Part shown: positions 1 through 64,000 of the stretch, in pieces
How the letters are laid out: each line of letters opens with the position of its first letter
Position numbering within the stretch: position 1 is the first letter of the stretch
From: Variovorax paradoxus
GTDB taxonomy: Bacteria; Pseudomonadota; Gammaproteobacteria; Burkholderiales; Burkholderiaceae_C
Assembly (NCBI GenBank): GCA_016806145.1
Contig: CP063168.1
Span: 186,001-250,000, forward strand
Reading direction: 5' to 3'
Length of the DNA stretch: 64,000 bases
Notes under the pieces: model-generated
Databases searched by the model: none
What the model was told of the DNA's origin: nothing
The model's input: the letters and a program-made list of their open reading frames with translations, nothing else
Position numbers and translations under genes: made by a program

Positions 1-236
1 ACGGTCTTGGGCTCTTGCGCCTTGGCTCCATCATCGACCTGCGCGCGCACGGCGTCGCTCGCTGGCTTCATCTCCGCCTCGTGCACCCATCGCCGGAGCA
101 GATTGGCGTTGATGCCATGGGCCATCGCCACTGCGGCCATCGACATGCCAGGCTGCATGCAGGCAGCCACCGCATCCGCCTTGAACTCTTCGCTGTGGCG
201 GCGCCGACGGCGGCCCCCCTCAAAAGCTGCAGGCAT
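1..236 (-). CDS. IS66-family accessory transposition protein TnpA, 3' part outside window
   Basis: The reading frame starts at the ATG whose complement is 234-236 and runs off the left edge, giving 78 codons. The protein begins MPAAFEGGRRRRRHSEEFK and continues with an HTH-like stretch (MSMAAVAMAHGINANLLRRW), the typical N-terminus of the small OrfA/TnpA protein of IS66 elements, which is thought to bind DNA or assist the main DDE transposase. The rest of the element, including TnpB and TnpC, should lie to the left of the window. Only the N-terminal part can be judged, so intactness is unknown. Confidence 0.8.
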   Translation of the reverse strand, partial: MPAAFEGGRRRRRHSEEFKADAVAACMQPGMSMAAVAMAHGINANLLRRWVHEAEMKPASDAVRAQVDDGAKAQEPKT

Positions 237-766
237 AGTGTTCACGAATCCACCTAGAGTTAAGTGGATTCGAGACTCCTATACCTCTTTCCGAAACTCA
301 AGATGGGATGACTGGACGCTCACCATCCATCGCCCTGCTAGCCAGTTCATGATTCAAAATTGGAACGGCGCATTCGAGGCAGGCGCCAATATTCACGGCG
401 AGCGACATTGCTACCTTCGAGGGCCGGCTCGGCGACCGCACGCCTGGCATCGTGACGGCTGCCTCCAGGAACGAGAACACCGACTCATGAAATTGCGCTC
501 GGATGCGCCATGGCAAGCATCAGGGCTCTCACCGCTTCTCGCGCGAAACGCGAGGAGATTCGCTGCGCGCGCCGGGGCCTTTTGGGCATCAAAGAACTTG
601 GTGCTGAGAACGCAAATCCATCGTTATCACGTCTCGTTTCCCCGGACTAAAGTGGTCATCGAAGGTCTGCTGCATCAGCAGAACCTCCAGGCGCGGAGCG
701 CCCACGCGCAGATCTAAGCCGTGATGCTCCGCCGCAATCAATCGACTAAAAAATGGAAACAAAAAA
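237..766. other. intergenic stretch without a recognisable gene
   Basis: Open frames here are short and give arginine-rich, low-similarity translations on both strands. The first part must contain the end of the IS66-type element, but I could not fix its terminal inverted repeat. The last 40 bases before 767 are A-rich and probably carry the promoter and leader of the binding-protein gene. Confidence 0.4.
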
Positions 767-1684
767 ATGATCCTAAGATGCTTCTTTAAACCGGCGCTCG
801 TTTGCGGCGTTCTGGCCGTGGGAGTGCTTGTGGCGTTATCCGCGGCAGCTGACACGCTGGACAAGATCCAGGAAGAAGGGCGAATCACTGTCGGTGTCAG
901 GGATGCCTCCGGCGCCATGTCGTATACCCTGGGGCCGGACAAGTACGTCGGCTACCAGGTCGATGTATGCGAGCGAATCGTTGCCGACATCAAAAAGACG
1001 TTGCTGCTCGACAAGCTGGAGGTTCGATACCAGGTCGTGACGCCCACCAATCGCATTCCACTACTAAGTAATGGCACCATCCAGCTCGAATGTGGATCGA
1101 CCACCAACAACACGGCGCGACAAACCGACGTGGCGTTTTCTCCCACGACATATGTCGAAAGCGTGCGCATCGCGGTGAAAGCCGACTCGGGCATCCACGA
1201 CTTCACAGACCTCGGCGGCAAGACCATCGTTGCGACGGCGGGCAGCACCGCAATTCGAGTTGTCAGGAACTTGAATCGGGTCGCATCCCGGAAGGTCTTG
1301 GAAATCTACGGTAAGGACAACGCCGATGGCTTTCTGCTCTTCGAGTCGGGCAGAGCCGACGCCTATGCTGCCGACAGTCAGATCTTGGCCACGTTGATCT
1401 CGAAGAGCAAGTATCCAGGCAACTACAAGATTCTGGAGCGGCCCCTGAGCGTGGAGCCAATCGGCATCATGATTCCCAAGGGCGACACCAGGTTCAAAAA
1501 GCTCGTGGACACCACGGTGACCGCACTGGCCTCGAGTGGTGAGCTTGCCCAGCTGTACGACAAATGGTTCGTGCAACCTATCCCTCCCCATGGCACGAAG
1601 GTCGGACTGCCAGCTTCTGCGCTCACCCGGGCCGCTTGGGCTTCACCCAATGACAAGCCGCTGGAGGCCTACGCGGAAAAGTAG
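767..1684 (+). CDS. GltI-like amino-acid ABC transporter substrate-binding protein
   Basis: A 305-residue periplasmic solute-binding protein of the polar amino-acid family 3, closest in style to the glutamate/aspartate binding protein GltI. An N-terminal hydrophobic signal (residues about 8-27, ending LSAAAD) is followed by the family opening TLDKIQEEGRITVGVRDASG and the domain pattern with VGYQVDVCERIV and LGGKTIVATAGST. Length matches the family. The gene stands alone: no permease or ATPase genes of this transporter type are nearby, so it either supplies a transporter encoded elsewhere or acts with the neighbouring metabolic genes by sensing the same substrate. The downstream LysR gene converges on it with a 12-bp gap. 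Confidence 0.85.
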   Translation: MILRCFFKPALVCGVLAVGVLVALSAAADTLDKIQEEGRITVGVRDASGAMSYTLGPDKYVGYQVDVCERIVADIKKTLLLDKLEVRYQVVTPTNRIPLLSNGTIQLECGSTTNNTARQTDVAFSPTTYVESVRIAVKADSGIHDFTDLGGKTIVATAGSTAIRVVRNLNRVASRKVLEIYGKDNADGFLLFESGRADAYAADSQILATLISKSKYPGNYKILERPLSVEPIGIMIPKGDTRFKKLVDTTVTALASSGELAQLYDKWFVQPIPPHGTKVGLPASALTRAAWASPNDKPLEAYAEK

Positions 1685-1696
1685 GCGCGTCCAGCC

Positions 1697-2590
1697 TCAT
1701 CTATCAACCGCTCGGGCGCCGGCGAACCTAGCTGCCGACTCGAGCAGGCATTCAAGAAGAATATTGGACGCTGGCGCTTCGCTCACACGCCGCTGCATCA
1801 CGCCGATCTCTCTGAAGAACGTCTGCTCTCCCAACGAAATCATTCTCACGCCTAGCGGCAGCGGAAGATTGGCCTCCGCAAGCGGCACGATCGCCACGCC
1901 GGCACCCACGGCCACCAGGTTGACAAGGCCCGCGATCTCGTCGAGCTCGATGGCGTCGTGCACGGAGAGCGACTCGCGCTGGATGAAGCGCTCCACCATG
2001 CGCCCACCGAACGAGGTCCTCTCATACCGCAGGAGCGGGTTCTGTTGCACAAGCTGCCGCCAGTCTTCGCCGGGCACGTCACTCGGTACGACCAGGACGT
2101 AGGGTTCGCGAACCAGCGGTTGCCACGTCATGTCATGCAGTATCCCGAAGGGCGGCTTGATGATGATCGCCGCATCGATCTGCCCACTATCCAGAGCATC
2201 CGTCAGTGCAATCGAAAGGCCCGGTATCACGTGTATGCGCAGGAGCGGAAACCTCTGGCGCAGCATGACCAATGCGCGAGGAAGCAAGGTCGTCTGTGCG
2301 GATGCGATGGCCCCCAGCCGCATCATCCCCACCGTCATGGCCTCGTCCGGAAGGTCGATGAGCTTCGCGCACAGGGCACTGATCTCTTCCGCGCGAGGGA
2401 GCGTTGCATGACCCGCTGCGTTAAGGACAGCTGCTCTTCCGGTTCTTTGGAAGAGCGGGAAGCCGAGCAAGTCTTCCAGTCGCTTGATCTGGCTGCTCAC
2501 CGCCGACTGCGTCAGCCCGATCCGATCTCCCGCAGCTTGGAACGTGCCGTGCCGACAGACAGCAATGAAGGTTCTCAGTTCGGTCAGCAT
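1697..2590 (-). CDS. LysR-family transcriptional regulator
   Basis: A 297-residue regulator of full family length. Residues 1-60 form the winged HTH (LTELRTFIAVCRHGTFQAAGDRIGLTQSAVSSQI in two blocks), followed by a linker helix and a type-2 periplasmic-binding-like effector domain. It is transcribed divergently from the aminotransferase gene at 2682 with 91 bp between them, the classic arrangement in which a LysR protein represses itself and activates its divergent neighbour. An inverted repeat in that gap (2609-2639) is a candidate operator. The effector is unknown, but the targets suggest an amino acid or its keto acid. Confidence 0.9.
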   Translation of the reverse strand: MLTELRTFIAVCRHGTFQAAGDRIGLTQSAVSSQIKRLEDLLGFPLFQRTGRAAVLNAAGHATLPRAEEISALCAKLIDLPDEAMTVGMMRLGAIASAQTTLLPRALVMLRQRFPLLRIHVIPGLSIALTDALDSGQIDAAIIIKPPFGILHDMTWQPLVREPYVLVVPSDVPGEDWRQLVQQNPLLRYERTSFGGRMVERFIQRESLSVHDAIELDEIAGLVNLVAVGAGVAIVPLAEANLPLPLGVRMISLGEQTFFREIGVMQRRVSEAPASNILLECLLESAARFAGARAVDR

Positions 2591-2608
2591 TTTGCATTTC
2601 CAGAATCG

Positions 2609-2639
2609 ATGAATAGCAGAAGAATATATCGTTATTCAT
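2609..2639. promoter_or_regulatory. inverted repeat between lysR and aminotransferase, candidate operator
   Basis: Arms ATGAATA (2609-2615) and TATTCAT (2633-2639) are perfectly complementary, with 17 bases between them. They lie in the AT-rich divergent intergenic region, where LysR proteins usually bind. The assignment is positional. Confidence 0.4.
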
Positions 2640-2681
2640 GTTGAGCGAAAATCCCTAAATTCCATCTCCTCGGAGATTCGA

Positions 2682-3884
2682 ATGAAACTGCTCGCCACCT
2701 CGCTTGACGCAGTCAAGCCTTCACCCACGCTGGAAATTGCCAAGCAGGCGGCCTCGCTGCGGCGAGAGGGCGTGGACGTGATCGGGCTTGCGCAAGGCGA
2801 GCCGGACTTTCCTACGCCGGATCACATCGGCACTGCTGCCAAGGCGGCCATCGAGAACGGGTTCACCAAGTACACCGATGTGGATGGCATGCCTGAATTG
2901 AAGGCCGCAGTCGCCCGAAAATTCAAACGGGAGAACGGTCTCGTGTACGAATCCAGCCAGGTCAGCGTGGGCACCGGCGGCAAGCAGGTCATCTTCAACG
3001 CGTTGAGAGCGACCCTCGATCCGGGCGACGAGGTCATCATTCCCGCGCCGTACTGGGTTTCCTATCCCGACATGGTGTTGCTGGCCGGCGGCAAGCCGGT
3101 GGAAGTACTGTGCGGCTCCGAGCAGCACTTCAAACTGGATGCGCAGCAGTTGCGCTCGGCCATCACGCCGAGGACCAAGTGGCTCATCCTGAACTCGCCC
3201 AGTAATCCGACGGGCGCCGGCTACTCCGGCGAGGAACTGAAGTCACTGTCGAGCGTGTTGATGGAGCATCCGCACGTTCACGTTCTGACGGATGACATGT
3301 ACGAGCACCTGCGATACGACGGCTGGAAGTTCCACACGATCGCCGCCGTGGAACCCGCGCTATATGAGCGTACGCTGACAGTCAATGGCGTATCGAAGGC
3401 CTATGCGATGACCGGATGGCGCATTGGCTATGCCGGCGGGCCGCAAGCCTTGATCGGCGCCATGGCCAAGATCCAGTCGCAAAGCACGAGCAATCCCTGC
3501 TCCATCGCGCAATACGCGGCGCGGGCGGCGCTCGACGGTCCGATCGACTTTCTTGCCGAGCGCAACGACGTGTTCCTGCAGCGTCGCGACATGTGCCTTG
3601 AAACCTTCGATGCGATCGACGGGCTGGATTGCCGCACGCCCGAAGGCGCTTTCTACCTCTTTCCTTCCTGCCAGGCATGGCTTGGTCGACGCACACCAGA
3701 CGGTGTCGAGTTGAAGGACGACATGGACGTCGCTCGATATCTTCTGGATCGGGCTCGCGTGGCGGTGGTGCCAGGCAGCGCATTCGGCGCTGGCGGCCAC
3801 TTTCGCATCTCGTTCGCAACCTCGACCGATCGGCTTCAAGAGGCATGCATGCGCATGTCCCGTGCTGCTCAACAACTCATCTAG
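2682..3884 (+). CDS. PLP-dependent aminotransferase, class I/II (aspartate aminotransferase-like)
   Basis: A 400-residue fold-type I aminotransferase, transferring an amino group between an amino acid and a 2-oxo acid. Visible marks are the N-terminal GLAQGEPDFPTP substrate-loop motif, YTDVDGMPELKAA, the cofactor-contacting LNSPSNPTGAGYS, and the PLP lysine Lys239 in VSKAYAMTGWRIGYAGG. This pattern fits the subgroup Ib aspartate/prephenate aminotransferases, though the real substrate cannot be told. It opens a rightward operon: the SDR gene starts 10 bp after its end, then the RraA-like gene. Divergent from the LysR regulator, which probably controls it. Confidence 0.9.
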   Translation: MKLLATSLDAVKPSPTLEIAKQAASLRREGVDVIGLAQGEPDFPTPDHIGTAAKAAIENGFTKYTDVDGMPELKAAVARKFKRENGLVYESSQVSVGTGGKQVIFNALRATLDPGDEVIIPAPYWVSYPDMVLLAGGKPVEVLCGSEQHFKLDAQQLRSAITPRTKWLILNSPSNPTGAGYSGEELKSLSSVLMEHPHVHVLTDDMYEHLRYDGWKFHTIAAVEPALYERTLTVNGVSKAYAMTGWRIGYAGGPQALIGAMAKIQSQSTSNPCSIAQYAARAALDGPIDFLAERNDVFLQRRDMCLETFDAIDGLDCRTPEGAFYLFPSCQAWLGRRTPDGVELKDDMDVARYLLDRARVAVVPGSAFGAGGHFRISFATSTDRLQEACMRMSRAAQQLI

Positions 3885-3893
3885 GAGAACGCT

Positions 3894-4679
3894 TTGGAAC
3901 TTGGCATCAAAGGAAAGACCGCGCTGGTCCTGAGCGCTGGCGGTGGATTGGGAAGCGCCGTGGCAGTGGCGCTTGCACGCGAAGGCGTGCGGCTTTGCCT
4001 CGCCGACATCAGCCGCCAAGCCTTGGACGATACCGTGCGCCGGGTGCAGGTTGTCGGGGGGCGTGCCGAGTCTTATGTGTTCGATCTGGCCTCTCCGACC
4101 CAGACATCGGAGGCGATCGGAGAAATGCTCTCAATGTTGGATGCCGTCGATATCCTTTTCAACAACACTGGTGGGCCCCCGCCAGGTCCGGCCTACGGAC
4201 ACGTGCGCGAGACCTGGGAGCGAGCGTTCGGCTCCATGGTCACGCCAGTCATCGGCATCACAGATCTGCTGTTACCAAAGATGTGCGCCAAGGGGTGGGG
4301 CCGGATCATCACGAGCACCTCGTCGGGGGTGGAGTCGCCAATCCCGAATCTGGGCCTGTCCAATACCGCCCGGATCAGTCTTGTCGGATGGTCCAAGACC
4401 CTCGCCAAGGATGTGGCTCGCGATGGCGTGACGGTGAACATCCTCGTTCCCGGCCGGATCAGCACGGCACGCACGCGATTTCTCGATGGCGCCAAAGCTG
4501 CCCGCGAGAAGCGCGATGTGCAAGCGGTCGAGGAGGAAAGCGTGGCCTCCATACCGGTCGGGCGCTATGGTCGGCCGGAAGAGTACGCCGACGTGGCGGC
4601 GTTCCTGGCCAGCGAACGTGCCTCCTACATCACCGGCGCCATGGTGCGCGTCGACGGTGGACTGATCCAAGCCCTTTGA
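3894..4679 (+). CDS. SDR-family oxidoreductase with an atypical active site
   Basis: A 261-residue short-chain dehydrogenase/reductase. The start is a TTG at 3894, chosen because AGGAG (3883-3887) lies six bases upstream and overlaps the stop of the aminotransferase gene. The Rossmann glycine motif appears as LSAGGGLGSAVA (about residues 14-25), with LFNNTGG in place of the usual NNAG. The segment that normally holds YxxxK reads GLSNTARISLVGWSK, so the catalytic Tyr and Lys positions appear to be Asn and Arg. Related proteins annotated as 3-oxoacyl reductases share this S-N-x-x-R pattern, so the reaction may differ from a normal SDR. The end VRVDGGLIQAL is typical. Confidence 0.85.
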   Translation: MELGIKGKTALVLSAGGGLGSAVAVALAREGVRLCLADISRQALDDTVRRVQVVGGRAESYVFDLASPTQTSEAIGEMLSMLDAVDILFNNTGGPPPGPAYGHVRETWERAFGSMVTPVIGITDLLLPKMCAKGWGRIITSTSSGVESPIPNLGLSNTARISLVGWSKTLAKDVARDGVTVNILVPGRISTARTRFLDGAKAAREKRDVQAVEEESVASIPVGRYGRPEEYADVAAFLASERASYITGAMVRVDGGLIQAL

Positions 4680-4706
4680 ATGGCAACTTCTTACCAAGGA
4701 ACATCT

Positions 4707-5414
4707 GTGTCTCTGCTTGATCCTGCAATCGTCAATGCGCTGTCGAACGTCACGACGGCGACTCTCACCACCATCTTGCTCAAGAAGGGTTTGCGCAACG
4801 TCTGGATCAGGGGCGCCTTCCCATTGCTGCAGGACTCGCCCCGCGTTGTCGGCCGCGCGTTCACGGTGCGCTTCGTGCCGGCCCGAGAGGACCTTGCAAC
4901 CCCGGCGTCCTGGGCGTCTCCCGTATCCAGCCGAGGCGCCATCGAGCAGATGCCCGAAGGCTGTATTGCCGTGGTGGATGCCATGGGTGTCAAGGATGCG
5001 GGCATCTGGGGCGACATCCTGTGCGCGCGCATGGTCAAGCGCGGCGTGCGGGCTCTGGTCACGGACGGGGTCGTGCGCGACCTTGTCGGGGTTCTCGCGA
5101 CCGGGCTTCCAGTCTGGAGCAGCGGTACCGCGGCGCCTCCTTCGGTGGCTGGCCTCACGTTCGTGGACTGGCAGCAGCCCGTCGCATGCGGCGGCGTGGC
5201 GGTTTTTCCCAATGACGTGATCGTGGCAGACCAGGATGGCGCGGTGCTCATTCCTGCGGCCCTCCTCGACGAGATCGTGGACGCCGCCGTCGAGCAGGAG
5301 CGTTTCGAAGGCTGGATCATGCAGGAGGTCAACGCCGGCGCGGTGCTGCCCGGCTTGTACCCGCCGAACGACACCAACAAGGCCAAGTACGAGGCGACGC
5401 GCGACAAGGCATAG
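4707..5414 (+). CDS. RraA-like family protein (aldolase/decarboxylase type)
   Basis: A 235-residue protein of the RraA/HMG-aldolase-like fold. Members include RNase E inhibitors and 4-carboxy-4-hydroxy-2-oxoadipate aldolases; in catabolic clusters the aldolase or oxaloacetate-decarboxylase role is more likely. Seen here are GIWGDILCARM and VRALVTDGVVRDLVG, holding the Gly-Asp and Asp-Gly-x-x-Arg-Asp residues that bind metal and substrate. I chose the GTG at 4707 because AAGGA (4696-4700) sits six bases upstream and the N-terminus VSLLDPAIVNAL fits the family. An ATG at 4680, directly after the SDR stop, is in frame but has no ribosome site. Third gene of the operon. Confidence 0.85.
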   Translation: MSLLDPAIVNALSNVTTATLTTILLKKGLRNVWIRGAFPLLQDSPRVVGRAFTVRFVPAREDLATPASWASPVSSRGAIEQMPEGCIAVVDAMGVKDAGIWGDILCARMVKRGVRALVTDGVVRDLVGVLATGLPVWSSGTAAPPSVAGLTFVDWQQPVACGGVAVFPNDVIVADQDGAVLIPAALLDEIVDAAVEQERFEGWIMQEVNAGAVLPGLYPPNDTNKAKYEATRDKA

Positions 5415-5431
5415 GCAGGGCATCTTGCATC

Positions 5432-5701
5432 GATGAGACGATCACGCATCCTCCTGGGATCCGGACCACAAAAGATGTTCAGACTCGAGTCGCGTTCCAG
5501 CATCGACGCAGTGTTGAACGCCATCCACAAGACAGAAGATCAGCGGTGCTTGCCGGCGGAGAAGTGCTGGCGAGCCGATCGGGAAAGCTCAACCACGCGC
5601 TGCGCGCGCCCGCGCTTGGAGAGCTCGCGAAAGTCTGGGCCAAGCTGAGCCAGGTGGTGGCCATCGGGGAGCGGCTGGTGACTTTCGACTGTTCGTGCTG
5701 A
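5432..5701 (+). pseudogene. unidentified open-frame remnant
   Basis: A stop-free frame without a convincing start ends at the TGA 5699-5701. Its second half reads like protein (LNHALRAPALGELAKVWAKL, then SQVVAIGERLVTF), while the first half looks non-coding. This suggests the 3' end of a lost gene left between the RraA-like gene and the amidotransferase gene. I do not recognise the family. Confidence 0.3.
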
Positions 5702-5770
5702 GCCTGGAACGCGTTGGCAGATTGATTTGATTGATGTCGGTCCGAACCATGGACCGCAGAGGAAAAGTGT

Positions 5771-6493
5771 ATGACAGAACGCCGGAAGAAGGCGATCGCG
5801 ATTTCGCATGTCGACTTCGAAGATCTAGGATCTTTGCACCCGCTGCTCCAGGCGCGTGGCTTCGACATCCGGCGCGTGGACGCGGCCGTCGCGGACTGGG
5901 TCGAGTTGTCTGGATCCGAGGCTGACCTGGTGGTCGTCCTCGGCGGCCCGCTGGGGATCGCAGACATACCCGCCTATCCGTTTCTGGACAACGAACTGGC
6001 GTTTATCGGTCGTTGTCTTGATGCGCAGGTGCCGTTGATCGGCATTTGCTTGGGCGCCCAGCTCATCGCCAGCGCGCTCGGCGCGCGTGTCGTTCCCATG
6101 GGCGTCAGAGAGATTGGCTTCATGCCGCTCGAACTCACGCGAGCCGGTGTGGCATCGCCCTTGGCCTCCATCTACGGCGCGCCCGTGCTGCACTGGCACG
6201 GGGACGAATTCGAGATTCCGCGTGGCGCCGTCAACCTGGCGAAGACTGTTATCGGCAATCATCAGGCTTTTGCCCTGGGCACCAATGTGCTCGGGCTGCA
6301 ATTTCATCTGGAGATGGACAGCCGGTATTTCGAGCGCTGGCTGATTGGGAACGCTGGCGAGTTGGCGCAAGCGGGCATTGATCCGCGACGCCTTCGGGCC
6401 GATGCACAAAAGTACGGAAAAGAAATGGCTGCGGCCGCCGGGGTCGTCTTTGGCCGATGGCTCGATGCGGCCGGCATTTTTCAACCGGAATGA
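5771..6493 (+). CDS. class I glutamine amidotransferase-like protein
   Basis: A 240-residue stand-alone GATase1 domain protein, similar to GMP-synthase-type amidotransferase domains that hydrolyse glutamine or a glutamylated compound. The nucleophile is Cys93 in GICLGAQ, and the other triad residues are His179 and Glu181 in QFHLE (Pro is more usual between them). An oxyanion-region VVLGGPLG motif is at residues 55-62 and HWHGDEF at 141-147. Stand-alone members often act on gamma-glutamyl compounds, which would fit the amino-acid theme of this cluster. It is about 350 bp after the RraA-like gene, so it may have its own promoter. Confidence 0.8.
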   Translation: MTERRKKAIAISHVDFEDLGSLHPLLQARGFDIRRVDAAVADWVELSGSEADLVVVLGGPLGIADIPAYPFLDNELAFIGRCLDAQVPLIGICLGAQLIASALGARVVPMGVREIGFMPLELTRAGVASPLASIYGAPVLHWHGDEFEIPRGAVNLAKTVIGNHQAFALGTNVLGLQFHLEMDSRYFERWLIGNAGELAQAGIDPRRLRADAQKYGKEMAAAAGVVFGRWLDAAGIFQPE

Positions 6494-6586
6494 AACTCTG
6501 TGCTGCTCGGCAGCGCAGCCTTGCGCCAAGCCGAGCAAGCCGGTATCCAAGGCCCGAACGCTCCGAATACGCATTCGTCCTCCAAA

Positions 6587-7627
6587 ATGCAACCTTCAGC
6601 GAGAAACAACATTCGCAACATCAACGTCGCAATCACGGGATTCGGAGGCATAGGCCGCAAGGTGGCGCAGCTCCTGCTCGACCGGCGTGACGGCTACAAG
6701 AGCCGCTATGGATTTGACGTCCGCGTGGTTGGCGTTTGCACGTCTTCCGCAGGGATCATCAGGGCCGAAGGGCTGGACAAAGCCAGCCTTGAGGACAAAA
6801 CAGGCTACACCAGCGGTCTTTCGGGTTCGAGCTTCATCGAGAGCGTGCCTGCCGATGTGCTCTTTGAGGCGAGCCCGACAGATTTCTATACCGGCGGTGC
6901 TGCCTTGTTCTATATTAAATCGGCCTTGGCTCGCCGGATGCACATCATCGCGATTTCCAAAGGCGCGTTAGCTTTCGATTTCGCAACCATCCGCGACGAG
7001 GCGGCTCGACAAAAGGTGGCGCTCAAGTTGAGCGGTGCGGCAGGGTCGGCGATGCCCACCATCGACTTAATTCACCACAACCTGGCCGGCTGCCAGGTGT
7101 CGTCCGTAGCGGCCATCGTGACCGGCACGACGAACGTGATCCTGTCTGCGATGATGGATCAAGAGTGCTCGTTCGAAGACGCGCTTGCGGAAGCGCAGCG
7201 TCTAGGGATCGCCGAATCGGATCCCACGCTGGATACGGATGGCTGGGACACGGCATGCAAGATCGCCATCCTGTCCAACGCTGCGTTCGGTACCGCTATC
7301 AATGTCGAAAAAATGCCTCGGCAAGGGATCGGCGGCGTGACGGTGGCGGACGTGCGGCACTGGCGTAGCCTCGGCGTGATGCCCCGTCTCGTAGGCCATA
7401 TCGACCTGGTCGAGGGCAAGTACGAAGCTTCGGTCCGGCTGGATCTGTGTGACGAGAGCCATCCGTTCGCGCGCGCCCACGGACGTACCAAGGCCGTAAG
7501 CGTTACAACCGACTTGATGGGAGACCTGACGATTGTAGGCGGCGGTTCCAGTCCCTACGGAACCGCCGCCGCAGCGCTTAAGGATCTGGAGCATGTGCTG
7601 CGAGCGCTAGAGCAATCAGTTGTCTGA
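6587..7627 (+). CDS. homoserine dehydrogenase family protein
   Basis: A 346-residue NAD(P)-dependent dehydrogenase related to homoserine dehydrogenase, which interconverts aspartate semialdehyde and homoserine. The nucleotide motif ITGFGGIGRKVAQLL is at the N-terminus. The family marks VTGTTNVIL, EAQRLGIAESDPTLDTDGWD and the catalytic Lys in DTACK follow. No C-terminal ACT regulatory domain is present, so it should not be feedback-inhibited by threonine in the usual way. I prefer the ATG at 6587; a GTG at 6500 would add 29 unlikely residues. In this catabolic setting it may oxidise another hydroxy amino or organic acid. Confidence 0.8.
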   Translation: MQPSARNNIRNINVAITGFGGIGRKVAQLLLDRRDGYKSRYGFDVRVVGVCTSSAGIIRAEGLDKASLEDKTGYTSGLSGSSFIESVPADVLFEASPTDFYTGGAALFYIKSALARRMHIIAISKGALAFDFATIRDEAARQKVALKLSGAAGSAMPTIDLIHHNLAGCQVSSVAAIVTGTTNVILSAMMDQECSFEDALAEAQRLGIAESDPTLDTDGWDTACKIAILSNAAFGTAINVEKMPRQGIGGVTVADVRHWRSLGVMPRLVGHIDLVEGKYEASVRLDLCDESHPFARAHGRTKAVSVTTDLMGDLTIVGGGSSPYGTAAAALKDLEHVLRALEQSVV

Positions 7628-7689
7628 GTTCCTGAGTTGCTTTACGGGCACGCACGCGGCGCGGGGGACATCCGCAGCACCAGGCGACC

Positions 7690-8001
7690 TTAGGCATCCG
7701 GTACGCTGAGGCGCAACAGACGGCGCGGTTTACCCGCTCGCTGAAATGCTTGACTCCGCGTCATCGATTGACCGCCAGGGATTTGCGCGCCCTGCTCGTA
7801 GAAGAGCGGCCCTTCATCGGTCTGCTCCAAGGTGCGGGTGGTGCGGTGGAGCAACCGCAGGCCGAGCCGGTCCGGCAACCACCCGACCGCCTTGCCTGCC
7901 GCCGAGTGCGACAGGCTCGTCGCCTTGCCGCCAGCCACGAAGCTGTCCTCGTCGACCACGGCCATGAAAACCAGGATCGCGTTCAGACTAGAGCGCAACA
8001 C
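7690..8001 (-). pseudogene. decayed LysR-family regulator
   Basis: The first 65 residues are a LysR HTH domain (SSLNAILVFMAVVDEDSF, then SLSHSAAGKAV and LGLRLLHRTTRTLEQTDEG). The frame then jumps to GKPRRLLRLSVPDA, a stretch that normally lies some 30 residues further on, and stops. The protein is 103 residues against about 300 for the family, so the effector domain is gone. It probably once regulated the decayed SDR gene next to it. Confidence 0.75.
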
Positions 8002-8080
8002 GCGATTGTGTGTAGACCCCGATTCGTCAACGAATTTTTAAAAGTCATCGATCCATCAACAAACGGAAGAATGCAATAGG

Positions 8081-8704
8081 ACAGCTTACAGGCAAGGTGG
8101 CAGTGGTCACCGGCGGCAAACAGCGGCATCGGTCTTGCCGTAGCGAGCCGCTTTGCGAAGGAATGTGCGCAAATCTTCAACGCCGGCAGGCAGCCGGCAC
8201 AGCTCGATGCGGCTGTCGCATCCATCAGCGGGAGCGTGGAAGCCGTGCAAGTCGACGTCACCGATGCGGCCGATCTGGAACGCCTGTTCGCCACGATGCG
8301 CGAGCGTGCCGGGCGTATCGACATCCTCGTCGCGTCCTCGGGCATGTCGAAGCACGCCACGCAGGACGCCATCGCCGAAGAACATTTCGAACGCACCTTC
8401 GACCTTCACGTTTGCGCCATGGTGTTCAAGTACAAAAGGCGGTGCCGCTGATGGCAGGAGATGGCCGAGCGCGGTATCCGCGTCAACACGCTCAGTCTCG
8501 GGCCGATCGACACGCCGATGTTCGATAGCGCGACGACTGCGGCTCCAGCGGGGCTGGTGGCGCAGATTCCGCGGCGTCGCTGGGGCGTCACGAAGAAGTC
8601 GCCGCCGCTGCATTTTTTCCGGCTCAGATGAAAGCAGCGACATCGCCGGTGCCGAACTGTGTATCGACAGCAGGATGACCAAGTTTAAGGAAGGTCTTAG
8701 TTGA
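8081..8704 (+). pseudogene. decayed SDR-family oxidoreductase
   Basis: Pieces of one SDR gene lie in successive frames. LTGKVAVVTGG breaks at an extra A after about 8105 and continues as GIGLAVASRFAKECAQIFNAGR in another frame; SVEAVQVDVTDAADLERLF and IDILVASSGMSKHATQD follow and stop at 8451. MAERGIRVNTLSLGPIDTPM then follows directly, so the region with the catalytic Tyr and Lys is deleted. The tail has SDIAGAELCID in yet another frame. The gene cannot make a working enzyme. Divergent from the LysR remnant at 7690-8001. Confidence 0.8.
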
Positions 8705-8756
8705 TATGGGCGCCCCCGGATTACAAGAACTCGCTGTATGAAGATCCTTGCGGCTG

Positions 8757-9452
8757 TCAAACGGCGAATGGAAGCGAAGCGGCATATGCACGGACGCGGG
8801 CTTCGATGAACTTCCTGTCGTATCGGTTTCGCACCGGCCCATAGTTCTGTTCGTAGACGAAGCGTCTCATGCTGGTGTGAAAGATACCTCCGTGAAGACC
8901 CATGAGGTGCTCGAACTCGGCGTCGGTTGCCTTCCCGCGCGAAACGGACCCTCGCAACTTACGCGATTCGCGGATCAGCCGAGGGAACAGCCGGATGTGC
9001 AGCAAGGAGACGAATCGGTCGGGAATGTAGTGGTCTGTCAATCCCGAGAAGATGTAGATTCGCACGAACTCGCGTGTGAGCACGGCGTCGAAGTACTCCC
9101 AATAGAAAGCAATGATCTTTTCGACCGGATCAACCCCGGGAGCGTCCAGCATCACCTCGTACTCCTGCTTCCATCGGCCCTCGAACAGGTCGAGGTATAC
9201 GCGCTCGATCAGGGCTTGTTTCGTAGGGAAGTAGTGATAGAGCAGTGCATGGGTGATTCCCGCCGACCTCGCGAGCTCGCGCATCTGGCCACTCAGGCCG
9301 TGCTCGGAGAAAAATTCGATGGCTTTGTCAAGAATCTGGCGCTCGCGGTCCTCTAGGGACAGGCGACGACGCGCAGGTTTGGGCGGTGCGAAAGCGCCGG
9401 TTACGTCTTGCTTGACGCTCAAAAGCAGATCCTCCTCACGGAAAAATCGCAT
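8757..9452 (-). CDS. TetR-family transcriptional regulator
   Basis: A 231-residue regulator. After a 30-residue N-terminal tail, the HTH is at about residues 40-85 (ELARSAGITHALLYHYFPTK), and the rest is an all-helical ligand domain. I chose the ATG at 9452; an in-frame ATG at 9500 would overlap the end of the CoxG-like gene. It is the last gene of the leftward transporter and molybdenum-hydroxylase cluster, so it most likely represses that cluster and is released by the imported compound. A short palindrome upstream of livK (19279-19288) is one possible site. Confidence 0.85.
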   Translation of the reverse strand: MRFFREEDLLLSVKQDVTGAFAPPKPARRRLSLEDRERQILDKAIEFFSEHGLSGQMRELARSAGITHALLYHYFPTKQALIERVYLDLFEGRWKQEYEVMLDAPGVDPVEKIIAFYWEYFDAVLTREFVRIYIFSGLTDHYIPDRFVSLLHIRLFPRLIRESRKLRGSVSRGKATDAEFEHLMGLHGGIFHTSMRRFVYEQNYGPVRNRYDRKFIEARVRAYAASLPFAV

Positions 9453-9486
9453 TGTACAAACCGCCCTCCGCAGCGTGCGAACGTTC

Positions 9487-10062
9487 TCAACCTCGATCAT
9501 TCGCACCCGCGCGCGTGAAGAGCTGAAGAATGCGAAGCCACATGCTGCGTGCCACAAGGCTGAATCCGGAAATCGGCCGGGCCGGCGCAAGCGGCGGGGC
9601 CGCCTGGTCCCGAGCGATGAGGGCCTGCAGGTTGGCCGCAAACTGGGCGACGATCTGTGACGCTGCAATCTGCACCAGGCCCGAACCACGTCCATATTGT
9701 GCAATGGAGCCCGCCAAATCAACCTCGCTGTCGACTTCGACCAATGTTCGGTCAACGTCGCGCTCGTGGAGGGAAAAAACTATTGTCGAGACCGCACTTC
9801 CACGGCCCTTGCGGTCCCGTGCCTTGCCAGCGAGCTTTGCCGTATGCGTCGAAGAATCGGCGTCCAGGAGTTGCGCTTCCCCCTGCATCTCAAGCTGGAC
9901 AGGGCCGAGTTTGACCCGACCCACAAGCAGGATCACGCCGTCGCTACGGACCTCGGTGATCTCAACTCCGGGCATACACGGGGCCACCGCAGGGATGTCT
10001 GTCAGAAGTGCCCAGGCACGTGCAATGGGACAGTCGATCTCGAAGCTGTTTTTGATGTTCAT
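9487..10062 (-). CDS. CoxG-like SRPBCC-family protein
   Basis: A 191-residue protein related to CoxG, a helper of molybdenum hydroxylases with a START-like hydrophobic pocket. It starts MNIKNSFEIDCPIARAWALL, followed by CMPGVEITE and a middle region KLGPVQLEMQGEAQL that match the family. The last part (SLVARSMWLRILQLF) is hydrophobic and amphipathic, which may anchor the protein at the inner membrane as reported for CoxG. It sits 11 bp downstream of the large molybdenum subunit gene, in the same direction, and was probably kept for maturation or membrane recruitment of that enzyme. Confidence 0.8.
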   Translation of the reverse strand: MNIKNSFEIDCPIARAWALLTDIPAVAPCMPGVEITEVRSDGVILLVGRVKLGPVQLEMQGEAQLLDADSSTHTAKLAGKARDRKGRGSAVSTIVFSLHERDVDRTLVEVDSEVDLAGSIAQYGRGSGLVQIAASQIVAQFAANLQALIARDQAAPPLAPARPISGFSLVARSMWLRILQLFTRAGANDRG

Positions 10063-10073
10063 GGTGTTGGTCT

Positions 10074-12392
10074 TTAACGTTCCGCCTCGACCCATCGAAG
10101 GATGTCTTGGGGCGACACAGGGTGATGGTCGACATGCGCGCCGTGTTCGGACAGCGCGTGCTCGACTGCAGCGATCAGTGCAGCGGCAGCCGGTATCGTC
10201 CCGCCTTCACCCGCACCCTTGGCCTCAAGAGGATTCAGCGGGCTTGGCGTCTCGAGGTGCACGATGCGGATCGCAGGTATCTCGGGTGCGGTCGGCAGTA
10301 GGTACTCGCCGTAGTTCATCGATAGCGGCTGACCTTCGGCGTCGTACACCATGCGCTCGTAGAACGCATTGCCAATGCCGTGCACGACGCCGCCGATGAT
10401 CTGCCCCTCCACAAGCATTGGATTGAGCATTCGTCCGCAGTCGTGTGCCACCACGTAGTCGACGATGTCGACGTGACCAGTTTGAGGATCGATCTCCACT
10501 TCGGCCACTTGCGTTCCGCTGGCGGTCGTCGGTCCTGAAATGGGCATGTAGGCGGTGGCCTCGAGGCCAGGTGAAAGGCCGCCTGGCAGCGGCATCCCGG
10601 GTACACCGGCAAGTGCACGGGCAATATCGCCCAGGCCGATAGACCGACACTCACCGGCCTTTTCCACGACATGACCGCCGGCAAGACCGAGCGCCCCCGC
10701 GTCCGTCTTCCAGATCTGTGCCGCGAATCGGATCGCCTTGGCGGCAACTTCGCCTGCAGCCTGATTGACTGACGATCCGGCCGCGACGGCAATCCGACTG
10801 CCAAAGGTGCCAAGTCCAAAGGGCATCCTTCCTGTGTCGCCGGAAACCACTTCGACACGCCCGAGTTCGATGCCAAGCCGCTCCGCACAGATCTGGGCGA
10901 GTATGGTGGCGTGTCCTTGGCCTTGGCCCGCTGCTCCGGTGACGACTAGCGCCGAGCCGGTAGAAAGCACCTGGACCGTCGCACCTTCGAAGGGCCCCGA
11001 CCCAGTGTCGTCCACGTAGCTCGCGACCCCGATGCCGCGAAGGAGGCCAGCTTCGGCCGAAGCCTCCCGCCGGCGCGCGAACTCATCATATTTCGCGGCT
11101 TCGAGCGCCTTGCGAAGACAAGCGCCGAAGTCGCCGCTGTCGTAAGACGCCATCGAGCCATCGCGGTACCGCATTCCCGTTGCATAGGGAAACTGGTCTG
11201 GCCGAACGAAGTTGACTTCCCGAACGGCCGCCGGGTCCATTTGCAGATGGCGTGCCACCGCATCGATGCAGCGCTCCATTACGAAGGCTGCGTTCGGGCG
11301 GCCAGCGCCACGCACTGGCGACGTCGGCACGAGGTTGGTATAGGCCACATCCAATGTCAGATCGAGCGCCTCCATCGCGTAGGGTCCGGGGAACGGCCAG
11401 AGTGAGCTTTGCGGCAGCACCAATCCATAGGGGAGATACGCGCCGTTGTCATGTGCGCCCTTTCCACGAAGTGCCAGAAGTCGTCCCTCGGCTGTCGCGG
11501 CGATCTCGATGTCCCAGACCTGATCGCGCTGCTGGGTCGTGGACAGGAAATGTTCCCTGCGATCCTCGGTCCATTTGAGCGGTACCCCCAGCCGCAACGC
11601 CAGCACGGCCAACAGCAGTTCTTCCGGGTACACGGCAGCCTTCGGCCCGAAGCCGCCACCTACATCAGGCGTCATCACACGGACGCGCGGCTCTTCCCAT
11701 CCAAGAAACGCAGCGACTTGGCGTCGCACCGCATGGGGTGACTGGGTGGACGTCCAGAGCGTCAGGCCCGCGTGTCCGGGTTGAAGGGCGGTAACCACCC
11801 CTCGGCCTTCCATCGAGTGACAACCGCCGCGATGCATCACGATGTGCCGGGTCAGCTTGACGTCTGCCTTGCTGAAGGCCCCATCGATGTCTCCATAGCC
11901 GGCCTGCAAGCGTCCTGCCAGGTTGCTATCCGCACCGTCGTGGGCGCGCGCTGAATCGGCGCCTAGCGCGGACTGGCAGTCGGTCACCACGGGCAGGGGC
12001 TCATAGTCGATGTCGACTGCATTGACACCATCCTCGGCAGCGTAACGGCTGTCAGCTATCACCACGGCGATGGCCTCTCCGACATAGCACACTTCACCCC
12101 TTGCCAGAAGGTACTGAGTCTTCGAGAGGGTGATCGCCGGACTGGGAAAGGCCTGCGGCATGCGCCGTTCGCCGGCGTCACCAAGGTCTGCTGCCAACAG
12201 CACTTCGCGTACGCCAGGTGTATCGAGAGCACGCGACACGTCCACGTTCATGATCCGCGCATGCGCATGCGAACTGCGCACGAAGCCCACGTGCCACATG
12301 TCAGGTAGCCGGATGTCGTCGACATAGCAGCCGTTGCCTCGCAGCAAGCGCTCATCCTCGAGCCGCTCGACGCGCTTTCCTATGAAGCTCAT
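10074..12392 (-). CDS. molybdenum hydroxylase large subunit (xanthine dehydrogenase family, molybdopterin-binding)
   Basis: A 772-residue catalytic subunit that binds the molybdenum-cytosine-dinucleotide cofactor and hydroxylates a C-H group using water. It begins with the family motif GKRVERLEDERLLRGNGCYVDD in two blocks, has DVGGGFGPK, and ends with the general-base glutamate, Glu729 in GAGEGG. The segment SPVRGAGRPNAAFVMER shows it is not a true CO dehydrogenase, since the cysteine loop of form I CoxL is absent. The start ATG at 12392 overlaps the stop of the iron-sulfur subunit gene by 4 bp. Together with the next two genes it forms a heterotrimer; the substrate is probably an aromatic or N-heterocyclic compound. 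Confidence 0.9.
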   Translation of the reverse strand: MSFIGKRVERLEDERLLRGNGCYVDDIRLPDMWHVGFVRSSHAHARIMNVDVSRALDTPGVREVLLAADLGDAGERRMPQAFPSPAITLSKTQYLLARGEVCYVGEAIAVVIADSRYAAEDGVNAVDIDYEPLPVVTDCQSALGADSARAHDGADSNLAGRLQAGYGDIDGAFSKADVKLTRHIVMHRGGCHSMEGRGVVTALQPGHAGLTLWTSTQSPHAVRRQVAAFLGWEEPRVRVMTPDVGGGFGPKAAVYPEELLLAVLALRLGVPLKWTEDRREHFLSTTQQRDQVWDIEIAATAEGRLLALRGKGAHDNGAYLPYGLVLPQSSLWPFPGPYAMEALDLTLDVAYTNLVPTSPVRGAGRPNAAFVMERCIDAVARHLQMDPAAVREVNFVRPDQFPYATGMRYRDGSMASYDSGDFGACLRKALEAAKYDEFARRREASAEAGLLRGIGVASYVDDTGSGPFEGATVQVLSTGSALVVTGAAGQGQGHATILAQICAERLGIELGRVEVVSGDTGRMPFGLGTFGSRIAVAAGSSVNQAAGEVAAKAIRFAAQIWKTDAGALGLAGGHVVEKAGECRSIGLGDIARALAGVPGMPLPGGLSPGLEATAYMPISGPTTASGTQVAEVEIDPQTGHVDIVDYVVAHDCGRMLNPMLVEGQIIGGVVHGIGNAFYERMVYDAEGQPLSMNYGEYLLPTAPEIPAIRIVHLETPSPLNPLEAKGAGEGGTIPAAAALIAAVEHALSEHGAHVDHHPVSPQDILRWVEAER

Positions 12393-12883
12393 GATCCGCC
12401 TCCCGTGCGCATCCGCTCCGCCGCGTCCATCACCGCGGCCACAATGCCTTGGTAGCCGGTGCAGCGGCACAGATGCCCAGACAGAACTTCGCGGATCTGC
12501 TCCTGCGTCGGATGCCGCTCCCGATCAAGGAATGCGCTGAACGACATCAGTACGCCCGCAGTACAAAAGCCGCACTGGAGCGCGTGGTGACGACGGAAGG
12601 CCTGTTGCAGTTCCGTCAGTGCACCACTTGACCTATGAGCTAACCCCTCCACTGTCGTCACCTCGGTGCCGTCCAGTTGCGGGCCCAGCATCAGGCACGA
12701 GCGCACCGGCTCGCCATCCACGACGATGGTGCAGGCTCCGCAAACCCCGTGCTCACAGCCGATGTGGGTGCCGGTGAGGCCAAGGCGTGTGCGTAGCAGG
12801 TCAGCCACCAGCATCCGGTGAGGCGTATTGCACTCGCGCGCCCGGCCGTTGAGCGAGAAGGCGACAGGATATTCACTTGTCAT
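12389..12883 (-). CDS. molybdenum hydroxylase 2Fe-2S subunit
   Basis: A 164-residue small subunit carrying two 2Fe-2S clusters that pass electrons from molybdenum to FAD. The plant-type cluster uses Cys43, Cys48, Cys51 and Cys63 (GCEHGVCGACTIV). The second uses Cys104, Cys107, Cys139 and Cys141 (CGFCTAGVLMS and HLCRCTGYQGI). All eight cysteines are present, so it should be functional. It lies between the FAD subunit gene (1 bp gap) and the large subunit gene (4-bp ATGA overlap), implying translational coupling. Confidence 0.93.
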   Translation of the reverse strand: MTSEYPVAFSLNGRARECNTPHRMLVADLLRTRLGLTGTHIGCEHGVCGACTIVVDGEPVRSCLMLGPQLDGTEVTTVEGLAHRSSGALTELQQAFRRHHALQCGFCTAGVLMSFSAFLDRERHPTQEQIREVLSGHLCRCTGYQGIVAAVMDAAERMRTGGGS

Positions 12884-12884
12884 G

Positions 12885-13748
12885 TCAGATCTCCAGCGCG
12901 CGTCTGGACGCGGATTCCAGCGCGCGCCGTACCAGCACACGCCCAATTTTCTTTCGGTAAGCCGCCTCGTAATAGGCGTCGTCGCTGACATCAAGCGCAT
13001 CGACGACGGCGCAAGCAGCGTCGAAATGGGCTTGTTCCGGCGGCTTGCCGCGCAGAATTTCTTCTGCCCGTGTCAGCCTCGTTGGCACTGCGCACAGGCC
13101 ACCGATCCCGAGCGCTACGCTCGCGACAATCCCCCTGTCGTCCAGCACAAGTGAGCAGGCAACCGCTGCCACGGCGAAGTCGCCGGATCGCCGGGCGAAT
13201 TCAACAAAGGCATCGCCCTGACCTGGCCGCCGCAAAGGCAGCGAGATGGCAGTGAGGATCTCCTGCGAATCCAGCGCAGGCGTCATGTATGCAACAGGCC
13301 AATCTACCGCGCTGAGCTCACGAGCGCCGTGGGGACCGCGGACCGTCATACGCGCATCGAGCACGAGGCATACCAGTGGCAGTTCGGCAGCTGGGTCGAG
13401 ATGGCAGAGGCTGCCACCGATCGTTCCTCTACTACGTGTCTGTACATGGCCGACGTGTGCCAATGCCTCGCGCATCAAGGGACATTCCTTGCAAACAAAT
13501 TCGTTCTCCAGAAGCAGTGCCTGTTTCGTCATCGCGCCGACTACAAGCCAATCACCAGCGCGATGTACATAGGAAAGGTCGGCTATCCGGCTCGCATCAA
13601 CGACGTGCATCGGTGAAACAAAACGCATGTTCATCATCGGCATCAGCGATTGCCCGCCGGCCAAAAGCTTGGCGTCTTCCTGCGCCAAGGCGACCAATGC
13701 CTCCTCCACCGAGTGAGGGCGGTGGTAAATGAAAGGGGCGGGTTTCAT
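12885..13748 (-). CDS. molybdenum hydroxylase FAD-binding subunit
   Basis: A 287-residue medium subunit (CoxM/xanthine dehydrogenase FAD domain). The start is the ATG at 13748 (MKPAPFIYHRPHSVEEAL), which overlaps the stop of the hydrolase gene by 4 bp. FAD motifs are AGGQSLMPMMNMR near residue 30 and TRSRGTIGGSLCHLDPAAELP near residue 104. The C-terminal domain closes with the Arg/Ala-rich helix typical of the family. It passes electrons from the iron-sulfur subunit to an acceptor. First of the three enzyme genes in transcription order. Confidence 0.92.
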   Translation of the reverse strand: MKPAPFIYHRPHSVEEALVALAQEDAKLLAGGQSLMPMMNMRFVSPMHVVDASRIADLSYVHRAGDWLVVGAMTKQALLLENEFVCKECPLMREALAHVGHVQTRSRGTIGGSLCHLDPAAELPLVCLVLDARMTVRGPHGARELSAVDWPVAYMTPALDSQEILTAISLPLRRPGQGDAFVEFARRSGDFAVAAVACSLVLDDRGIVASVALGIGGLCAVPTRLTRAEEILRGKPPEQAHFDAACAVVDALDVSDDAYYEAAYRKKIGRVLVRRALESASRRALEI

Positions 13749-14560
13749 GCGGGACTGTGGCGTTGCAACCATTGCGCGACCAAACCGTGAAAACGCGCCT
13801 GCTGCTCCAGCAGGAAGAAGTGGCTCGCGTTCTCGAACAGCACGGTCTCGCTATTGGGAAGGCCTGTGCTCAACTGCCCGGTCGCCACCGCAGAGGCAAT
13901 CGGATCCTGCGCACCGGCGAGCACCAGCACTGGCTGTCGGATCTGCGGCAGTCGCGCCACAGTATCGTGCGCGACGCAGGCGCGATTTTGGTGACTGTAG
14001 GCCTCTTGCAACCGCGATTCACCGCCTATCAGGCTCTCGATCCTGGTAACCATTTCGGGCCGGCAATTGAAGCTGTCGGGGGAGAGAAAATAGTGCACGC
14101 TGTGGCGCGCATGGTCCTGCCAGCTCCCGCGCCATTCCAGCACCTCTCGCATGATCGTCAGAACACGCACGCCCAGAGGGTCCAGCTTGGCAAAAGAGGC
14201 ACATAGGACCATCGATCGGATGCGCTCAGGGGCTTGAAGGGCCATGATCTGTGCAACCGCTCCGCCCATTGATCGGCCCACCACTTGCACGCTTTCCAGG
14301 TTCAGGTGGTCCAGAAGGGCGAAGGTGTCCCCGGCAAGATCCGCTGTCGTGATCGGCTCGTCAATCTGCGTGCTCTGGCCTGCGCCGCGATTGTCGAATG
14401 CGATGACCCGATGGCGATCGCGCAACGCCTCAATGAGGGGAAACCAGCCGGCGCAATCACCGGCCAGACCATGGATTAGCAACACGGCAGGGCCCTGGCC
14501 CACATCCAGATATCGCAACTTGTAATCGCCCGCAGGCGCGATCTGAAATTCGTATGTCAT
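13745..14560 (-). CDS. alpha/beta-fold hydrolase
   Basis: A 271-residue hydrolase with the nucleophile Ser97 in GRSMGG, the oxyanion motif IHGLAGDC (about residues 29-36), a probable acid Asp in LAGAQDPIAS and a catalytic His in NASHFFLLEQ. It resembles 3-oxoadipate enol-lactonase and other ring-cleavage or ester hydrolases. Its 4-bp overlap with the FAD subunit gene, and position between the transporter and the molybdenum hydroxylase, suggest it opens or hydrolyses the imported compound or its hydroxylated product. The exact bond cleaved cannot be read from sequence. Confidence 0.88.
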   Translation of the reverse strand: MTYEFQIAPAGDYKLRYLDVGQGPAVLLIHGLAGDCAGWFPLIEALRDRHRVIAFDNRGAGQSTQIDEPITTADLAGDTFALLDHLNLESVQVVGRSMGGAVAQIMALQAPERIRSMVLCASFAKLDPLGVRVLTIMREVLEWRGSWQDHARHSVHYFLSPDSFNCRPEMVTRIESLIGGESRLQEAYSHQNRACVAHDTVARLPQIRQPVLVLAGAQDPIASAVATGQLSTGLPNSETVLFENASHFFLLEQQARFHGLVAQWLQRHSPA

Positions 14561-14584
14561 ATCGGTCTCAAGAGATGGAGGAGA

Positions 14585-15289
14585 TCAGGCCACGGCAAGG
14601 TGGGCATAGAGTTGAGAGCGGCGCTCCATGAAAGCCTCGCAGTCGCCGCTGAAGACCACGCGACCGGTGTTGAGCAGCACGATGTCGTCGGCAACTTCGA
14701 GGGCAAAGTTCAGGTTCTGCTCCACCAGCACGACCGCCATCTCGCTCTTGAGCAGGATGAAGGCCGTGGCAAGCTGCCGCACGATCTGGGGTGCAAGCCC
14801 CTCGGACGGCTCATCGAGCAACAACACCCTGGGCTGCGTCATCAGCGCCCTCCCGATTGCGAGCATCTGCTGCTCGCCGCCCGAGAGGCTCCCTGCAAGC
14901 TGGGCGTGCCGCTCCTTGAGGCGGGGAAACATGTCGAACACGCGCTGGAGAGTCCAGCCCGTCGCGCCGGGGCTTTGTCGAGCGCCTTGCGCCACTTCCA
15001 GGTTCTCCCTGACGCTGAGCGTCGGAAACACGCGCCGCCCTTGCGGTACCAGGCCCACGCCGGCGCGGCAGATTGCTTCGGGCGCAAGACCGCGCATGTC
15101 TTTGCCATCGAGCAGGATGCGGCCCGTACGGGCCTTTACGAAGCCAATCGCGGTAGACAGGCATGTCGACTTCCCGGCACCGTTTCGTCCCAGCAGCGCC
15201 AGCGCGCGGCCGGACCTCGCCTTCAACTCGATGTCGTGCAGCACATGGCTGTCCCCATAGAAGGCGTTGACCCCTGTAAAAGAAAACAC
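14585..15289 (-). CDS. livF: branched-chain amino-acid type ABC transporter ATPase LivF
   Basis: A 234-residue ABC ATPase. The GTG at 15289, one base after the livG stop, gives the usual LivF length; a longer frame from 15358 only reads through the end of livG. Walker A GRNGAGKST (residues 34-42), Q-loop VPQGRRVF, signature SLSGGEQQMLAIGRALM, Walker B LLLDEPSEGL and the switch His region are present. It pairs with LivG to power the LivHM permease. HAAT-family transporters with a catabolic neighbour often carry aromatic acids or amides instead of branched amino acids. Confidence 0.92.
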   Translation of the reverse strand: MFSFTGVNAFYGDSHVLHDIELKARSGRALALLGRNGAGKSTCLSTAIGFVKARTGRILLDGKDMRGLAPEAICRAGVGLVPQGRRVFPTLSVRENLEVAQGARQSPGATGWTLQRVFDMFPRLKERHAQLAGSLSGGEQQMLAIGRALMTQPRVLLLDEPSEGLAPQIVRQLATAFILLKSEMAVVLVEQNLNFALEVADDIVLLNTGRVVFSGDCEAFMERRSQLYAHLAVA

Positions 15290-15290
15290 T

Positions 15291-16028
15291 TCATTGCCCA
15301 AGATAAACCTCGCGTGTCTTCGGATGGTTGGCAATCTCTTCTCTCGAGCCGGTTGCAACGACCGCGCCCTGATGCAGCAGGGTCACGCGGTCGGCCAGTG
15401 AGAGCGCGACATCCATGTCATGCTCGATCAGCAGCACGGTGACATGGCGGGGGATCTCACGGAGCACGCGCGTCACCGTCTCCCGCTCTTCGGCAGATAG
15501 TCCGGCGAGTGGCTCGTCGAGCAACAGCAGGCGGGGCTCCTGCGCGAGCGCCATGGCGATCTCGAGCCGACGTTTTTCACCGTAGGATGTATGCGCAAGC
15601 GGAAGATCCGCCTTGCTCTCCAAGCCGACTCGCCGTAGGCACTCGAACGCCTTCGCGTAAAGGCCTCCGCGTTCGAGCCTTCCCCAGGGGAGCCAGCGCC
15701 CTGCGGTCTTCCCGAGCAACGACAGCATCACGTTGCTCCGCAGGGTGTCCCGTTCGAAGAGTGTGATGATTTGGTAGGTTCGCGCCACGCCGTGCTGGAC
15801 GCGAGCAGCAGTGGCCATCCGTGTCATGTCCACTGCGTCGATCACAATGCGTCCGTGGTCTGGTGGGACGTCGCCGGAGATGAGGTTGAAGAGGGTGGTT
15901 TTTCCAGCGCCGTTCGGGCCGATTAGCAGATGGCGCTCACCGCGCGCGATATCAATGCTGATGTCGCACGTCACCCGCAGGCCCCCGTAGGACTTGGCCA
16001 AACCGCTGATGCTGAGCATGGTGTTCAT
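15291..16028 (-). CDS. livG: branched-chain amino-acid type ABC transporter ATPase LivG
   Basis: A 245-residue ABC ATPase starting at 16028 (MNTMLSISGLAKSYGGL), with its ATG overlapping the livM stop by 4 bp. Walker A GPNGAGKTT is at residues 37-45, the signature is TSYGEKRRLEIAMALA, and Walker B is LLLLDEPLAGL, followed by the switch histidine in LLIEHDMDV. Length and the loop around FERDTLRSNVML match LivG. It forms the ATPase heterodimer with LivF. Confidence 0.93.
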   Translation of the reverse strand: MNTMLSISGLAKSYGGLRVTCDISIDIARGERHLLIGPNGAGKTTLFNLISGDVPPDHGRIVIDAVDMTRMATAARVQHGVARTYQIITLFERDTLRSNVMLSLLGKTAGRWLPWGRLERGGLYAKAFECLRRVGLESKADLPLAHTSYGEKRRLEIAMALAQEPRLLLLDEPLAGLSAEERETVTRVLREIPRHVTVLLIEHDMDVALSLADRVTLLHQGAVVATGSREEIANHPKTREVYLGQ

Positions 16029-17014
16029 GCCTGCTTCTTTCCGAGTGGCAGTGCGACCACCGAACTTGCAGGCACAGTGTGTTCGCGGTTCTTGCGGCGG
16101 GCACGCCAGGTCAACAACTCTGGAACGATGCCTTTGGGCAAGAACAGCACCACTGCAATGAACACAAGTCCCAGTAACGTGACCCATCGCTCCACATAAG
16201 CACTTGCCAAGTGTTTGAGACCGGTCAACAAGAACGCGCCGACGATAGGGCCGCTCAGCGTCCCCGCGCCGCCGATGATGACCATCAGCAGCATCTCGGC
16301 AGCGTCTGCGAGCGACAGCGCGTGAGGGCTGATGAACTGGTGGTAGTACACGTAGACCAGTCCCGCCACGCCCCCCAGGAACCCGCTCAGTACAAAAACT
16401 GTGAGGCGGATGCGAAAGACCGAGTAGCCCAGGGCGGCCATGCGGCGTGGCTGGTCGCGTGTGCCGCGAACGCTGTGGCCGAGCGGCGAGGCCGCGAACA
16501 CGGCAATCAGCGCCGCCATGCTCATGAGCAGCGCCAGCGTTGACCAGTAGAAAATCACTGGGTCCTCCAGGTTGAGTCCGAAGGGCGATGGCCGTTGCAG
16601 CCTGGTCAGGCCGTTGTCGCCCCCCGTCACCGAGGCCCAGCGGTAGGCGATTCCCCAGAGGATCTGGCCAAGCGCCAGCGTGATCATCAGGAATCCGATG
16701 CCGGCTGCACGCAGCGCGATCAGGCCGAACACCAGCGCACCCAGCGACGCGACAACCAGCGCCATGAATGCCGCCGGCAAATGCCCAAAGCCAAGGCTCA
16801 TGGTGAGCCACGCACTGGTGTATGCCGACAATCCCAGGAAGCCGCCATGAGCAAGGGAGTCAAGGCCGGCATGGCCGCACAAAAGATCCAGGCTCAGGGC
16901 AAACATGGAGGCGATGCAGGCCTGGGTGAGCAGGTTCAGGTAGTAAGGGTTATGCAGCACCGCCGGAGCCACTGCGGCGACAACAACCAGGAGAGCGAGC
17001 AGCAAAGATTTCAT
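16025..17014 (-). CDS. livM: branched-chain amino-acid type ABC transporter permease LivM
   Basis: A 329-residue inner-membrane permease with about ten hydrophobic segments. The family pattern GHAGLDSLAHGGFLGLSAY near residue 47 and GGAGTLSGPIVGAFLLTGL near residue 250 are the LivM signatures, the second being the EAA-like ATPase-contact region. It overlaps livH by 4 bp at 17011-17014 and livG by 4 bp. The C-terminal tail is basic and cytoplasmic. Confidence 0.93.
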   Translation of the reverse strand: MKSLLLALLVVVAAVAPAVLHNPYYLNLLTQACIASMFALSLDLLCGHAGLDSLAHGGFLGLSAYTSAWLTMSLGFGHLPAAFMALVVASLGALVFGLIALRAAGIGFLMITLALGQILWGIAYRWASVTGGDNGLTRLQRPSPFGLNLEDPVIFYWSTLALLMSMAALIAVFAASPLGHSVRGTRDQPRRMAALGYSVFRIRLTVFVLSGFLGGVAGLVYVYYHQFISPHALSLADAAEMLLMVIIGGAGTLSGPIVGAFLLTGLKHLASAYVERWVTLLGLVFIAVVLFLPKGIVPELLTWRARRKNREHTVPASSVVALPLGKKQA

Positions 17015-17877
17015 GTCGCCACCCGTCCGAACAGGCCGCGAGGGCGCAGAGCGAGGATCGCAACCATCGGGACAAAAAGCACGACATAAGCCAGTTCCGG
17101 GAAAGCGACCTGGCCCACGCTGTAGATGGCCCCGATGACAAAGCTTCCTACGAGCGCACCCACCAAGCTGCCCATGCCACCCAGGATGACCACGGCCAAC
17201 GCCAGGGGCAGCATCTCGTGGTCCATACCAGGCGAGACGGAAAGGATGGGAGAGGCCAAGACTCCTCCCATGCCCGCCAGCGCACAGCCCAGTGCGAAGA
17301 CCGCAGTGAAAAGGGTCGATGCCGGCACGCCGATGCCGCGAGCCATCTGCAGATCGTCGACGCTGGCACGGATGCTCACGCCGATTCGCGTTCGGTTAAG
17401 CAGTGCCCACAAGATCAGTGCGCTGAGCAGACCAAAAGCAATGAGGGCCAGCCGATAGGTTGGGAACATGGCGATCCCGAGCGAGGTGCCGCCGGACAGC
17501 AGTGGCGGCGCGCTGACCGTGCGCGGATCGCCGCCCCAGTACCAGAGGCAGCCGTCGGCGACGACGAAGGCGACGCCCAGGGTGGCCAGTACCTGCGCCA
17601 GGGGCTGACCGGCAAGGCGCCGCAGGAGGGTGCGTTCGATCATGGCGCCCAGCACGCTCACGGCAAGCGCACCGACGACAACCGCCACCAGGAAGCTGTT
17701 GCTTCGTGCCATCACCTCGACACCGACATAGGCCCCGAGCATGAAGAGTGCGCCATGTGCGAAGTTGGCCACGCGCATGAGCCCAAAGATGAGGGAGAAA
17801 CCGCTGGACAGGATGAACAACACCCCGCCCATTGCCAAGCTGTTGAGCGTTTGCGTGATCAGCAGGGACGACGACAT
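17011..17877 (-). CDS. livH: branched-chain amino-acid type ABC transporter permease LivH
   Basis: A 288-residue inner-membrane permease with about eight hydrophobic segments. It begins with the typical LivH pattern (LNSLAMGGVLFILSSGFSLI, then GLMRVANFAHGALFMLGAYV) and has the ATPase-contact motif VVILGGMGSLVGALVGSFVIG near residue 225. Its start lies 7 bp after the end of livK. LivH and LivM form the translocation path for the compound captured by the binding protein. Confidence 0.93.
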   Translation of the reverse strand: MSSSLLITQTLNSLAMGGVLFILSSGFSLIFGLMRVANFAHGALFMLGAYVGVEVMARSNSFLVAVVVGALAVSVLGAMIERTLLRRLAGQPLAQVLATLGVAFVVADGCLWYWGGDPRTVSAPPLLSGGTSLGIAMFPTYRLALIAFGLLSALILWALLNRTRIGVSIRASVDDLQMARGIGVPASTLFTAVFALGCALAGMGGVLASPILSVSPGMDHEMLPLALAVVILGGMGSLVGALVGSFVIGAIYSVGQVAFPELAYVVLFVPMVAILALRPRGLFGRVAT

Positions 17878-17884
17878 GGATCGA

Positions 17885-19147
17885 TCACTTTCCGAGGTTC
17901 TTTGCGACCGGAAAATCGCGGGAGTACACCGGGTTGGCCAGGAACTCCGCCGTCTTGTACGTCCAGAACTGGCTGACTGCGGGGTAGGTTTTGATGACGG
18001 TGTTCACCAGCTTTCCGTCGCGCTTTTCCAGCCGGCGGATGTGGATGTCCAGCACCGGATTTCCCAAGGCATCGAGGTTCACCTTGCCGCGCGGATCAGT
18101 TGTGACCTGTACGTTCCTCAGCGCCTGCATGAAAGCGGCCTTGTCTTCAACGCGCCCCTTCACGGCGACCATTGCGGCCTCGAGCATCAACGCCGCGCCA
18201 TATGCGCCGGTCGCGTAGTAGCCAGGCTCCTGTTGATAGGTGCGCAGCATCCCGTCTGCATACGCGCGATTCGCGGGGTTGTTGAGTGAAGCGGCGTACC
18301 AGCCGGAAGAAATCACGCCAAGCGCCTCGTCGCCGGTTGACTTGAAATTGCCTTCGTCCACGGTTGTCATGGCGCCCAGCACGGGAATCTTTCCCTTGAG
18401 CCCATATTCGTTGTATTGCTTCATGAACTTCACGCCGTTGGCGCCGGCAAACACCGCGTAAACAGCGTCGACGTTCTGCGTGAGCTGGCCTATGTAGTTG
18501 CCGTAATCAGGCGCATTAAGAGGCGGCCACAGCTTCTGCACCACCATGCCGCCGTTGTCCTCGAAGGTGCGTTGGAAGCCGGCTGCCACCTCATGGCCGT
18601 AGGCAAGGTCATCGCCAATGATCGCAACGCGCCTGTAGTTCAGCGTCTTGGCAGCGTACTCGCCCAGCGGATGGCTCTGCTGGGAAGAACTCGCAACAGC
18701 ACGCACGAACCAGGGATTGGGCTTTCGTTGCGTCATGTCGTCTGCGGCGGCCGACGGCGAGATGATCGGTGTCTCTGACTTTCGGATGTAGTCGTCGAGA
18801 GCCAGTGCCTCGAACGCCGCCAGGGGCCCGATGATGGCGTGCACCTTGTGCTTCTCGACCAGTTCCTGGGCCTTGGATTTTGCGATCGCGGGCGTGCCTG
18901 CGGTGTCGATAGAAATCAGCTCGACCTTGCGCCCGGCAATCGTCGAATTGCGCTCCTTCAGGAACAGGCGCAGTGCGTCGTCCATCTGCTTGCCGCCTGA
19001 TGCCAATGGTCCTGTGCGCACGGTCATGAAACCCAGCCGTACCGCTTCCTGCCCCAAGGCGGTTTGCGCGGAAAAGATCAGCGCCGCCGCAAGACATATC
19101 GACGTCGAAGCTGGCCGCACGGGGGGAAGTGGTTTGAGTGGTTGCAC
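17885..19147 (-). CDS. LivJ/LivK-like ABC transporter substrate-binding protein
   Basis: A 420-residue periplasmic binding protein. The start is a GTG at 19147 with AGGAG seven bases upstream. A signal peptide covers about residues 1-33 (ICLAAALIFSAQTALGQ), then the type 1 periplasmic-binding fold opens with RLGFMTVRTGPLASGGKQMDDA and contains HAIIGPLAAFEALAL and DDLAYGHEVAAGFQ. The protein is the first gene of the leftward cluster and determines transporter specificity. Homologues in catabolic islands bind aromatic acids, amides or urea-type compounds; the ligand is not readable here. Confidence 0.9.
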   Translation of the reverse strand: MQPLKPLPPVRPASTSICLAAALIFSAQTALGQEAVRLGFMTVRTGPLASGGKQMDDALRLFLKERNSTIAGRKVELISIDTAGTPAIAKSKAQELVEKHKVHAIIGPLAAFEALALDDYIRKSETPIISPSAAADDMTQRKPNPWFVRAVASSSQQSHPLGEYAAKTLNYRRVAIIGDDLAYGHEVAAGFQRTFEDNGGMVVQKLWPPLNAPDYGNYIGQLTQNVDAVYAVFAGANGVKFMKQYNEYGLKGKIPVLGAMTTVDEGNFKSTGDEALGVISSGWYAASLNNPANRAYADGMLRTYQQEPGYYATGAYGAALMLEAAMVAVKGRVEDKAAFMQALRNVQVTTDPRGKVNLDALGNPVLDIHIRRLEKRDGKLVNTVIKTYPAVSQFWTYKTAEFLANPVYSRDFPVAKNLGK

Positions 19148-19629
19148 GAAGAGTCTCCTGGTTGGCTTGTTTTGATCGACCTGTTATTAACCGTTTGGCC
19201 AATAGTAGAGGTATTTGATCAGGTCGGTTCCGGGGATTTTCCCCAATACACAAATATGAAGACGACGGAATCGTATAGACCATATGGTTAATAGCAAACG
19301 CCAAAGCCGAGGTGCCTTGCGCCACCCGCATGGTTGTGAAGTTGTCTGTACGGATCGCGCCAAATTGCTGGTCGGCGCCGAGGGTTGATGACGGGCTTGC
19401 CAGTCGGGGCTGGCATCGCGCACGTCCCGATGCGGCCGGGACGCTGCACTGCGCCCTGAGGGCTTCGCGTCGGGCAGCTTTGCAGCCGCTGCCTGCTTCG
19501 AAGCAGCTGTAGCGAACTGCAGCAAGAGCGCCCTGGCGCCATAGCATGCGGCGCAGTGTTTCATCCGAATCGCCATACGCCGGCCCGCGATTGAAGATCG
19601 ATGACGCGTACGTGAGCTGGGACTTTGGC
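19148..19629 (-). promoter_or_regulatory. upstream region of the livK-cox cluster
   Basis: No gene is visible. The part next to livK (19170-19300) is AT-rich compared with its surroundings and should hold the promoter of the long leftward cluster. It contains the palindrome ACCATATGGT at 19279-19288, a size typical for TetR-type operators, so it is a candidate site for the cluster's TetR protein. The part from about 19320 to 19629 is GC-rich and unassigned. Confidence 0.4.
19279..19288. promoter_or_regulatory. short perfect palindrome upstream of livK
   Basis: ACCATATGGT is a perfect 10-base palindrome about 130 bp upstream of the livK start, in an AT-rich region. It may be an operator for the TetR regulator at 8757-9452. 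This is a positional inference only. Confidence 0.3.
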
Positions 19630-20242
19630 CTATTCTCTTCGCCCTCCGTGCGCGGGCCTCCACGCCTCGGGGGGCCAGGCTTGGCCTCTTGCCAGCACCG
19701 CCCAGGTCGTTCGCGCCAGCTTGTTCGCCACCGCGGCGACAGCCAAGCTGTAAGGTCTGCGCTGCAACAAAGCGGTCAGCCATCGCCAGGTCGGGCCATC
19801 CTTGGATCTGATCACCACGACTCGAGCACAGTGCATAAGCAACGTTCGCAGGTAAGCATCACCTCGTTTACTGAGCCAAGCTGCCGTACCCGCCCATCGG
19901 TGCCGGTCTGTCGAGGGCCAATCCGATCCGTGCAGCAAACTCCCGAGCGTATTTGAACGCTGTCGGCGTACCCTTGCTGGCGACCACGGCCGTGGCTGTG
20001 AGAAGACCAATGCCAGGGATCTCGGCGACAGCTTTGCAGGCCGGCATTGCCCGCATCTGCTGAGAGAGCCGTCCCACGATGAGTCCGATGCCGGCCCACA
20101 GTTGCTGGACTCGCCTGAGTTGCTCGTCCAGGCTTTCCATGAGCATCGCTGGCAGCCCCGTCTTCGCGTCGCACATGGCAGCGGGTGTCAACGCCGATTT
20201 AAATCTGACCCACTGGGGGTGCGGATAAAAACTTGGACTGGT

Positions 20243-21625
20243 TTATGCCGCAAGTCCAAGGCTTACTCGGTATTCGGTGGGGCTGAGAGAGCCAAGAGAG
20301 ATCTTGATCCGCTTCTCGTTGTACCAGCGGATGTACGAGTCGACGGCCTCGACGAGCTGCTCGATGGTGGCGTTCTTCCAGTCTCGAGGGTAGAGCAGCT
20401 CGTTCTTGAGTCGACCGAAGAATCCTTCGCAAGCTGCGTTGTCAGGTGAGCATGCCTTGCGAGACATCGAGCGCGTGAAGTTCGCGTCGCTCATTCTTGA
20501 TAGCCAACCTGGCCAACGGTAGTGGCCGCCGCAATCGGAGTGGACCACAGGCCTATCGGCGGTTTCCGCGACCGTCTCGATGGCTGCATCCATCATGGTG
20601 TTGACCAGCTCGGCGTCCGGACTGGTCCCAATGGTCCAGCTGACGACCATCCCGTCGAAGCAGTCGATGATGGGCGAGAGGTACACCTTGCCAGCCGGGA
20701 TCTGGAACTCCGTGATGTCTGTGAGCCATTTAGCGTTCGGGGCCGCCGCTTGGAAGTCGCGGTTGATGACGTTTTCGGGCGCTGGGCTGATCTCGCCGAG
20801 GTATGACGCATATCTGCGCTTCCTGGGTCTTGGAACCACCAAGCTTTCCTGCTTCATCAACCGCTGCACGACCTTCTCGGAGATCGTGACGTCCTGCCTC
20901 GTGAGCGAAGCCTGCAGCCTGCGGTAGCCATAGCAGCGGTGGTTCGACTCAAAGATGTCGGTAATGGATTGCCGCACCTCCCGATACTTGTCGCCCACCA
21001 CTGCGCGAGCCCGATGGTAGAAGTACGAACTACGCGCAAGATCCAACTGTGCAAGGAGCTCTGGCAGGCCATAGTGCTCCCTGAGGGCGTCAATCAGCAG
21101 TGTCTTCTCCCGGTTGGACAGGAGCTGCAGGTCGACGCCCAGGCCTTTTTTTAACAGTTCGTTGGCCTTGTTCAAGAGGTCCTGCTCGAGGCGCAGTTGC
21201 CTGACTTCGCGGCGCAGCGACTCCACCTGGCGCTCGAGTTCGTCGCGCTCTTGCGACGACGGCGTTTGATTGGTGCGTTTCATGGATGCGGGTGCCTCAC
21301 GTCCCAGAAGTTGATTCTTCCAGTTGTACAGCGTTGGCCGGCACACGCCGAGCGTGTCGGCGATAGTCTGGGCGCTTACCTCGCGCGTGCAGAGTTCCAT
21401 GACTCCAGCCTGCATCAGCTCTGCGGAATGCCTTCGTCGCTTCACACTGCCGACGACAGCCCTTCTGACCTCAGGAAGGGCCTCGCGGATCCAGGCGGTT
21501 AGCGTCCCTCTGCGGGGGGTAGCCCAGTGCCCGCATGGTGGCCGCAATGCAGCGGTCGTGAGCGAGGTAGTGCTCGATCGCTGCCGCTTTTTGCTCCTGC
21601 GAGAACTTGGGGCGGCGGCCCGCAT
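20243..21625 (-). CDS. IS3-family transposase OrfB (catalytic part)
   Basis: The open frame carries the rve integrase core: LTDITEF (first Asp), HSDCGGHYR (second Asp) and NAACEGFFGRLKNELL (Glu) form the DDE triad, followed by YIRWYNEKRIKISLG. The useful protein begins near GTLTAWIREALPEVRRAVVG at about 21510; what lies before that in this frame is a shadow of orfA. OrfA must be joined to it by a frame change at a run of six C (minus strand, about 21517-21522). The needed shift is +1 (or a one-base deletion), not the -1 normal for IS3 elements, so either the frame was broken by a one-base insertion or the read has a homopolymer error. Confidence 0.85.
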   Translation of the reverse strand: MRAAAPSSRRSKKRQRSSTTSLTTAALRPPCGHWATPRRGTLTAWIREALPEVRRAVVGSVKRRRHSAELMQAGVMELCTREVSAQTIADTLGVCRPTLYNWKNQLLGREAPASMKRTNQTPSSQERDELERQVESLRREVRQLRLEQDLLNKANELLKKGLGVDLQLLSNREKTLLIDALREHYGLPELLAQLDLARSSYFYHRARAVVGDKYREVRQSITDIFESNHRCYGYRRLQASLTRQDVTISEKVVQRLMKQESLVVPRPRKRRYASYLGEISPAPENVINRDFQAAAPNAKWLTDITEFQIPAGKVYLSPIIDCFDGMVVSWTIGTSPDAELVNTMMDAAIETVAETADRPVVHSDCGGHYRWPGWLSRMSDANFTRSMSRKACSPDNAACEGFFGRLKNELLYPRDWKNATIEQLVEAVDSYIRWYNEKRIKISLGSLSPTEYRVSLGLAA

Positions 21626-21782
21626 AGCCCGCTGGCAGGTCGAGCTTCTGCTGGTACTCGTTGTACCAGCCCTTCAGAGCATTCTTGGTTGGATAACCGA
21701 GCTGCCGGATGGTCGGTCCGACGCGTTTGCCAAGCTTGATGTAGAGCTCAACGGCTCGAATCCGATCTTCGTAGGAATACAT
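21471..21782 (-). CDS. IS3-family transposase OrfA
   Basis: A 103-residue N-terminal part of the IS3 transposase. It starts MYSYEDRIRAVELYIKLGKR and has an HTH region around VGPTIRQLGYPTKNALKGW, which binds the terminal repeats. After ATMRALGYPP the frame runs into non-homologous residues and a stop, whereas the other frame continues with plausible transposase sequence. Joined, the product would be about 512 residues. Confidence 0.8.
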   Translation of the reverse strand: MYSYEDRIRAVELYIKLGKRVGPTIRQLGYPTKNALKGWYNEYQQKLDLPAGYAGRRPKFSQEQKAAAIEHYLAHDRCIAATMRALGYPPQRDANRLDPRGPS

Positions 21783-22342
21783 GAACTACCTCTTGGTAGT
21801 CCAAGTTTTGTCCGCACCCCCAGTGGGTCAGTTTTACATCGGCGCTAACAAGCGGCCAATGCCTTGAGAAGCGCCGCGTGACCTCCCGGCAGCACGATGC
21901 CGAATTCATACAGCACGCCCCGCAGCTCGTTGGTTTGCATGATGCGGGTCTTCATAAGCTGCGCGCGTAGCGACAGCACGATCTGCTGCGCCTCGCTCTT
22001 GACGGGACCAAAGCGCATGCCCGGCTGCCGGCACGCGGTCCAAATCGCTCGCGCGTCCGCAGCATCGGTCTTGTTGCGCTGCACGAACGGACGTACTTTT
22101 CCGGGCGAGATGAGTCGTACCTCGGGGCCGAGTCCCATCAAGCCTCGGCCCCAGTCGTGAGCTCCGCCGCGGGCTTCCATCACGACCAAGGCAGCTGTGC
22201 GACTGGCAAACCAATTGAGCAGCTTTGCGCGCTTCAGCTGCAAGCGCTCGATGCAGCCGGTGTCCATGTCGACCCAATGCAGCTGAAACACCTTCTTGGA
22301 GATGCAGACGGCAATGTGACCCTGCCTCGTTTCCGCGTGCAT

Positions 22343-22699
22343 CAAGCATGCAGCCAGGAGGCTGCGCTCTCTTGTGACTGGGCGAGGTATTCGTTTGCCG
22401 AATGAATTCGCACGCGGTATAGAAGCCCTCGATCCGGTCCACGATGTCCAGGCGAGCCAGCTCCCGGGGGTCATAGCGCACATGGTAGACGCGCTCGACC
22501 TTCAAGATTTTGAAGAAGATGTAATGGATGCCTCCCTGCCTGCGGGCAGATCAAACGTATCGGGAGAGCAGAGATGAAGGGCGCAGCCGTTGTGGGGGCA
22601 AGTTTTCTGCAGACAAAGCGACTGCTCGGATGGAAACGGCATCGAAGTGCCTATAGCGTGGTAGACCGAGGTCTTCACATACACCATCGAGGAACCAAG
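22343..22699. other. spacer between two IS110-type genes
   Basis: No gene is visible. The stretch should contain the upstream end of the broken IS110 element (reading left) and the left end of the intact one (reading right). IS110 elements lack terminal inverted repeats, so the exact ends cannot be set by eye. Confidence 0.4.
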
Positions 22700-23776
22700 A
22701 TGAATCGTATTGCGACACAAGGCGCCGGACAAGTCATCGGCCTTGTCGATGGTCGGCAGGTCGTTGGCCTAGACATCGCCAAGAACGTCTTTCAGCTTCA
22801 CACCGTGGACATGAGTTCGGGCGAGATCATCAACATGCAGCTCAAACGGGCCAAGATGCTCGAACACTTTGCCAATCGCCAGCCCTGCTTGATCGGCATC
22901 GAAGCCTGCGGCGGAGCGCATCACTGGGCGCGTGAACTGACAGCACAGGGCCATCGTGTGCGACTGATCCACGCGAAGGCGGTGCGCCCTTTCGTAACTG
23001 GCAACAAGACCGATGCCACGGACGCTCGGGCCATATGGTTGGCGATCCAACAGCCGGGCACTAAATTCGTAGGGATGAAAACCATCCAGCAGCAGGCCAC
23101 CTTGGTGCTGCACCGCCAGCGCGAGTTGCTCATGAGAATGAAGGTCATGCAAATCAACGCGCTGCGAGGGCTGCTCTACGAGTTCGGCGCAACCTTCGCG
23201 CGAGGCAAGAATGCGCTATTCGGCGAGATCGAAGCCACCTTGGAGTCTCTGGCCAATGACATCCCCCAGTACGTAGCTGATAGCCTGCGGGAACAGGCCC
23301 AGCGGATTAAGCAATTGGCTACGGACATCGAAGCCATCGAATTGCGGTTGTCGCAGCGTCTGCGCACAGATACGGACATGAAGCGTGTGGCTGCGATACC
23401 TGGAGTCGGGCTGTTGACGGCCACGGCAGCGATCGCCACCATGGGGGATGCCGCCGCCTTCAAGTCCGCCCGTGAGTTCTGCGCCTGGCTAGGCCTAGTT
23501 CCCAAACAGCGGGGCACGGGCGGGAGGGTCAATCTGTTGGGAATTTCCAAGCGGGGTGACACCTACCTGCGCACATTGCTCATCCACGGCGCACGTGCAG
23601 TGCTGCACCATGCCAAAGAGCCAGGGCCGTGGTTGGAACAGATCAAGGTCAGACGGCCGGCCAATGTCGTGATCGTGGCGCAGGCGGCCAAGATGGCCAG
23701 GACGATCTGGGCCGTAACGGCCCGGCAGCAGGACTACCAACGGAGCTACATCAGCAACGGGCCGCAAGCGGCTTGA
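22700..23776 (+). CDS. IS110-family transposase, apparently intact
   Basis: A 358-residue DEDD-type transposase of full family length. The ATG at 22700 follows a GAGGAA ribosome site and gives MNRIATQGAGQVIGLVDG. The N-terminal RuvC-like part has VVGLDIAKNVFQLH (first Asp), IGIEACGGAHHWA (Glu) and NKTDATDARAIW (Asp pair). The C-terminal Tnp_20 domain has AAIPGVGLLTATAAIATMGD and the serine region SKRGDTYLRTLLIHGAR. No stop or frameshift is visible, so it may still move. It is a paralogue of the broken gene to its left. Confidence 0.92.
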   Translation: MNRIATQGAGQVIGLVDGRQVVGLDIAKNVFQLHTVDMSSGEIINMQLKRAKMLEHFANRQPCLIGIEACGGAHHWARELTAQGHRVRLIHAKAVRPFVTGNKTDATDARAIWLAIQQPGTKFVGMKTIQQQATLVLHRQRELLMRMKVMQINALRGLLYEFGATFARGKNALFGEIEATLESLANDIPQYVADSLREQAQRIKQLATDIEAIELRLSQRLRTDTDMKRVAAIPGVGLLTATAAIATMGDAAAFKSAREFCAWLGLVPKQRGTGGRVNLLGISKRGDTYLRTLLIHGARAVLHHAKEPGPWLEQIKVRRPANVVIVAQAAKMARTIWAVTARQQDYQRSYISNGPQAA

Positions 23777-24059
23777 GCCATTTGGCAAACAGCAATCCGC
23801 GGAGGAGGAATGTGAGCTTTTGAAGGCAATGAGGCAGCAGAACGCGAAGTGATGTGAAACAGGTCAGACCAAGACGAGTTAAACCTGAATGGAAAGCAGG
23901 ACTTGAAAAGTCCGCGAAGAAGATGAGGTGCTCGTCAGCGGATTACATCGGGGCCAGTGAGGACCTGGGGCAACTCAATACTCACACACAGGCCGGATAC
24001 AAGGCAGCAGCCGACTCCTTCACGACACGATGCGGGTTACTACTCATTGCCGGGAGGCA

Positions 24060-24180
24060 TCCATACAAGCTTTCCATCACCGCGTTGTCCCATGCGTTGC
24101 CCTTCCAGCTCATCGACATCGTGATCCCGAAGTCGGCCGCCAGCCGGCAGTACTCATGACTGGCGTATTGGGTTGAGCGA
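24060..24180 (-). pseudogene. fragment of another IS3-family OrfB
   Basis: About 40 residues read QYASHEYCRLAADFGITMSM and WKGNAWDNAVMESLYG, the segment just before and including the catalytic Glu of an IS2/IS407-like OrfB. Both ends fall off into unrelated sequence, so only a scrap of the element remains between two IS110 loci. Confidence 0.75.
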
Positions 24181-24293
24181 GGCGCTGAGCTGGCCGTCCC
24201 CGTTCAGCAAGGGCGAGCGCGCAATCCACTAGTGAGATGGTCCGCCTCGTCCCCCCAGTAGTACAACGCGTGCCTCATCCATCCGGAGACCGT

Positions 24294-25280
24294 CACGAGC
24301 AACCAGCAAATCGCGGCCGTCAGTTACGGCATCGATCTGGGTAAGACGTGGTTTCATGTCGTTGGAGTGGACGCCAGCGGCCACCCCGTCAAGAAGACCA
24401 AGCTCAGCCGGAGCACCATCCAGAATTTCTTCGTGAACATTCCGCGTGCCCTGATTGGAATGGAGGCATGCCCAGGATCGCAATGGCTCGCGTCGCTCGG
24501 TCACCAAGTCCACATCATTCCGGCACAGTTTGTGAGGCCCTATGTGAAGTCCAACAAGAACGTCATCATCCACGCTGAGGCAATCGCCGAGGCCGTCACA
24601 CGCCCGACGATGCGTTTCGTATAGATCAAGCACACCGAACAGGTCGATCTGCAGGCGCTCCATCGCAGCCGCCAGCTGCTCCTTTCCACACGCACCCGTC
24701 TGATCAATCAGATGCGTGCATTCTGTCTGGAATACGGAGTTGCCATGCGTCACGGCGTGGGCGGGTTCAAGTCCGGTCTGCCCGCCGCCCTCGCCGACGA
24801 GGTGAACGACCTCACACCTGCCATGCGCGCTTCTTGCTGGGCTAACCGAAGACATGAATGTCCTGGAGGGGCGGATCGCGATGCTGAGCCGCCAGATCAA
24901 CGCTGTGGCTGACGCCTCAGACAGCGCGCGGCGACTCACATCGATTCCCGGGGTCGGCCCCTTCATCGAAGGCTCTTGTCGCGGCTGTGGGCGATGCCCG
25001 TCAGTTCAAGATGGCACGAGATCTCAGTGACTGGCTGGGACTGACACCCGGCCAATACTCCACCGCCGGAAAAACCAAGCTGACTGGGATCAGCACGCGC
25101 GGCAACACTTACGTGCGCACGCTGTTCATTCACGGTGCGCTTTCGACGTTGCATGTATCTCGATCGATCGAAGAATCGTTTGCGCATATATCTCGATCAT
25201 GCACAAGCCTGACTTAATCACAACATGCTGGTGGTCGACTTGGCCAACAAGATGGCTCGGATGCCCAAGTCATCATGACC
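24294..25280 (+). pseudogene. decayed IS110/IS1111-type transposase
   Basis: Homology starts at SYGIDLGKTWFHVVGVDASG without an ATG. It passes ALIGMEACPGSQWLASLG and an in-frame stop at about 24624, then QLLLSTRTRLINQMRAFCLE, then after frameshifts RRLTSIPGVGPF, GDARQFKMARDLSDWLGLTP and STRGNTYVRTLFIHGALSTL, ending near LANKMARM. At least three frame breaks are visible. It belongs to a different IS110 branch from the two copies upstream. Confidence 0.85.
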
Positions 25281-25633
25281 AAGGCCGCCCCTTTATTAGC
25301 GGCGCGACCCTCAGTTCGGTAGCCAGATCGGCCGAATCGCGTGCGCGTGGATTTTAGATTTTCAAGTTTGCTTGGCTCTAGACTGAGGATGAAACAGTCG
25401 ATCGGCCCAGCGTAAGATCGAGAAAAAGCGGGTGCCATAACCCGATCCACTTATTGGGAACTTTGCGAGCGGCTTTCATCATGGCTTGGCTGCAACCGCA
25501 GCTCACTTGCAAAAAGGCCGGGTGGCTCACACACATCAGTGGTCGCTGGCATGTGCCTGAACACATGCGCAATCTTAGGCTATGGCCAAAGAACTGAGCT
25601 TTCCAACGCTCGATAGCGGAAATACGGACCAAC
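25281..25633. other. junction between IS remnants and the DUF262 gene
   Basis: I see no supported gene here. A leftward open frame of about 84 codons starts right after the DUF262 stop but has neither a clear ribosome site nor recognisable motifs. The base composition is lower in GC than the DUF262 gene. Confidence 0.35.
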
Positions 25634-27970
25634 TCAGTCCTTCGTACTTGGCATCAACGTCTCTATTTTCAGATCCTTGTACCAAGCGCTATATAGCGCC
25701 ACAGTGCGTGATGTAAGCGCTCTGACAAGCGCGATTCGACACTCTCCGTGTTCCGCTGCCATGGACAAGTAGCGCGGGACCGGCCGAGTGGGAGTGCAGC
25801 GCTGAAAATCTTCCCATTGCCCATCGAGCACAAAGCTCGCCGCTCGCAATGCCTTGGCGGTCTTGATCCCATAGCCTTTCAAGACCTCGTCGGGTCGGCC
25901 TCCCAGCTTGTCCGCAGGGGGAGTGTGCGAATCCGCGCGGTTCGCATCGAAGGGCCAAGCTCGCAAGTTTCCGATCGATGCATGCCAATCTCGCACTACA
26001 TCGGGTACGTTGTGACGTCCGTCGATGAAATACCGCGGGTGGATATGGTCCATATCCCATGGCCGATTCATTTCCTCGACCGTTTCCGGATGGGTAGGAT
26101 CGAAATCCGGAAACCATTCCGCCAGATAGTGTCGCTGCGCCAGCAACACAAGACGACGCTCGAGGGAGAGCTTGTCCGCGAACAATACCCAATCGGCTTC
26201 CGCGCGCTCCCTCCAAGGCTCGTCCTCGCTGTGGATGGTGCCCAACCTGGCCATCGATTTGCGGTACCAGTTCTCCAGATAGTTCGATAGCGTGGCAAAG
26301 CTTCCGTACCACGTCCACTCTCGCCAGAACGCGGACCCGGGGTCGCGAAACCCACCAGAGGCTCGGGCGCCCCGAGGAGAAGTCACCTTCGCGGATACCT
26401 GACGATAGAGCGTCATCGGCGAGGGGAGAAGCAGCATCGGGGGTTCCCTGCGCCGCGCATCGCCCATCAGACAGTGGCGAAAGTTCTTCCTTTCGAAGAA
26501 ATTCTCAAGCTCGGACGCGTCGCACTTTTGAAGGCGAGGCCAGAGTACCGAGACGCATCCTTCGGGCCGCCGCGAGAACCACGAGATCGCAGTGAGTGCA
26601 CCGAGGACACGCCTTCGCTGTGCTGGCTTCAGGCTGGATACGGCCTGGCGATTCTCGTGGAGTCTCTCGATCCATCGGAGCAGTAGAAACAGAATCTCGC
26701 GCCCGCCCTCCCCTCTTCCCAGATCTGCCGCCAGCACCGCAGGCAGCGCATAGTCTCCACCAGTCAATAGCTTCGCAGCGTCGCGAAAGATCGGGGCCGC
26801 CTTGGTTCGAAGATAGGCGTCCAGGCGCGCTCGATAGGCCTGCTCCGCGGAGTCTCCGTGCACCAGGCGGCGAAAACGCGACACCTCTGGTACGGGCGGC
26901 AATGCGGAGGATTTCCTGTCGACCAACGCCAGCCTAGCGACCATGAGGGCGGCACGTGGCTCGCTGACAAGATGGTGCTGGAGCTTGGCGATCAGCTGGG
27001 CGGCATCCGGCCAGATCGCTTTCACCATGCTATAGATCAGGTCCTCGCCTTGCAATGGCGTCCCGCCGGCGTTGATGCGCAGGAAGAGCGTTTCCGCAGG
27101 ATCCTTGCCAGCATCGAGGCCGATCGCGTGCATCCCATTCCTTGCAAGGTCCACGTTGATGGCCGGAACCCTGTACTCGTCGACCACTCTTCGTAACGCC
27201 GCAATCCGCGATCTCGAATCCTTCAAGATCCGGGGCAGGGCCTCGTGGTAGGCCTTGCCGTCGACCTGGTGCTTCGTGACGAGGCCGGGCCACCACGGAA
27301 CCATCTCGGAGTACTTGGCCAGCACGCTTGCCGGGCTATCGTCGTCCGCAGCCAGGAGTACCGCGAGCGGCACCGGCGCCCAGGAGTCCCAAGGCCAACT
27401 GCAACAGACCGGCGGTTTGCGGGACCATTCGCTGCCGCTGTCGACGGCGCGAAAGTTCTCGATCGCACTGCGGATGTCGGACGCCTCGAGGCGTTGTCGA
27501 TCATTCGCGACGGGATAGCCCCATGGATGCGCTCGGCTCACCAGCCGGGCATGCAGCGTCCGCTCGGAGTTTGGAGGCGCCCCCAGATCGACCCAGAGCG
27601 CAGCTGGCACATCGGGCTCCCGGCGCAGCCATGGAGCAAGATAGCCAAGGGCGATGGAGTTCGCGCGCTGTTGACCATCGAGCAGCATATGCGTGGGCTC
27701 GAGATCCTGAGGTCCCAGCAGCATTTTCTGGCTGCCTAGGTTTGCCTGGTAGGGCATCAGGAGAAACGAACCGATGGGAAAACCACAGGCGATCGAATCC
27801 CACAACGCCTCGACTTGTGTTGCTCGCCAAACCGCGCCTCTTTGCAAGGCGGGAAGGGACGCCACGATTTTCGCTCTTGCGTCGACGGTGAGCGGATTGC
27901 TCACCTGCCACCGCGCTACTTCTGCGAGTGTCAACACCTGGACTGCGCCCCCCACCGGATTTCTTTTCAT
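25634..27970 (-). CDS. DUF262 / HNH-endonuclease protein (GmrSD-like), likely phage defence
   Basis: A 778-residue protein from the ATG at 27970; an ATG at 28138 with AAAGGGA six bases upstream would add 56 residues and is a real alternative. The N-terminal DUF262 (ParB-like nucleotide-hydrolysing) domain shows SLPALQRGAVWRATQVEALW and DGQQRANSIALGY. The C-terminal part has WDMDHIHPRYF and a later Asn in SIGNLRAWPFDANRADSH, the beta-beta-alpha-metal HNH/DUF1524 nuclease signature. This two-domain layout is that of type IV GmrSD-like restriction proteins, which cut modified phage DNA, and of related defence genes. It stands alone between IS remnants and the partition region. Confidence 0.82.
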   Translation of the reverse strand: MKRNPVGGAVQVLTLAEVARWQVSNPLTVDARAKIVASLPALQRGAVWRATQVEALWDSIACGFPIGSFLLMPYQANLGSQKMLLGPQDLEPTHMLLDGQQRANSIALGYLAPWLRREPDVPAALWVDLGAPPNSERTLHARLVSRAHPWGYPVANDRQRLEASDIRSAIENFRAVDSGSEWSRKPPVCCSWPWDSWAPVPLAVLLAADDDSPASVLAKYSEMVPWWPGLVTKHQVDGKAYHEALPRILKDSRSRIAALRRVVDEYRVPAINVDLARNGMHAIGLDAGKDPAETLFLRINAGGTPLQGEDLIYSMVKAIWPDAAQLIAKLQHHLVSEPRAALMVARLALVDRKSSALPPVPEVSRFRRLVHGDSAEQAYRARLDAYLRTKAAPIFRDAAKLLTGGDYALPAVLAADLGRGEGGREILFLLLRWIERLHENRQAVSSLKPAQRRRVLGALTAISWFSRRPEGCVSVLWPRLQKCDASELENFFERKNFRHCLMGDARRREPPMLLLPSPMTLYRQVSAKVTSPRGARASGGFRDPGSAFWREWTWYGSFATLSNYLENWYRKSMARLGTIHSEDEPWRERAEADWVLFADKLSLERRLVLLAQRHYLAEWFPDFDPTHPETVEEMNRPWDMDHIHPRYFIDGRHNVPDVVRDWHASIGNLRAWPFDANRADSHTPPADKLGGRPDEVLKGYGIKTAKALRAASFVLDGQWEDFQRCTPTRPVPRYLSMAAEHGECRIALVRALTSRTVALYSAWYKDLKIETLMPSTKD

Positions 27971-28521
27971 AGTTGTAGATGGCTCCTCGTAAGCCTTGGA
28001 ACACCCCTCCTTCAGGGGCGGCAAGGATTGTGGACTTTTTTCGTCATACAGGTCGCGTCGTTCTCGCTCGGCCTGTTGCAAGTCTCCTAGCAGCCAATGC
28101 GTTCGCAGCCACCGATCTTTCCAAGGGCGTCGCTTCATGGCAATTCCCTTTGTCGTCCCCTTCCCTCCCCCTTCGTTCACCGCCCTCTCTAGCCATATGT
28201 GAGAACGCATGGGAAACCGGCGGGCAGGTTTCGGCTTGCGCGAGGTCAACCCAATGGCTCGAGGTCTTGTTCGCCAGCCCTTCAGACGGCTGCGCGATCT
28301 CCTTCGCGCAAGGGCGTAGAGCGCTAAGCGCGAGACGTCGGCCAGCAGAAGCTGCTTGTCCGCACGACCTTCCGATTCGTCGCGCTCTCGAAAATTTAAT
28401 TGGCAATGACTTACGGAGTAGCCGAACAAGAAATCTCGATGCGCCCGCCAAGCAAACCTCTATCCACGACTTCCAAACCCAGATGCCAGGAGCACCAGTC
28501 TGAACGCGGAAAGGAGTAGCG

Positions 28522-28536
28522 GAGAGTTTTCAGGAG
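28522..28536 (+). repeat. outlying iteron-like repeat
   Basis: GAGAGTTTTCAGGAG matches the repeats upstream of the rep gene (32197-32523) but lies about 4 kb away, 15 bp from a centromere-like palindrome. It may be an extra initiator-binding site used for copy-number handcuffing. Inference from sequence match only. Confidence 0.5.
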
Positions 28537-28550
28537 TTCAGATGCACGGC

Positions 28551-28567
28551 TGTTGAACGGTTCAACG
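28551..28567. promoter_or_regulatory. parS-like site 1
   Basis: GTTGAAC-G-GTTCAAC at 28552-28566, preceded by T and followed by G, so the outermost pair is mismatched. Same palindrome as the four other sites near parB. Likely a ParB-binding centromere element. Confidence 0.65.
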
Positions 28568-28910
28568 CCCCCTGATGAGTCGGGCCGCCCTGCGCCGGAT
28601 CCCTAGCCTCCCTCATAGAGGACAGAACCATCGGCTACGGCAGTTGGAGAAATCCAACGATTCAGCTGGACCGCCTTGGTCGAGCTGACCACGCGACGAC
28701 CCGCGACTCCGTCCTAAGTGGGGTTCTGCCCTACCCCACCCGATTAGCCCGCATCGCTGGATTTGGAGAGCGACTTTCGGCCAGCAGCGCGGCCATGCAC
28801 GGCCGGCTGCTGGCGCTGTTCAGTGCTTGAGAACTTAGTCGAGGGATCCAGTCTGAGCCTATGCGGCGCGACGATGCGCCCGCTGGCGCTGGCGAAGCTT
28901 TCCTGCGAAG

Positions 28911-28931
28911 GGTGTTGAACGGTTCAACACC
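28911..28931. promoter_or_regulatory. parS-like site 2
   Basis: The perfect palindrome GTGTTGAAC-G-GTTCAACAC is extended by one further G/C pair, making it the best of the five copies. It lies in non-coding DNA 0.5 kb downstream of parB. Confidence 0.75.
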
Positions 28932-29383
28932 TCAAACCACACGGGGCGGAGTTGTAGACGACGATCGCGCCGTTCGGCTTTGGGCGACGGGCATCCGCTT
29001 CCAGCTCCGGTCGTACTTTTGTCATAGCGCCCGAGGCCCGGAACACAATGCCTCCAAAGTCATTACGGCTGCGGGACACCTGCGCCATTCCCTACTTTTC
29101 GGAGACGGGGAACGACGGGAAAGAACTGCGCACTCACAATAATCATCCGTGTTATTTTTCGATGCGTCTTTCGACTATTGGGAGTCGACAGACAATACTT
29201 TCAGCTGTGTCAACGACTTAGCGCTTGCTTTGAAGTGGCTTTCACGGAGGAATGGCGCGAAGTGGGCGATCAGCGCGAACCCTCGTTTCCTTGTTCATGA
29301 CGTCGCTAAGCGCAAGACTGCATCTGCGGATCGATTCGAAGTGATTACGTACTTACGGTAGCCGGGCGGTCGTCCAGTTGGCG

Positions 29384-29408
29384 AAAAAAACCGCCCATCA
29401 GGGCGGCT
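29384..29408 (-). terminator. intrinsic terminator of the parAB operon
   Basis: Read on the minus strand, GCCGCCC and GGGCGG form a stem with a TGAT loop, followed by seven T. It lies 25 bp after the parB stop, so it should end parAB transcription. Confidence 0.8.
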
Positions 29409-29432
29409 GCCAACTGCCGACGGCACCGAGAC

Positions 29433-30581
29433 CTATTTAGCTGGAACGAGATCCTCGAGCCAACGGAGCAAGGCCGTTTCGCGCTCGGGGGTGAGCACGC
29501 CGGCGTCGAAGCGAAGCGTTGCACGCCCAGCCCCGTCGCGTCCGAGCACCGCGCCTTGGCCCACCCTGCCAATGCGACGCTCGGCCACTGGGGGTGTTGA
29601 ACTGTTCAACACTTCTGCGGTGGAGGCAAGAAGCGTGTCCAGAACCTGCTTCGCCGACATTGTTCCTTTGCGGGGAATCATCCCCTTTGCACGTGCAACG
29701 AGGCCTTCCGGATCACGTTGCAACGCTTCACTCAACGGCTGGGCCCAACGGAACTGGATATCCAGCGGTGACCCAAAAGCCTTTACGACGGATTCAGGCA
29801 ACCGCGCCAGTGTGAGGCTCTTCGAGACGAGCGAGAGATCGACACCAATCGATTCGGCCAGCTTGCGCTGAGATGGATAGAGCCCGCTGTCCAGCGCCCG
29901 TCGATACATGGTTCCTTGCTCCCAAGCGCTCAGATTCTTGCGAGCGCGGTTCTCTCGCTCCATTGCCTCGAACAAGGCTTGGTCATCCATCTCCGCCACC
30001 ATCGCGCGCACTGGCAGTGCCAGCTCGAGACACGCACGATGCCGGCGGTGCCCGAACACCAGTTCGAAGTCATGGGACGGATCGCTTCCTTCGGCCAGCG
30101 GACGAACACAGATCGGCTGCACATTCGACCCAGCCGCCGCGATGTCTGCACGTAGTTCCTCGAAGTCCTTGTTGGCAAGGCTGTCGTCATGCCGGTTGGC
30201 CCAAGCGGATGCGCGAATGCGAGCAGGGTCCATCGAGCGTACAGGCACGGCCCCCTCGAAGGCGCGAAGCTTGATCTTGAGCTCTTGCGCCTCCTTTACA
30301 GCCGACGACTGGGCTGCCATGAAAACCGCCATCGAACCTGGCGCCGTGCGGGGCCTTGTGTCTCCCGTGACGGCGGCGCCAAGCGACCTCCGAGCTGGCT
30401 CCGCCACAGGCTCCTGGCTCGCGGGGATTGGAGTCGCGTCCATTTGAACTGATGGCTCTCTCGGCGCTGCCGGGGCCGTCGATGCGTCGACGAAGACGGA
30501 GGGAGCTTCCAAGGCGCCCAACGTTTGCTTGGTCGGCGGCGCCTGAATCAGGCTCGCCTTTGCTGCAAGCTTCTTGCTCAT
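29433..30581 (-). CDS. parB: ParB-family partition protein
   Basis: A 382-residue centromere-binding protein. It starts at 30581 (MSKKLAAKASLIQ) with AAGGAG eight bases upstream. A long Ala/Pro-rich N-terminal arm (about 100 residues) precedes the ParB/Srx CTP-binding domain (IQPICVRPL-like region, ELVFGHRRHRACLELAL, then ENRARKNLSAWEQG). The HTH is SQRKLAESIGVDLSLVSKSL, and the C-terminus should dimerise. It follows parA with a 150-bp gap containing two of the five palindromes; a third palindrome lies inside this gene. Together with ParA and those sites it forms a type Ia-like partition system. Confidence 0.92.
   Translation of the reverse strand: MSKKLAAKASLIQAPPTKQTLGALEAPSVFVDASTAPAAPREPSVQMDATPIPASQEPVAEPARRSLGAAVTGDTRPRTAPGSMAVFMAAQSSAVKEAQELKIKLRAFEGAVPVRSMDPARIRASAWANRHDDSLANKDFEELRADIAAAGSNVQPICVRPLAEGSDPSHDFELVFGHRRHRACLELALPVRAMVAEMDDQALFEAMERENRARKNLSAWEQGTMYRRALDSGLYPSQRKLAESIGVDLSLVSKSLTLARLPESVVKAFGSPLDIQFRWAQPLSEALQRDPEGLVARAKGMIPRKGTMSAKQVLDTLLASTAEVLNSSTPPVAERRIGRVGQGAVLGRDGAGRATLRFDAGVLTPERETALLRWLEDLVPAK
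29594..29612. promoter_or_regulatory. parS-like site 3, inside parB
   Basis: GTGTTGAAC-T-GTTCAACAC lies within the parB coding sequence, near the codons for VLNSSTPP in the C-terminal part. A perfect palindrome kept inside a coding sequence suggests selection for the site. Confidence 0.7.
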
Positions 30582-30613
30582 GAATCCCACTCCTTGCACT
30601 TGAGACTGTCCAA

Positions 30614-30634
30614 GGTGTTGAACCGTTCAACACC
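30614..30634. promoter_or_regulatory. parS-like site 4
   Basis: GTGTTGAAC-C-GTTCAACAC with an extra outer G/C pair, between parA and parB and 34 bp upstream of the parB start. ParB binding here could also affect translation or transcription of parB. Confidence 0.72.
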
Positions 30635-30692
30635 TGCAGCCGTGCTCCTTTTCCCAGGCAGGGTATTACCGCCCATCGGAGCATGGGAAGGG

Positions 30693-30711
30693 GTGTTGAA
30701 CCGTTCAACAT
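30693..30711. promoter_or_regulatory. parS-like site 5
   Basis: GTGTTGAAC-C-GTTCAACAt, one outer mismatch, between the parA stop (30733) and parB. It is 78 bp from site 4, measured between equivalent bases. Confidence 0.7.
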
Positions 30712-30732
30712 CCCAGGCGATAGGCCGCACGT

Positions 30733-31968
30733 TCATCGCCGAGCCTCCCTGCACGAGCCATCGATGGACGGTGTCGCGCCTCTGACTCCTGCTAGCTGCC
30801 GCGCCCAGACCGTACGGACGGAACCCTCGACGTGTCCCACGAAGCTGTCATACGCATCCCGCGCACGCTTGAAAGTACGCGCGCTTCCGTCGTATCGAGA
30901 AACGTCGTACAGGGTCCCAAACTCGGCGCTGGCGACGCCCGTCACCGCAGTCTTGGGGATCTCCACAGGGAGAACCTTTTCGGCATACGTCTGGCCGATC
31001 CACTGGCGGATGACCGCGCTCGCGGCATCTGCAGAGTCCACACGAGCGAGCAGCACGTGGATGAAATCGAAGTGCTTGTCCAACCCGCGCTTGGTCAGCA
31101 GCTCGCCCGTCAAATCGGAGAAAAGACTCCAGAACTGGGAAGCCGATGCAAAGTCGAGCGCGTTCGGCGGCAACGGCATGATGATGCCGTCCGACGCCAT
31201 GAACGCATTGATGGTGGTGTAGGAAAGGGCAGGGGGGGTGTCGAGGATGACCACGTCGTAGTCGCTGCGGATGTCGTCGATCCCCAAGTCAAGCACCCGC
31301 CAAAATTCGAAGCCCGGCTCCTGCGTCTGCCTGGCAGGCAGCAGGAACTCCGCACCGAACAATGAAGGCGCGGCAGCCACCAAGTCGATGCCGTCCCAGT
31401 AGGTGGGTCTGATCGCGTAGCGAATGGAGGTTTCCGTCCCCATGGCCAAAGGCAGGATGGTGTCTTGCTCCTCGACCTCCGTATCGGGCAGGATGCCGAA
31501 CAAGGTGGTGAGTGAGCCTTGGGGATCGGTATCGATGACCAGGACACGATGACCCAAAAGAGAAAGCCCCTGCGCGAGCGTGACCGCGGTCGTCGTCTTC
31601 GACACCCCGCCCTTGAAGTTGCCGATCGAGATCGTCACCGCTTCCGCGTCCTTGGGACGCAGGCGATCCTTTCGGTACTCTTGCATCCAGACGCGGGTTT
31701 CCGCGAGCGTGAATTCTCGACGGCTACCGGCGGCATTCAGTTTTCCAGAGGGAAGGTCGCCCTTTGTGAGGCGGTGGGAGACGGATCCCTTTTCGACCTC
31801 GAGCATCGTTGCAAGTTGGGAAAGGCTGTACCGAGGAGCCTCCTTGCGTGCAGTTGGCGCCAACATGGTGGCCCGGATCTGCTCCATCATGGCTACGGCG
31901 CGCTCGGCTTGATCCGCGATGTCCGCCAAGCTGATGAGCTTGAATTGAGGAAGAGGAGTTGATGTCAT
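30733..31968 (-). CDS. parA: ParA-family partition ATPase
   Basis: A 411-residue ATPase from the ATG at 31968. The N-terminal 110 residues include a helix-turn-helix region (YSLSQLATMLEVEKGSVSHRL), as in type Ia ParA proteins that also repress their own operon. The deviant Walker A FKGGVSKTTTA is at residues 118-128, with Walker A' VIDTDPQGSLT and Walker B VVILDTPPALSY following. It moves plasmid copies by ATP-dependent binding to nucleoid DNA and contact with ParB. Transcribed divergently from rep, with the origin-like repeats between them. Confidence 0.94.
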   Translation of the reverse strand: MTSTPLPQFKLISLADIADQAERAVAMMEQIRATMLAPTARKEAPRYSLSQLATMLEVEKGSVSHRLTKGDLPSGKLNAAGSRREFTLAETRVWMQEYRKDRLRPKDAEAVTISIGNFKGGVSKTTTAVTLAQGLSLLGHRVLVIDTDPQGSLTTLFGILPDTEVEEQDTILPLAMGTETSIRYAIRPTYWDGIDLVAAAPSLFGAEFLLPARQTQEPGFEFWRVLDLGIDDIRSDYDVVILDTPPALSYTTINAFMASDGIIMPLPPNALDFASASQFWSLFSDLTGELLTKRGLDKHFDFIHVLLARVDSADAASAVIRQWIGQTYAEKVLPVEIPKTAVTGVASAEFGTLYDVSRYDGSARTFKRARDAYDSFVGHVEGSVRTVWARQLAGVRGATPSIDGSCREARR

Positions 31969-32562
31969 ATGCTGATTTCTGTTGCTCGCGAGTTTACCGG
32001 CGTGCTTTACGGAAAGCACTGCTATCGACTGGGAATCGTCAAATGCAACGGATTTTTCTGCTTCTCGAAGTTGTGGCAGGTATCCGGTTTTGGAGAGTTT
32101 GAATTCCTTCAAGCCCTTTAATCTCTTTAGGGCGATTTTTTTTCTTTGAAATCAAGGAGTTAGGCGTAGTTGGGTGCAGGTCTTCGGGAACGACCGGAGG
32201 CTTTTCAGGATGTTCCGCATAGAAACACGGGATCAAGCGGCGAGCCCGCAGGGCCATAGGTGAGTGGATACGGGTTCGCTGCCCGACGCGATGAGGGGTT
32301 TTAGGTGAGGGTTTTCAGGAGTTTTGGGACGGGATTGAGGGGAGGCGTGTTGCGATAGGCGGCCTCAAGCGCGACAGGATGCCTTGACAGCTTTCCAACG
32401 GAGCCTGGAACGAGCCGCAGGCGGGATGCAGGCTAGCCAGAGTGGCAAGACATCCCGAAAACTCTCCACCAACTCCAGGAATGGTGCAGGCACGAGCGAG
32501 GCACACGTGAGAGTTTTCGGGAGCGGGAGGCGTATGATCTGAAGTGAATCGAGCTTTCACAC
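31969..32562. other. putative replication origin between parA and rep
   Basis: No gene. The stretch begins with an AT-rich segment (about 32040-32160, including an eight-T run) that could melt easily, then carries four copies in both orientations of the repeat GAGRGTTTTCRGGAG. This layout, next to a Rep_3 gene and a par operon, is what an iteron-controlled origin looks like. I saw no certain DnaA box. Confidence 0.6.
32197..32523. repeat. iteron-like repeats upstream of rep
   Basis: Copies are GAGGCTTTTCAGGAT at 32197-32211, GAGGGTTTTCAGGAG at 32307-32321, the complement of GGAGAGTTTTCGGGATG at 32451-32467, and GAGAGTTTTCGGGAG at 32509-32523. A further copy lies at 28522-28536. The last copy is 40 bp before the rep start and may also serve autoregulation. 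Rep_3 initiators bind such repeats. Confidence 0.65.
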
Positions 32563-34005
32563 ATGACGTACAGTAGGTACATGGCACGAAAGCTCGCTTC
32601 CCCCACACTCTCGTCGAGCGATTCGCGAGGAGAGTTGGATCGCGGCGAGCGTCCCGAAGAAAGCCTGCTCCTTCGTAAGGCCGTCAACACGCTTGCAATC
32701 GTGCCCAAGTCGGCACGCATCACCACGTTGGGCCGCAAAAGCTACAACGTGCTGCTCTACCAAGCCCAGGAGCAGGGACTGGAGAAGGATGTCTTCCGCA
32801 CTCCCCTGGACACCGTGGTCAAAGGCCTGGACTTCGACAGCAACGATCACGCGTTGATCAAAAAGCACTTGCGAGCCATGGTGTCGACCACGGTGGAGTG
32901 GCAATCGCCGACTTCGGGCGAGGGCGCCAGCTGGAACGTCAGCGGTCTGTTGGCGCACGCCAAGCTGAGCAAGGAGCGCGGCCAGGTCTGGGTGGAGTGG
33001 TCGTACGCGGTGAACCTCAAGCAGGAGCTGCTCGAGCCGACGGTGTTCGCACGTCTTCGGCTGGAGGTCATCAGCCAACTGCGTACCCATGCAGGCGTAG
33101 TGCTCTACGAAATCTGTACTCGCTACAAGGACATCGGTCGAACAGCGCGTCAGCCTTGGCGCTGGTGGTATCCGGTGCTCAGCGGCAACCCGACCTCTGA
33201 AAAGACCGAGCGCCTGGAATACCGAATCTTCAAGCGTGACACCCTTAAGCCTGCCATCGCCGAAGTCAATTCCATCACCGACTTGGACATCGAACTGGTC
33301 GAGCACAAGCAGGGCCGCTTCGTCGACGAGATCCAGTTCTACATAGGGCTCAAGAAGCAGACCAACCTTGCGCTCACACGGCCGCCTCGGCCGGTGGACG
33401 TCGGGCTGGTGACGCGAGCGGCAAAGTTGGGAATTCCGGAAGAGACCCTCGAGCCACTGTGGGTGGCTCATGGTGAAGCCGCAGTGCATCAAGCACTGGA
33501 AGCGCTCGAGCGACGGATGGCCAACCCATTCCCCGAGGCCCTGCGTGATCCGTTGCGCTACCTCAAGGCGTTGCTTGCCAATGCAGCGCCACCGGCGAGC
33601 GCTGCCACGGCTACCAGCACAATCGACGGCGGCCTGCCGACAGCTGCGCGCGAACTGCCGTCGGCGCGCAAGGCGCGATGGCAGGCCGAATGGACTCGCC
33701 GGGAGCACGATCGCTGCGCCGCAGCGATCAACGCCCTTTCCGAGGAGGCGCAGCGCGAGCTCGAAACGCAGTTGCTCGAGTCCCTGCGCGCACGCGATGC
33801 GCATCCATCCATCATCAAGCGTCTCGGTGCGAGCGGCTGGCAGCATCCAATGGTCCGCCAGGAGATGCTCAAGTTCTTTGGCGACGCGTCCTTTGGTGCC
33901 GGGTGGGACAAGCCCACTGCGGAGCAACTGCTGGAAATCGCTTCGCAGATTGGCGTGGATCAGGAAGCCGGCGACCCTGCCGATCCTGGATACCGGCGAT
34001 CCTGA
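32563..34005 (+). CDS. Rep_3-family plasmid replication initiator
   Basis: A 480-residue initiator. After a 35-residue tail, the first winged-helix domain has LLLRKAVNTLAIVPKSARIT and later VEWQSPTSGEGASWNVSGLL. The second has LYEICTRYKDIGRTARQPWRWW and YRIFKRDTLKPAIAEVNSITD, the pattern of RepB/Rep_3 proteins that bind iterons and recruit DnaB. The C-terminal 150 residues (Ala-rich linker, then RKARWQAEWTRREHDRC) are an extension beyond the core family. An ATG at 32581 is an alternative start with AGTAGG upstream. It is divergent from parA, with the iteron-like repeats just upstream. Confidence 0.9.
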   Translation: MTYSRYMARKLASPTLSSSDSRGELDRGERPEESLLLRKAVNTLAIVPKSARITTLGRKSYNVLLYQAQEQGLEKDVFRTPLDTVVKGLDFDSNDHALIKKHLRAMVSTTVEWQSPTSGEGASWNVSGLLAHAKLSKERGQVWVEWSYAVNLKQELLEPTVFARLRLEVISQLRTHAGVVLYEICTRYKDIGRTARQPWRWWYPVLSGNPTSEKTERLEYRIFKRDTLKPAIAEVNSITDLDIELVEHKQGRFVDEIQFYIGLKKQTNLALTRPPRPVDVGLVTRAAKLGIPEETLEPLWVAHGEAAVHQALEALERRMANPFPEALRDPLRYLKALLANAAPPASAATATSTIDGGLPTAARELPSARKARWQAEWTRREHDRCAAAINALSEEAQRELETQLLESLRARDAHPSIIKRLGASGWQHPMVRQEMLKFFGDASFGAGWDKPTAEQLLEIASQIGVDQEAGDPADPGYRRS

Positions 34006-34157
34006 AGCTGAACAGGAGCCGTGTGCTTCGGGCGCGGTGATCGTCCGCGATCGAGGGTCACGGTCGGGCGCGTCGAACACCAGAACGACGCCGCGGCTTT
34101 CCTTCATCGCGTCCCGCCGAGCGTCGTCCACAACCAAACTCCGAAAGGAACTCGGTC

Positions 34158-34658
34158 ATGCTCAAAAGCTGCATCCCTTGCAGAAGCGCACACGCCTTCT
34201 GGTCCGATCGCCTGCGCTACATCATTGTTCTGTGGGGCTTCATCTGCAATCCAGCGGTGTTCCTCAAGCAGGCCGGAGTCACGGCGCTCCTGTATGAACA
34301 TGTGAATGCTCTTGTGGATTGGCGTCTTGCAGCCGTCCTCGTGCTTGCTGTTGTCGCGCTGTCTACTTTCGGGTTCGCTCTCAATCTGATGTTCGACATG
34401 AACGAGGAGGTGCTGGCCGAATGGAGATTCCACATCAGACGCTTCGTCGATGAGATCTCGTCCGCTGCCTGCCACTTTGCCGTCGCGAAGTTTTTCCTGG
34501 CCATGCTCGGCGCGCCCATACTTTCTGCTCGCTTCTGGCACAACGCGGGCAGCGACTTTGGATCGATCGCAATGTTTCTGCTGCTGGCGCTGATCACCTT
34601 CGACAGAGAGCAAGCGCGGATTTCCGAGCACGTCGCGGATCGCCGGGCTTCGCGTTGA
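34158..34658 (+). CDS. hypothetical small membrane protein
   Basis: A 166-residue protein with three or four hydrophobic segments (YIIVLWGFICNPAVF near 21-35, LAAVLVLAVVALSTFGFAL near 57-75, FAVAKFFLAMLGAPIL near 107-122 and GSIAMFLLLALITF near 134-147). A short N-terminal CxxC-containing stretch (SCIPCRS) may bind metal or be incidental. Its 3' end overlaps the convergent open frame on the other strand. I do not recognise a family. Confidence 0.5.
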   Translation: MLKSCIPCRSAHAFWSDRLRYIIVLWGFICNPAVFLKQAGVTALLYEHVNALVDWRLAAVLVLAVVALSTFGFALNLMFDMNEEVLAEWRFHIRRFVDEISSAACHFAVAKFFLAMLGAPILSARFWHNAGSDFGSIAMFLLLALITFDREQARISEHVADRRASR

Positions 34659-35760
34659 GTCCAAAGGGCAGCTCGCAAGGGTAAGCGCGTTCGCCGAGGT
34701 GGGTCCAGGTGCGCCACGGCCGTTCGAGCTCGAAAGCAGAAAGGAGAGGGGGATTCGTACCTCCGTCCCAGGTCGGACTCGACGTGCCTTCCGTGTGGAT
34801 CTCGATTCCTCTTAGGTTTGCAGCAGCTTGTGAATCTCGTTCGCAAGAGGTGTCCTGACCGAAGCAAGGGAAGCCGCAGCCGAAAAGATCTGACCCGGCA
34901 AGGTCAGTAGGTAGGTCGCGCGGCCTTGGGACGATTCGATCCTGAAGCAAAAGAGGCGATGAGAGTCTTGGCGCCTCCATACCAGCCCGCCGATCTCGGT
35001 GTCTTTCGCACTCGACCTGCACGTCCGGCATTCGTGCGGCGAAGCCTTGTTCGACGAGCTTGAAGCCGAGATGGGTCGCCAGAACCGCGCCTGTCCTGGA
35101 AGCTGCCAGGATGACTTTAGGTTGGAGCCGTACGACCATGCGGACGGTGCTTTCGGCCGCGGCTGCGAGAGCCGCTCGTAGTCGTCCGCGGTCATCCAGC
35201 AGACGCGGGGCGCTCTGGAGCAAACCGGTGATTCGATCCTCCGAGCTATGGAAGGGGACCAGGTCCACTGCGCCCACATGACCATCGCAAGCCCACTGCC
35301 ATACGTCTGTCGGTGGCGTCGGCTGCGCAAGACAAGTGTGGGCAAAGCGTACGACGCTCCTCCACCAGTTGCTTCCTTGGAAGTAGGCCAGGTGTTTGGT
35401 AAACGGGGCCATGCAGAAATCGCGGTTCGCTTCTTGCGAGTGCCGCAACTCGAGCTCCAGGGCGTTGCGCGCCTCGTTGAAGTGCGGGTTCGCGCACAGC
35501 ACGACGAGACCTCGGAATCCCCCGGTGGCGGTCGTGGGAAGGTGCTCATCTCGCAGGCGGCCTTCGTTGCGCACCGGTGCAAGCAGCACTTCCGAAATCT
35601 TGCGCTGAACGTGCCTGCCTGTCGGCAACTCGCCTGCTGTCGCGGAAGAAGTGTGCTCCTGGTACTGCCAATCCAACAGGTCGTTCCACAGTTGCTGCGG
35701 TTCGTCGACGGCATCCAGGCGCTGTTTGTACGATGCGAGGTAGTCGAGCGCAGCTTTCAT
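34594..35760 (-). CDS. hypothetical protein with a probable frameshift near the 3' end
   Basis: The open frame gives 388 residues from the ATG at 35760 (MKAALDYLASYKQRLDAVDE). Residues 1 to about 245 look like a genuine soluble protein, including GLVVLCANPHFNEARNALEL, AYFQGSNWWRSVVRFAHTCL and LQPKVILAASRTGAVLATHL, a layout that recalls uracil-DNA-glycosylase-like folds without a clear match. After about 35015 this frame turns Arg/Pro-rich, while the next frame continues naturally (LVWRRQDSHRLFCFRIESSQ onward, SAAASLASVRTPLANEIHKLL) to a stop at 34812. So the intended product probably spans 34812-35760, and a one-base change or error lies near 35015. Confidence 0.55.
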   Translation of the reverse strand: MKAALDYLASYKQRLDAVDEPQQLWNDLLDWQYQEHTSSATAGELPTGRHVQRKISEVLLAPVRNEGRLRDEHLPTTATGGFRGLVVLCANPHFNEARNALELELRHSQEANRDFCMAPFTKHLAYFQGSNWWRSVVRFAHTCLAQPTPPTDVWQWACDGHVGAVDLVPFHSSEDRITGLLQSAPRLLDDRGRLRAALAAAAESTVRMVVRLQPKVILAASRTGAVLATHLGFKLVEQGFAARMPDVQVECERHRDRRAGMEAPRLSSPLLLQDRIVPRPRDLPTDLAGSDLFGCGFPCFGQDTSCERDSQAAANLRGIEIHTEGTSSPTWDGGTNPPLLSAFELERPWRTWTHLGERAYPCELPFGLNAKPGDPRRARKSALALCRR

Positions 35761-37206
35761 GGTGCAGAGAAAATGATGGGACCGGTCCTCACCGATCCGA
35801 CGCGGCGGCGGGTCAGGTATCGAACGCGATCCTATTCGTGTTGTGTGACGTCGCGCACCGAGCTCGCACAGGTAACGGGTCATTTCGACGCTATCGCTGG
35901 GCTTGTCGGCTGCACAGGGTTGGCCGCCTCGAGGCTCGACGATAGCTCGCCCCCGGAACCTCCAGGTCCTACTTCACGCGCATGAAATCGATGCGGTCTT
36001 CATCGACCGATTGCCAGGTGCATCCCGCCTCGCATTCACCGATGAAAGGTATGTCGGCAGCTCGATTGCAAGCCGCCGGCACTGGGCGTCTCGGGGCAGC
36101 GCAACTGTCCATGGATTTTTTTGTCAATCCTGCGAGGACCTCGATCGAACAAAGGCAAGATTGTTGCGTTAACAAAACATCGCAGAGCGTGCGCAATGGA
36201 TGATGTGCCGGCCGCAACCAATCGTGCGACAACATCGAGACGTCGAGTGTCGCTGGAGGATCAGCGCAGATGCTCGAGATCTCGATGCATGACCCATCAC
36301 GAACCCTCGATGGCACGTGTCGCGAGCGATGTCCACGGATATGCAACGGATTCGAAGCTACTCGGGGCTTTCAGCCGAGCGCATCGACGGCCTGCGTCAA
36401 CGCATGCGGGCGATGTTCCCCGTCAGGCTGTCGGGCAAATCGTGAGTCTCCGGTGAGCCTGCCTAACGCAGAGCACTCTGGTCGGCATGACCGACACGGA
36501 AAGTCTGGAAGGAATGGCTGCCTTGGTCAAAGGATTGGCCATGGAAGGCGAGCCAGTGTGTCGTTATCTGAAAAGCGAGCATGGTTATCGTGTTTGCCCA
36601 TATGGGCGTCGAGAGCGTCGTGTTGTTCACACCCCCCGAGCGAATAGAGAATGGGTGGCTGAAGCGACATTGCTCGATAGCACGAGCGCTTGCGATGAAC
36701 CATCCCACGAAGTGGTGAGAAAGCGTTGTTCGTCGCACCGAAGGAACAGCGCGTTCGAGGTCGGTAGCTCGTTACTGCGAAATGTTTCCCAAAAGTGAAT
36801 GCGTTCACATCCTCAATCGGAACGCCTACCTGTTTCCTACCGTAATCTGTAGTATCCATTCGTACTACAGCTTGCAACGGAGATAACGAATGTCGAAAGC
36901 ACGCGCCAAGGGCAGCTCACCCTGATACGCGCCCACGGGCCCTCGACGGCCTGCCCAGCGTACGCCTGAAGCGGCAACGCGCCCCCGCAGCAATGGTGGT
37001 CGATTAGTCGACGACCCGCCCAAGAACCCAGACGCCCATCCGTCGACGAGCCGACCTCGACTCGTGTGGATAGGCGCGCCTATGCGAACAGCCAGACTTC
37101 GAGAGAAGCCCCGATTCTTCGGGAGGGACCAGTCTTGCCGTTCGAGAGACAGCGCGCGGCCCCAAAGCCGACGCATTCGAAACAAGACTCTGGACTGGAG
37201 AGTTGG
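35761..37206. other. long gene-poor region
   Basis: No supported gene in about 1.4 kb. Open frames on both strands are short, lack ribosome sites and have no recognisable motifs. The one structured part is an inverted repeat at 36847-36870 followed by a short 11-codon open frame. The DNA has lower GC in 36120-36200 and 36530-36880. It may be the site of deleted genes. Confidence 0.4.
36847..36870. promoter_or_regulatory. inverted repeat upstream of a truncated open frame
   Basis: Arms CTGTAGTA (36847-36854) and TACTACAG (36863-36870) with an 8-bp centre form a 24-bp dyad. Twenty bases later GGAG and an ATG at 36890 begin MSKARAKGSSP, which stops after 11 codons. This looks like an operator and start of a gene whose body is lost. 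Confidence 0.45.
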
Positions 37207-38529
37207 ATGCTCGCCCTATCGCCTAGTGGGGGACATCGTTTCCTGGCAGGCCTTCAAGCCCGCACGACGATGTCGCCTCGCCCGCTTGCCTCGTCGGTCG
37301 TGGATGCGCAGACGCACCTTGCCTCTGGCATTCCACAGCCGCCGCGACGCGCATGCACATACGTGTTCATCGGGAATCTCCCTCAGCTCTCGCAAGCGTA
37401 TGGGATCGAATTCGCGATGGCCGTCAGCCGCGAGGTCCGTCGCAGGATCTGCTTGTCGTTCGTCCGCACGATGGGCACCGACTTCGCCTTTCCGAGAGAT
37501 GACTGTTGCCTGCTATGGTCTAACGAAAGTTTCCCAGTTCCGGTTGACACGTCGCTGACAGCCGCTCGCGAACAGCTCGAGTCGGTGCTCACCCATGTCG
37601 GCAAGCGGCCGATCGTGTTCCGAGGTATCGCAGTGCTGGCCCAGTTGCATGCCGACTGGATCGAGATGGGATCGCCGGGCGAGCTCGACAGCGCGGAGAT
37701 CGAACTCGCTCTGTGGACGGCCCAGCAATGCGCAGAGTTCGAACAGATGGAACTCGATGGCTGGGGGCACCGCTATCGCGCCGACATGGATGTCGCCGTG
37801 CGCACTGCCGAAGCACTCTCCAGGGGATTCCTGAGCTTGTCCTGGCGACCGGTGGTCGACGTCTACGGCGGTTCGAGCGCCCTCTATCACTCGCTTATCG
37901 CAACCGCCGGTCCCATCCCCGAAGAAAGTCGCTCGGACGCCATCCACGAGAGCGTCTACGCACCGAGCTTGGAGCGCCTCGGCCTGGCGAGGCTTTGGGA
38001 CAGGCACTTGTTGCGAAAGACATTGGCGATCCTGCGCCAGCGCCCGGGATTGCGTCTGGGAATACGGCTTTCCACGCAGAGCGCCCGCTGCGACCACTGG
38101 TGGTCATCGGTCTTCTCGGCGCTGCATTCGGAGCCCATGCTCGCCTCGCGGCTGGTGGTGGAGTTCAGTGCGAGCGGCGTCGTGTCCGAGCTGGAGGCCG
38201 TGAGGAGCTTTTGCAGCCGCCTCCAATCCCTGGGCTGCCGCATCGCCGTGCGTGGTCTTGGATGCCGTGACGGCGACCTGGCCATCGTCCACGCTTGCAG
38301 ACCGGATATCGCGAAGGTGGATCCCTCCTTCCTGCGTCGGGCCCGCAGCAGCGAGTTCGGCCGCGAAGGACTGCAGGAAATGCTCTCGCTCGCAGGCCAT
38401 CTTGCGAGCCACGCGGTGGTAGATGGAATCGAGCGGGAGGAGGACATGCGGCTGGCGCTGCGGGCCGGAGCGCAATGGGTCGAGGGTGCCTTCATGGACG
38501 GCGCAAAGGCCCGCAGAGGCGAGGCCTAA
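37207..38529 (+). CDS. degenerate EAL-domain protein
   Basis: A 440-residue protein from the ATG at 37207 (GGAGAG just upstream); a GTG at 37066 and an ATG at 37270 are also in frame. The first half has a weak GGDEF-like shape (TYVFIGNLPQLSQAYGIEFA) without the GGDEF motif. The second half aligns with an EAL domain, but its catalytic landmarks are lost: FLSLSWRPVVDV instead of a normal opening, no E-A-L, VVEFSASG in place of EITE, and VRGLGCRDGDLAIVHACRPD in place of DDFGTG. It cannot hydrolyse cyclic-di-GMP but may bind it or a protein partner. It is followed 2 bp later by the winged-helix gene. Confidence 0.75.
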   Translation: MLALSPSGGHRFLAGLQARTTMSPRPLASSVVDAQTHLASGIPQPPRRACTYVFIGNLPQLSQAYGIEFAMAVSREVRRRICLSFVRTMGTDFAFPRDDCCLLWSNESFPVPVDTSLTAAREQLESVLTHVGKRPIVFRGIAVLAQLHADWIEMGSPGELDSAEIELALWTAQQCAEFEQMELDGWGHRYRADMDVAVRTAEALSRGFLSLSWRPVVDVYGGSSALYHSLIATAGPIPEESRSDAIHESVYAPSLERLGLARLWDRHLLRKTLAILRQRPGLRLGIRLSTQSARCDHWWSSVFSALHSEPMLASRLVVEFSASGVVSELEAVRSFCSRLQSLGCRIAVRGLGCRDGDLAIVHACRPDIAKVDPSFLRRARSSEFGREGLQEMLSLAGHLASHAVVDGIEREEDMRLALRAGAQWVEGAFMDGAKARRGEA

Positions 38530-38531
38530 GC

Positions 38532-39302
38532 ATGAGCAGCGACATCGGTGAATTGCTCGTGCGCATGACAGTCTTGCTGGGGCAGCTGCAGCAAACCTTG
38601 AACGACATCGCCGTTTGCAACGAGTCGATCAAGGACTGCCGACGCCAGCACGCAGGGGAGCCGCCAAGCAGCGAAGTCGATGGCGCGACCCATGCGCAGT
38701 ACGTCGCGCTCGAAGAGGCCATTCGGCAGCAGACGGAGCAGGCGGCAAGAGCTCGGCAGTCCGCTTGCGCACAGGTGACGCCGCCTCCTTCGTCTGGCGA
38801 GATCTTTCTGGGATCGAGCAGTTGGCGTCTCTCGATGAACGGCTGGCGTCTTGCGAAGGAGGAGGGCGTGGAGGTGCGGCTGCGCCCTCAGGAGCGATCG
38901 CTGCTGCTGAGAGTGGCTCGCGCACCCAGTCAGTTCCTGGCTCCCCACGAAGTCAAGGAGCTGAACCGCTCGCTTGTCGACTCGGCGGACAACGTCGCAA
39001 AGATCGATGCCGCCGAAGAGGACATCGGATCGCAAGCAGGCGAGGAGACATTGGATCTTCTGCACACCAAGGTGATCGGCCGCCTGCGTCGGCGCATGCG
39101 CATGAACGGTCATCTGCTTCCGCTGCGCATGTCCGCGGCAGGAAGCGTCTACGTCGACGAAGCAGGCGACCTGCCGCGCGCGACAAGACGCAGACCCGGC
39201 GCACCGAACCCGCTCCATCCGCAGCGGATGGACAAGGCGAAGAGCGCCCCTCGCCCCGATATCCGAATCGCCACGGGGCTCACTGTCGGCGGCAGGAAAT
39301 GA
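38532..39302 (+). CDS. winged-helix (OmpR/PhoB-type C-terminal) DNA-binding protein without receiver domain
   Basis: A 256-residue protein starting 2 bp after the EAL-like gene. Residues 1-80 are predicted helical and coiled-coil-like (LVRMTVLLGQLQQTLNDIAV, then LEEAIRQQTEQAARARQSA). Residues about 105-215 fit the OmpR-type DNA-binding domain: VEVRLRPQERSLLLRVARAP, a middle helix VVHTKVIGRLRRRMRMNGHL-like stretch (LLHTKVIGRLRRRMRM) and a closing hairpin LPLRMSAAGSVYVDE. There is no receiver domain, so input may come from the coiled coil or from the adjacent EAL-like protein. It lies 79 bp upstream of the secreted-protein genes and is the best candidate for their local activator. Confidence 0.6.
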   Translation: MSSDIGELLVRMTVLLGQLQQTLNDIAVCNESIKDCRRQHAGEPPSSEVDGATHAQYVALEEAIRQQTEQAARARQSACAQVTPPPSSGEIFLGSSSWRLSMNGWRLAKEEGVEVRLRPQERSLLLRVARAPSQFLAPHEVKELNRSLVDSADNVAKIDAAEEDIGSQAGEETLDLLHTKVIGRLRRRMRMNGHLLPLRMSAAGSVYVDEAGDLPRATRRRPGAPNPLHPQRMDKAKSAPRPDIRIATGLTVGGRK

Positions 39303-39381
39303 GATCTCCACGTCGCGGAACTCTCCTTTCCTCTCGCTGGCGACTGCCCCTCAACCGTACCCACAAGCAAACGGACAACCA

Positions 39382-39954
39382 ATGACGACAGTACATCGCT
39401 TCTTCCCACCGCGCAGGTCCACGCGCGAAATCACCCGATCGCCCAGGTGCGCTCTTGTCGCCCTGTGCCTGATCGCCTGTGCTGGGCAAGGCATGGCCAA
39501 CAACGTCGGCGAGAACGCGGCGTGGCAGTTCCAGACCTCGGCCGACAAGGCCAACCAGGCCGCCGTCCAGGACATGATCCAGCGGCGCAAGGCGGGCAGC
39601 TACGGCGCTGCCAGCACCACCAACAACACCTACATCCAGCGACAGTTCAACTGCGACGTCAACGCGACCGCGCAGGGCAACCAGGGCTCCAACAGCACGG
39701 TTGCGAACTCGCCCAGCACCAGCGGAGCGGCGGCCACATCGACGGGCAACGACAACACGGGTTGGAGCGGAAGCGGCACGGTGACCACCGGACAGGCCAA
39801 TGCCGGCACCGTGGGATCCCTGGTCAATGGTTCGACGACCACGGGAGTGCAGGGTTGGGCCGCCCAGGCGCTCAACTCCAACCAGACGAACAGCGGCAGC
39901 CAGAGCGCAAGCGTGAGTGGCAGCACCGCCTGTGCCTACGGAACGCTCAACTGA
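39382..39954 (+). CDS. small secreted N/Q/S/T-rich protein, HfaA-like
   Basis: A 190-residue protein with a signal peptide (basic n-region, core CALVALCLIACAGQGMA, cleavage near residue 40). The mature part is rich in Asn, Gln, Ser, Thr and Gly, with NNTYIQRQFNCDVNATAQGN and repeated NQT/GNQ elements, and only a few aromatic residues. Composition and size resemble curli subunits and the Caulobacter holdfast-anchor protein HfaA. It sits immediately before an HfaB/CsgG-type secretion gene (13 bp gap) and a giant repeat protein gene, the same order as hfaA-hfaB-hfaD. The assignment rests on composition and context. Confidence 0.55.
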   Translation: MTTVHRFFPPRRSTREITRSPRCALVALCLIACAGQGMANNVGENAAWQFQTSADKANQAAVQDMIQRRKAGSYGAASTTNNTYIQRQFNCDVNATAQGNQGSNSTVANSPSTSGAAATSTGNDNTGWSGSGTVTTGQANAGTVGSLVNGSTTTGVQGWAAQALNSNQTNSGSQSASVSGSTACAYGTLN

Positions 39955-39967
39955 CGGATAAGCATCA

Positions 39968-41383
39968 ATGACATCGATCATCTTCGCCCGACCACGCCCG
40001 GCGTCCATCGCCTCGATGAGAACGCTCAGTGCCGCAGTCGCGCTTGCATCGCTTGCCGGTTGCGTCACCGCTCCCCAGGAGCGTGCCGCCCCCAGGGAGG
40101 CACCCGTCGTCCTCGGCCCCGCCGTTCGCGACAACGTCACGCCCATGGAAGCAGTGCTCGCCTGCTACGGGGACCATGTGGCGGCGACGGCCAAGCCTCC
40201 CATCGTGGTCTCCGTGGGCGACGTGAAGGACTACACCGGCAAGTACAGCATCAACGAAGGCAATGCGATCACGCAGGGCGGTGCACTGATGGTGTATTCG
40301 GCCCTGGGCAAGATGGGCGGAGCGGTGCAGGTCGCCGAGCGTTTCGATCCGGTCATCGCGGAGCGCGAGCTCGGCTATGCCGACCGCAGGCAGCTGGGAG
40401 ACGGGCGCTCGCACCAACTCGCCGGCCCTGCCGGCAACCAGGTGGTCCCATGGCTTCCGTACTTCGGGGGGTCGATCAACAAGTCGGACTACTTCATCGT
40501 CGGCGGCATCACCGAACTCAACTACAACATCAATTCCGGCGGCGCCGAGTTCGCAGTGAACCAGGTCGGCGTGAAAGCGAGGACCTTCAGCCAGTCCGTG
40601 GGCGTCGACCTGCGCATCGTCGACACCCGCACGCTGATGATCCTCAAGACCATCAGCCTGACCAAGCAGTTCAACGGCTACGAGGTCGGCTTCAACGTCT
40701 TTCGCTTCTTCCGCAACGATCTGTTCGACGTGGACGTCGGCGCGAAGGGCCAGGAGCCGGTGCAGTTGGGCATTCGCGCGGCGCTGGAAGAGGCCGTGGT
40801 CCGGTTGGTCGCCGCCGTCACCAAGGTCGACCCGAAGCCCTGCCTCGGCATGCGCGTCTTCGATGAACTGCCGCGCCAGTCGGCGGAGTCGCTGCGCAAG
40901 GTTCCCAACCCGATCGTCGATTCCAGCGGCGCGCGCGTGCTCACCGGCGAAGCCGTCAATGCGGCAAGCAACGCTTCGTCCGTCAACACAAGCGACGGCG
41001 CGAGCGTGCAGATCCCATTCGAGTTCGGCGCAGCGGCATTGACCGGCGGCACCTTGAATCTGCTCGACCAGATCGCGGCGGCCGCCGCCAAGGCGCCCAC
41101 CGAAGTGGTGCTGGTGGCCCGCGACACCGAGAACTGGGACGCGGGCAAGCGGGATCTGCTGACGGACCAGCGCATCGGCGTCGTGACATCAGCGCTGGTG
41201 TCGCGCGGGATCGCCCCCGGCGGCATCAGCGTGAGCTGGCGGCCGGACAAGGCCGACACAGCCATTCATCGCGACGGTCCGGGGCTGCAAGAGGTCGCCA
41301 AGTTGCGCGTTCAGGGCGCGGGCTCGGGCAAGGGCGGGCCGGTTCAACCAGCCCGAGAGGAGAACACACGACGAGGGAGCTAA
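39968..41383 (+). CDS. CsgG/HfaB-family outer-membrane secretion lipoprotein with OmpA-like tail
   Basis: A 471-residue lipoprotein. The lipobox LAGC ends at Cys32 (or Cys16 if the ATG at 40016 is used). Residues about 75-290 form the CsgG domain: VVSVGDVKDYTGKYSINEGN, FGGSINKSDYFIVGGITELN, GVDLRIVDTRTLMILKTISL and a closing VQLGIRAALEEAVVRLV. CsgG makes the outer-membrane pore for curli, and HfaB does the same for the HfaA/HfaD holdfast anchors. The last 170 residues are unusual: IPFEFGAAALTGGTLNLLDQ to RIGVVTSALVSRGIAPGGI fits an OmpA-like peptidoglycan-binding domain, which standard CsgG and HfaB lack. It should export the proteins encoded on both sides. Confidence 0.82.
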   Translation: MTSIIFARPRPASIASMRTLSAAVALASLAGCVTAPQERAAPREAPVVLGPAVRDNVTPMEAVLACYGDHVAATAKPPIVVSVGDVKDYTGKYSINEGNAITQGGALMVYSALGKMGGAVQVAERFDPVIAERELGYADRRQLGDGRSHQLAGPAGNQVVPWLPYFGGSINKSDYFIVGGITELNYNINSGGAEFAVNQVGVKARTFSQSVGVDLRIVDTRTLMILKTISLTKQFNGYEVGFNVFRFFRNDLFDVDVGAKGQEPVQLGIRAALEEAVVRLVAAVTKVDPKPCLGMRVFDELPRQSAESLRKVPNPIVDSSGARVLTGEAVNAASNASSVNTSDGASVQIPFEFGAAALTGGTLNLLDQIAAAAAKAPTEVVLVARDTENWDAGKRDLLTDQRIGVVTSALVSRGIAPGGISVSWRPDKADTAIHRDGPGLQEVAKLRVQGAGSGKGGPVQPAREENTRRGS

Positions 41384-41472
41384 ACCGCACTGAAAGCTGA
41401 ACGCCACCACCACATCGATCCTCCGGATCCACTGAATTTTCGGAACTTTTGATCAATACCCAAGGAACTTCC

Positions 41473-44400
41473 ATGAAGAAGACTCGCAATCTCCAGTCGC
41501 GTGCCGTCAAGGCGCCGGCACTCAGCCGCGTCGGCCTCGCGGTGCTCGCCAGCCTGGCAGCCAGCGGTGCGATGGCCGCGCCGCTCGAATCGGGCGCGAC
41601 CACCACCATCAACGCGACGACCTCGACGGCAACCGCCTCGGGCTTCCTCACCGTGGATTCGGTGCAGACGAAGACGCAGCCTGTGTCGGCGACCGCCTCC
41701 GGTCAGCAGATCGGCGTCACCGTCGATGGCGTCCAGACCGGCACCTCCAACACCACGACGCAGAACAAGGTGAACGCCACGGCCAAGGCCAACGAGTTCT
41801 CCAACGCGATCGATCTGTCCCTGACGGGTAGCACGATCGTGCTCGACGGGGCGGCATCGCTGGGCGTGCAGACCAATACCGGCACCATCACCAGCAACGC
41901 GAACGGCAACTCGGTCGGCGTGAACCTCAATGGTTTCTCCTCGGGCGAAGCGTCGAACACGCAGAACACGGTATCGGCTACCACCGTGATCAATGGCGGC
42001 GCATCCTCGGTCGCAGGTACCGTCCCGGTCGACTACGCTTCCGCGGCGCCCGGCACGACGTCGAGCACGCACGCGGCCGGCAACAACAGCAGCCAGGCAT
42101 CCGGCAGCATCGTCGTCACCACCGCTCAGCAGGGTGTCGGTGCCGCATCCTCCGCGAACGCCGGCGGCAACTCCGTCACGCTCGATCTGACCGCCGACGG
42201 TGCGAACGCCGTGAACTCGGCACCCGCTCTCGACGGCAACACCGTCTCGGCCACGCTCAAGGGAAATGCGGCGACCAACACCGCCTCGATCCAGGCTGGC
42301 GGCGCACCGACCTTCGCCGGCTCGGCCGTCGTGAGCAACCTGCAGCTCAACCAAGGCGCGGCTGTGACGCACAACGCGTCGAACACCCTAACCTCGATCG
42401 ACGCGACCATCGGCAGCAATGGCACCGGTACGACCAACGTGCTGAATGGTGCGCTGTCGGTCCAGGGCAACACGGTCTCGAGCGCAGCGACTGGCAACGA
42501 AGCACTGGGTGCCGCTGGCGTGGCCGGCAACCGCATCGTGCTGGCCGACGGAATCTCCGTCGCCGGTTCGGGCGCGCCGACCGTCAACAGCAGCACCTAC
42601 AGCGCCGGCAGCCAGAGCTCGCAGCTCGGTGCCGACCTCGCGATCCTGAACACCCAGGGCAACGTCGGCGTCTCGCTGCAAGGCTCCACGAATGCCGCAA
42701 GCGTGACCGCCACCGTGCAGTCGATCGACGGCGGTGCGTCGACCGTCGCGGGCAATGCGATCACCTCCGCAGCCACCGGCAACGCCGCATCCAGCGCGAT
42801 CGCGACCGGTCAGAACGGCGCAACCTTCTCGGCCACCGCGGCACTCGCCAACCAGCAGAGCAACTATGGCGGCGGTGTCTCGGCCGTGACCGCACCGTCG
42901 ATCATCGGTGCCGAGACCGGCCTGGAAAACGGCACCACCAAGGGCAGCACGGTGGCCGTCGAGCAGAACCGCACTGCTGCCTCCGCCTACGGCAACAGCG
43001 CCACGCAGAGCCTCTCGCTGGCCGCCAACGCCTTGCCGCTTAGCGCCGGCGCCACGGTCGTCACCGGTGGTCGCACGCCCGATGGCAACGTCTCGGCCAG
43101 CGGCGCGGCGACGATCACCAGTCTGCAAAGCAACTACGCGAGCCCGGTTTCCGCGACCACGGCTGGCTCCTACGTCGGCGCCTATGTCGACTCGCGCGGT
43201 ACCGGTGGCGACACCATCACGGGCAGCACAATCGGCGCAAGCAAGAACACGCAGGAGGCGGTCGGCCTTGCCAACAGCGCATCGAACGCCCTGTCGCTGA
43301 CCGGCACCAGCATCGGCTCCGGCGCAGGCGTCGCGAACATCCAGATTGTGGACGCGGCTTCGCCCGTGAATACCCAGCTGGTCGGCTCCGCCGCTGCCGT
43401 CTATGCCGGCACGCACATCGCGGACACCAGCCTGAGCCTGTCGGACAATCTGCAGCGTTCGATCGCCTACGGCAACTCGACCGGGAACACCCTGACGGTC
43501 GCAGCCAATGGGGCGACGGTGCCCACTTCGGTTGCACCGGCATCGACGCTGTCGAGCACGCCGAGCCTGGGTGGAACGGTGACGGCAGCATACGGTCTGC
43601 TGAACAACCAGTCGGCCCTCGGCGATGTGGACGCGCAAGCCATCGGCTTTGGCGGCCCCCTCGGTGCAGTGACGGTCCTGCTGGAAGGCAATGCCACCCG
43701 CAGCCAGATCGCCAACCAGGGCAATGCCTTCGTCGCGGCCGCCTACGGCAACGATGCGAGCAACGTCGGCAGCGTCAATCTGGGCACCGGCGTCGATGCC
43801 GCGGGCGCGGCGTCCATCGCCAACGTCACCAGCGCGCAGACCGCCAGCGGCGCCGTGTCGGCGACGGCAACCGGCGGCTCGGTCATCGCCACCGCGATCG
43901 AAGACAACGTCTCGGCCTCGACGGTAGCCACCTCCGGCAACCAAATCCAGGCCCTGGCTTTCGGAAGCCGCGGCACGAACAGCCTGAGCGCCTCGGGCAA
44001 CGGCATCGAAACTGTGTCGGCCACGCCGCTGACCGGTGCGACCTCTAACGCCGGCACGCTCACGACCAACGCAGCCTTCAGCGTGCAGAACGCGCAATCG
44101 GGCGCAGGCTCGGTCACCGCAACGCAGCGCGACGGGGTCTTGGTCGGTGGCACCGCCGCCGGTATCCTTACCGCTGTGGGTGGCAACGTGACCGGCTCGA
44201 GCATCGCCTCGAACGACAACGTCTCCAGCGCTTCGGCAACCAGCAACGCCGCGACGAACAGCCTGAGCCTGTCGGGCAACGGTCTGTCGACCACCACCGC
44301 CTTGCAGAACTCGCAGACGACCAGCGCCAACGTCAACGCGCTGATCGGCCAGGCCGGTGTCGCTGGAAGCGCCGGCACGTCGCCGGAGCCGTTCTCGTTC

Positions 44401-46173
44401 AACGCGACCGGCAGTGCCCTGACCGGCACCTTCTCGGGCACGACGGCAACGCTGACCGGCGGTACGCTGACGGTAGCGACGTCCACGCTGACCCCGGGCC
44501 AGATCGCCTACCTGACCGGCAACGGCTGGACGATCACAGGCGGCAACATCAGCGGCTCGGCGACCATCCTGGGCACCATCCCGCTGTCTGCCTACACGTT
44601 GATCGCGGAAGGTGGCTCGGCATCGCTGTCGGCGACGATTCCGGGTACTCCTGCGACGGCCAGCGTCCCGAACCAGGGCGGCGTCATCCTGGCCGTCTCG
44701 GGTTCAGTGACCGGCTCGCAGTTGTCCGTCGACGGCAACAGCAACACGGGCTCCGTCACGGGCAACAGCGCGACCAACACCTCGAGCGTCGCCGGCAACG
44801 CCGTCGCAGCCGGCAGCGGCCGCACGGTGGCGAACGCTGGCGCCCTCGTCACCGGTTCGGGCGCGCAGGCTGACAACGCGCTGTCGAACGTGCAGTCGGT
44901 GACCGGTGACTCGGCACTGGTGAGCAATGTGTACGGCAGCTTCGCCGTGGATACCGTGGCTGGCTCGGCCATCGGCAACTCCACTGTGAGCGTGTCCAAC
45001 AACAGCCAACGAGCGAGCTCGGTTGCCAACACGGCCACCAACACCCTGGACGTGAGCGCCACCAACCTGGCAGCGACCTCCGCGCTGGCATCGCAGCAAT
45101 CGAGCGCCGCCTCGGTCGCCGCGACCTCGGACGCGGAACTGTATGCACCAGGCGCAGTGTCGGGTTCGTCGGTGGCTCTGGCCAACAACCGCAACGTGTC
45201 GCTGGGCGTGATCAACGACGCGACGAACGCGCTGACGGTCACCGCGGGCAACGCGACGCCGGTCGGTGCCACGACCAACGCCGTTCTGAACGCTGCGGGC
45301 GCCACTGGCGACCATGTGCTCAGCAACAGCCAGGCTGCGTCCACCTCGGTCGCCAGCACGGCGAGCACGCGTCTGTACAACCAGGACCGTGTGGCCACGG
45401 CCACCACGGGTCTGGCGGACAGCACGTTCTCCATCACCGGCAACGCGACCACGGCGGAGGCATCGGCCAATCGCGCGGACAACAGCGCGACGCTCTCGGG
45501 CGCCGCACTGCAGGGTAGCAACGTTGGTCTGAGCAACGCGCAGACCAGCAGCGCCGCCGTCAACGCGACGTCAAGCACCACCGCGGGTTTCAACCTCGAA
45601 GGTGGCGTGCCGGCGGCAACCGCCGCGCTCAACAGCGGGCTGACCATCGACAGCAATAGCACGACGGCGCTGGCACGCGGCAACGCGGCAAGCAACGTGC
45701 TCAACGTGTCGGCGGGCAGCAGCTACGCGACGCCCGCACCGTTCGCCGGCAGCACCGTCGGCGCCTCGCAAGCGACCGCCGCCGTGCTCAACAACCAGGG
45801 CAACACGGGCAACGTGAGCTCGTTCGCCACGGCCAGCTACCAGGTGGCCCTGAACGCGACGGCTCCCGTGCTCGTGCCTGGCGTGAGCGGCAGCACCGTG
45901 GCCGTCACCGGCAACACGACGGCTGCGCAGGCGTACGGCAACATCGCGACCAACAGCGTCAATGTGAGTGCTCCGAGCGCAAGCCGTCCGACGGCCGCGG
46001 TCGGAAACTTCCAGACCAACAGCGGTACGGTCGTGGCGACTGCCACCAGCGTGAACTACGGCATCGGCGTCACTGGCGCGGCCACGGGCAGCACGCTGCG
46101 CGCGGCAGGCAACCAGGTCAACGCCACGGCCGTGGGCAACTCCGCCGTGTCGACGATCGCGTCGGTGCGGTGA
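41473..46173 (+). CDS. giant secreted repeat protein, HfaD-like adhesin/anchor
   Basis: A 1566-residue secreted protein. The ATG at 41473 follows AAGGA by six bases and starts a signal peptide MKKTRNLQSRAVKAPALS... ending at SGAMA-AP. The mature protein has almost no charged or aromatic residues and consists of Ala/Gly/Ser/Thr/Asn/Val repeats. A core G-N-x-x-x-N-x-L-x-L element recurs at least 16 times between residue 264 and the C-terminus, each followed by an N-x-Q-x-x-x-x-x-V-x-A strand, as expected for a beta-solenoid. Spacing alternates between 62-77 and 85-95 residues. A non-repeat insert of about 100-130 residues (around 947-1077) carries TGGTLTVATSTLTPGQIAYL and differs in style. Likely a surface fibre or anchor exported by the CsgG/HfaB-type pore. 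Confidence 0.7.
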   Translation: MKKTRNLQSRAVKAPALSRVGLAVLASLAASGAMAAPLESGATTTINATTSTATASGFLTVDSVQTKTQPVSATASGQQIGVTVDGVQTGTSNTTTQNKVNATAKANEFSNAIDLSLTGSTIVLDGAASLGVQTNTGTITSNANGNSVGVNLNGFSSGEASNTQNTVSATTVINGGASSVAGTVPVDYASAAPGTTSSTHAAGNNSSQASGSIVVTTAQQGVGAASSANAGGNSVTLDLTADGANAVNSAPALDGNTVSATLKGNAATNTASIQAGGAPTFAGSAVVSNLQLNQGAAVTHNASNTLTSIDATIGSNGTGTTNVLNGALSVQGNTVSSAATGNEALGAAGVAGNRIVLADGISVAGSGAPTVNSSTYSAGSQSSQLGADLAILNTQGNVGVSLQGSTNAASVTATVQSIDGGASTVAGNAITSAATGNAASSAIATGQNGATFSATAALANQQSNYGGGVSAVTAPSIIGAETGLENGTTKGSTVAVEQNRTAASAYGNSATQSLSLAANALPLSAGATVVTGGRTPDGNVSASGAATITSLQSNYASPVSATTAGSYVGAYVDSRGTGGDTITGSTIGASKNTQEAVGLANSASNALSLTGTSIGSGAGVANIQIVDAASPVNTQLVGSAAAVYAGTHIADTSLSLSDNLQRSIAYGNSTGNTLTVAANGATVPTSVAPASTLSSTPSLGGTVTAAYGLLNNQSALGDVDAQAIGFGGPLGAVTVLLEGNATRSQIANQGNAFVAAAYGNDASNVGSVNLGTGVDAAGAASIANVTSAQTASGAVSATATGGSVIATAIEDNVSASTVATSGNQIQALAFGSRGTNSLSASGNGIETVSATPLTGATSNAGTLTTNAAFSVQNAQSGAGSVTATQRDGVLVGGTAAGILTAVGGNVTGSSIASNDNVSSASATSNAATNSLSLSGNGLSTTTALQNSQTTSANVNALIGQAGVAGSAGTSPEPFSFNATGSALTGTFSGTTATLTGGTLTVATSTLTPGQIAYLTGNGWTITGGNISGSATILGTIPLSAYTLIAEGGSASLSATIPGTPATASVPNQGGVILAVSGSVTGSQLSVDGNSNTGSVTGNSATNTSSVAGNAVAAGSGRTVANAGALVTGSGAQADNALSNVQSVTGDSALVSNVYGSFAVDTVAGSAIGNSTVSVSNNSQRASSVANTATNTLDVSATNLAATSALASQQSSAASVAATSDAELYAPGAVSGSSVALANNRNVSLGVINDATNALTVTAGNATPVGATTNAVLNAAGATGDHVLSNSQAASTSVASTASTRLYNQDRVATATTGLADSTFSITGNATTAEASANRADNSATLSGAALQGSNVGLSNAQTSSAAVNATSSTTAGFNLEGGVPAATAALNSGLTIDSNSTTALARGNAASNVLNVSAGSSYATPAPFAGSTVGASQATAAVLNNQGNTGNVSSFATASYQVALNATAPVLVPGVSGSTVAVTGNTTAAQAYGNIATNSVNVSAPSASRPTAAVGNFQTNSGTVVATATSVNYGIGVTGAATGSTLRAAGNQVNATAVGNSAVSTIASVR

Positions 46174-46221
46174 TCTAGTTTCGCCCCTCCCCCGGCGGAC
46201 GGTTTGCTGCCGGGGACTTTT

Positions 46222-46251
46222 GCTCAAACCGCTTCGGCGGTTTGAGCCTTT
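46222..46251 (+). terminator. strong intrinsic terminator after the adhesin gene
   Basis: GCTCAAACCGC and GCGGTTTGAGC form a perfect 11-bp stem closed by a TTCG loop (UUCG in RNA, very stable), followed by CTTTT. It lies 49 bp after the adhesin stop and should end the operon. Confidence 0.85.
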
Positions 46252-46610
46252 TGATTCGCCGGTTCTTCTCTTGAATCCCTGCATCTTCATCAGAGCCCAA
46301 TTTCCCGATGTCGCGCGTCGCCGTTGTGCCGCTTCGACCTCGTCGCGCTCGGACGCGGTGGATCTGACGCACCGAGTGAAGGCATACGGCCCGGTCGACG
46401 ATCTCTCGCCATCCCCTGGCGCGTTCGTTGCCATTCCAACCTGTCACTTCCTGTCCTTCACACAGCTGCTGCAAAGAGAAAAAACAGCTTCGATTTCCAT
46501 CAACTCCATCTCATCAATCACGGAAAAGCCGGGACCCTGACGTCCAGCGATACAAGTCCCTTCGCGGGACGAGCTGGCGTACGGGGAGGGGAGTCCGTAT
46601 CCGTTCCAGC
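46252..46610. other. intergenic region before the Crp/Fnr gene
   Basis: No gene is visible. The stretch should hold the promoter and leader of the regulator gene; GGGGAGGGGAG about 20 bases before 46611 is a rough ribosome-site candidate. Confidence 0.4.
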
Positions 46611-47366
46611 ATGTATCTGCATCCACTTATTGCCACGCTGCCCGACAGCGAGCGTGCGCTGCTTGTTCAAAGTACCGAACTGCGGGACTATCGTCGCAAC
46701 GACGTCGTCCTTGCAGTAGACCAGACCTCGGAGCATGTCTATTGCGTCGCCAGCGGCTTGCTGCGCGTGGTGGTCCATGGCAGCGACACCGGCAGCGAAG
46801 GCGTCACAACCGATTTCGTCAGCAAGGACGACTTCTTCTTCGGTACATCGATCAAGGAGGACAGCTTCGTGGCGCAATCCACGTTGATCGCCGCCCTCCC
46901 ATCGTCCGTCTACCTGATACCCATCAGCGTCCTGCGGCGTCTTTGCACGCTCTTTCCACAAGTCGCGGTAGGTCTGCTTGAGCCGGCCCTGAAGCGGATA
47001 TCCATGATCCGCGGCCAACTGAGGCGAATCTCGTCGCTCTCGCCGGTCGAGCTGGTCGGGCGGGTCCTTCATGAACTGACCCACCTGGCCCCCGCAGGGG
47101 CTGATGGATACGACAAGCGGATCACACAGGCCGTGATCGCCTCCTACGCCGGGCTCTCCCGGGAGGGGGTGAACAAGGCCATGCGCGAACTCGAGAACCG
47201 CGGGCTCGTGCGTCGCGACGACGAAGGTGTGCACGTGCCGCCGGGGTTCGCATCGACAGACTTCGGCGCTCTGGAGTCGGACGCGGAAAAACACGACGGG
47301 AAGGATGCCTCGCGTCTTCGGCTGCAGGACCTTTCGGATCGTCAGCGATCGCGCCGCGGCAGCTGA
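46611..47366 (+). CDS. Crp/Fnr-family transcriptional regulator
   Basis: A 251-residue regulator starting MYLHPLIATLPDSERALLVQ. Residues 1-130 form the cyclic-nucleotide-binding-like beta-barrel (VYCVASGLLRVVVHG), then the long dimer helix, and the HTH at about residues 165-215 (TQAVIASYAGLSREGVNKAM, then LENRGLVRRDDEGVHV). The cAMP-contact residues of true Crp are not obvious, so the ligand may differ; some family members bind cyclic-di-GMP. The last 35 residues are a polar tail. Its place between the adhesin operon and a cyclic-di-GMP phosphodiesterase gene suggests it links second messengers to adhesion. Confidence 0.85.
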   Translation: MYLHPLIATLPDSERALLVQSTELRDYRRNDVVLAVDQTSEHVYCVASGLLRVVVHGSDTGSEGVTTDFVSKDDFFFGTSIKEDSFVAQSTLIAALPSSVYLIPISVLRRLCTLFPQVAVGLLEPALKRISMIRGQLRRISSLSPVELVGRVLHELTHLAPAGADGYDKRITQAVIASYAGLSREGVNKAMRELENRGLVRRDDEGVHVPPGFASTDFGALESDAEKHDGKDASRLRLQDLSDRQRSRRGS

Positions 47367-47513
47367 GCCCGCTGCGGCGCGACTCCTCCGCAAGCACGAA
47401 GCCCACGACGCGCCGCAGAATACGCGGGTCATCGAAAAACAAGAATAGTCAGGGAGCTGGTTTTCGCTGTGCGCATCGAAGGATCCGCACCGCCGCGAAT
47501 CGAAGAGAGATAG

Positions 47514-48809
47514 ATGAACAATGTCCAGGATCCGCTCACCGGTTTGCTCGCCCGCCAGAGCTTCATGGTCGTTGCTTCCGATTGGCTCCGCTCGCAGAGG
47601 GGACCGCGTCAACGGCTGGTGATCATCGAAGTCTTCGGTCTGTCCATCATCAACGAGACGCAGGGCCTCGCATCGGGCGACCAGATCCTGCGCGACGTCG
47701 CCTTCTGGCTCGGGTCCAGGTTCGATCCGACCCAGTCGGTCCTCGGGCGTTGGGACGGCAACAAGTTCGTCGTGCTGTACGAGGCATGCGATACGGAATG
47801 CTTCCTCGCGAGCGTCCACCGTGCGAGTCTTGGGTCGATCGGTCTCGCGACCGACCTCGGCAGGCAGGCCGAAATGATCCGACTGCATGTGGGACTCTGC
47901 GACTGTCGCTCGCTTGATCTCGACGATCTCCTGACCTTCGCCAATGAGGCCCTTCATGAATCCGGCAGGTCCGCGACGGCGCCGGCCTATCGGTTCGATG
48001 AAGCGATGCATCGACGCCTTCTTCGGCGCCAGGACGTCGAGAAAGACCTGGCATGCGCCATCGAATCGGGGGCCATCGGCTTGTGGTACCAGCCTATCTT
48101 CAGCGGTGACGGTCGCAGGATCCAGAGTCTGGAGGCCTTGCTCCGCTGGCACCATCCTCGGCAGGGCTGGACGTCGCCCGAGGAGGTGGTCCACGCCGCC
48201 ACTCTCATGGGCATGGGCGAGACGCTCCTGCAGCATATCCTTCAGGAGGTATGCCACGGCCTGCATTCGCTCTCGCAAGCCGACGCGGGCTTCGACAGCG
48301 TGCCCGTCGCGATGAACGTGTCGCCTCGCGAGATAGGGAGCCTTGCCTTGCGCGATGTGCTGCTGCCCACACTTCGGCGCGAAGGCATCGCGCCCGAACG
48401 TCTGAGAGTGGAGATCACCGAGGAAAGCGCACTGGATAGTCCGTCGACGTCCGTCCAGCTCGAGGCGCTCTCGGACGACGGCATAGGCATCGCCGTGGAC
48501 GACTTTGGTACCGGGTACTCGTCCCTGGCAATGCTGGACGCGAAGTACGTGAGGCAGGTCAAGATCGACCGACTGCTGATAGCGGACCTTCACAAGTCCG
48601 ATCGGCGCAGGCTGTTGGTAGGTTCGATCATCAATCTTGGCCAGGCCCTGGGCTTGGAGGTGGTGGGTGAGGGAGTGGAGACGGTCGAGGAATATGAACA
48701 CCTCCGATCGCTCGGCTGCCCTCTGGTCCAGGGTTACTACTTGGCGCGCCCGAGCCCGTTGGAATCCTTGATCGCCCAGGTTCGTCGCACAGGGGCCGGG
48801 CTGGGCTAG
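47514..48809 (+). CDS. GGDEF-EAL protein with degenerate GGDEF and intact EAL domain
   Basis: A 431-residue cytoplasmic protein with no membrane segment, start after GAAGAGAG. The diguanylate-cyclase domain (DPLTGLLARQSFMVV onward) has WDGNK at residues 80-84 instead of GGDEF, so it should not make cyclic-di-GMP but may bind GTP. The EAL domain keeps its key residues: Glu-Ala-Leu at 207-209, Asn268, Glu300/Glu303 in VEITEES, Asp329-Asp330 in DDFGTGYSSL, VKIDRLLI and GEGVET. It is therefore probably an active cyclic-di-GMP phosphodiesterase, which usually lowers adhesion and biofilm formation. Same direction as the adhesin operon and Crp-like gene. Confidence 0.88.
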   Translation: MNNVQDPLTGLLARQSFMVVASDWLRSQRGPRQRLVIIEVFGLSIINETQGLASGDQILRDVAFWLGSRFDPTQSVLGRWDGNKFVVLYEACDTECFLASVHRASLGSIGLATDLGRQAEMIRLHVGLCDCRSLDLDDLLTFANEALHESGRSATAPAYRFDEAMHRRLLRRQDVEKDLACAIESGAIGLWYQPIFSGDGRRIQSLEALLRWHHPRQGWTSPEEVVHAATLMGMGETLLQHILQEVCHGLHSLSQADAGFDSVPVAMNVSPREIGSLALRDVLLPTLRREGIAPERLRVEITEESALDSPSTSVQLEALSDDGIGIAVDDFGTGYSSLAMLDAKYVRQVKIDRLLIADLHKSDRRRLLVGSIINLGQALGLEVVGEGVETVEEYEHLRSLGCPLVQGYYLARPSPLESLIAQVRRTGAGLG

Positions 48810-48972
48810 GTTCGCCCGGTCGTCATGGCCTTCGCGCGCGGGATTTCTCAAGGGCGATGCGGGCATGCCTGCCCGACGCGTTCGCACGCTCGGGACGGCC
48901 TTTCGCGGCCAAAGCCATTGCGCAGATCCCTCGCGGGAGGGCTGTCTCGTGCACATCGTTCGCAGCCTGCGT

Positions 48973-50451
48973 CTAGCGCCAGGGATTCGCCGCCACGAGG
49001 GCACGACCGCCGCGCTTCTGCAGCAGCGCGATCCCCTGGTGGATCAGGACCTGCAGCGCTTGATCGAAACGAGCCGTCGACAACGGCACGGCGCACCACT
49101 TCCTTACTTCCGCGCGCGCCATATACCCCAGTCCACGGTAGGCGATGGTGTGCAAAGCGTTCGCGACGATCTCGGAATCGACGATGCGCTGATCGCCGGG
49201 TTGACCCGCGCCGAACCGCGCCAGGAATTGATCCAGATGCCAGTAGCCGATCTGCCGGGCTCGCTCGAGAACGTCGACCTGCAACGGGCCTTGGAACTCT
49301 TCGACCTTGTGGAGCGTGCCTGCGACCCGGGCGATCTGCTCGGCGGTCTTGCCGGCATGTCCCGCGACATCGTTGAGGATCCTGCCGCGTCCCAGGTTTG
49401 CTTGGATTTCGTTATAGATGTCGTCGAAGTAGCGCGCCGCCGCTTCGGAGAAGGCGATCACGCAGCGAGCCTCGTCCGCCTCGCGACGGCGAGCACCCTG
49501 CTCGAACAGCTCCCGCATACGACAGCCCATGGCGTCGATGTCGTCGTAGCTCAGCGGGCGATCCGAGCGCAGATAGCGACCTCCGAGCGTCGAATGGGGT
49601 ACGGTCAACAACATGCGTGCCGTTAGCCCGCTTCCATGGGCGAGATGGCCCGTGCGGGCGAAGATGCTCTGCAGCACGGGGCCCTGGAGGGCGAAGTGGC
49701 CGCAGACGCGGTAGTCGCTGAGGACGACGCGCTCTTCCTTGACGCGATCCTTGACGAGCGGCGTGGAGTCCCAGGCATTGTTGAGCAGGTCGGTGGAGCG
49801 GCCGAGTCGACCGTTGAGCAGACCGCCGGCCTCGGTCGAAGTGATGAAGATCGACTTCGACCCCTCGCCGATCAGATTCTCCAACGCGCCAGGGGTGATG
49901 TTGTCGACGAGCATCTTCGGTTCGCCAGCTTGGGCCGGCCGGCGTGCCATCAGCTCCCGGTGCTCGTTCTTGAGGGCGTCGAGATCCTCGCCTTCGCTGG
50001 CGGCCTGGTCGAGCCGCTTGTTCAGCACGCGCATCTGCGCCTTCCACGCAGCCTCCTCGGCAAGGCGATCGAGTCGTGCCAACGCATGACGCTCCTGCAG
50101 TGCGTCTTCGTACTTGCGCAGAAACCCCACAAACGGGCGCGAGGCAGTGTCCTTGCCCTCGCTGGAATCCGCACTGACCAGATCGAAGGACGACACCGGC
50201 GAGGGCGGACAGCGCGGGCGCTGGATGTCTACGTTGTCCTGTGCGCCTACGTGCGCGATCGAGCGGGCATAGCTTGCGATCATCTCGACGGCGACGCCGG
50301 TGTTGAACGAGTGCTGGCACACGGCGGGCGCCAGCACGGGACCCAGAGCGTTGACCGGATAGTTCGCCGGATTCGGGTAGTTCAATGCGGGCGAATAGGT
50401 GCGTGCAGGGTACGGGTCCACGGGATACATAACAGTCGTCGTCCTTGTCAA
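48973..50451 (-). CDS. DUF3987 domain protein (YfjI-like)
   Basis: A 492-residue protein of the DUF3987 family found on plasmids, prophages and P4-like islands; members look like helicase/primase-associated proteins but have no proven activity. Marks are VGFLRKYEDALQERHALARL, the domain line DNITPGALENLIGEGSKSIF, TSTEAGGLLNGRLGRSTDLL, SDYRVCGHFALQGPVLQSIF and HGSGLTARMLLTVPHS. The first 60 residues are Pro/Tyr/Asn-rich and probably disordered. It is transcribed away from the Gp2/YfjJ-like gene; in E. coli, yfjI and yfjJ are likewise neighbours in a prophage, which supports a joint role in replication of a mobile element. Confidence 0.82.
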   Translation of the reverse strand: MTRTTTVMYPVDPYPARTYSPALNYPNPANYPVNALGPVLAPAVCQHSFNTGVAVEMIASYARSIAHVGAQDNVDIQRPRCPPSPVSSFDLVSADSSEGKDTASRPFVGFLRKYEDALQERHALARLDRLAEEAAWKAQMRVLNKRLDQAASEGEDLDALKNEHRELMARRPAQAGEPKMLVDNITPGALENLIGEGSKSIFITSTEAGGLLNGRLGRSTDLLNNAWDSTPLVKDRVKEERVVLSDYRVCGHFALQGPVLQSIFARTGHLAHGSGLTARMLLTVPHSTLGGRYLRSDRPLSYDDIDAMGCRMRELFEQGARRREADEARCVIAFSEAAARYFDDIYNEIQANLGRGRILNDVAGHAGKTAEQIARVAGTLHKVEEFQGPLQVDVLERARQIGYWHLDQFLARFGAGQPGDQRIVDSEIVANALHTIAYRGLGYMARAEVRKWCAVPLSTARFDQALQVLIHQGIALLQKRGGRALVAANPWR

Positions 50452-51518
50452 AAAATATCGATGACTTGATTGGACTATCGGTTCGAGAAGGGGAGAAGCG
50501 CGTCAGCTGTCGGAGTGCGGTGAGCGACAGCACCTTCCAAAAAGCATCTCGTAACGATGCACATCGAATCTCGCATGATCGAATGAAGTCAAGACGAGCG
50601 ACTGCCTTGGCATCGTGCGCTCGCGTCGTGCTTAGGCACGAAGGCCAGGTAGTAGCGCTACCTGGTCTTGGAAACTACTCGACGACACCGCCGCTTCGCG
50701 GCGAGCACACCTCGTCCTTGGATATCCGCACCCAATGCCGAGCTATGTACATATTTGACCTGCATGCGTGATGCAGGGAAACCGTCACCGGTCGGCCACT
50801 CATGGTCTTCCCCGAGGCAGCGCGCTCTCGATCGATGGCAGAGACAAGACAAGACAAGGCCGGCATCGCGCGATGTCGCCTCGTCCGTGTGACGCGGGCA
50901 GCCATCGATCCCCCCGCATGCCTTGAGGCAATCCAGCTCCAGCCGTTGTCCGCTTAGGACCGCCGAAAGGAGGGACTGCGACCGACGGGAACCAACTCGA
51001 CCACCTGTCGGGGCAGCTTCACGGCGCTGACGCTCACGGATGCACGACGTGTGCTGAGCGAGTTGCCCAAGGGGATAGCACGTGTACTTGTTGCGCGGCG
51101 AACTCGAATTGAACAATCGATTCGTCTCTGCAGCAGGTCCTAACTCGACAAGCTGCAGCCCACTCGAAACAGAAGGAGTTGCCGAGCAAACCAACGATCC
51201 CTCGTGAGAGCGCCCGTACCAAACCTGGTCGGGTGTTTAGGAACGTATGTTATCCAAGGAATAGCTATTTACAGAGAAGGATATTCAACAACGCTACAGG
51301 AGGATATTGCCGAGTGTTCCATATGGCACTCGAATGGAAACACGCAGGCTGGTACAGCCTGAGCCTCATCGACAACCAACTACATCAAGCAACCACTTTC
51401 GGGTACCACAAGCAATACCCCTCCAGCATCGAGCCACCGAAAACACACGACCGAAACAAGGCATTCGAGCAAGAACCCAAGAACTGCAGAAGCAAAGAAC
51501 CAACGAAAGCAGAAAACC
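50452..51518. other. intergenic region between DUF3987 and Gp2-like genes
   Basis: About 1.07 kb with no supported gene. It contains a hairpin at 50645-50665 (CCAGGTAG and CTACCTGG around TAGCG) and an AT-richer part near 51220-51300 that could hold the promoter for the 51519 gene. The last 80 bases are nearly free of T and rich in A and C, so the transcript leader should be unstructured. Confidence 0.45.
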
Positions 51519-52628
51519 ATGTTCTCATTAGAACAACTCGATCAGTTGATGGAGTCCGAGGCATCGCCGCGTCACGTCATCGGCGACGCACCCCAGACTC
51601 TGATCCGTACGCAAGAGTACCGGGTGTCGCGGAGTGTCCGCAGGATTGCCCAGTTCGTTCGCAAGATCACGGACACGAGCGATCCCTTGTTCACCCTCAG
51701 CCCCCGACCGACGTTCCCGCGAGTGAGAAGCTCCTTGCTTGGGGACCGGTTGCAGGAAGCCGTGTGCAAGGATCTGCGCGAGTTCCAGGAATACTTCCCC
51801 TGCCACGCCTACAACCCGTACATCGAATTGCTGAGCAAGGCGATCGATGCCAATCCCAACATCCTCAATGCATTTCTCGACCTCAAGCGCGCCAGGGGCG
51901 AAGAGGCCCAGGAGATCTTCCGTGTGGCGACGCACTTCGTGGAGTGGCTGCGTCAGGCGGCCGCGACGAAGGAGTTCCTGGCCGAGTTGGACGCGCGTCG
52001 TCGCCAGTGCCAGAAGAACGACGCGTCCGCCGCCAAGTACATCGACGAGATCTTCACCTATCGGGCCTCGAAGAATCTGGCCGTCCGCATCGACCTGGTG
52101 GTCGGCTGCGAGGATCCAGACCGTCGAGGCATCACGAGCACCGTGGACGCGCACGAGGCTCGCCATCAGTTCGATCGCTTCATTCGCCATATCCGGAAGA
52201 ACTTTCCTCTGACCGGCTGGTTGTGCACCTTCGAGTACGGTTCCCTCACGGGCTATCACTTCCACCTGCTCCTCTTCTTCGATGGTCACAAGCAGTGGAA
52301 TGGGGAGGCGTTGGGATACCTGCTCGGTGAGTTCTGGAAGAACAAGATCACCGAGGGCCGGGGGCGTTACTTCAACTGCAACGCGGTCGACTACGCGATG
52401 AATGGCATCGGCATGATCTGGCACGACGACGTGAGCAAGCGAGAGCTGCTCATGAGGAACGTGGTCTCGTACCTGACGAAGACCGACTTCTGGCTCAAGT
52501 TCGAAGGTACGCATAGGACCTTCTTCCGCGGCCAGATGCTCACGCAGGAGGAGAAGGACGAGATGGGCAAGTCGGGCGGTCGACCCCGCAGACAAAGCCT
52601 CCCCGATCTCGAAGCCGAGGCGGTCTGA
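51519..52628 (+). CDS. inovirus Gp2 / YagK-YfjJ family protein, HUH-like
   Basis: A 369-residue protein of the family that contains inovirus Gp2 and E. coli YagK/YfjJ. The N-terminal 180 residues are helical. The C-terminal domain carries VRIDLVVGCEDPDRRG, FDRFIRHIRKNFPLTGWLCT and GYHFHLLLFFDGHKQW, where His247-x-His249 between hydrophobic strands fits the HUH motif of rolling-circle replication proteins. A tyrosine in NVVSYLTKTDFWLKF could serve as the nicking residue. The closing part is basic (SGGRPRRQSLPD). It probably nicks or replicates an element as single-stranded DNA, but activity is inferred. Confidence 0.75.
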   Translation: MFSLEQLDQLMESEASPRHVIGDAPQTLIRTQEYRVSRSVRRIAQFVRKITDTSDPLFTLSPRPTFPRVRSSLLGDRLQEAVCKDLREFQEYFPCHAYNPYIELLSKAIDANPNILNAFLDLKRARGEEAQEIFRVATHFVEWLRQAAATKEFLAELDARRRQCQKNDASAAKYIDEIFTYRASKNLAVRIDLVVGCEDPDRRGITSTVDAHEARHQFDRFIRHIRKNFPLTGWLCTFEYGSLTGYHFHLLLFFDGHKQWNGEALGYLLGEFWKNKITEGRGRYFNCNAVDYAMNGIGMIWHDDVSKRELLMRNVVSYLTKTDFWLKFEGTHRTFFRGQMLTQEEKDEMGKSGGRPRRQSLPDLEAEAV

Positions 52629-53218
52629 CCGAGTGACAGTCGGCGATTGGTGGACGCAGATCGCCGATCGCTGACGTTCGGGTGTGGTGTCAGCAGAGCG
52701 ATATGCAGGCTCGAGTCTTCGGCTGCGCGATGTTTCGCGCTGGCGTCGTGTTCCTTGTGCGGAACGCGCATGCGAGCGACTTCGGCGACCTCGTGAGGGT
52801 GAAGACGAAGGCGGGGCGGTGCTTCGCAGGTGCTTGGACGTTTCGGAGCCGGACTGGCAGTCTGCGCCGCTGCGAGGCGGGACGGTAGGGAAGGGCACCC
52901 ATCTATGGGGTGTTGTGTTCCGCGGGCGGCCTGGCGAAAGTGACGGGGGGACTTCGCCGTTCTCTCTGTCCCTCTCTCTCGTCTTCATGCATCTTGTCTC
53001 GCGTCTCGTCCTTCTCTCGTCCTTTCTCGCCTATCGGCGCAGCGAGTCCGATCGGTCGAGCGCCATCGGCGCATTGAGAAAAAGCTGTCGAGTTCGAATC
53101 GCGCTGAGCTGACGTCTCCTGGAAGAGCGAAGTCGGCCATAGACTTCATTTTGTCGCGACAACTTCTATCGCATCCGGAAATCGATCGATGCGAGTCAAC
53201 CCTTTGAATTGGAGTCGA
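52629..53218. other. intergenic region with pyrimidine-rich tract
   Basis: No gene is visible. A C/T-rich low-complexity tract lies at about 52961-53028. The promoter of the next gene should lie near its end. Confidence 0.35.
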
Positions 53219-53641
53219 ATGCAGATCTATCGAGAGAATCGGATTGCGGTGAGATTGATCGTCGAGGCGATCAAGCTGCTGATCCGGAAGAATGGCCATC
53301 GGAGCGATCGCTACCTTTCGAAGGCCGGCTGTCTGCTCTGGGAGCATCGTCATCTGCGGATGGCCCTGTTCGATGACGATGACGATGACGATGTCGGTGC
53401 CGTGGCAGGCGAGGAGTCGCACTGCGACTTGGACATCCGGACCTTCGACGGCGTGAAGGTTCTTTGCACCTACTCGGGTTCGCACGATGTGCACATGTTC
53501 GAGGCCGACCAGTGGACGGAAGCCCTGGCGCAGATGGTTCTGGAGGAGGGAGTTCTCGGTGGGGCGCCCTCGGTCTCGCAGGACCAGCCCGGTGCGCCCG
53601 TCGGACTCCCGCGACATGTTCTGCGCTCTGCCAGCGAGTAA
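53219..53641 (+). CDS. hypothetical protein with an aspartate run
   Basis: A 140-residue protein from the ATG at 53219, which has GGAG four bases upstream; an ATG at 53189 would add 10 residues. It begins MQIYRENRIAVRLIVEAIKL and is basic, then has seven Asp in a row encoded by a GATGAC repeat, then DLDIRTFDGVKVLCTYSGSH and ALAQMVLEEGVL. Its layout resembles the next gene's product: a basic N-terminus, a middle segment around Glu/Trp, then an L-D/E-I beta strand and a closing helix. No family recognised. Confidence 0.5.
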   Translation: MQIYRENRIAVRLIVEAIKLLIRKNGHRSDRYLSKAGCLLWEHRHLRMALFDDDDDDDVGAVAGEESHCDLDIRTFDGVKVLCTYSGSHDVHMFEADQWTEALAQMVLEEGVLGGAPSVSQDQPGAPVGLPRHVLRSASE

Positions 53642-53673
53642 GGCGGATATTTTTTCAACAAGGCAATAAATAG

Positions 53674-54060
53674 ATGAACAAGACCCGCTACAACCGCCAG
53701 TACATCGCGAATCTGGCGATCTCGACCCTGGTTCCGCTGATCAAGGCCCGCGGAAAACTCGAGGCAGGCAACGCACGCCAGCCGGCCTATCGCATGCTCG
53801 AGGCCTACGGGCTGGAGATGCTTTGGATCGAAAAACGTCCCCCGCAGCTCGATGGTGCCCTGGGGCAGTCCAGCCTCGAGATCTGGACCCCGGGAGTCGG
53901 AAAGTCGCTCTTTGTGGTTTGGGCGCCGTTGCAGATCGTTGGATTCCGCGGAGGGCCCTGGGTCGATACCTTGGTCGAGATCGCTCTGCAGACGCAGCCC
54001 GATCGTGCAATCTCGGACGGCGTGAGCGGCAGCGCTGCACCCGGCGTCGCGCGCAATTGA
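53674..54060 (+). CDS. hypothetical protein, possible paralogue of the preceding gene
   Basis: A 128-residue protein beginning MNKTRYNRQYIANLAISTLV and PLIKARGKLEAGNARQPAYR. A central beta-rich part (SSLEIWTPGVGKSLFVVWAP) and a helix (VDTLVEIALQ) line up in order with the preceding protein, suggesting distant duplication. It starts 32 bp after that gene, so the two are probably co-transcribed. No known domain. Confidence 0.5.
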   Translation: MNKTRYNRQYIANLAISTLVPLIKARGKLEAGNARQPAYRMLEAYGLEMLWIEKRPPQLDGALGQSSLEIWTPGVGKSLFVVWAPLQIVGFRGGPWVDTLVEIALQTQPDRAISDGVSGSAAPGVARN

Positions 54061-54310
54061 TCGCCTCGGTTGCTAGTCCACCATCGAGACTTCTGCGCGT
54101 GAGGTCACCGTCTAGCGCGCAAAGCTCTTCCTGACGATATGCAAGGACGTCTTGTGCTTGGCCGGGCGATCGCTGCGGTCATGTCGATGCTCGGCGGCCG
54201 GGCATGCCGCCGCGGACGCGTCAGCTCGAGGTCTCGCCGGAGCGGTCCGGATCTTGGGCGGGCGATCGGATGGAGCTGACGATTGGATACGGTCAACCGG
54301 GAGGGGAAGA

Positions 54311-54335
54311 TAAAAGGCCTCGCACATGCGAGGCC
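54311..54335 (-). terminator. intrinsic terminator after the 54351-54977 gene
   Basis: On the minus strand GGCCTCGC and GCGAGGCC form an 8-bp stem with an ATGT loop, followed by TTTTATC. It lies 15 bp after the stop of the leftward gene. Confidence 0.8.
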
Positions 54336-54350
54336 GAGTGGTGGAGGGGG

Positions 54351-54977
54351 TCAGCCTTGCGCGTAGAAGGCTTTCTTCAACCAACCGCGGATGGTGCGGA
54401 TCAGGCTGTCCTCCGCGAGCATGGGGAGACGGCTGCTCCACACGAATTCCTTGACCTTGGGGTAGATGGTGCGCGCCGCGTGCGCCGCGTCCTTCCATCC
54501 CCCCGCCGGGCACATGGAGCGGAACAGTTTGAACGCATACTCCCGGGCCGGGCGCAGGCGATCCTGACGGGTCTTGCCGCCTTTGACGCGGTCGGCGTGC
54601 CGCTTGTCGATGGCGTGCTGCTCGGCGACACGCAGGTGATCGAACGTACGGCAACCTGTATCCGCCGCCGCGAGCAAGCCGGCGAGCGATTTGGGGACAC
54701 CAACGCGAGCTGCCACGCAGTGCGCGGTTGCGATCTCCAAGGCTGCGATCTGTCCACGTTTGGCGACCTTGGCGTAGCGGTCCCAATGGCCCGCGGCGGT
54801 CGGGGGGATGCCGAAACTGGGCTGGTATGCGTCGAGGTCGTGAGGCGTCGGCCGGTGGTCGCGCACATGGGCTTCGAGAGCCGCGAAGGGCACATTGGTC
54901 ATCAGCGAGTCCCAGCGCTGCGCGATCTTGCGAATGCAAGCGCCAATGGGGAAAAGATGGTCATGGCTGTAGTTCAT
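54351..54977 (-). CDS. hypothetical plasmid protein
   Basis: A 208-residue soluble basic protein beginning MNYSHDHLFPIGACIRKIAQ. Visible segments are HDLDAYQPSFGIPPTAAGHW, ALEIATAHCVAARVGVPKSL and KGGKTRQDRLRPAREYAFKL, ending in an amphipathic helix TIRGWLKKAFYAQG. No recognised domain. It is last of a leftward series with the AlpA-like gene and the 300-residue hypothetical gene, and has its own terminator. Confidence 0.6.
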   Translation of the reverse strand: MNYSHDHLFPIGACIRKIAQRWDSLMTNVPFAALEAHVRDHRPTPHDLDAYQPSFGIPPTAAGHWDRYAKVAKRGQIAALEIATAHCVAARVGVPKSLAGLLAAADTGCRTFDHLRVAEQHAIDKRHADRVKGGKTRQDRLRPAREYAFKLFRSMCPAGGWKDAAHAARTIYPKVKEFVWSSRLPMLAEDSLIRTIRGWLKKAFYAQG

Positions 54978-55086
54978 CTAGATCGGTTCTTTCCAGGTTT
55001 GAAGGCTTCGCCGAGCACTGGGGTGTGCTCGAGCGCGACACCGGTGACGGCAGGCAAAAAGGCGGGATCGGATATCTGGGTTGGAA

Positions 55087-55584
55087 TCAGCGGTTGCTGC
55101 GGGCGGAGCGATTGCGCACCCACGTGTCGATGTCGCACGCGTGCCATCGCAGCGTCTCATGACGGCGGCAGCTTGCCTCGTGCATCGTCTCGCGGCGCGC
55201 CGGCGCCGGGAAGCTCGGGTCGTAGTGCTTCGAGCCCGGATTGAGCCGCGCCAGAATCGCCAAGTGCCGCAGTCCGATGCGTCGCTCGACCTCCCAGATG
55301 AAGAGGAGGCGCGAAACCCCTTCCTGGGGCTGAATTGCGCGATCTGCCGGCGGCAGCGCGGGGGTCGGCATGACGGAGAAGGGCGCGCACTTCGGGGGCG
55401 AGGCAGGTACCAGCGCACGGTCCGGTGCGCTGGTGCCTGATTCGGGTGCAAGGGAGCAGGGACCCTTGAACTTCGGAAGCTGCGCGCGAGCGCCTCTCGG
55501 GCTTCGGCAGTTGCCGGTTCGGGAAGGGCGCTGCCCCCGGAGGTGGGGGCGGCCTTGGCCGTAATGGTTGGGCGGGGAAAACAT
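55087..55584 (-). CDS. AlpA-like MerR-type helix-turn-helix regulator
   Basis: A 165-residue protein whose start at 55584 is supported by AAAGGAG five bases upstream. The first 75 residues are Pro-rich and probably disordered. The C-terminal part has SRLLFIWEVERRIGLRHLAI, FPAPARRE and WHACDIDTWVRNR, in the order of the AlpA HTH family, which controls excision or gene expression of phages and islands. The spacer between helix and wing (KHYDPSFPAPARRETMHEA) is longer than usual. Likely regulates the leftward genes or a mobile function. Confidence 0.6.
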   Translation of the reverse strand: MFSPPNHYGQGRPHLRGQRPSRTGNCRSPRGARAQLPKFKGPCSLAPESGTSAPDRALVPASPPKCAPFSVMPTPALPPADRAIQPQEGVSRLLFIWEVERRIGLRHLAILARLNPGSKHYDPSFPAPARRETMHEASCRRHETLRWHACDIDTWVRNRSARSNR

Positions 55585-55725
55585 CGGACTCCTTTCGTAA
55601 AGAGCCCGGATCGTCCGTTTTGAGACCTTCGCTGTGGAGGCCTCGGAACGCGATCACCTGCCGCGTTTTTCACCACTTTACAGCCGTCGGCGTTTATGCT
55701 AAAGGCTTGGTAGGGGTGGCATTCT

Positions 55726-56628
55726 TCAGGCCTTGGACCTCACCACCTGCCGCTGCTTTTCAGGGCGCGCGGCTCGGGCGGTGCGGGCGAATTCCGGCAA
55801 GATCAGGCGTTCGGCTTGCCCGGCGGTCGTCTTCGTGAAAACCTGTCCTTCAAGGTCGGTGAACCATTTGACGATCTCCTTCCTTGTTGGATAGGTGTCG
55901 GGGTCTTTGGGGTCAATGCCTTCCTTGGCCCAGAAGAGCACCGCAGCCTTGCACATCCATTGCAGCATCGGCGACTTGTGGTCGTCGTTCATGTCTGCGA
56001 AGCCCGGCAGGTCGTTTTCGGCGCCCGGCTTCTCGCTCACCGCCAGATGTTTGCCAGGATAGTGCCTCTCCATGCGCCAGCGTCTTGCTTCCGCGCGTCT
56101 GACGAAGACGTCCTCCTTGCGCACAGCATGTTGAATGGGCCCCGCGTCGGACCAGAGCGCCCATGTTCCCCAGAACGCGCTCTGCGGATCGAGGGGGGCA
56201 AATGGTTTGCCGTCGACCATGACGGCAAAAATCGGATTCTTCCCGGCGTCCGAGGGAGCGATCCGGGAAAGGTGTGTGTTATCGCCCCTGCTTCGATATC
56301 CCATCGTCGATGCATTGACGAGGGCGGCCGGGCGATCGAGAAGTTGGCCGCAATCGGCCATTTCGAGCTTGAGAAAGTCCGGCGTCTGCATCAAGCTTGG
56401 TTCGCCTGTGATCAGTTCACTGCCTCGAGGACGTAGTACGGTTCGCGGATTGAATGGAGGCCGCTGGAAAAGAAGCTCAAGCTGTCCTGCTGCCCCGGCG
56501 CGTATCAGCTTTTTCAAGGGAATGCCGGATTCCTTCGCTTCAACCTCCAGCCTCGTGACGACGTCCTGGAGGAGGGATTCAGCTTCCTGCTTCTTGTTGT
56601 TGTCTGGACTTTCTACTGTCTCGCTCAT
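55726..56628 (-). CDS. hypothetical protein
   Basis: A 300-residue soluble protein from the ATG at 56628 (MSETVESPDNNKKQEAESLL). The N-terminal 50 residues are predicted helical. Then come PPFNPRTVLRPRGSELITGE, NPIFAVMVDGKPFAPLDP and KAAVLFWAKEGIDPKDPDTY. The C-terminal LDLEGQ-type segment (WFTDLEGQVFTKTTAGQAER) is followed by a basic tail. I recognise no family. First gene of a leftward series and divergent from the NERD gene. Confidence 0.6.
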   Translation of the reverse strand: MSETVESPDNNKKQEAESLLQDVVTRLEVEAKESGIPLKKLIRAGAAGQLELLFQRPPFNPRTVLRPRGSELITGEPSLMQTPDFLKLEMADCGQLLDRPAALVNASTMGYRSRGDNTHLSRIAPSDAGKNPIFAVMVDGKPFAPLDPQSAFWGTWALWSDAGPIQHAVRKEDVFVRRAEARRWRMERHYPGKHLAVSEKPGAENDLPGFADMNDDHKSPMLQWMCKAAVLFWAKEGIDPKDPDTYPTRKEIVKWFTDLEGQVFTKTTAGQAERLILPEFARTARAARPEKQRQVVRSKA

Positions 56629-57144
56629 GGCCACTTTCAAAAACGTTAGCTTTCTGATCCGGAGCAACGATCGTCTCCGGTTGCGTTGATCGACGCGAGC
56701 AGATTCTATTGGCCCTCGAAAATGTCCGTATTGGCCATCATTCGGCAATGACGAGTCGGTCGATCAATGCGGCGGTGCGGCCCGCGAATGCGTGATGTAG
56801 CGAAAGCCCGAAGCGAATGGTTGAGGGACCGAATCGATTCTGCGAAGAGGGCCGCGCTTGACGAGGTCAATATCGAAAACGAGCGGGGACGGGGAGCCGA
56901 GGCCCTTTGGAGATTGGGTAAATCGAAGGCTGGTTGATGTCGGACCGGACACGTGTCATCGGCTGCGTCACCGTTCGATTCCAGAATATTTCGATCACCT
57001 GTGATATGCCCGAGTTCGTGATTCCTTGCACGGAACCACCCTGGATCCTGGCTAGCGCGCTCGGGTATTCGCAAGCCGCGGTATTGGGCGGCGGGACCGC
57101 TGAATCCTCGCTTCTCGTATCATCGAACAGTCAGGCGATGGGCG
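56629..57144. other. divergent intergenic region with a dispersed repeat
   Basis: No gene is visible. It should contain promoters for both flanking genes. A 58-bp segment at 56975-57032 recurs in diverged form at 60435-60492. Confidence 0.45.
56975..57032 (+). repeat. dispersed repeat, copy A
   Basis: Begins TTCGATTCCAGAA, contains CCGAGTTC and ends TTGCAC; aligns without gaps to copy B at 60435-60492 with roughly three quarters of bases equal by my count. It lies about 110 bp upstream of the NERD gene. Confidence 0.5.
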
Positions 57145-57999
57145 GTGAAAATACAGAACAAACGGGAAATCGACTTGCAGCTGAGAATTTTGTCAAACCA
57201 TACGGGAGACCGGATCAAGGAGCACGCTGAATTGCGTGGCAGGCGATACGAAGAAGCGAAGACTCGTCGCCAGGATTCCGAAGAGGCGCGCATTCGGGCG
57301 CGTTGGAACATGATTGCCGCACCCGTGAAAGCCTTTTCCGATCGTGAGTTCGCGAAGGGGTTGGGCCTGATCTTCGACAGCATTGTGACCCCGCTGCCTG
57401 GGCTTGCTCCGATAGCTGTGATGGAGCCTCCTGGCACCGAGGAGCAGCGGTGGACAGCGGGCCGCAAGGGCGAGTCGGATGTTACCCGTTTCCTTTCAAG
57501 AAATCTGGATGATCGTTGGATTCTTCTTGTGGGATATCAGGGCGCGCGCGGGGAGATCGATCACGTACTCATCGGACCCTCGGGTGTTTGTGCTGTCGAG
57601 GTCAAGCACTACAAGGGCCTCATCTCCTGTTCTGCATTGAAGTGGACTAGGCGAAAACGTGCCGCGAATGGATATGTATATCCCACGGAGGAAGTCCTGC
57701 AGGATGCTGGAGGGCGAAGTCCTAGCAGGCAGCTGAATGAAGCAGCGGATGCCCTACAGAGCTCGCTCGATCGAAGATTTGGGAAAGGACGTGTTCGCAG
57801 AGGAATCGTTCTCTCGAATCTAGCTGCCGAACTGGATCAGATCCACGAGTTGGGCATCGACTTCTTGACGCGTCTGAAAGGTTGGAACCTCGATAAGACT
57901 CTCGGTACCCAGCCTCGAATCTCAATGGAGACCGTCGACGCGATCGCTCGTTTCCTTGCCCAAGATCATCAACTCAACGTTTACCGAAAAAATCTATGA
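57145..57999 (+). CDS. NERD-domain (nuclease-related) protein
   Basis: A 284-residue protein starting at a GTG. The NERD domain spans about residues 104-230: GRKGESDVTRFL with Glu110, then GARGEIDHVLIGPSGVCAVE with Asp139 and Glu152, and Lys154 in VEVKHYKG. This is the D-ExK nuclease-fold core, so all key residues are present. The N-terminal 100 residues are a charged helix followed by a hydrophobic part (KGLGLIFDSIVTPLPGLAPI). NERD proteins occur in plasmids and defence islands; DNA cleavage or processing is the expected role. Confidence 0.85.
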   Translation: MKIQNKREIDLQLRILSNHTGDRIKEHAELRGRRYEEAKTRRQDSEEARIRARWNMIAAPVKAFSDREFAKGLGLIFDSIVTPLPGLAPIAVMEPPGTEEQRWTAGRKGESDVTRFLSRNLDDRWILLVGYQGARGEIDHVLIGPSGVCAVEVKHYKGLISCSALKWTRRKRAANGYVYPTEEVLQDAGGRSPSRQLNEAADALQSSLDRRFGKGRVRRGIVLSNLAAELDQIHELGIDFLTRLKGWNLDKTLGTQPRISMETVDAIARFLAQDHQLNVYRKNL

Positions 58000-58284
58000 C
58001 ATGTTCAGTGCCGATCGAATGAGAACTTGCCTTCTTCCTGCTGAACAGGATGAGATGGCGAGCGTCGCTCAAAGCAGAAGGCCCTAGAGAAAAACCGATC
58101 GGGCTGGTCGAAGGAAGGAAGTAGGTGTTGGATGAGAAAAGCGTTGGTAAGCGGTCAGCCATTCGATCTTGACTGAAAAGCAAGCGCGTGCGGCTAGACT
58201 TTCGCTATCGGCCAAGAGAAGTTGCACGTCGGGTCGCCCCAATTGCTCCCAGCAGACTTTCGGGAACGGTGAGGGAGGGGTTCA

Positions 58285-58614
58285 ATGGTGATCACGATGT
58301 ATTGTTGGCGCTGCAAGGCTGACATGCCCATGCTGACCGAGGAAGAACGGCAAGAAGTCGACCCGATCAGCTACTTCGAGCAGGTGAAGAGATCGAGAAG
58401 AGACGGGATGCACATTGGCGGAAGCGCAGAAAGCGGTGGCTATCTGTTCTTGTCCGCGTAAGAGCGAATCACTGGTTTCAAGGAGACCAATTCCAATGCG
58501 CTCCTTCATCACCGGGTGAGTCAATACGGCCCACTGTGCCGTGAGTGCGCTAAACCGCTGTGCAGACCGGCTGCAAGTTGCTGCGCCTCGTGTAGTGCGC
58601 AACGGCTACGCTGA
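58285..58614 (+). pseudogene. small Cys-rich protein gene with an in-frame stop
   Basis: The frame starts at an ATG after GGAGGGG and reads MVITMYCWRCKADMPMLTEE and onward, stopping at TAA 58459-58461. The same frame then continues ERITGFKETNSNALLHHRVS and QYGPLCRECAKPLCRPAASC to a TGA at 58612. The parts together match a common proteobacterial small protein that opens with C-W-R-C and ends in a CxxC zinc-ribbon-like tail preceded by ITGF-ETN-NAL-HHR. So one nonsense change split a gene of about 109 codons. Confidence 0.7.
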
Positions 58615-58807
58615 CGCTCCAGGCGGGTGCTGCTCTCGCGCGAAGAAAAAGTTTGACAACGGGTTCGTCGCGGCGGCCGTGTGACCGGCTAAGTCGGCCA
58701 AGAGCAGACTGATTGCGTCAGTCTGTTTACGGGCCGGAAGATCACATTGGTCTTCCTCCGATGGCGTGTACTCCAAGTTTTCACCAGTTCTTCAAAAACG
58801 GAGACCA

Positions 58808-59518
58808 ATGAAATCGATGACGGGAAAATCAGATGTAAGCGCGCCTTGGTTGCTAAAGCACTCGGCGCTTTCCTATACCAATCAATGGTTCATGACAGAC
58901 CGCAAGTTCATGAAAGAGCTGAGAAAGAACGGCTCTCAGGCAATTGATGCTCTCGTCCTAGGAAATCTCGCGGCGAAGTACATGGTAGCGCGCGGATTCA
59001 AGACTGAGAAAGACAATCCGCTCTCGAGCAGCCAACGATGGCTGACGGCGGCAGCGCACCTCACGGCCGCCGCTCAAAGCGCGCAGCAAGCCGAAGTCAA
59101 GGTACGCAATCTCGCGATTGAATTGGGCAAGGTCTCACCGGTAAAGAGCATTACTGGAACCAATCTGCTGTCGGCCGCCACGAAGTTCTTATGGTTTGCT
59201 GGCGAGCACGAGGTGCGAATACTGGACAAGCGCGCAGTTGATGCACTCGGCCGGCTCGGAGGCGTTCGAGGCAAACTGGGTGTCGATTACGAGCAGTATG
59301 CGGCAGTCTGGAAAGACCAGTTTGATGCGCACAAGGGAGTTCTCGCGGAAGCGCTTGTTAACCTGCCTCGCCAGCTCGCGTGGACTTGCATCCCGTCCGA
59401 TGCGCATGCCGAGGCAAAGGCGGTTTTTAAAGAACTTTGGTTCGCTGACCGCATTTTCGACAAGTACCTTTGGACGCTCGGGGTCGGCGCGGATGGCGGG
59501 TCCACGTCGTTTGTCTAG
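58808..59518 (+). CDS. hypothetical protein
   Basis: A 236-residue protein; the ATG at 58808 has GGAG five bases upstream, and a longer frame from 58766 is less likely. The sequence is helical and soluble: SNQWFMTDRKFMKELRKNG-like stretch near 30, SQRWLTAAAHLTAAAQSAQQ, TGTNLLSAATKFLWFAGEHE and VWKDQFDAHKGVLAEALVNL. Moderate GC and natural amino-acid use support a real gene. No family recognised; the neighbours are a decayed gene and an IS remnant, so it may be a recent accessory acquisition. Confidence 0.6.
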   Translation: MKSMTGKSDVSAPWLLKHSALSYTNQWFMTDRKFMKELRKNGSQAIDALVLGNLAAKYMVARGFKTEKDNPLSSSQRWLTAAAHLTAAAQSAQQAEVKVRNLAIELGKVSPVKSITGTNLLSAATKFLWFAGEHEVRILDKRAVDALGRLGGVRGKLGVDYEQYAAVWKDQFDAHKGVLAEALVNLPRQLAWTCIPSDAHAEAKAVFKELWFADRIFDKYLWTLGVGADGGSTSFV

Positions 59519-59679
59519 GATGAAGCGCAGCGATTCGGTACGCGCCCTGAGAGTCAGTTTTTCGGGGCTCAATTGTGCGTAGCCGATTTCCGCTTCGGGC
59601 CGAGGCTGTGTGAAAACCCTTACCCAAGTGCCAGTCAAAAAAAATAAATTGAGGTCAACCGTTTCGAGCGAGGTGGCTC

Positions 59680-60253
59680 ATGAAGCGATTTATCGAAGGC
59701 GCAGACCGATACCAATTCACTTGGTTGCCGGAATGCCTACGTCGGCAAAGACAACCCGATGCGCGTCGTCGATGCGTTCGTCAACGAATTGAATCTAGGC
59801 GCTCTCGGCTTCGAGGGCGCAGACCCTGCAATCACTGGCCGCCCGGGATATCACCCATCGGTCTGCTCAAGCTCTATATCTACAGCTACTTCAGTCGCAT
59901 CCAGTCCAGCCGCCGGCTGGAGCGCCAAGCCCAACGCAACGTCGAACTCATGTGGCTCACCGGCCGCTTGACTCCCGACTTCAAGACCATTGCTGACTTC
60001 CGCCGCGACAACGGCAAGGACGTCCGCAATGTGTGCCGCAGCTTCATCGCGCTGTGCCGTCAAATGAAGCTCTTCTCTCAAGCCGTGGTGGCCATCGACG
60101 GTAGCAAGTTCAAAGCGGCCCACAGCCGCGATCGCACTTCTCCCCGGGTAAGACCGACGCACGCAAGGGGCAGATAGGTCCAGACAGCGGTCGACGGAAG
60201 CACTACCTCATCGTCGCTTACGAAGTCACGAACATTGGCAACATCGCGCAGTC
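59680..60253 (+). pseudogene. decayed IS1182-family transposase
   Basis: The start MKRFIEGADRYQFTWLPECL is typical of IS1182 transposases. After a frameshift near 59740 comes DNPMRVVDAFVNELNLGALG, and after another near 59855 KLYIYSYFSRIQSSRRLERQ and LTPDFKTIADFRRDNGKDVR, then AIDGSKFKAAHSRD. The end skips to KHYLIVAYEVTN, so an internal part is deleted. The catalytic core is incomplete and the gene is dead. Confidence 0.85.
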
Positions 60254-60593
60254 TGAGCGTTGGCCTTCATTTCACGCCCGCCTGGTAACGCTCAGCTCGG
60301 GCAGGCTCACGCAGCGGCTATGCGGGGCAGCACCAAGGCCGTCTGGGGCGCTGCGATCTCACCGCCTCGGAGCGATCCGTTGGTCAGGCGCCATGAATCG
60401 AACATGCCCGCGCGTCGACAGTGGCAGGGTTGTATTCGATTCCAGAAAGTTTCAATCCCATATGACATGACCGAGTTCAGTACGCATTGCACTCGCTTCC
60501 TGCTCGCGGCGGTACCTGCACTCCAACAGCATCTTTGCCGATCCACCGCCATTTGTAATCCCTAAATCACCGCATCGGAGAAAACATATTCTT
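60254..60593. other. intergenic region with dispersed repeat copy B
   Basis: No gene is visible. Repeat copy B lies at 60435-60492. An AT-rich part near 60550-60600 could hold the promoter for the following coupled genes. Confidence 0.4.
60435..60492 (+). repeat. dispersed repeat, copy B
   Basis: Begins TTCGATTCCAGAA, contains CCGAGTTC and ends TTGCAC, as in copy A (56975-57032). It lies about 160 bp upstream of the small open frame that leads into the YqaJ-like gene. Confidence 0.5.
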
Positions 60594-60749
60594 ATGAGTC
60601 GAAGAAAATCATCCAGTGATCGACCTGGTCGATCGTTCGGCCGACGCATCCGACCGCTAATACCAAGCCGCGAGGCGCTCATTCAAGAGGCCCCGTGTTC
60701 CGACTGGAACACGGGGCCTCTTGCATCGAGGAGGGTGGAAGCGTCATGA
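60594..60749 (+). CDS. possible 51-residue basic peptide coupled to the YqaJ-like gene
   Basis: The frame MSRRKSSSDRPGRSFGRRIR onward ends in ALIQEAPCSDWNTGPLASRR and a stop whose TGA overlaps the next gene's ATG (60746-60749, ATGA). The overlap repeats the style of the genes at 62169 and 62432. No strong ribosome site is seen (GGAG 13 bases upstream). A perfect hairpin lies inside the frame, so it may be a leader peptide instead of a functional protein. Confidence 0.35.
   Translation: MSRRKSSSDRPGRSFGRRIRPLIPSREALIQEAPCSDWNTGPLASRRVEAS
60685..60722 (+). terminator. long perfect hairpin, terminator or attenuator
   Basis: AAGAGGCCCCGTGTTCC and its exact complement (60685-60701 and 60706-60722) surround a GACT loop, a 17-bp perfect stem. 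Only two T end the stem and no long T tract follows. It sits 24 bp before the YqaJ-like start, where it could act as a terminator for upstream transcripts or as an attenuator. Confidence 0.6.
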
Positions 60750-61423
60750 CCCGTATGGGTTCTGCCGGCGAGCATGCCGAGATGCCCTGGGGCATCGATT
60801 CGCTCGACGCTCCCGCGGCTCTTGGTTTCAGCCCCGCGAAGTCGCCCGTACGGCTTTGGAAGGAAATAGTGGACCGCCTGGATCTGTCCCGACCCGAACT
60901 CGGCGAGAGGGTAAAGGGCGGCACATCCAGTCATTGGAGCCGAGTGATCGAGACCCTGTTGCGTGGGCACTATGCCGTGCGCACCGGATACAGATTGCAG
61001 CGCACTAAACAAAGCAGACATGCCGAACATCCTTGGATGCTTGGCGGATGGGCCGACCACGTAGCTAGATCGGCTCAAGTCGAACTTCTGATGTGCTTGT
61101 CCGTCGGGTCGTCCGAGGTCGCGCTCTGGTGCGACGAGATGCCGCTCGATATCCGAGCGTGCGCGCTCCACGAGCTTGTTGTCGCGTCCGCGAAGGCGAT
61201 CGACGTCATGGTGCTGCTTGGAGGGCGCGACCTGCAGGTTCATCGCGTCCGGGTCGAACCTCGGGCAGTTGGAGAACTGGTAGCTCGCGAGGCAGCATTC
61301 TGGGAATGTGTGCAGGCGCGGCGCCCTCCATCGGCCGACATCGCCCTGGATTCCAGGGTTCTGCTCGACCTGCCGATCGAGCGCATCGACAACGAGTTCC
61401 TCGCTTTGCGGTCGTGCTCATAG
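60746..61423 (+). CDS. YqaJ-like recombinase-fold protein lacking catalytic residues
   Basis: A 225-residue protein from the ATG at 60746. The order of segments follows phage YqaJ exonucleases: DAPAALGFSPAKSPVRLWKE (the family's G-x-S-D-x-x-x-x-L-G-x-S-P region), RGHYAVRTGYRLQ, HPWMLGGWADHV, a helix LDIRACALHELVVASAKAID, VMVLLGGRDLQVHRV and AAFWECVQARRPP. The catalytic strand, normally Glu-x-Lys, reads VELLMCLSVG, and the usual Asp in the W-x-x-x-x-x-D-G region is shifted, so nuclease activity is doubtful. It may bind DNA ends or a partner recombinase. A terminator follows. Confidence 0.6.
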   Translation: MTRMGSAGEHAEMPWGIDSLDAPAALGFSPAKSPVRLWKEIVDRLDLSRPELGERVKGGTSSHWSRVIETLLRGHYAVRTGYRLQRTKQSRHAEHPWMLGGWADHVARSAQVELLMCLSVGSSEVALWCDEMPLDIRACALHELVVASAKAIDVMVLLGGRDLQVHRVRVEPRAVGELVAREAAFWECVQARRPPSADIALDSRVLLDLPIERIDNEFLALRSCS

Positions 61424-61445
61424 CTTTCTCAACCAATCCACACCT

Positions 61446-61468
61446 GGCCCGCTGATGCGGGCCTTTTT
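61446..61468 (+). terminator. intrinsic terminator after the YqaJ-like gene
   Basis: GGCCCGC and GCGGGCC pair around a TGAT loop, followed by TTTTTATTT. It lies 22 bp after the stop and separates this gene from the small-gene operon that follows. Confidence 0.88.
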
Positions 61469-61502
61469 ATTTGTCTCGTTTCTCACCGTAAGGAGATTTC
61501 CT

Positions 61503-61580
61503 GTGTTTGCCAAATTCGTTTCGGCTTCGATCGACTTCGTGCGCGCCCGGCTTTCGGCGTCATCCCACCTTGGAGGCTGA
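61503..61580 (+). CDS. 25-residue leader-like peptide
   Basis: A GTG at 61503 has AAGGAG seven bases upstream, one of the best ribosome sites in the region. The peptide starts MFAKFVSASIDFVRARLSAS and ends SHLGG. Its stop is 1 bp before the next gene's ATG, and its last codons contain the next gene's GGAGG, so ribosomes ending here would be placed at the next start. It may be a coupling leader or a small amphipathic peptide. Confidence 0.5.
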   Translation: MFAKFVSASIDFVRARLSASSHLGG

Positions 61581-61581
61581 A

Positions 61582-62172
61582 ATGGGAACCTTGGTCTTTA
61601 GTGGAACAAAGCAGCAGGTCGTTCGCGAAAAGCTGCGGCGTGTGCAACGCAACTCCGCAGTGATCGCCTCCAGATTGATGGGCAACAGGCTCTGGTATCT
61701 CGCCCGGGCGGACAGGGGCGACGGCTCGACCATCACGTGGATCGGCCTGACGCTTGTCGAGAGCCGGCGGGGAGACGTTTTCGTCAAGAGCATGGACGAG
61801 GGTTCCGGGCCGTTCTTCTATGACTGCCCGCTTTCCTTCCTCGCGCAAGCCGATGCTCCTGTTGGGCCGTACGCCACGGCCTGGCGAGAGCAGGTGCGCG
61901 CTTTCCATGCGGCGCGAGCCGTCAGGACTGCCGCGATTCGCGCCGGGGCGTGTGTTCATCACGGTACCCAGGTGTTCGAGCTCGTACGTAGCCTGGGGCG
62001 TCGCGGCTGGCAGGTGCGCCGCGTGAGCGATGGCGTGATGTTCCGAATGACACGCCGGCAGCTGTCCGTGGCCGAGGTGGTGCGCAGCGACGTCCTGGAG
62101 GAAGACTCCCTCCTTGTCGGGCGACAGGCGCAACCAGGCACGCACCCCGACTCCAAGGAGTGCCTCCAATGA
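61582..62172 (+). CDS. DUF6927-like hypothetical protein
   Basis: A 196-residue protein with GGAGG six bases before the ATG. The segment DVFVKSMDEGSGPFFYDCPL, followed by a small helix and TAWREQVRAFHAARA, resembles the DUF6927 proteins of plasmids and phages, whose function is unknown. The C-terminal half (ELVRSLGRRGWQVRRVSDGV) is basic and may contact nucleic acid. First main gene of a compact operon: its stop overlaps the next ATG by 4 bp. Confidence 0.6.
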   Translation: MGTLVFSGTKQQVVREKLRRVQRNSAVIASRLMGNRLWYLARADRGDGSTITWIGLTLVESRRGDVFVKSMDEGSGPFFYDCPLSFLAQADAPVGPYATAWREQVRAFHAARAVRTAAIRAGACVHHGTQVFELVRSLGRRGWQVRRVSDGVMFRMTRRQLSVAEVVRSDVLEEDSLLVGRQAQPGTHPDSKECLQ

Positions 62173-62435
62173 GCGCGTCGACACGCACGGTCGTGTTCAC
62201 CGCCCAGTTGCGTATCGGCGACGTAGAGGCGCTGCGGGCGGCTGCGGCCATGCGCGCGGTGCAAGTCGGGCTCACCGCTCAAGAGTGGACCTCGATGCGT
62301 TCGGGCAGCAGCGACGACGTCGTGATGCTCCTGGACCCCGGCAGCATCGCCGCAGCGGGTCTGGAGATCATCCAGTCCCGGTGCGAGATCCTGGATTCCG
62401 AGGCCGTCGAGTCGCAAAAGGCCTGCGCGCCATGA
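62169..62435 (+). CDS. hypothetical small protein
   Basis: An 88-residue protein (MSASTRTVVFTAQLRIGDVE onward, then MLLDPGSIAAAGLEIIQSRC). It overlaps the genes on both sides by ATGA (62169-62172 and 62432-62435), which strongly supports translation. The pattern of a beta strand, an Ala-rich helix and a closing strand is compact, but I recognise no family. Confidence 0.6.
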   Translation: MSASTRTVVFTAQLRIGDVEALRAAAAMRAVQVGLTAQEWTSMRSGSSDDVVMLLDPGSIAAAGLEIIQSRCEILDSEAVESQKACAP

Positions 62436-62659
62436 GCGAAAGCCATCCGACCAACGTCGAGTTCGTCGTCGATCTGATGGAGCACTCGAAGCATGGGGCG
62501 CTGATCCAGGCGTTCGTCCTGCGCGCCATCGAGGTCTACGCCAAGGCGGTGTCCGTGAAGTCCCCCGAAGAAGTGGACACACCGCTGGTGGCCGGTCGGG
62601 CCTGGCACGGCTGCGCGGTGGAACTACTCGACAAGCTCGAGGGGCGCTACGGGCGCTGA
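62432..62659 (+). CDS. hypothetical small helical protein
   Basis: A 75-residue protein (MSESHPTNVEFVVDLMEHSK, ALIQAFVLRAIEVYAKAV, then WHGCAVELLDKLEGRYGR). Almost fully helical by eye. Short proteins of this kind are common beside plasmid DUF genes. Translation is coupled to the previous gene through a 4-bp overlap. Confidence 0.6.
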   Translation: MSESHPTNVEFVVDLMEHSKHGALIQAFVLRAIEVYAKAVSVKSPEEVDTPLVAGRAWHGCAVELLDKLEGRYGR

Positions 62660-62758
62660 TCGCGCTCTTTCCTTTCCCAGGCAGATCCCGACGAAGACCT
62701 GGCTCCCAGCGGGTGCAGGTCGTCGTCGGGGTGTATGCCGCATCTCTGAACATTTCTA

Positions 62759-63172
62759 ATGGACATCGATATCCAAACCATGAAACCCGATGAGCGCGCA
62801 GCGTTCTGGATAAAGAATCTGCAGGCGGCACGGACCCTGATGCTTTCGCTGCATCCAGGCCAAGTCGAACTGGATCACTGGAGGCATCCTTGCGGCACGA
62901 TCTTCTGCTTCGGCGGTTGGCTTCCCACGGACGCGTACTTCCAAAGCCTGGGCGTGACCGCGGAGCCGATGCTGGGATATCCACAGCTGCCAAACGACGA
63001 AGATCGCTTCGAGCCCTACAAGGTAGCGCTCGTGCTATTCGGCGAGGAGGCGTTGTTCTTCGCGCGCGACTGGCTCGAGAACGAGTACGAGGCCAACTCC
63101 AGCCATACGGATCGCGACGTCGTGCTTCACCGCATCGACGCCCGGTTGCGCAGGCTTGGCGAGGAGAACTGA
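62759..63172 (+). CDS. hypothetical phage/plasmid protein with CGTxxCFGGW motif
   Basis: A 137-residue protein (MDIDIQTMKPDERAAFWIKN). The block VELDHWRHPCGTIFCFGGWL recalls small phage and plasmid proteins with a C-G-T-x-x-C-x-G-G-W core. The C-terminus is helical and charged. It follows the small-gene operon by 99 bp and precedes another small open frame. Confidence 0.6.
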   Translation: MDIDIQTMKPDERAAFWIKNLQAARTLMLSLHPGQVELDHWRHPCGTIFCFGGWLPTDAYFQSLGVTAEPMLGYPQLPNDEDRFEPYKVALVLFGEEALFFARDWLENEYEANSSHTDRDVVLHRIDARLRRLGEEN

Positions 63173-63173
63173 C

Positions 63174-63281
63174 ATGCGGCTGCTCGTTCGTCATGTCGTG
63201 CTGCACGATCGTCTGGGCATCACCCGCATGGTGCCGGTCTATACGCGCCGAAGCCGCCGGGCGCCGATGCCCTCGGGTTGA
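63174..63281 (+). CDS. possible 35-residue basic peptide
   Basis: Starts at an ATG seven bases after GAGGAG, 1 bp after the previous stop, and reads MRLLVRHVVLHDRLGITRMV then ends in an Arg-rich tail. The ribosome site and tight spacing are the only support. Confidence 0.35.
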   Translation: MRLLVRHVVLHDRLGITRMVPVYTRRSRRAPMPSG

Positions 63282-63485
63282 GGGCGCGCGCCTCTTTTCC
63301 GAAAGGCGTCCCAGGGTCCCGACCGCGAGGTCAACCGACCCCTCCTGACGCGCCATCGCCCGCGAGCACCGCGCGCGACGTGCGCGTCGACTCGACCTCC
63401 GGTCGAGCCCGATGTGCGCGCCCGCGCGGCGCCTGCACCATTTTCGCCCTCACCGGCGCATATCCTTTTCCTAGGAGACCTGCCT

Positions 63486-64000
63486 ATGCGCAGTGGCCTT
63501 GCCACGGCCGGCGACCAATTCGCGCCGACCGAATCGACTTCGACGTCGGGGCTACCACCCACGTTGACCTATCACTTCACCCGGGTAAGTCGGAACACCA
63601 AGACCGGACCGATCCCCGTCACCACAACCAGCAGGAACTCCTGCCCCGCGAGCTGCAGCTATCGTGCCGTCGGCTGCTACGCCAACACCGGACCGCTCGC
63701 GCTGCATTGGAAAAACGTCAGCGAAGGGCACCGAGGAGGAAGCTTCGAGGAGCTGCTCGAGGACGTCGCATCCATCCGGCGCGGCGCCTTGTGGCGACAC
63801 AACCAGGCTGGCGATCTGGCGCCGACGGCGATTGGAGAGTTGGACATTGCACTTCTGGACAGAATCGTGCGAGCCAACAGTGGCCGTCGTGGCTTCACGT
63901 ACACGCACCATAGGCCCAGCGACGGCAACCGCGCGGCGCTGCGTCGTGCGAACCATCGCGGCTTCACCGTCAATCTGAGTGCCGAGACCCTCGCTCAGGC
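63486..64000 (+). CDS. DUF7227-like plasmid protein, 3' end outside window
   Basis: Starts at the ATG 63486, eight bases after AGGAG, and stays open to the window edge (171 codons). The family pattern is clear: NSCPASCSYRAVGCYANTGP, LALHWKNVSE, RRGALWRHNQAGDLAP, RANSGRRGFTYTHHRPSDGN and NHRGFTVNLSAETLAQ. Four cysteines in the first block could bind a metal. Proteins of this family are common on betaproteobacterial and actinobacterial plasmids and phages and have no known function. A leftward frame over the same DNA is a shadow. Confidence 0.8.
   Translation, partial: MRSGLATAGDQFAPTESTSTSGLPPTLTYHFTRVSRNTKTGPIPVTTTSRNSCPASCSYRAVGCYANTGPLALHWKNVSEGHRGGSFEELLEDVASIRRGALWRHNQAGDLAPTAIGELDIALLDRIVRANSGRRGFTYTHHRPSDGNRAALRRANHRGFTVNLSAETLAQ

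Follow-up and report, generated by a model that had tools for sequence, protein, structure and literature searches.

The cargos that HfaB and CsgG are known to export are small. The Caulobacter holdfast anchor consists of HfaA-HfaB-HfaD (PMC6707917), and Crp/Fnr biofilm regulators such as Bcam1349 are tied to adhesion genes (PMC3584217). We analysed a 64-kb window of the Variovorax paradoxus contig CP063168.1, which contains a locus that can be compared with each of these systems. Like the holdfast anchor, it has the same gene order, an HfaB/CsgG-type lipoprotein, a secreted small partner and a repeat protein; like curli export through CsgG, it has a CsgG domain, Q/N-rich secreted partners and a beta-rich prediction; and like Bcam1349, its Crp/Fnr regulator lies beside adhesion genes. 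We think it reasonably likely that this plasmid gene set makes a surface adhesin system, in which a Crp-switched operon provides a CsgG/HfaB pore that exports a giant repeat protein. It adds to CsgG/HfaB-type export a variant that has its own Crp switch close by, and the open-access papers searched listed no description of such a system in Variovorax. The features of the locus are as follows.

36793-36810, no strand: candidate CRP-type operator AAGTGAATGCGTTCACAT, one mismatch to TGTGA-N6-TCACA
36850-36855, + strand: putative -10 box TAGTAT, from comparison with relatives; transcription would then start near 36862
37207-38529, + strand: degenerate EAL-domain protein, 440 aa (Pfam EAL 2.4e-29); start backed by alignment with relatives
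38532-39302, + strand: 256-aa protein of an unnamed family, directly 3' of the EAL gene; weak alignment only
39382-39954, + strand: hfaA-like protein of 190 aa, secreted and QN-rich, in a family without a name, from an alignment of relatives
39968-41383, + strand: hfaB-like lipoprotein; CsgG domain at residues 73-291, OmpA-like C-terminal domain at about 351-427
41473-46173, + strand: secreted giant of 1566 aa, hfaD-like and repetitive, from composition, repeats and structure prediction
46222-46247, + strand: terminator-like hairpin, 11 pairs, 7 of them G-C, then CTTTTGATTC
46611-47366, + strand: regulator of the Crp/Fnr family, 251 aa, with SREGVNKAMR as recognition helix (Pfam)
47514-48809, + strand: GGDEF-EAL protein with intact EAL residues (GGDEF and EAL, 7.3e-56)

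The spacing of the EAL, 256-aa, hfaA-like, hfaB-like and giant hfaD-like genes suggests an operon-like run of five genes. The hairpin closes this run, and the Crp-family gene then follows. A reading made from the sequence alone, hereafter the sequence-only reading, had placed a strong terminator after the giant gene; a terminator at 46222-46247 is plausible from the strength and place of the hairpin, but not from the number of such sites (13 in the region vs 7.3 expected). The same reading had called the locus plasmid-borne and transferable. The 292,938-bp contig carries Rep3, ParA and ParB genes, which supports a plasmid. Transferability found no backing in the three families tested, none of which matched the plasmid: the VirB4-type ATPase (PF03135) and the PF03432 relaxase occur in this genome only on another contig (C2), and the second relaxase family, TrwC (PF08751), had no match anywhere in the genome.

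The hfaB-like lipoprotein matched the CsgG family (PF03783) at 71.6 bits (7.3e-20), above the curated cut-off of 20.8 bits, and the NCBIfam equivalog model holdfast_HfaB (NF037935) at 195.2 bits (E 1.1e-57), under its cut-off of 300 bits. It is 31-32% identical to two holdfast HfaB proteins that exceed that cut-off, and judged by these matches it is a relative of holdfast HfaB. The sequence-only reading had named it a CsgG/HfaB-type lipoprotein and had allowed that a profile search might put it outside HfaB and CsgG; in the searches run here that outcome did not arise. Both aligned holdfast HfaB proteins lack the OmpA-like tail. The OmpA match of the window's protein is weak (0.044, under the Pfam cut-off), and 14 of the 23 aligned hfaB-like members have such a match, the best at 1.4e-9. 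By homology, the lipoprotein would form an outer-membrane pore anchored to the cell wall via its OmpA-like tail.

The two candidate cargos stand further from their holdfast counterparts. The hfaA-like protein aligns with 22 relatives with 19 invariant columns, and its profile-profile comparison with holdfast HfaA (22 vs 4 sequences) gave a probability of 3.4% over 18 columns, so the HfaA homology implied earlier is not borne out. Three of the four HfaA reference sequences lie beside an over-cut-off HfaB, and the fourth (L110) beside an HfaB at 297.5 bits. Structure prediction of the small partner was poor (pLDDT 47). The giant protein is composed mostly of A, S, T, G and N, and two repeat elements exceed their counts in shuffled sequences (14 vs a mean of 4.8, and 9 vs 0.6), while in one other tested giant (L059) the repeat element was not significant. 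Its C-terminal 492 residues (44695-46173) are predicted to be all-beta (pLDDT 86.8); a Foldseek search found no solved relative at E<=0.001. The giant, repetitive character of the protein stands as first described, while its homology to HfaD gained no clear support: profile comparison with holdfast HfaD gave 0.3%, in a comparison that the repeats weaken, and only a Q-x(5,6)-[VI]-x-[AS] repeat element is common to both. At 1566 aa it is about four-fold longer than the holdfast HfaD of three genomes (402-436 aa).

These comparisons bear on two other ways of reading the cassette. It might be an orthologous holdfast anchor that, like HfaABD of Caulobacter, tethers a polysaccharide, and the gene order and the kinship to HfaB are what such an anchor would have. 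We nevertheless find this improbable given the HfaB score below the equivalog cut-off, an HfaA and HfaD that profile comparison does not join to the proteins here, the extra OmpA-like domain and the four-fold longer third protein; the holdfast anchor is also unlike this locus in that EAL and Crp genes stand alongside here. In agreement with the earlier statement that holdfast polysaccharide genes are missing, no polysaccharide-synthesis family was found among the 30 window genes scanned (of 52 called), which covers that part of the window. Alternatively, the locus could be a broad curli-type amyloid system with the giant protein as a very long curlin-like fibre subunit. The CsgG domain and the beta-rich, Q/N-rich partners are shared with curli, whereas the pore carries an OmpA-like tail, curlin was matched neither in the ten core genes nor in the 22 hfaA-like proteins, and Pfam showed no CsgE- or CsgF-type family in those ten genes; we consider this quite unlikely as well. 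By its sequence, the system is related to the Caulobacter holdfast anchor, yet not identical with it.

We favour a surface adhesin system in which the giant adhesin probably reaches the cell surface via a curli-type pore. By analogy with HfaB and CsgG, this pore would export the QN-rich small protein and the 1566-aa repeat protein, giving a beta-rich adhesive material outside the cell. Holdfast polysaccharide would not be needed, and the likeliest role would be direct protein adhesion or biofilm cohesion. Variovorax are soil and root dwellers, and because of this a role of the cassette in colonisation is possible. The cargo ORFs of related loci span roughly 1280-2790 aa, and a pore with a probable wall-binding domain and cargos of this size would stretch what the CsgG/HfaB route can carry.

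The A-B-D order that the sequence-only reading had noted here holds widely: counted by alignment position, A is found in 54 of 54 related loci and D in all 44 with more than 2.5 kb downstream. The hfaD matches of distant loci count for less, being of low identity and in sequence of biased composition. The EAL gene accompanies the cassette in 18 of 54 loci and the Crp gene in 9 of the 41 with room for it, and the two flank it in Variovorax and Xenophilus; some of the relatives thus share these two flanking genes, and the outcome named by the sequence-only reading, no conservation in any relative, did not arise. The same arrangement was also sought on other plasmids. A related pore occurs in 17 of 72,556 plasmid records, always at <60% identity and with under half of the query covered, and the annotated products of four plasmid neighbourhoods (Vibrio, Loktanella, Photobacterium and Caballeronia) held no EAL-cassette-Crp set; the PLSDB gene tables are incomplete with many products 'hypothetical', and the records closest to the genome of the window may be missing from them. 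A chromosomal paralogue is also present in the genome. The plasmid copy could be imagined as a decaying duplicate of little function: its terminal branch in the HfaB tree measures 0.28, and its EAL active site belongs to the most eroded ones (3/11). We judge this most improbable: all three cassette frames are open with strong codon bias (GC3 is 0.71-0.86 in the open frames of the EAL, hfaA-like, hfaB-like, hfaD-like, Crp and GGDEF-EAL genes), Variovorax sp. PDC80 has an HfaB 96% and an HfaA 87% identical, and the plasmid copy belongs to another clade of the HfaB tree than the chromosomal one.

The upstream EAL protein is degenerate, as had been noted. Compared with the window's own intact GGDEF-EAL protein, it keeps 3 of the 11 active-site residues, whose roles we take to be metal and substrate binding, and by its conserved residues it does not qualify as a catalytic EAL phosphodiesterase. 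The residues are kept in sphingomonads and lost in Variovorax paradoxus, a natural series of intact to non-catalytic EAL proteins tied to one adhesin system. The Variovorax protein may be a c-di-GMP sensor or adaptor and not an enzyme. The downstream GGDEF-EAL gene is not conserved alongside the cassette in relatives, and the near search with it gave no match. The cyclic-di-GMP-type regulators proposed earlier are thus present as domains, but the upstream one has lost catalytic residues and the downstream one does not travel with the cassette. The 256-aa protein had been called winged-helix, a label that gained no support, as neither Pfam nor NCBIfam gave a match at E<=0.1. Small ORFs that take its place in relatives show a weak alignment to its N-terminal part, at 18-31% identity with two invariant columns.

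The Crp/Fnr assignment stood, with HTH_Crp_2 at 2.5e-09 (37.4 vs a cut-off of 27 bits) and cNMP_binding at 1.4e-07 (31.9 vs 27.5). With its conserved candidate operator, this protein is, from comparative evidence, the best-evidenced regulator at the locus. The window has three one-mismatch TGTGA-N6-TCACA sites and 14 with two or fewer mismatches (20.4 expected), which is no excess, and the placement of the candidate operator agrees with the operators of seven relatives. Its centre lies at -60.5 from the putative start, vs -61.5 in relatives; a sigma-70 scan found nothing there. In 12 promoters the operator centre lies at -61.5 as set by TAG[TC]AT, a hexamer that occurs 13 times in 230,121 bases, and seven other operator-like sites have no TAG[TC]AT at such a distance. 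Among betaproteobacterial loci, the 12 with the EAL gene, and no others, have the operator. This conserved DNA suggests that the Crp-family protein may bind the palindrome and activate the promoter from a class-I position.

The operator could instead be read by the general CRP of the host, with the cassette as described and the neighbouring Crp gene incidental. The window site is close to the general CRP consensus, and a Crp gene is absent from three EAL loci of betaproteobacteria: L017 and L051, both with a contig that ends early, and L033. Against this, the site changes along with the neighbouring recognition helix: the half-site TGTGA becomes TGTYAT where SRE becomes SRP, with SRE in 13 of the 16 rows of the Crp alignment (the window and 15 relatives) and SRP in three Xenophilus rows, a covariation that covers two lineages, with L040 and L041 looking like one strain. 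One Xenophilus site also precedes the crp gene itself. We therefore regard a reading by general CRP as rather unlikely and prefer a dedicated switch. This regulator-operator pair, in which a change of the site goes with a change of the helix, lends itself to testing. A broader proposal, which we hold at a little short of even, is that these loci form a distinct CsgG-class branch in betaproteobacteria and sphingomonads, in which a pore tethered by an OmpA-type domain to peptidoglycan exports giant beta-repeat adhesins and a partner distinct from both HfaA and CsgA. Control would lie with a dedicated Crp switch and a co-inherited EAL protein that turned non-enzymatic in betaproteobacteria, and in sphingomonads a linked second set of Tol-like genes could energise the export.

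An ORF of about 38 codons between the promoter and the EAL gene, open in 7/7 Variovorax relatives, was rejected as a gene because its variable sites are spread evenly over the codon positions (19, 16 and 14) and 24 of 26 variable codons alter the residue. In its recognition helix, SREGVNKA is similar to the SRETVNKA found in PDB chain 4cyd, which we take to be GlxR, a binder of TGTGA-N6-TCACA.

The window's three cassette genes stand in the order hfaA-hfaB-hfaD. Among related loci, an hfaA-like match precedes hfaB in 54/54 and an hfaD-like match follows it in all 44 whose downstream sequence exceeds 2.5 kb. The locus proposed in the sequence-only reading is real, with better support than sequence reading alone could give. 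It should nevertheless not be called a "holdfast anchor". The hfaB-like protein matches the NCBIfam holdfast HfaB model at 195.2 bits (1.1e-57), below the cut-off of 300. It is 31-32% identical to HfaB of two genomes that exceed this cut-off. The locus encodes an exporter of the CsgG/HfaB class together with a new small partner and, as cargo, a giant beta-repeat protein; its role at the surface, export itself and control by c-di-GMP are inferred.

The pore protein has a CsgG domain (7.3e-20) and, judged by eye, a lipobox Cys. Three of the 23 aligned HfaB-like proteins terminate close to the CsgG domain, namely the two over-cut-off HfaB (338 and 332 aa in our gene calls) and that of related locus L113; the remaining 20 carry an additional C-terminal domain. 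Of the 23, 14 match Pfam OmpA (best 1.4e-9), whereas the window's protein does so weakly (0.044, under cut-off). A search with the profile of the family hits solved OmpA/Pal domains at E 0.0015-0.084. Because OmpA-type domains commonly bind peptidoglycan, the natural reading is that the pore would be tethered to the wall, its tail probably being wall-binding.

Sphingomonad cassettes are followed by a gene for a peptidoglycan-binding-domain protein and then a TolQ/ExbB-like gene, in these neighbourhoods:

L043, 14660-19564, sphingomonad cassette neighbourhood
L044, 15832-21175, sphingomonad cassette neighbourhood
L045, 8701-14116, sphingomonad cassette neighbourhood
L047, 15717-21036, sphingomonad cassette neighbourhood

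TolA/TonB-like (weak match) and TolB-like genes come next in L043-L045, and a second giant gene replaces both in L047; Tol-like families were scanned in L043, and the other three loci were joined by the same protein clusters. Two TolB are present in each of the four genomes of this kind that were searched, and in L043 and L044 one of the two sits within the cassette locus.

Cassette holders include Variovorax, Xenophilus, Ramlibacter, Polaromonas, Limnohabitans, Alcaligenaceae, sphingomonads, Caulobacteraceae MAGs and Mesorhizobium. The cassette is uncommon in the host's family, where 9/299 genomes match the HfaB model at any score and 4/299, counting the window's own, exceed 180 bits; across the phylum, 57/397 genomes match and 11 are above cut-off. 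The giant gene appears broken into several frames in draft assemblies (L015 11495-16186; L040 and L041 11438-16399).

Contig C3 (292,938 bp), of which the window is bases 186,001-250,000, is one of three in the 9.44 Mb genome and is very probably a plasmid, since Rep3, ParA and ParB genes lie upstream of the cassette (29433-34005). The best-named relatives of the window's proteins are from Variovorax. Among the transfer families covered (VirB4, PF03432 relaxase and TrwC), the first two are absent from C3 and occur only on C2 within the host genome's contigs, and TrwC has no match anywhere in it; mobilisation of C3 is possible. The plasmid also encodes a GmrSD-type restriction (DUF262-like) protein (25634-27970; PF03235, 3.1e-18). 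Small genes of the CsgG/HfaB type, whose annotation coordinates give 272 and 252 aa, lie on plasmids of Vibrio alginolyticus and Photobacterium (L118, L120), the Vibrio one directly 3' of parA-parB.

In a 53-row tree, the plasmid HfaB, whose nearest relative is that of Variovorax sp. PDC80 (96% identity), groups within a nine-row Variovorax clade (support 99/92). The same genome has a second HfaB-like gene on contig C1 (6.67 Mb), and this chromosomal copy lies in a separate clade; both Variovorax types occur together in six strains (E3, CAN15, SG517, 679, 110B and V. gossypii). The two holdfast HfaB are isolated on long branches and their placement is unsure. Locus L110 of the host's order (about 9468-11713) has a near-holdfast HfaB (297.5 bits against the cut-off of 300) beside a holdfast-type HfaA (RDAxxNR motif), and therefore both types exist in this order.

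One EAL protein cluster accompanies 18/54 loci; six of these are from sphingomonads, and 12 are betaproteobacterial or, in the case of L051, unassigned. Of 11 active-site residues, sphingomonads retain 10-11, seven Variovorax loci 5-6, the window and L033 (Variovorax sp. J22R133) 3, and Xenophilus and L051 2. The protein thus seems to have passed from enzyme to non-enzyme while remaining with the cassette. The EAL gene is displaced to downstream of the cassette in L033, and related locus L018 has neither an EAL nor a Crp gene within 10 kb on each side of its cassette. Of the 41 loci whose sequence extends 8 kb or more downstream, 9 have a Crp-family gene. In the window's GGDEF-EAL protein the EAL residues are intact, and it has no close counterpart among related loci.

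Upstream of EAL, seven Variovorax loci share a near-invariant palindrome, RTGTGA-N7-CACAT. Ungapped comparison anchored on it found 16/18 positions invariant in the palindrome, 3/55 upstream and 15/17 in the -10 block. Exact matches among 117 loci are confined to these seven and L033, with one additional site apiece in L016 and L021, and 100 shuffles of L019 gave none. In L033, the cassette and the displaced EAL gene each have an operator-like site ahead of them (9207-9224; 17436). The motif in Xenophilus loci and L051 is a different one, TGTYAT-N4-ATRACA: L039 contains four sites against 0.01 expected, L040 and L041 two apiece and L051 a single one, and the other 113 loci contain none. Loci with either operator type are exactly the 12 non-sphingomonad EAL loci.

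If TAG[TC]AT is taken as the -10 box, the operator in 12 promoters is centred at -61.5, where CRP classically sits at class-I promoters; the hexamer is rare, with 13 occurrences in 230,121 bases read on the + strand. One of the 12 promoters precedes crp in L039, and those of L040 and L041 appear to come from one strain. The hexamer is missing at that distance from seven further operator sites tested, one of which lies in L040, upstream of the gene for a YadA-like adhesin. The same operator type stands near a trimeric-autotransporter (YadA-like) gene in Xenophilus (L040 19095-21159, L039 20085), which hints at a wider adhesin regulon there.

Of 16 aligned Crp proteins, 13, all from Variovorax, have SRE in the recognition helix, and the 3 from Xenophilus have SRP. 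In CRP this residue, Glu181, reads the base that differs. The comparison suggests that the linked Crp reads the candidate operator, and this dedicated regulator most likely turns the cassette on.

The window's candidate operator is AAGTGAATGCGTTCACAT, and a putative -10 box, TAGTAT, puts its centre at -60.5. Taken alone it would be weak, since CRP-like sites show no excess in the window (14 against 20.4 expected), and it is accepted because of where it lies and because the block downstream of it matches. By eye, an inverted repeat, CTGTAGTA/TACTACAG, overlaps this promoter (36840-36870), and most relatives have a CCGTAG/CTACGG inverted repeat at theirs, with a spacer longer than the window's.
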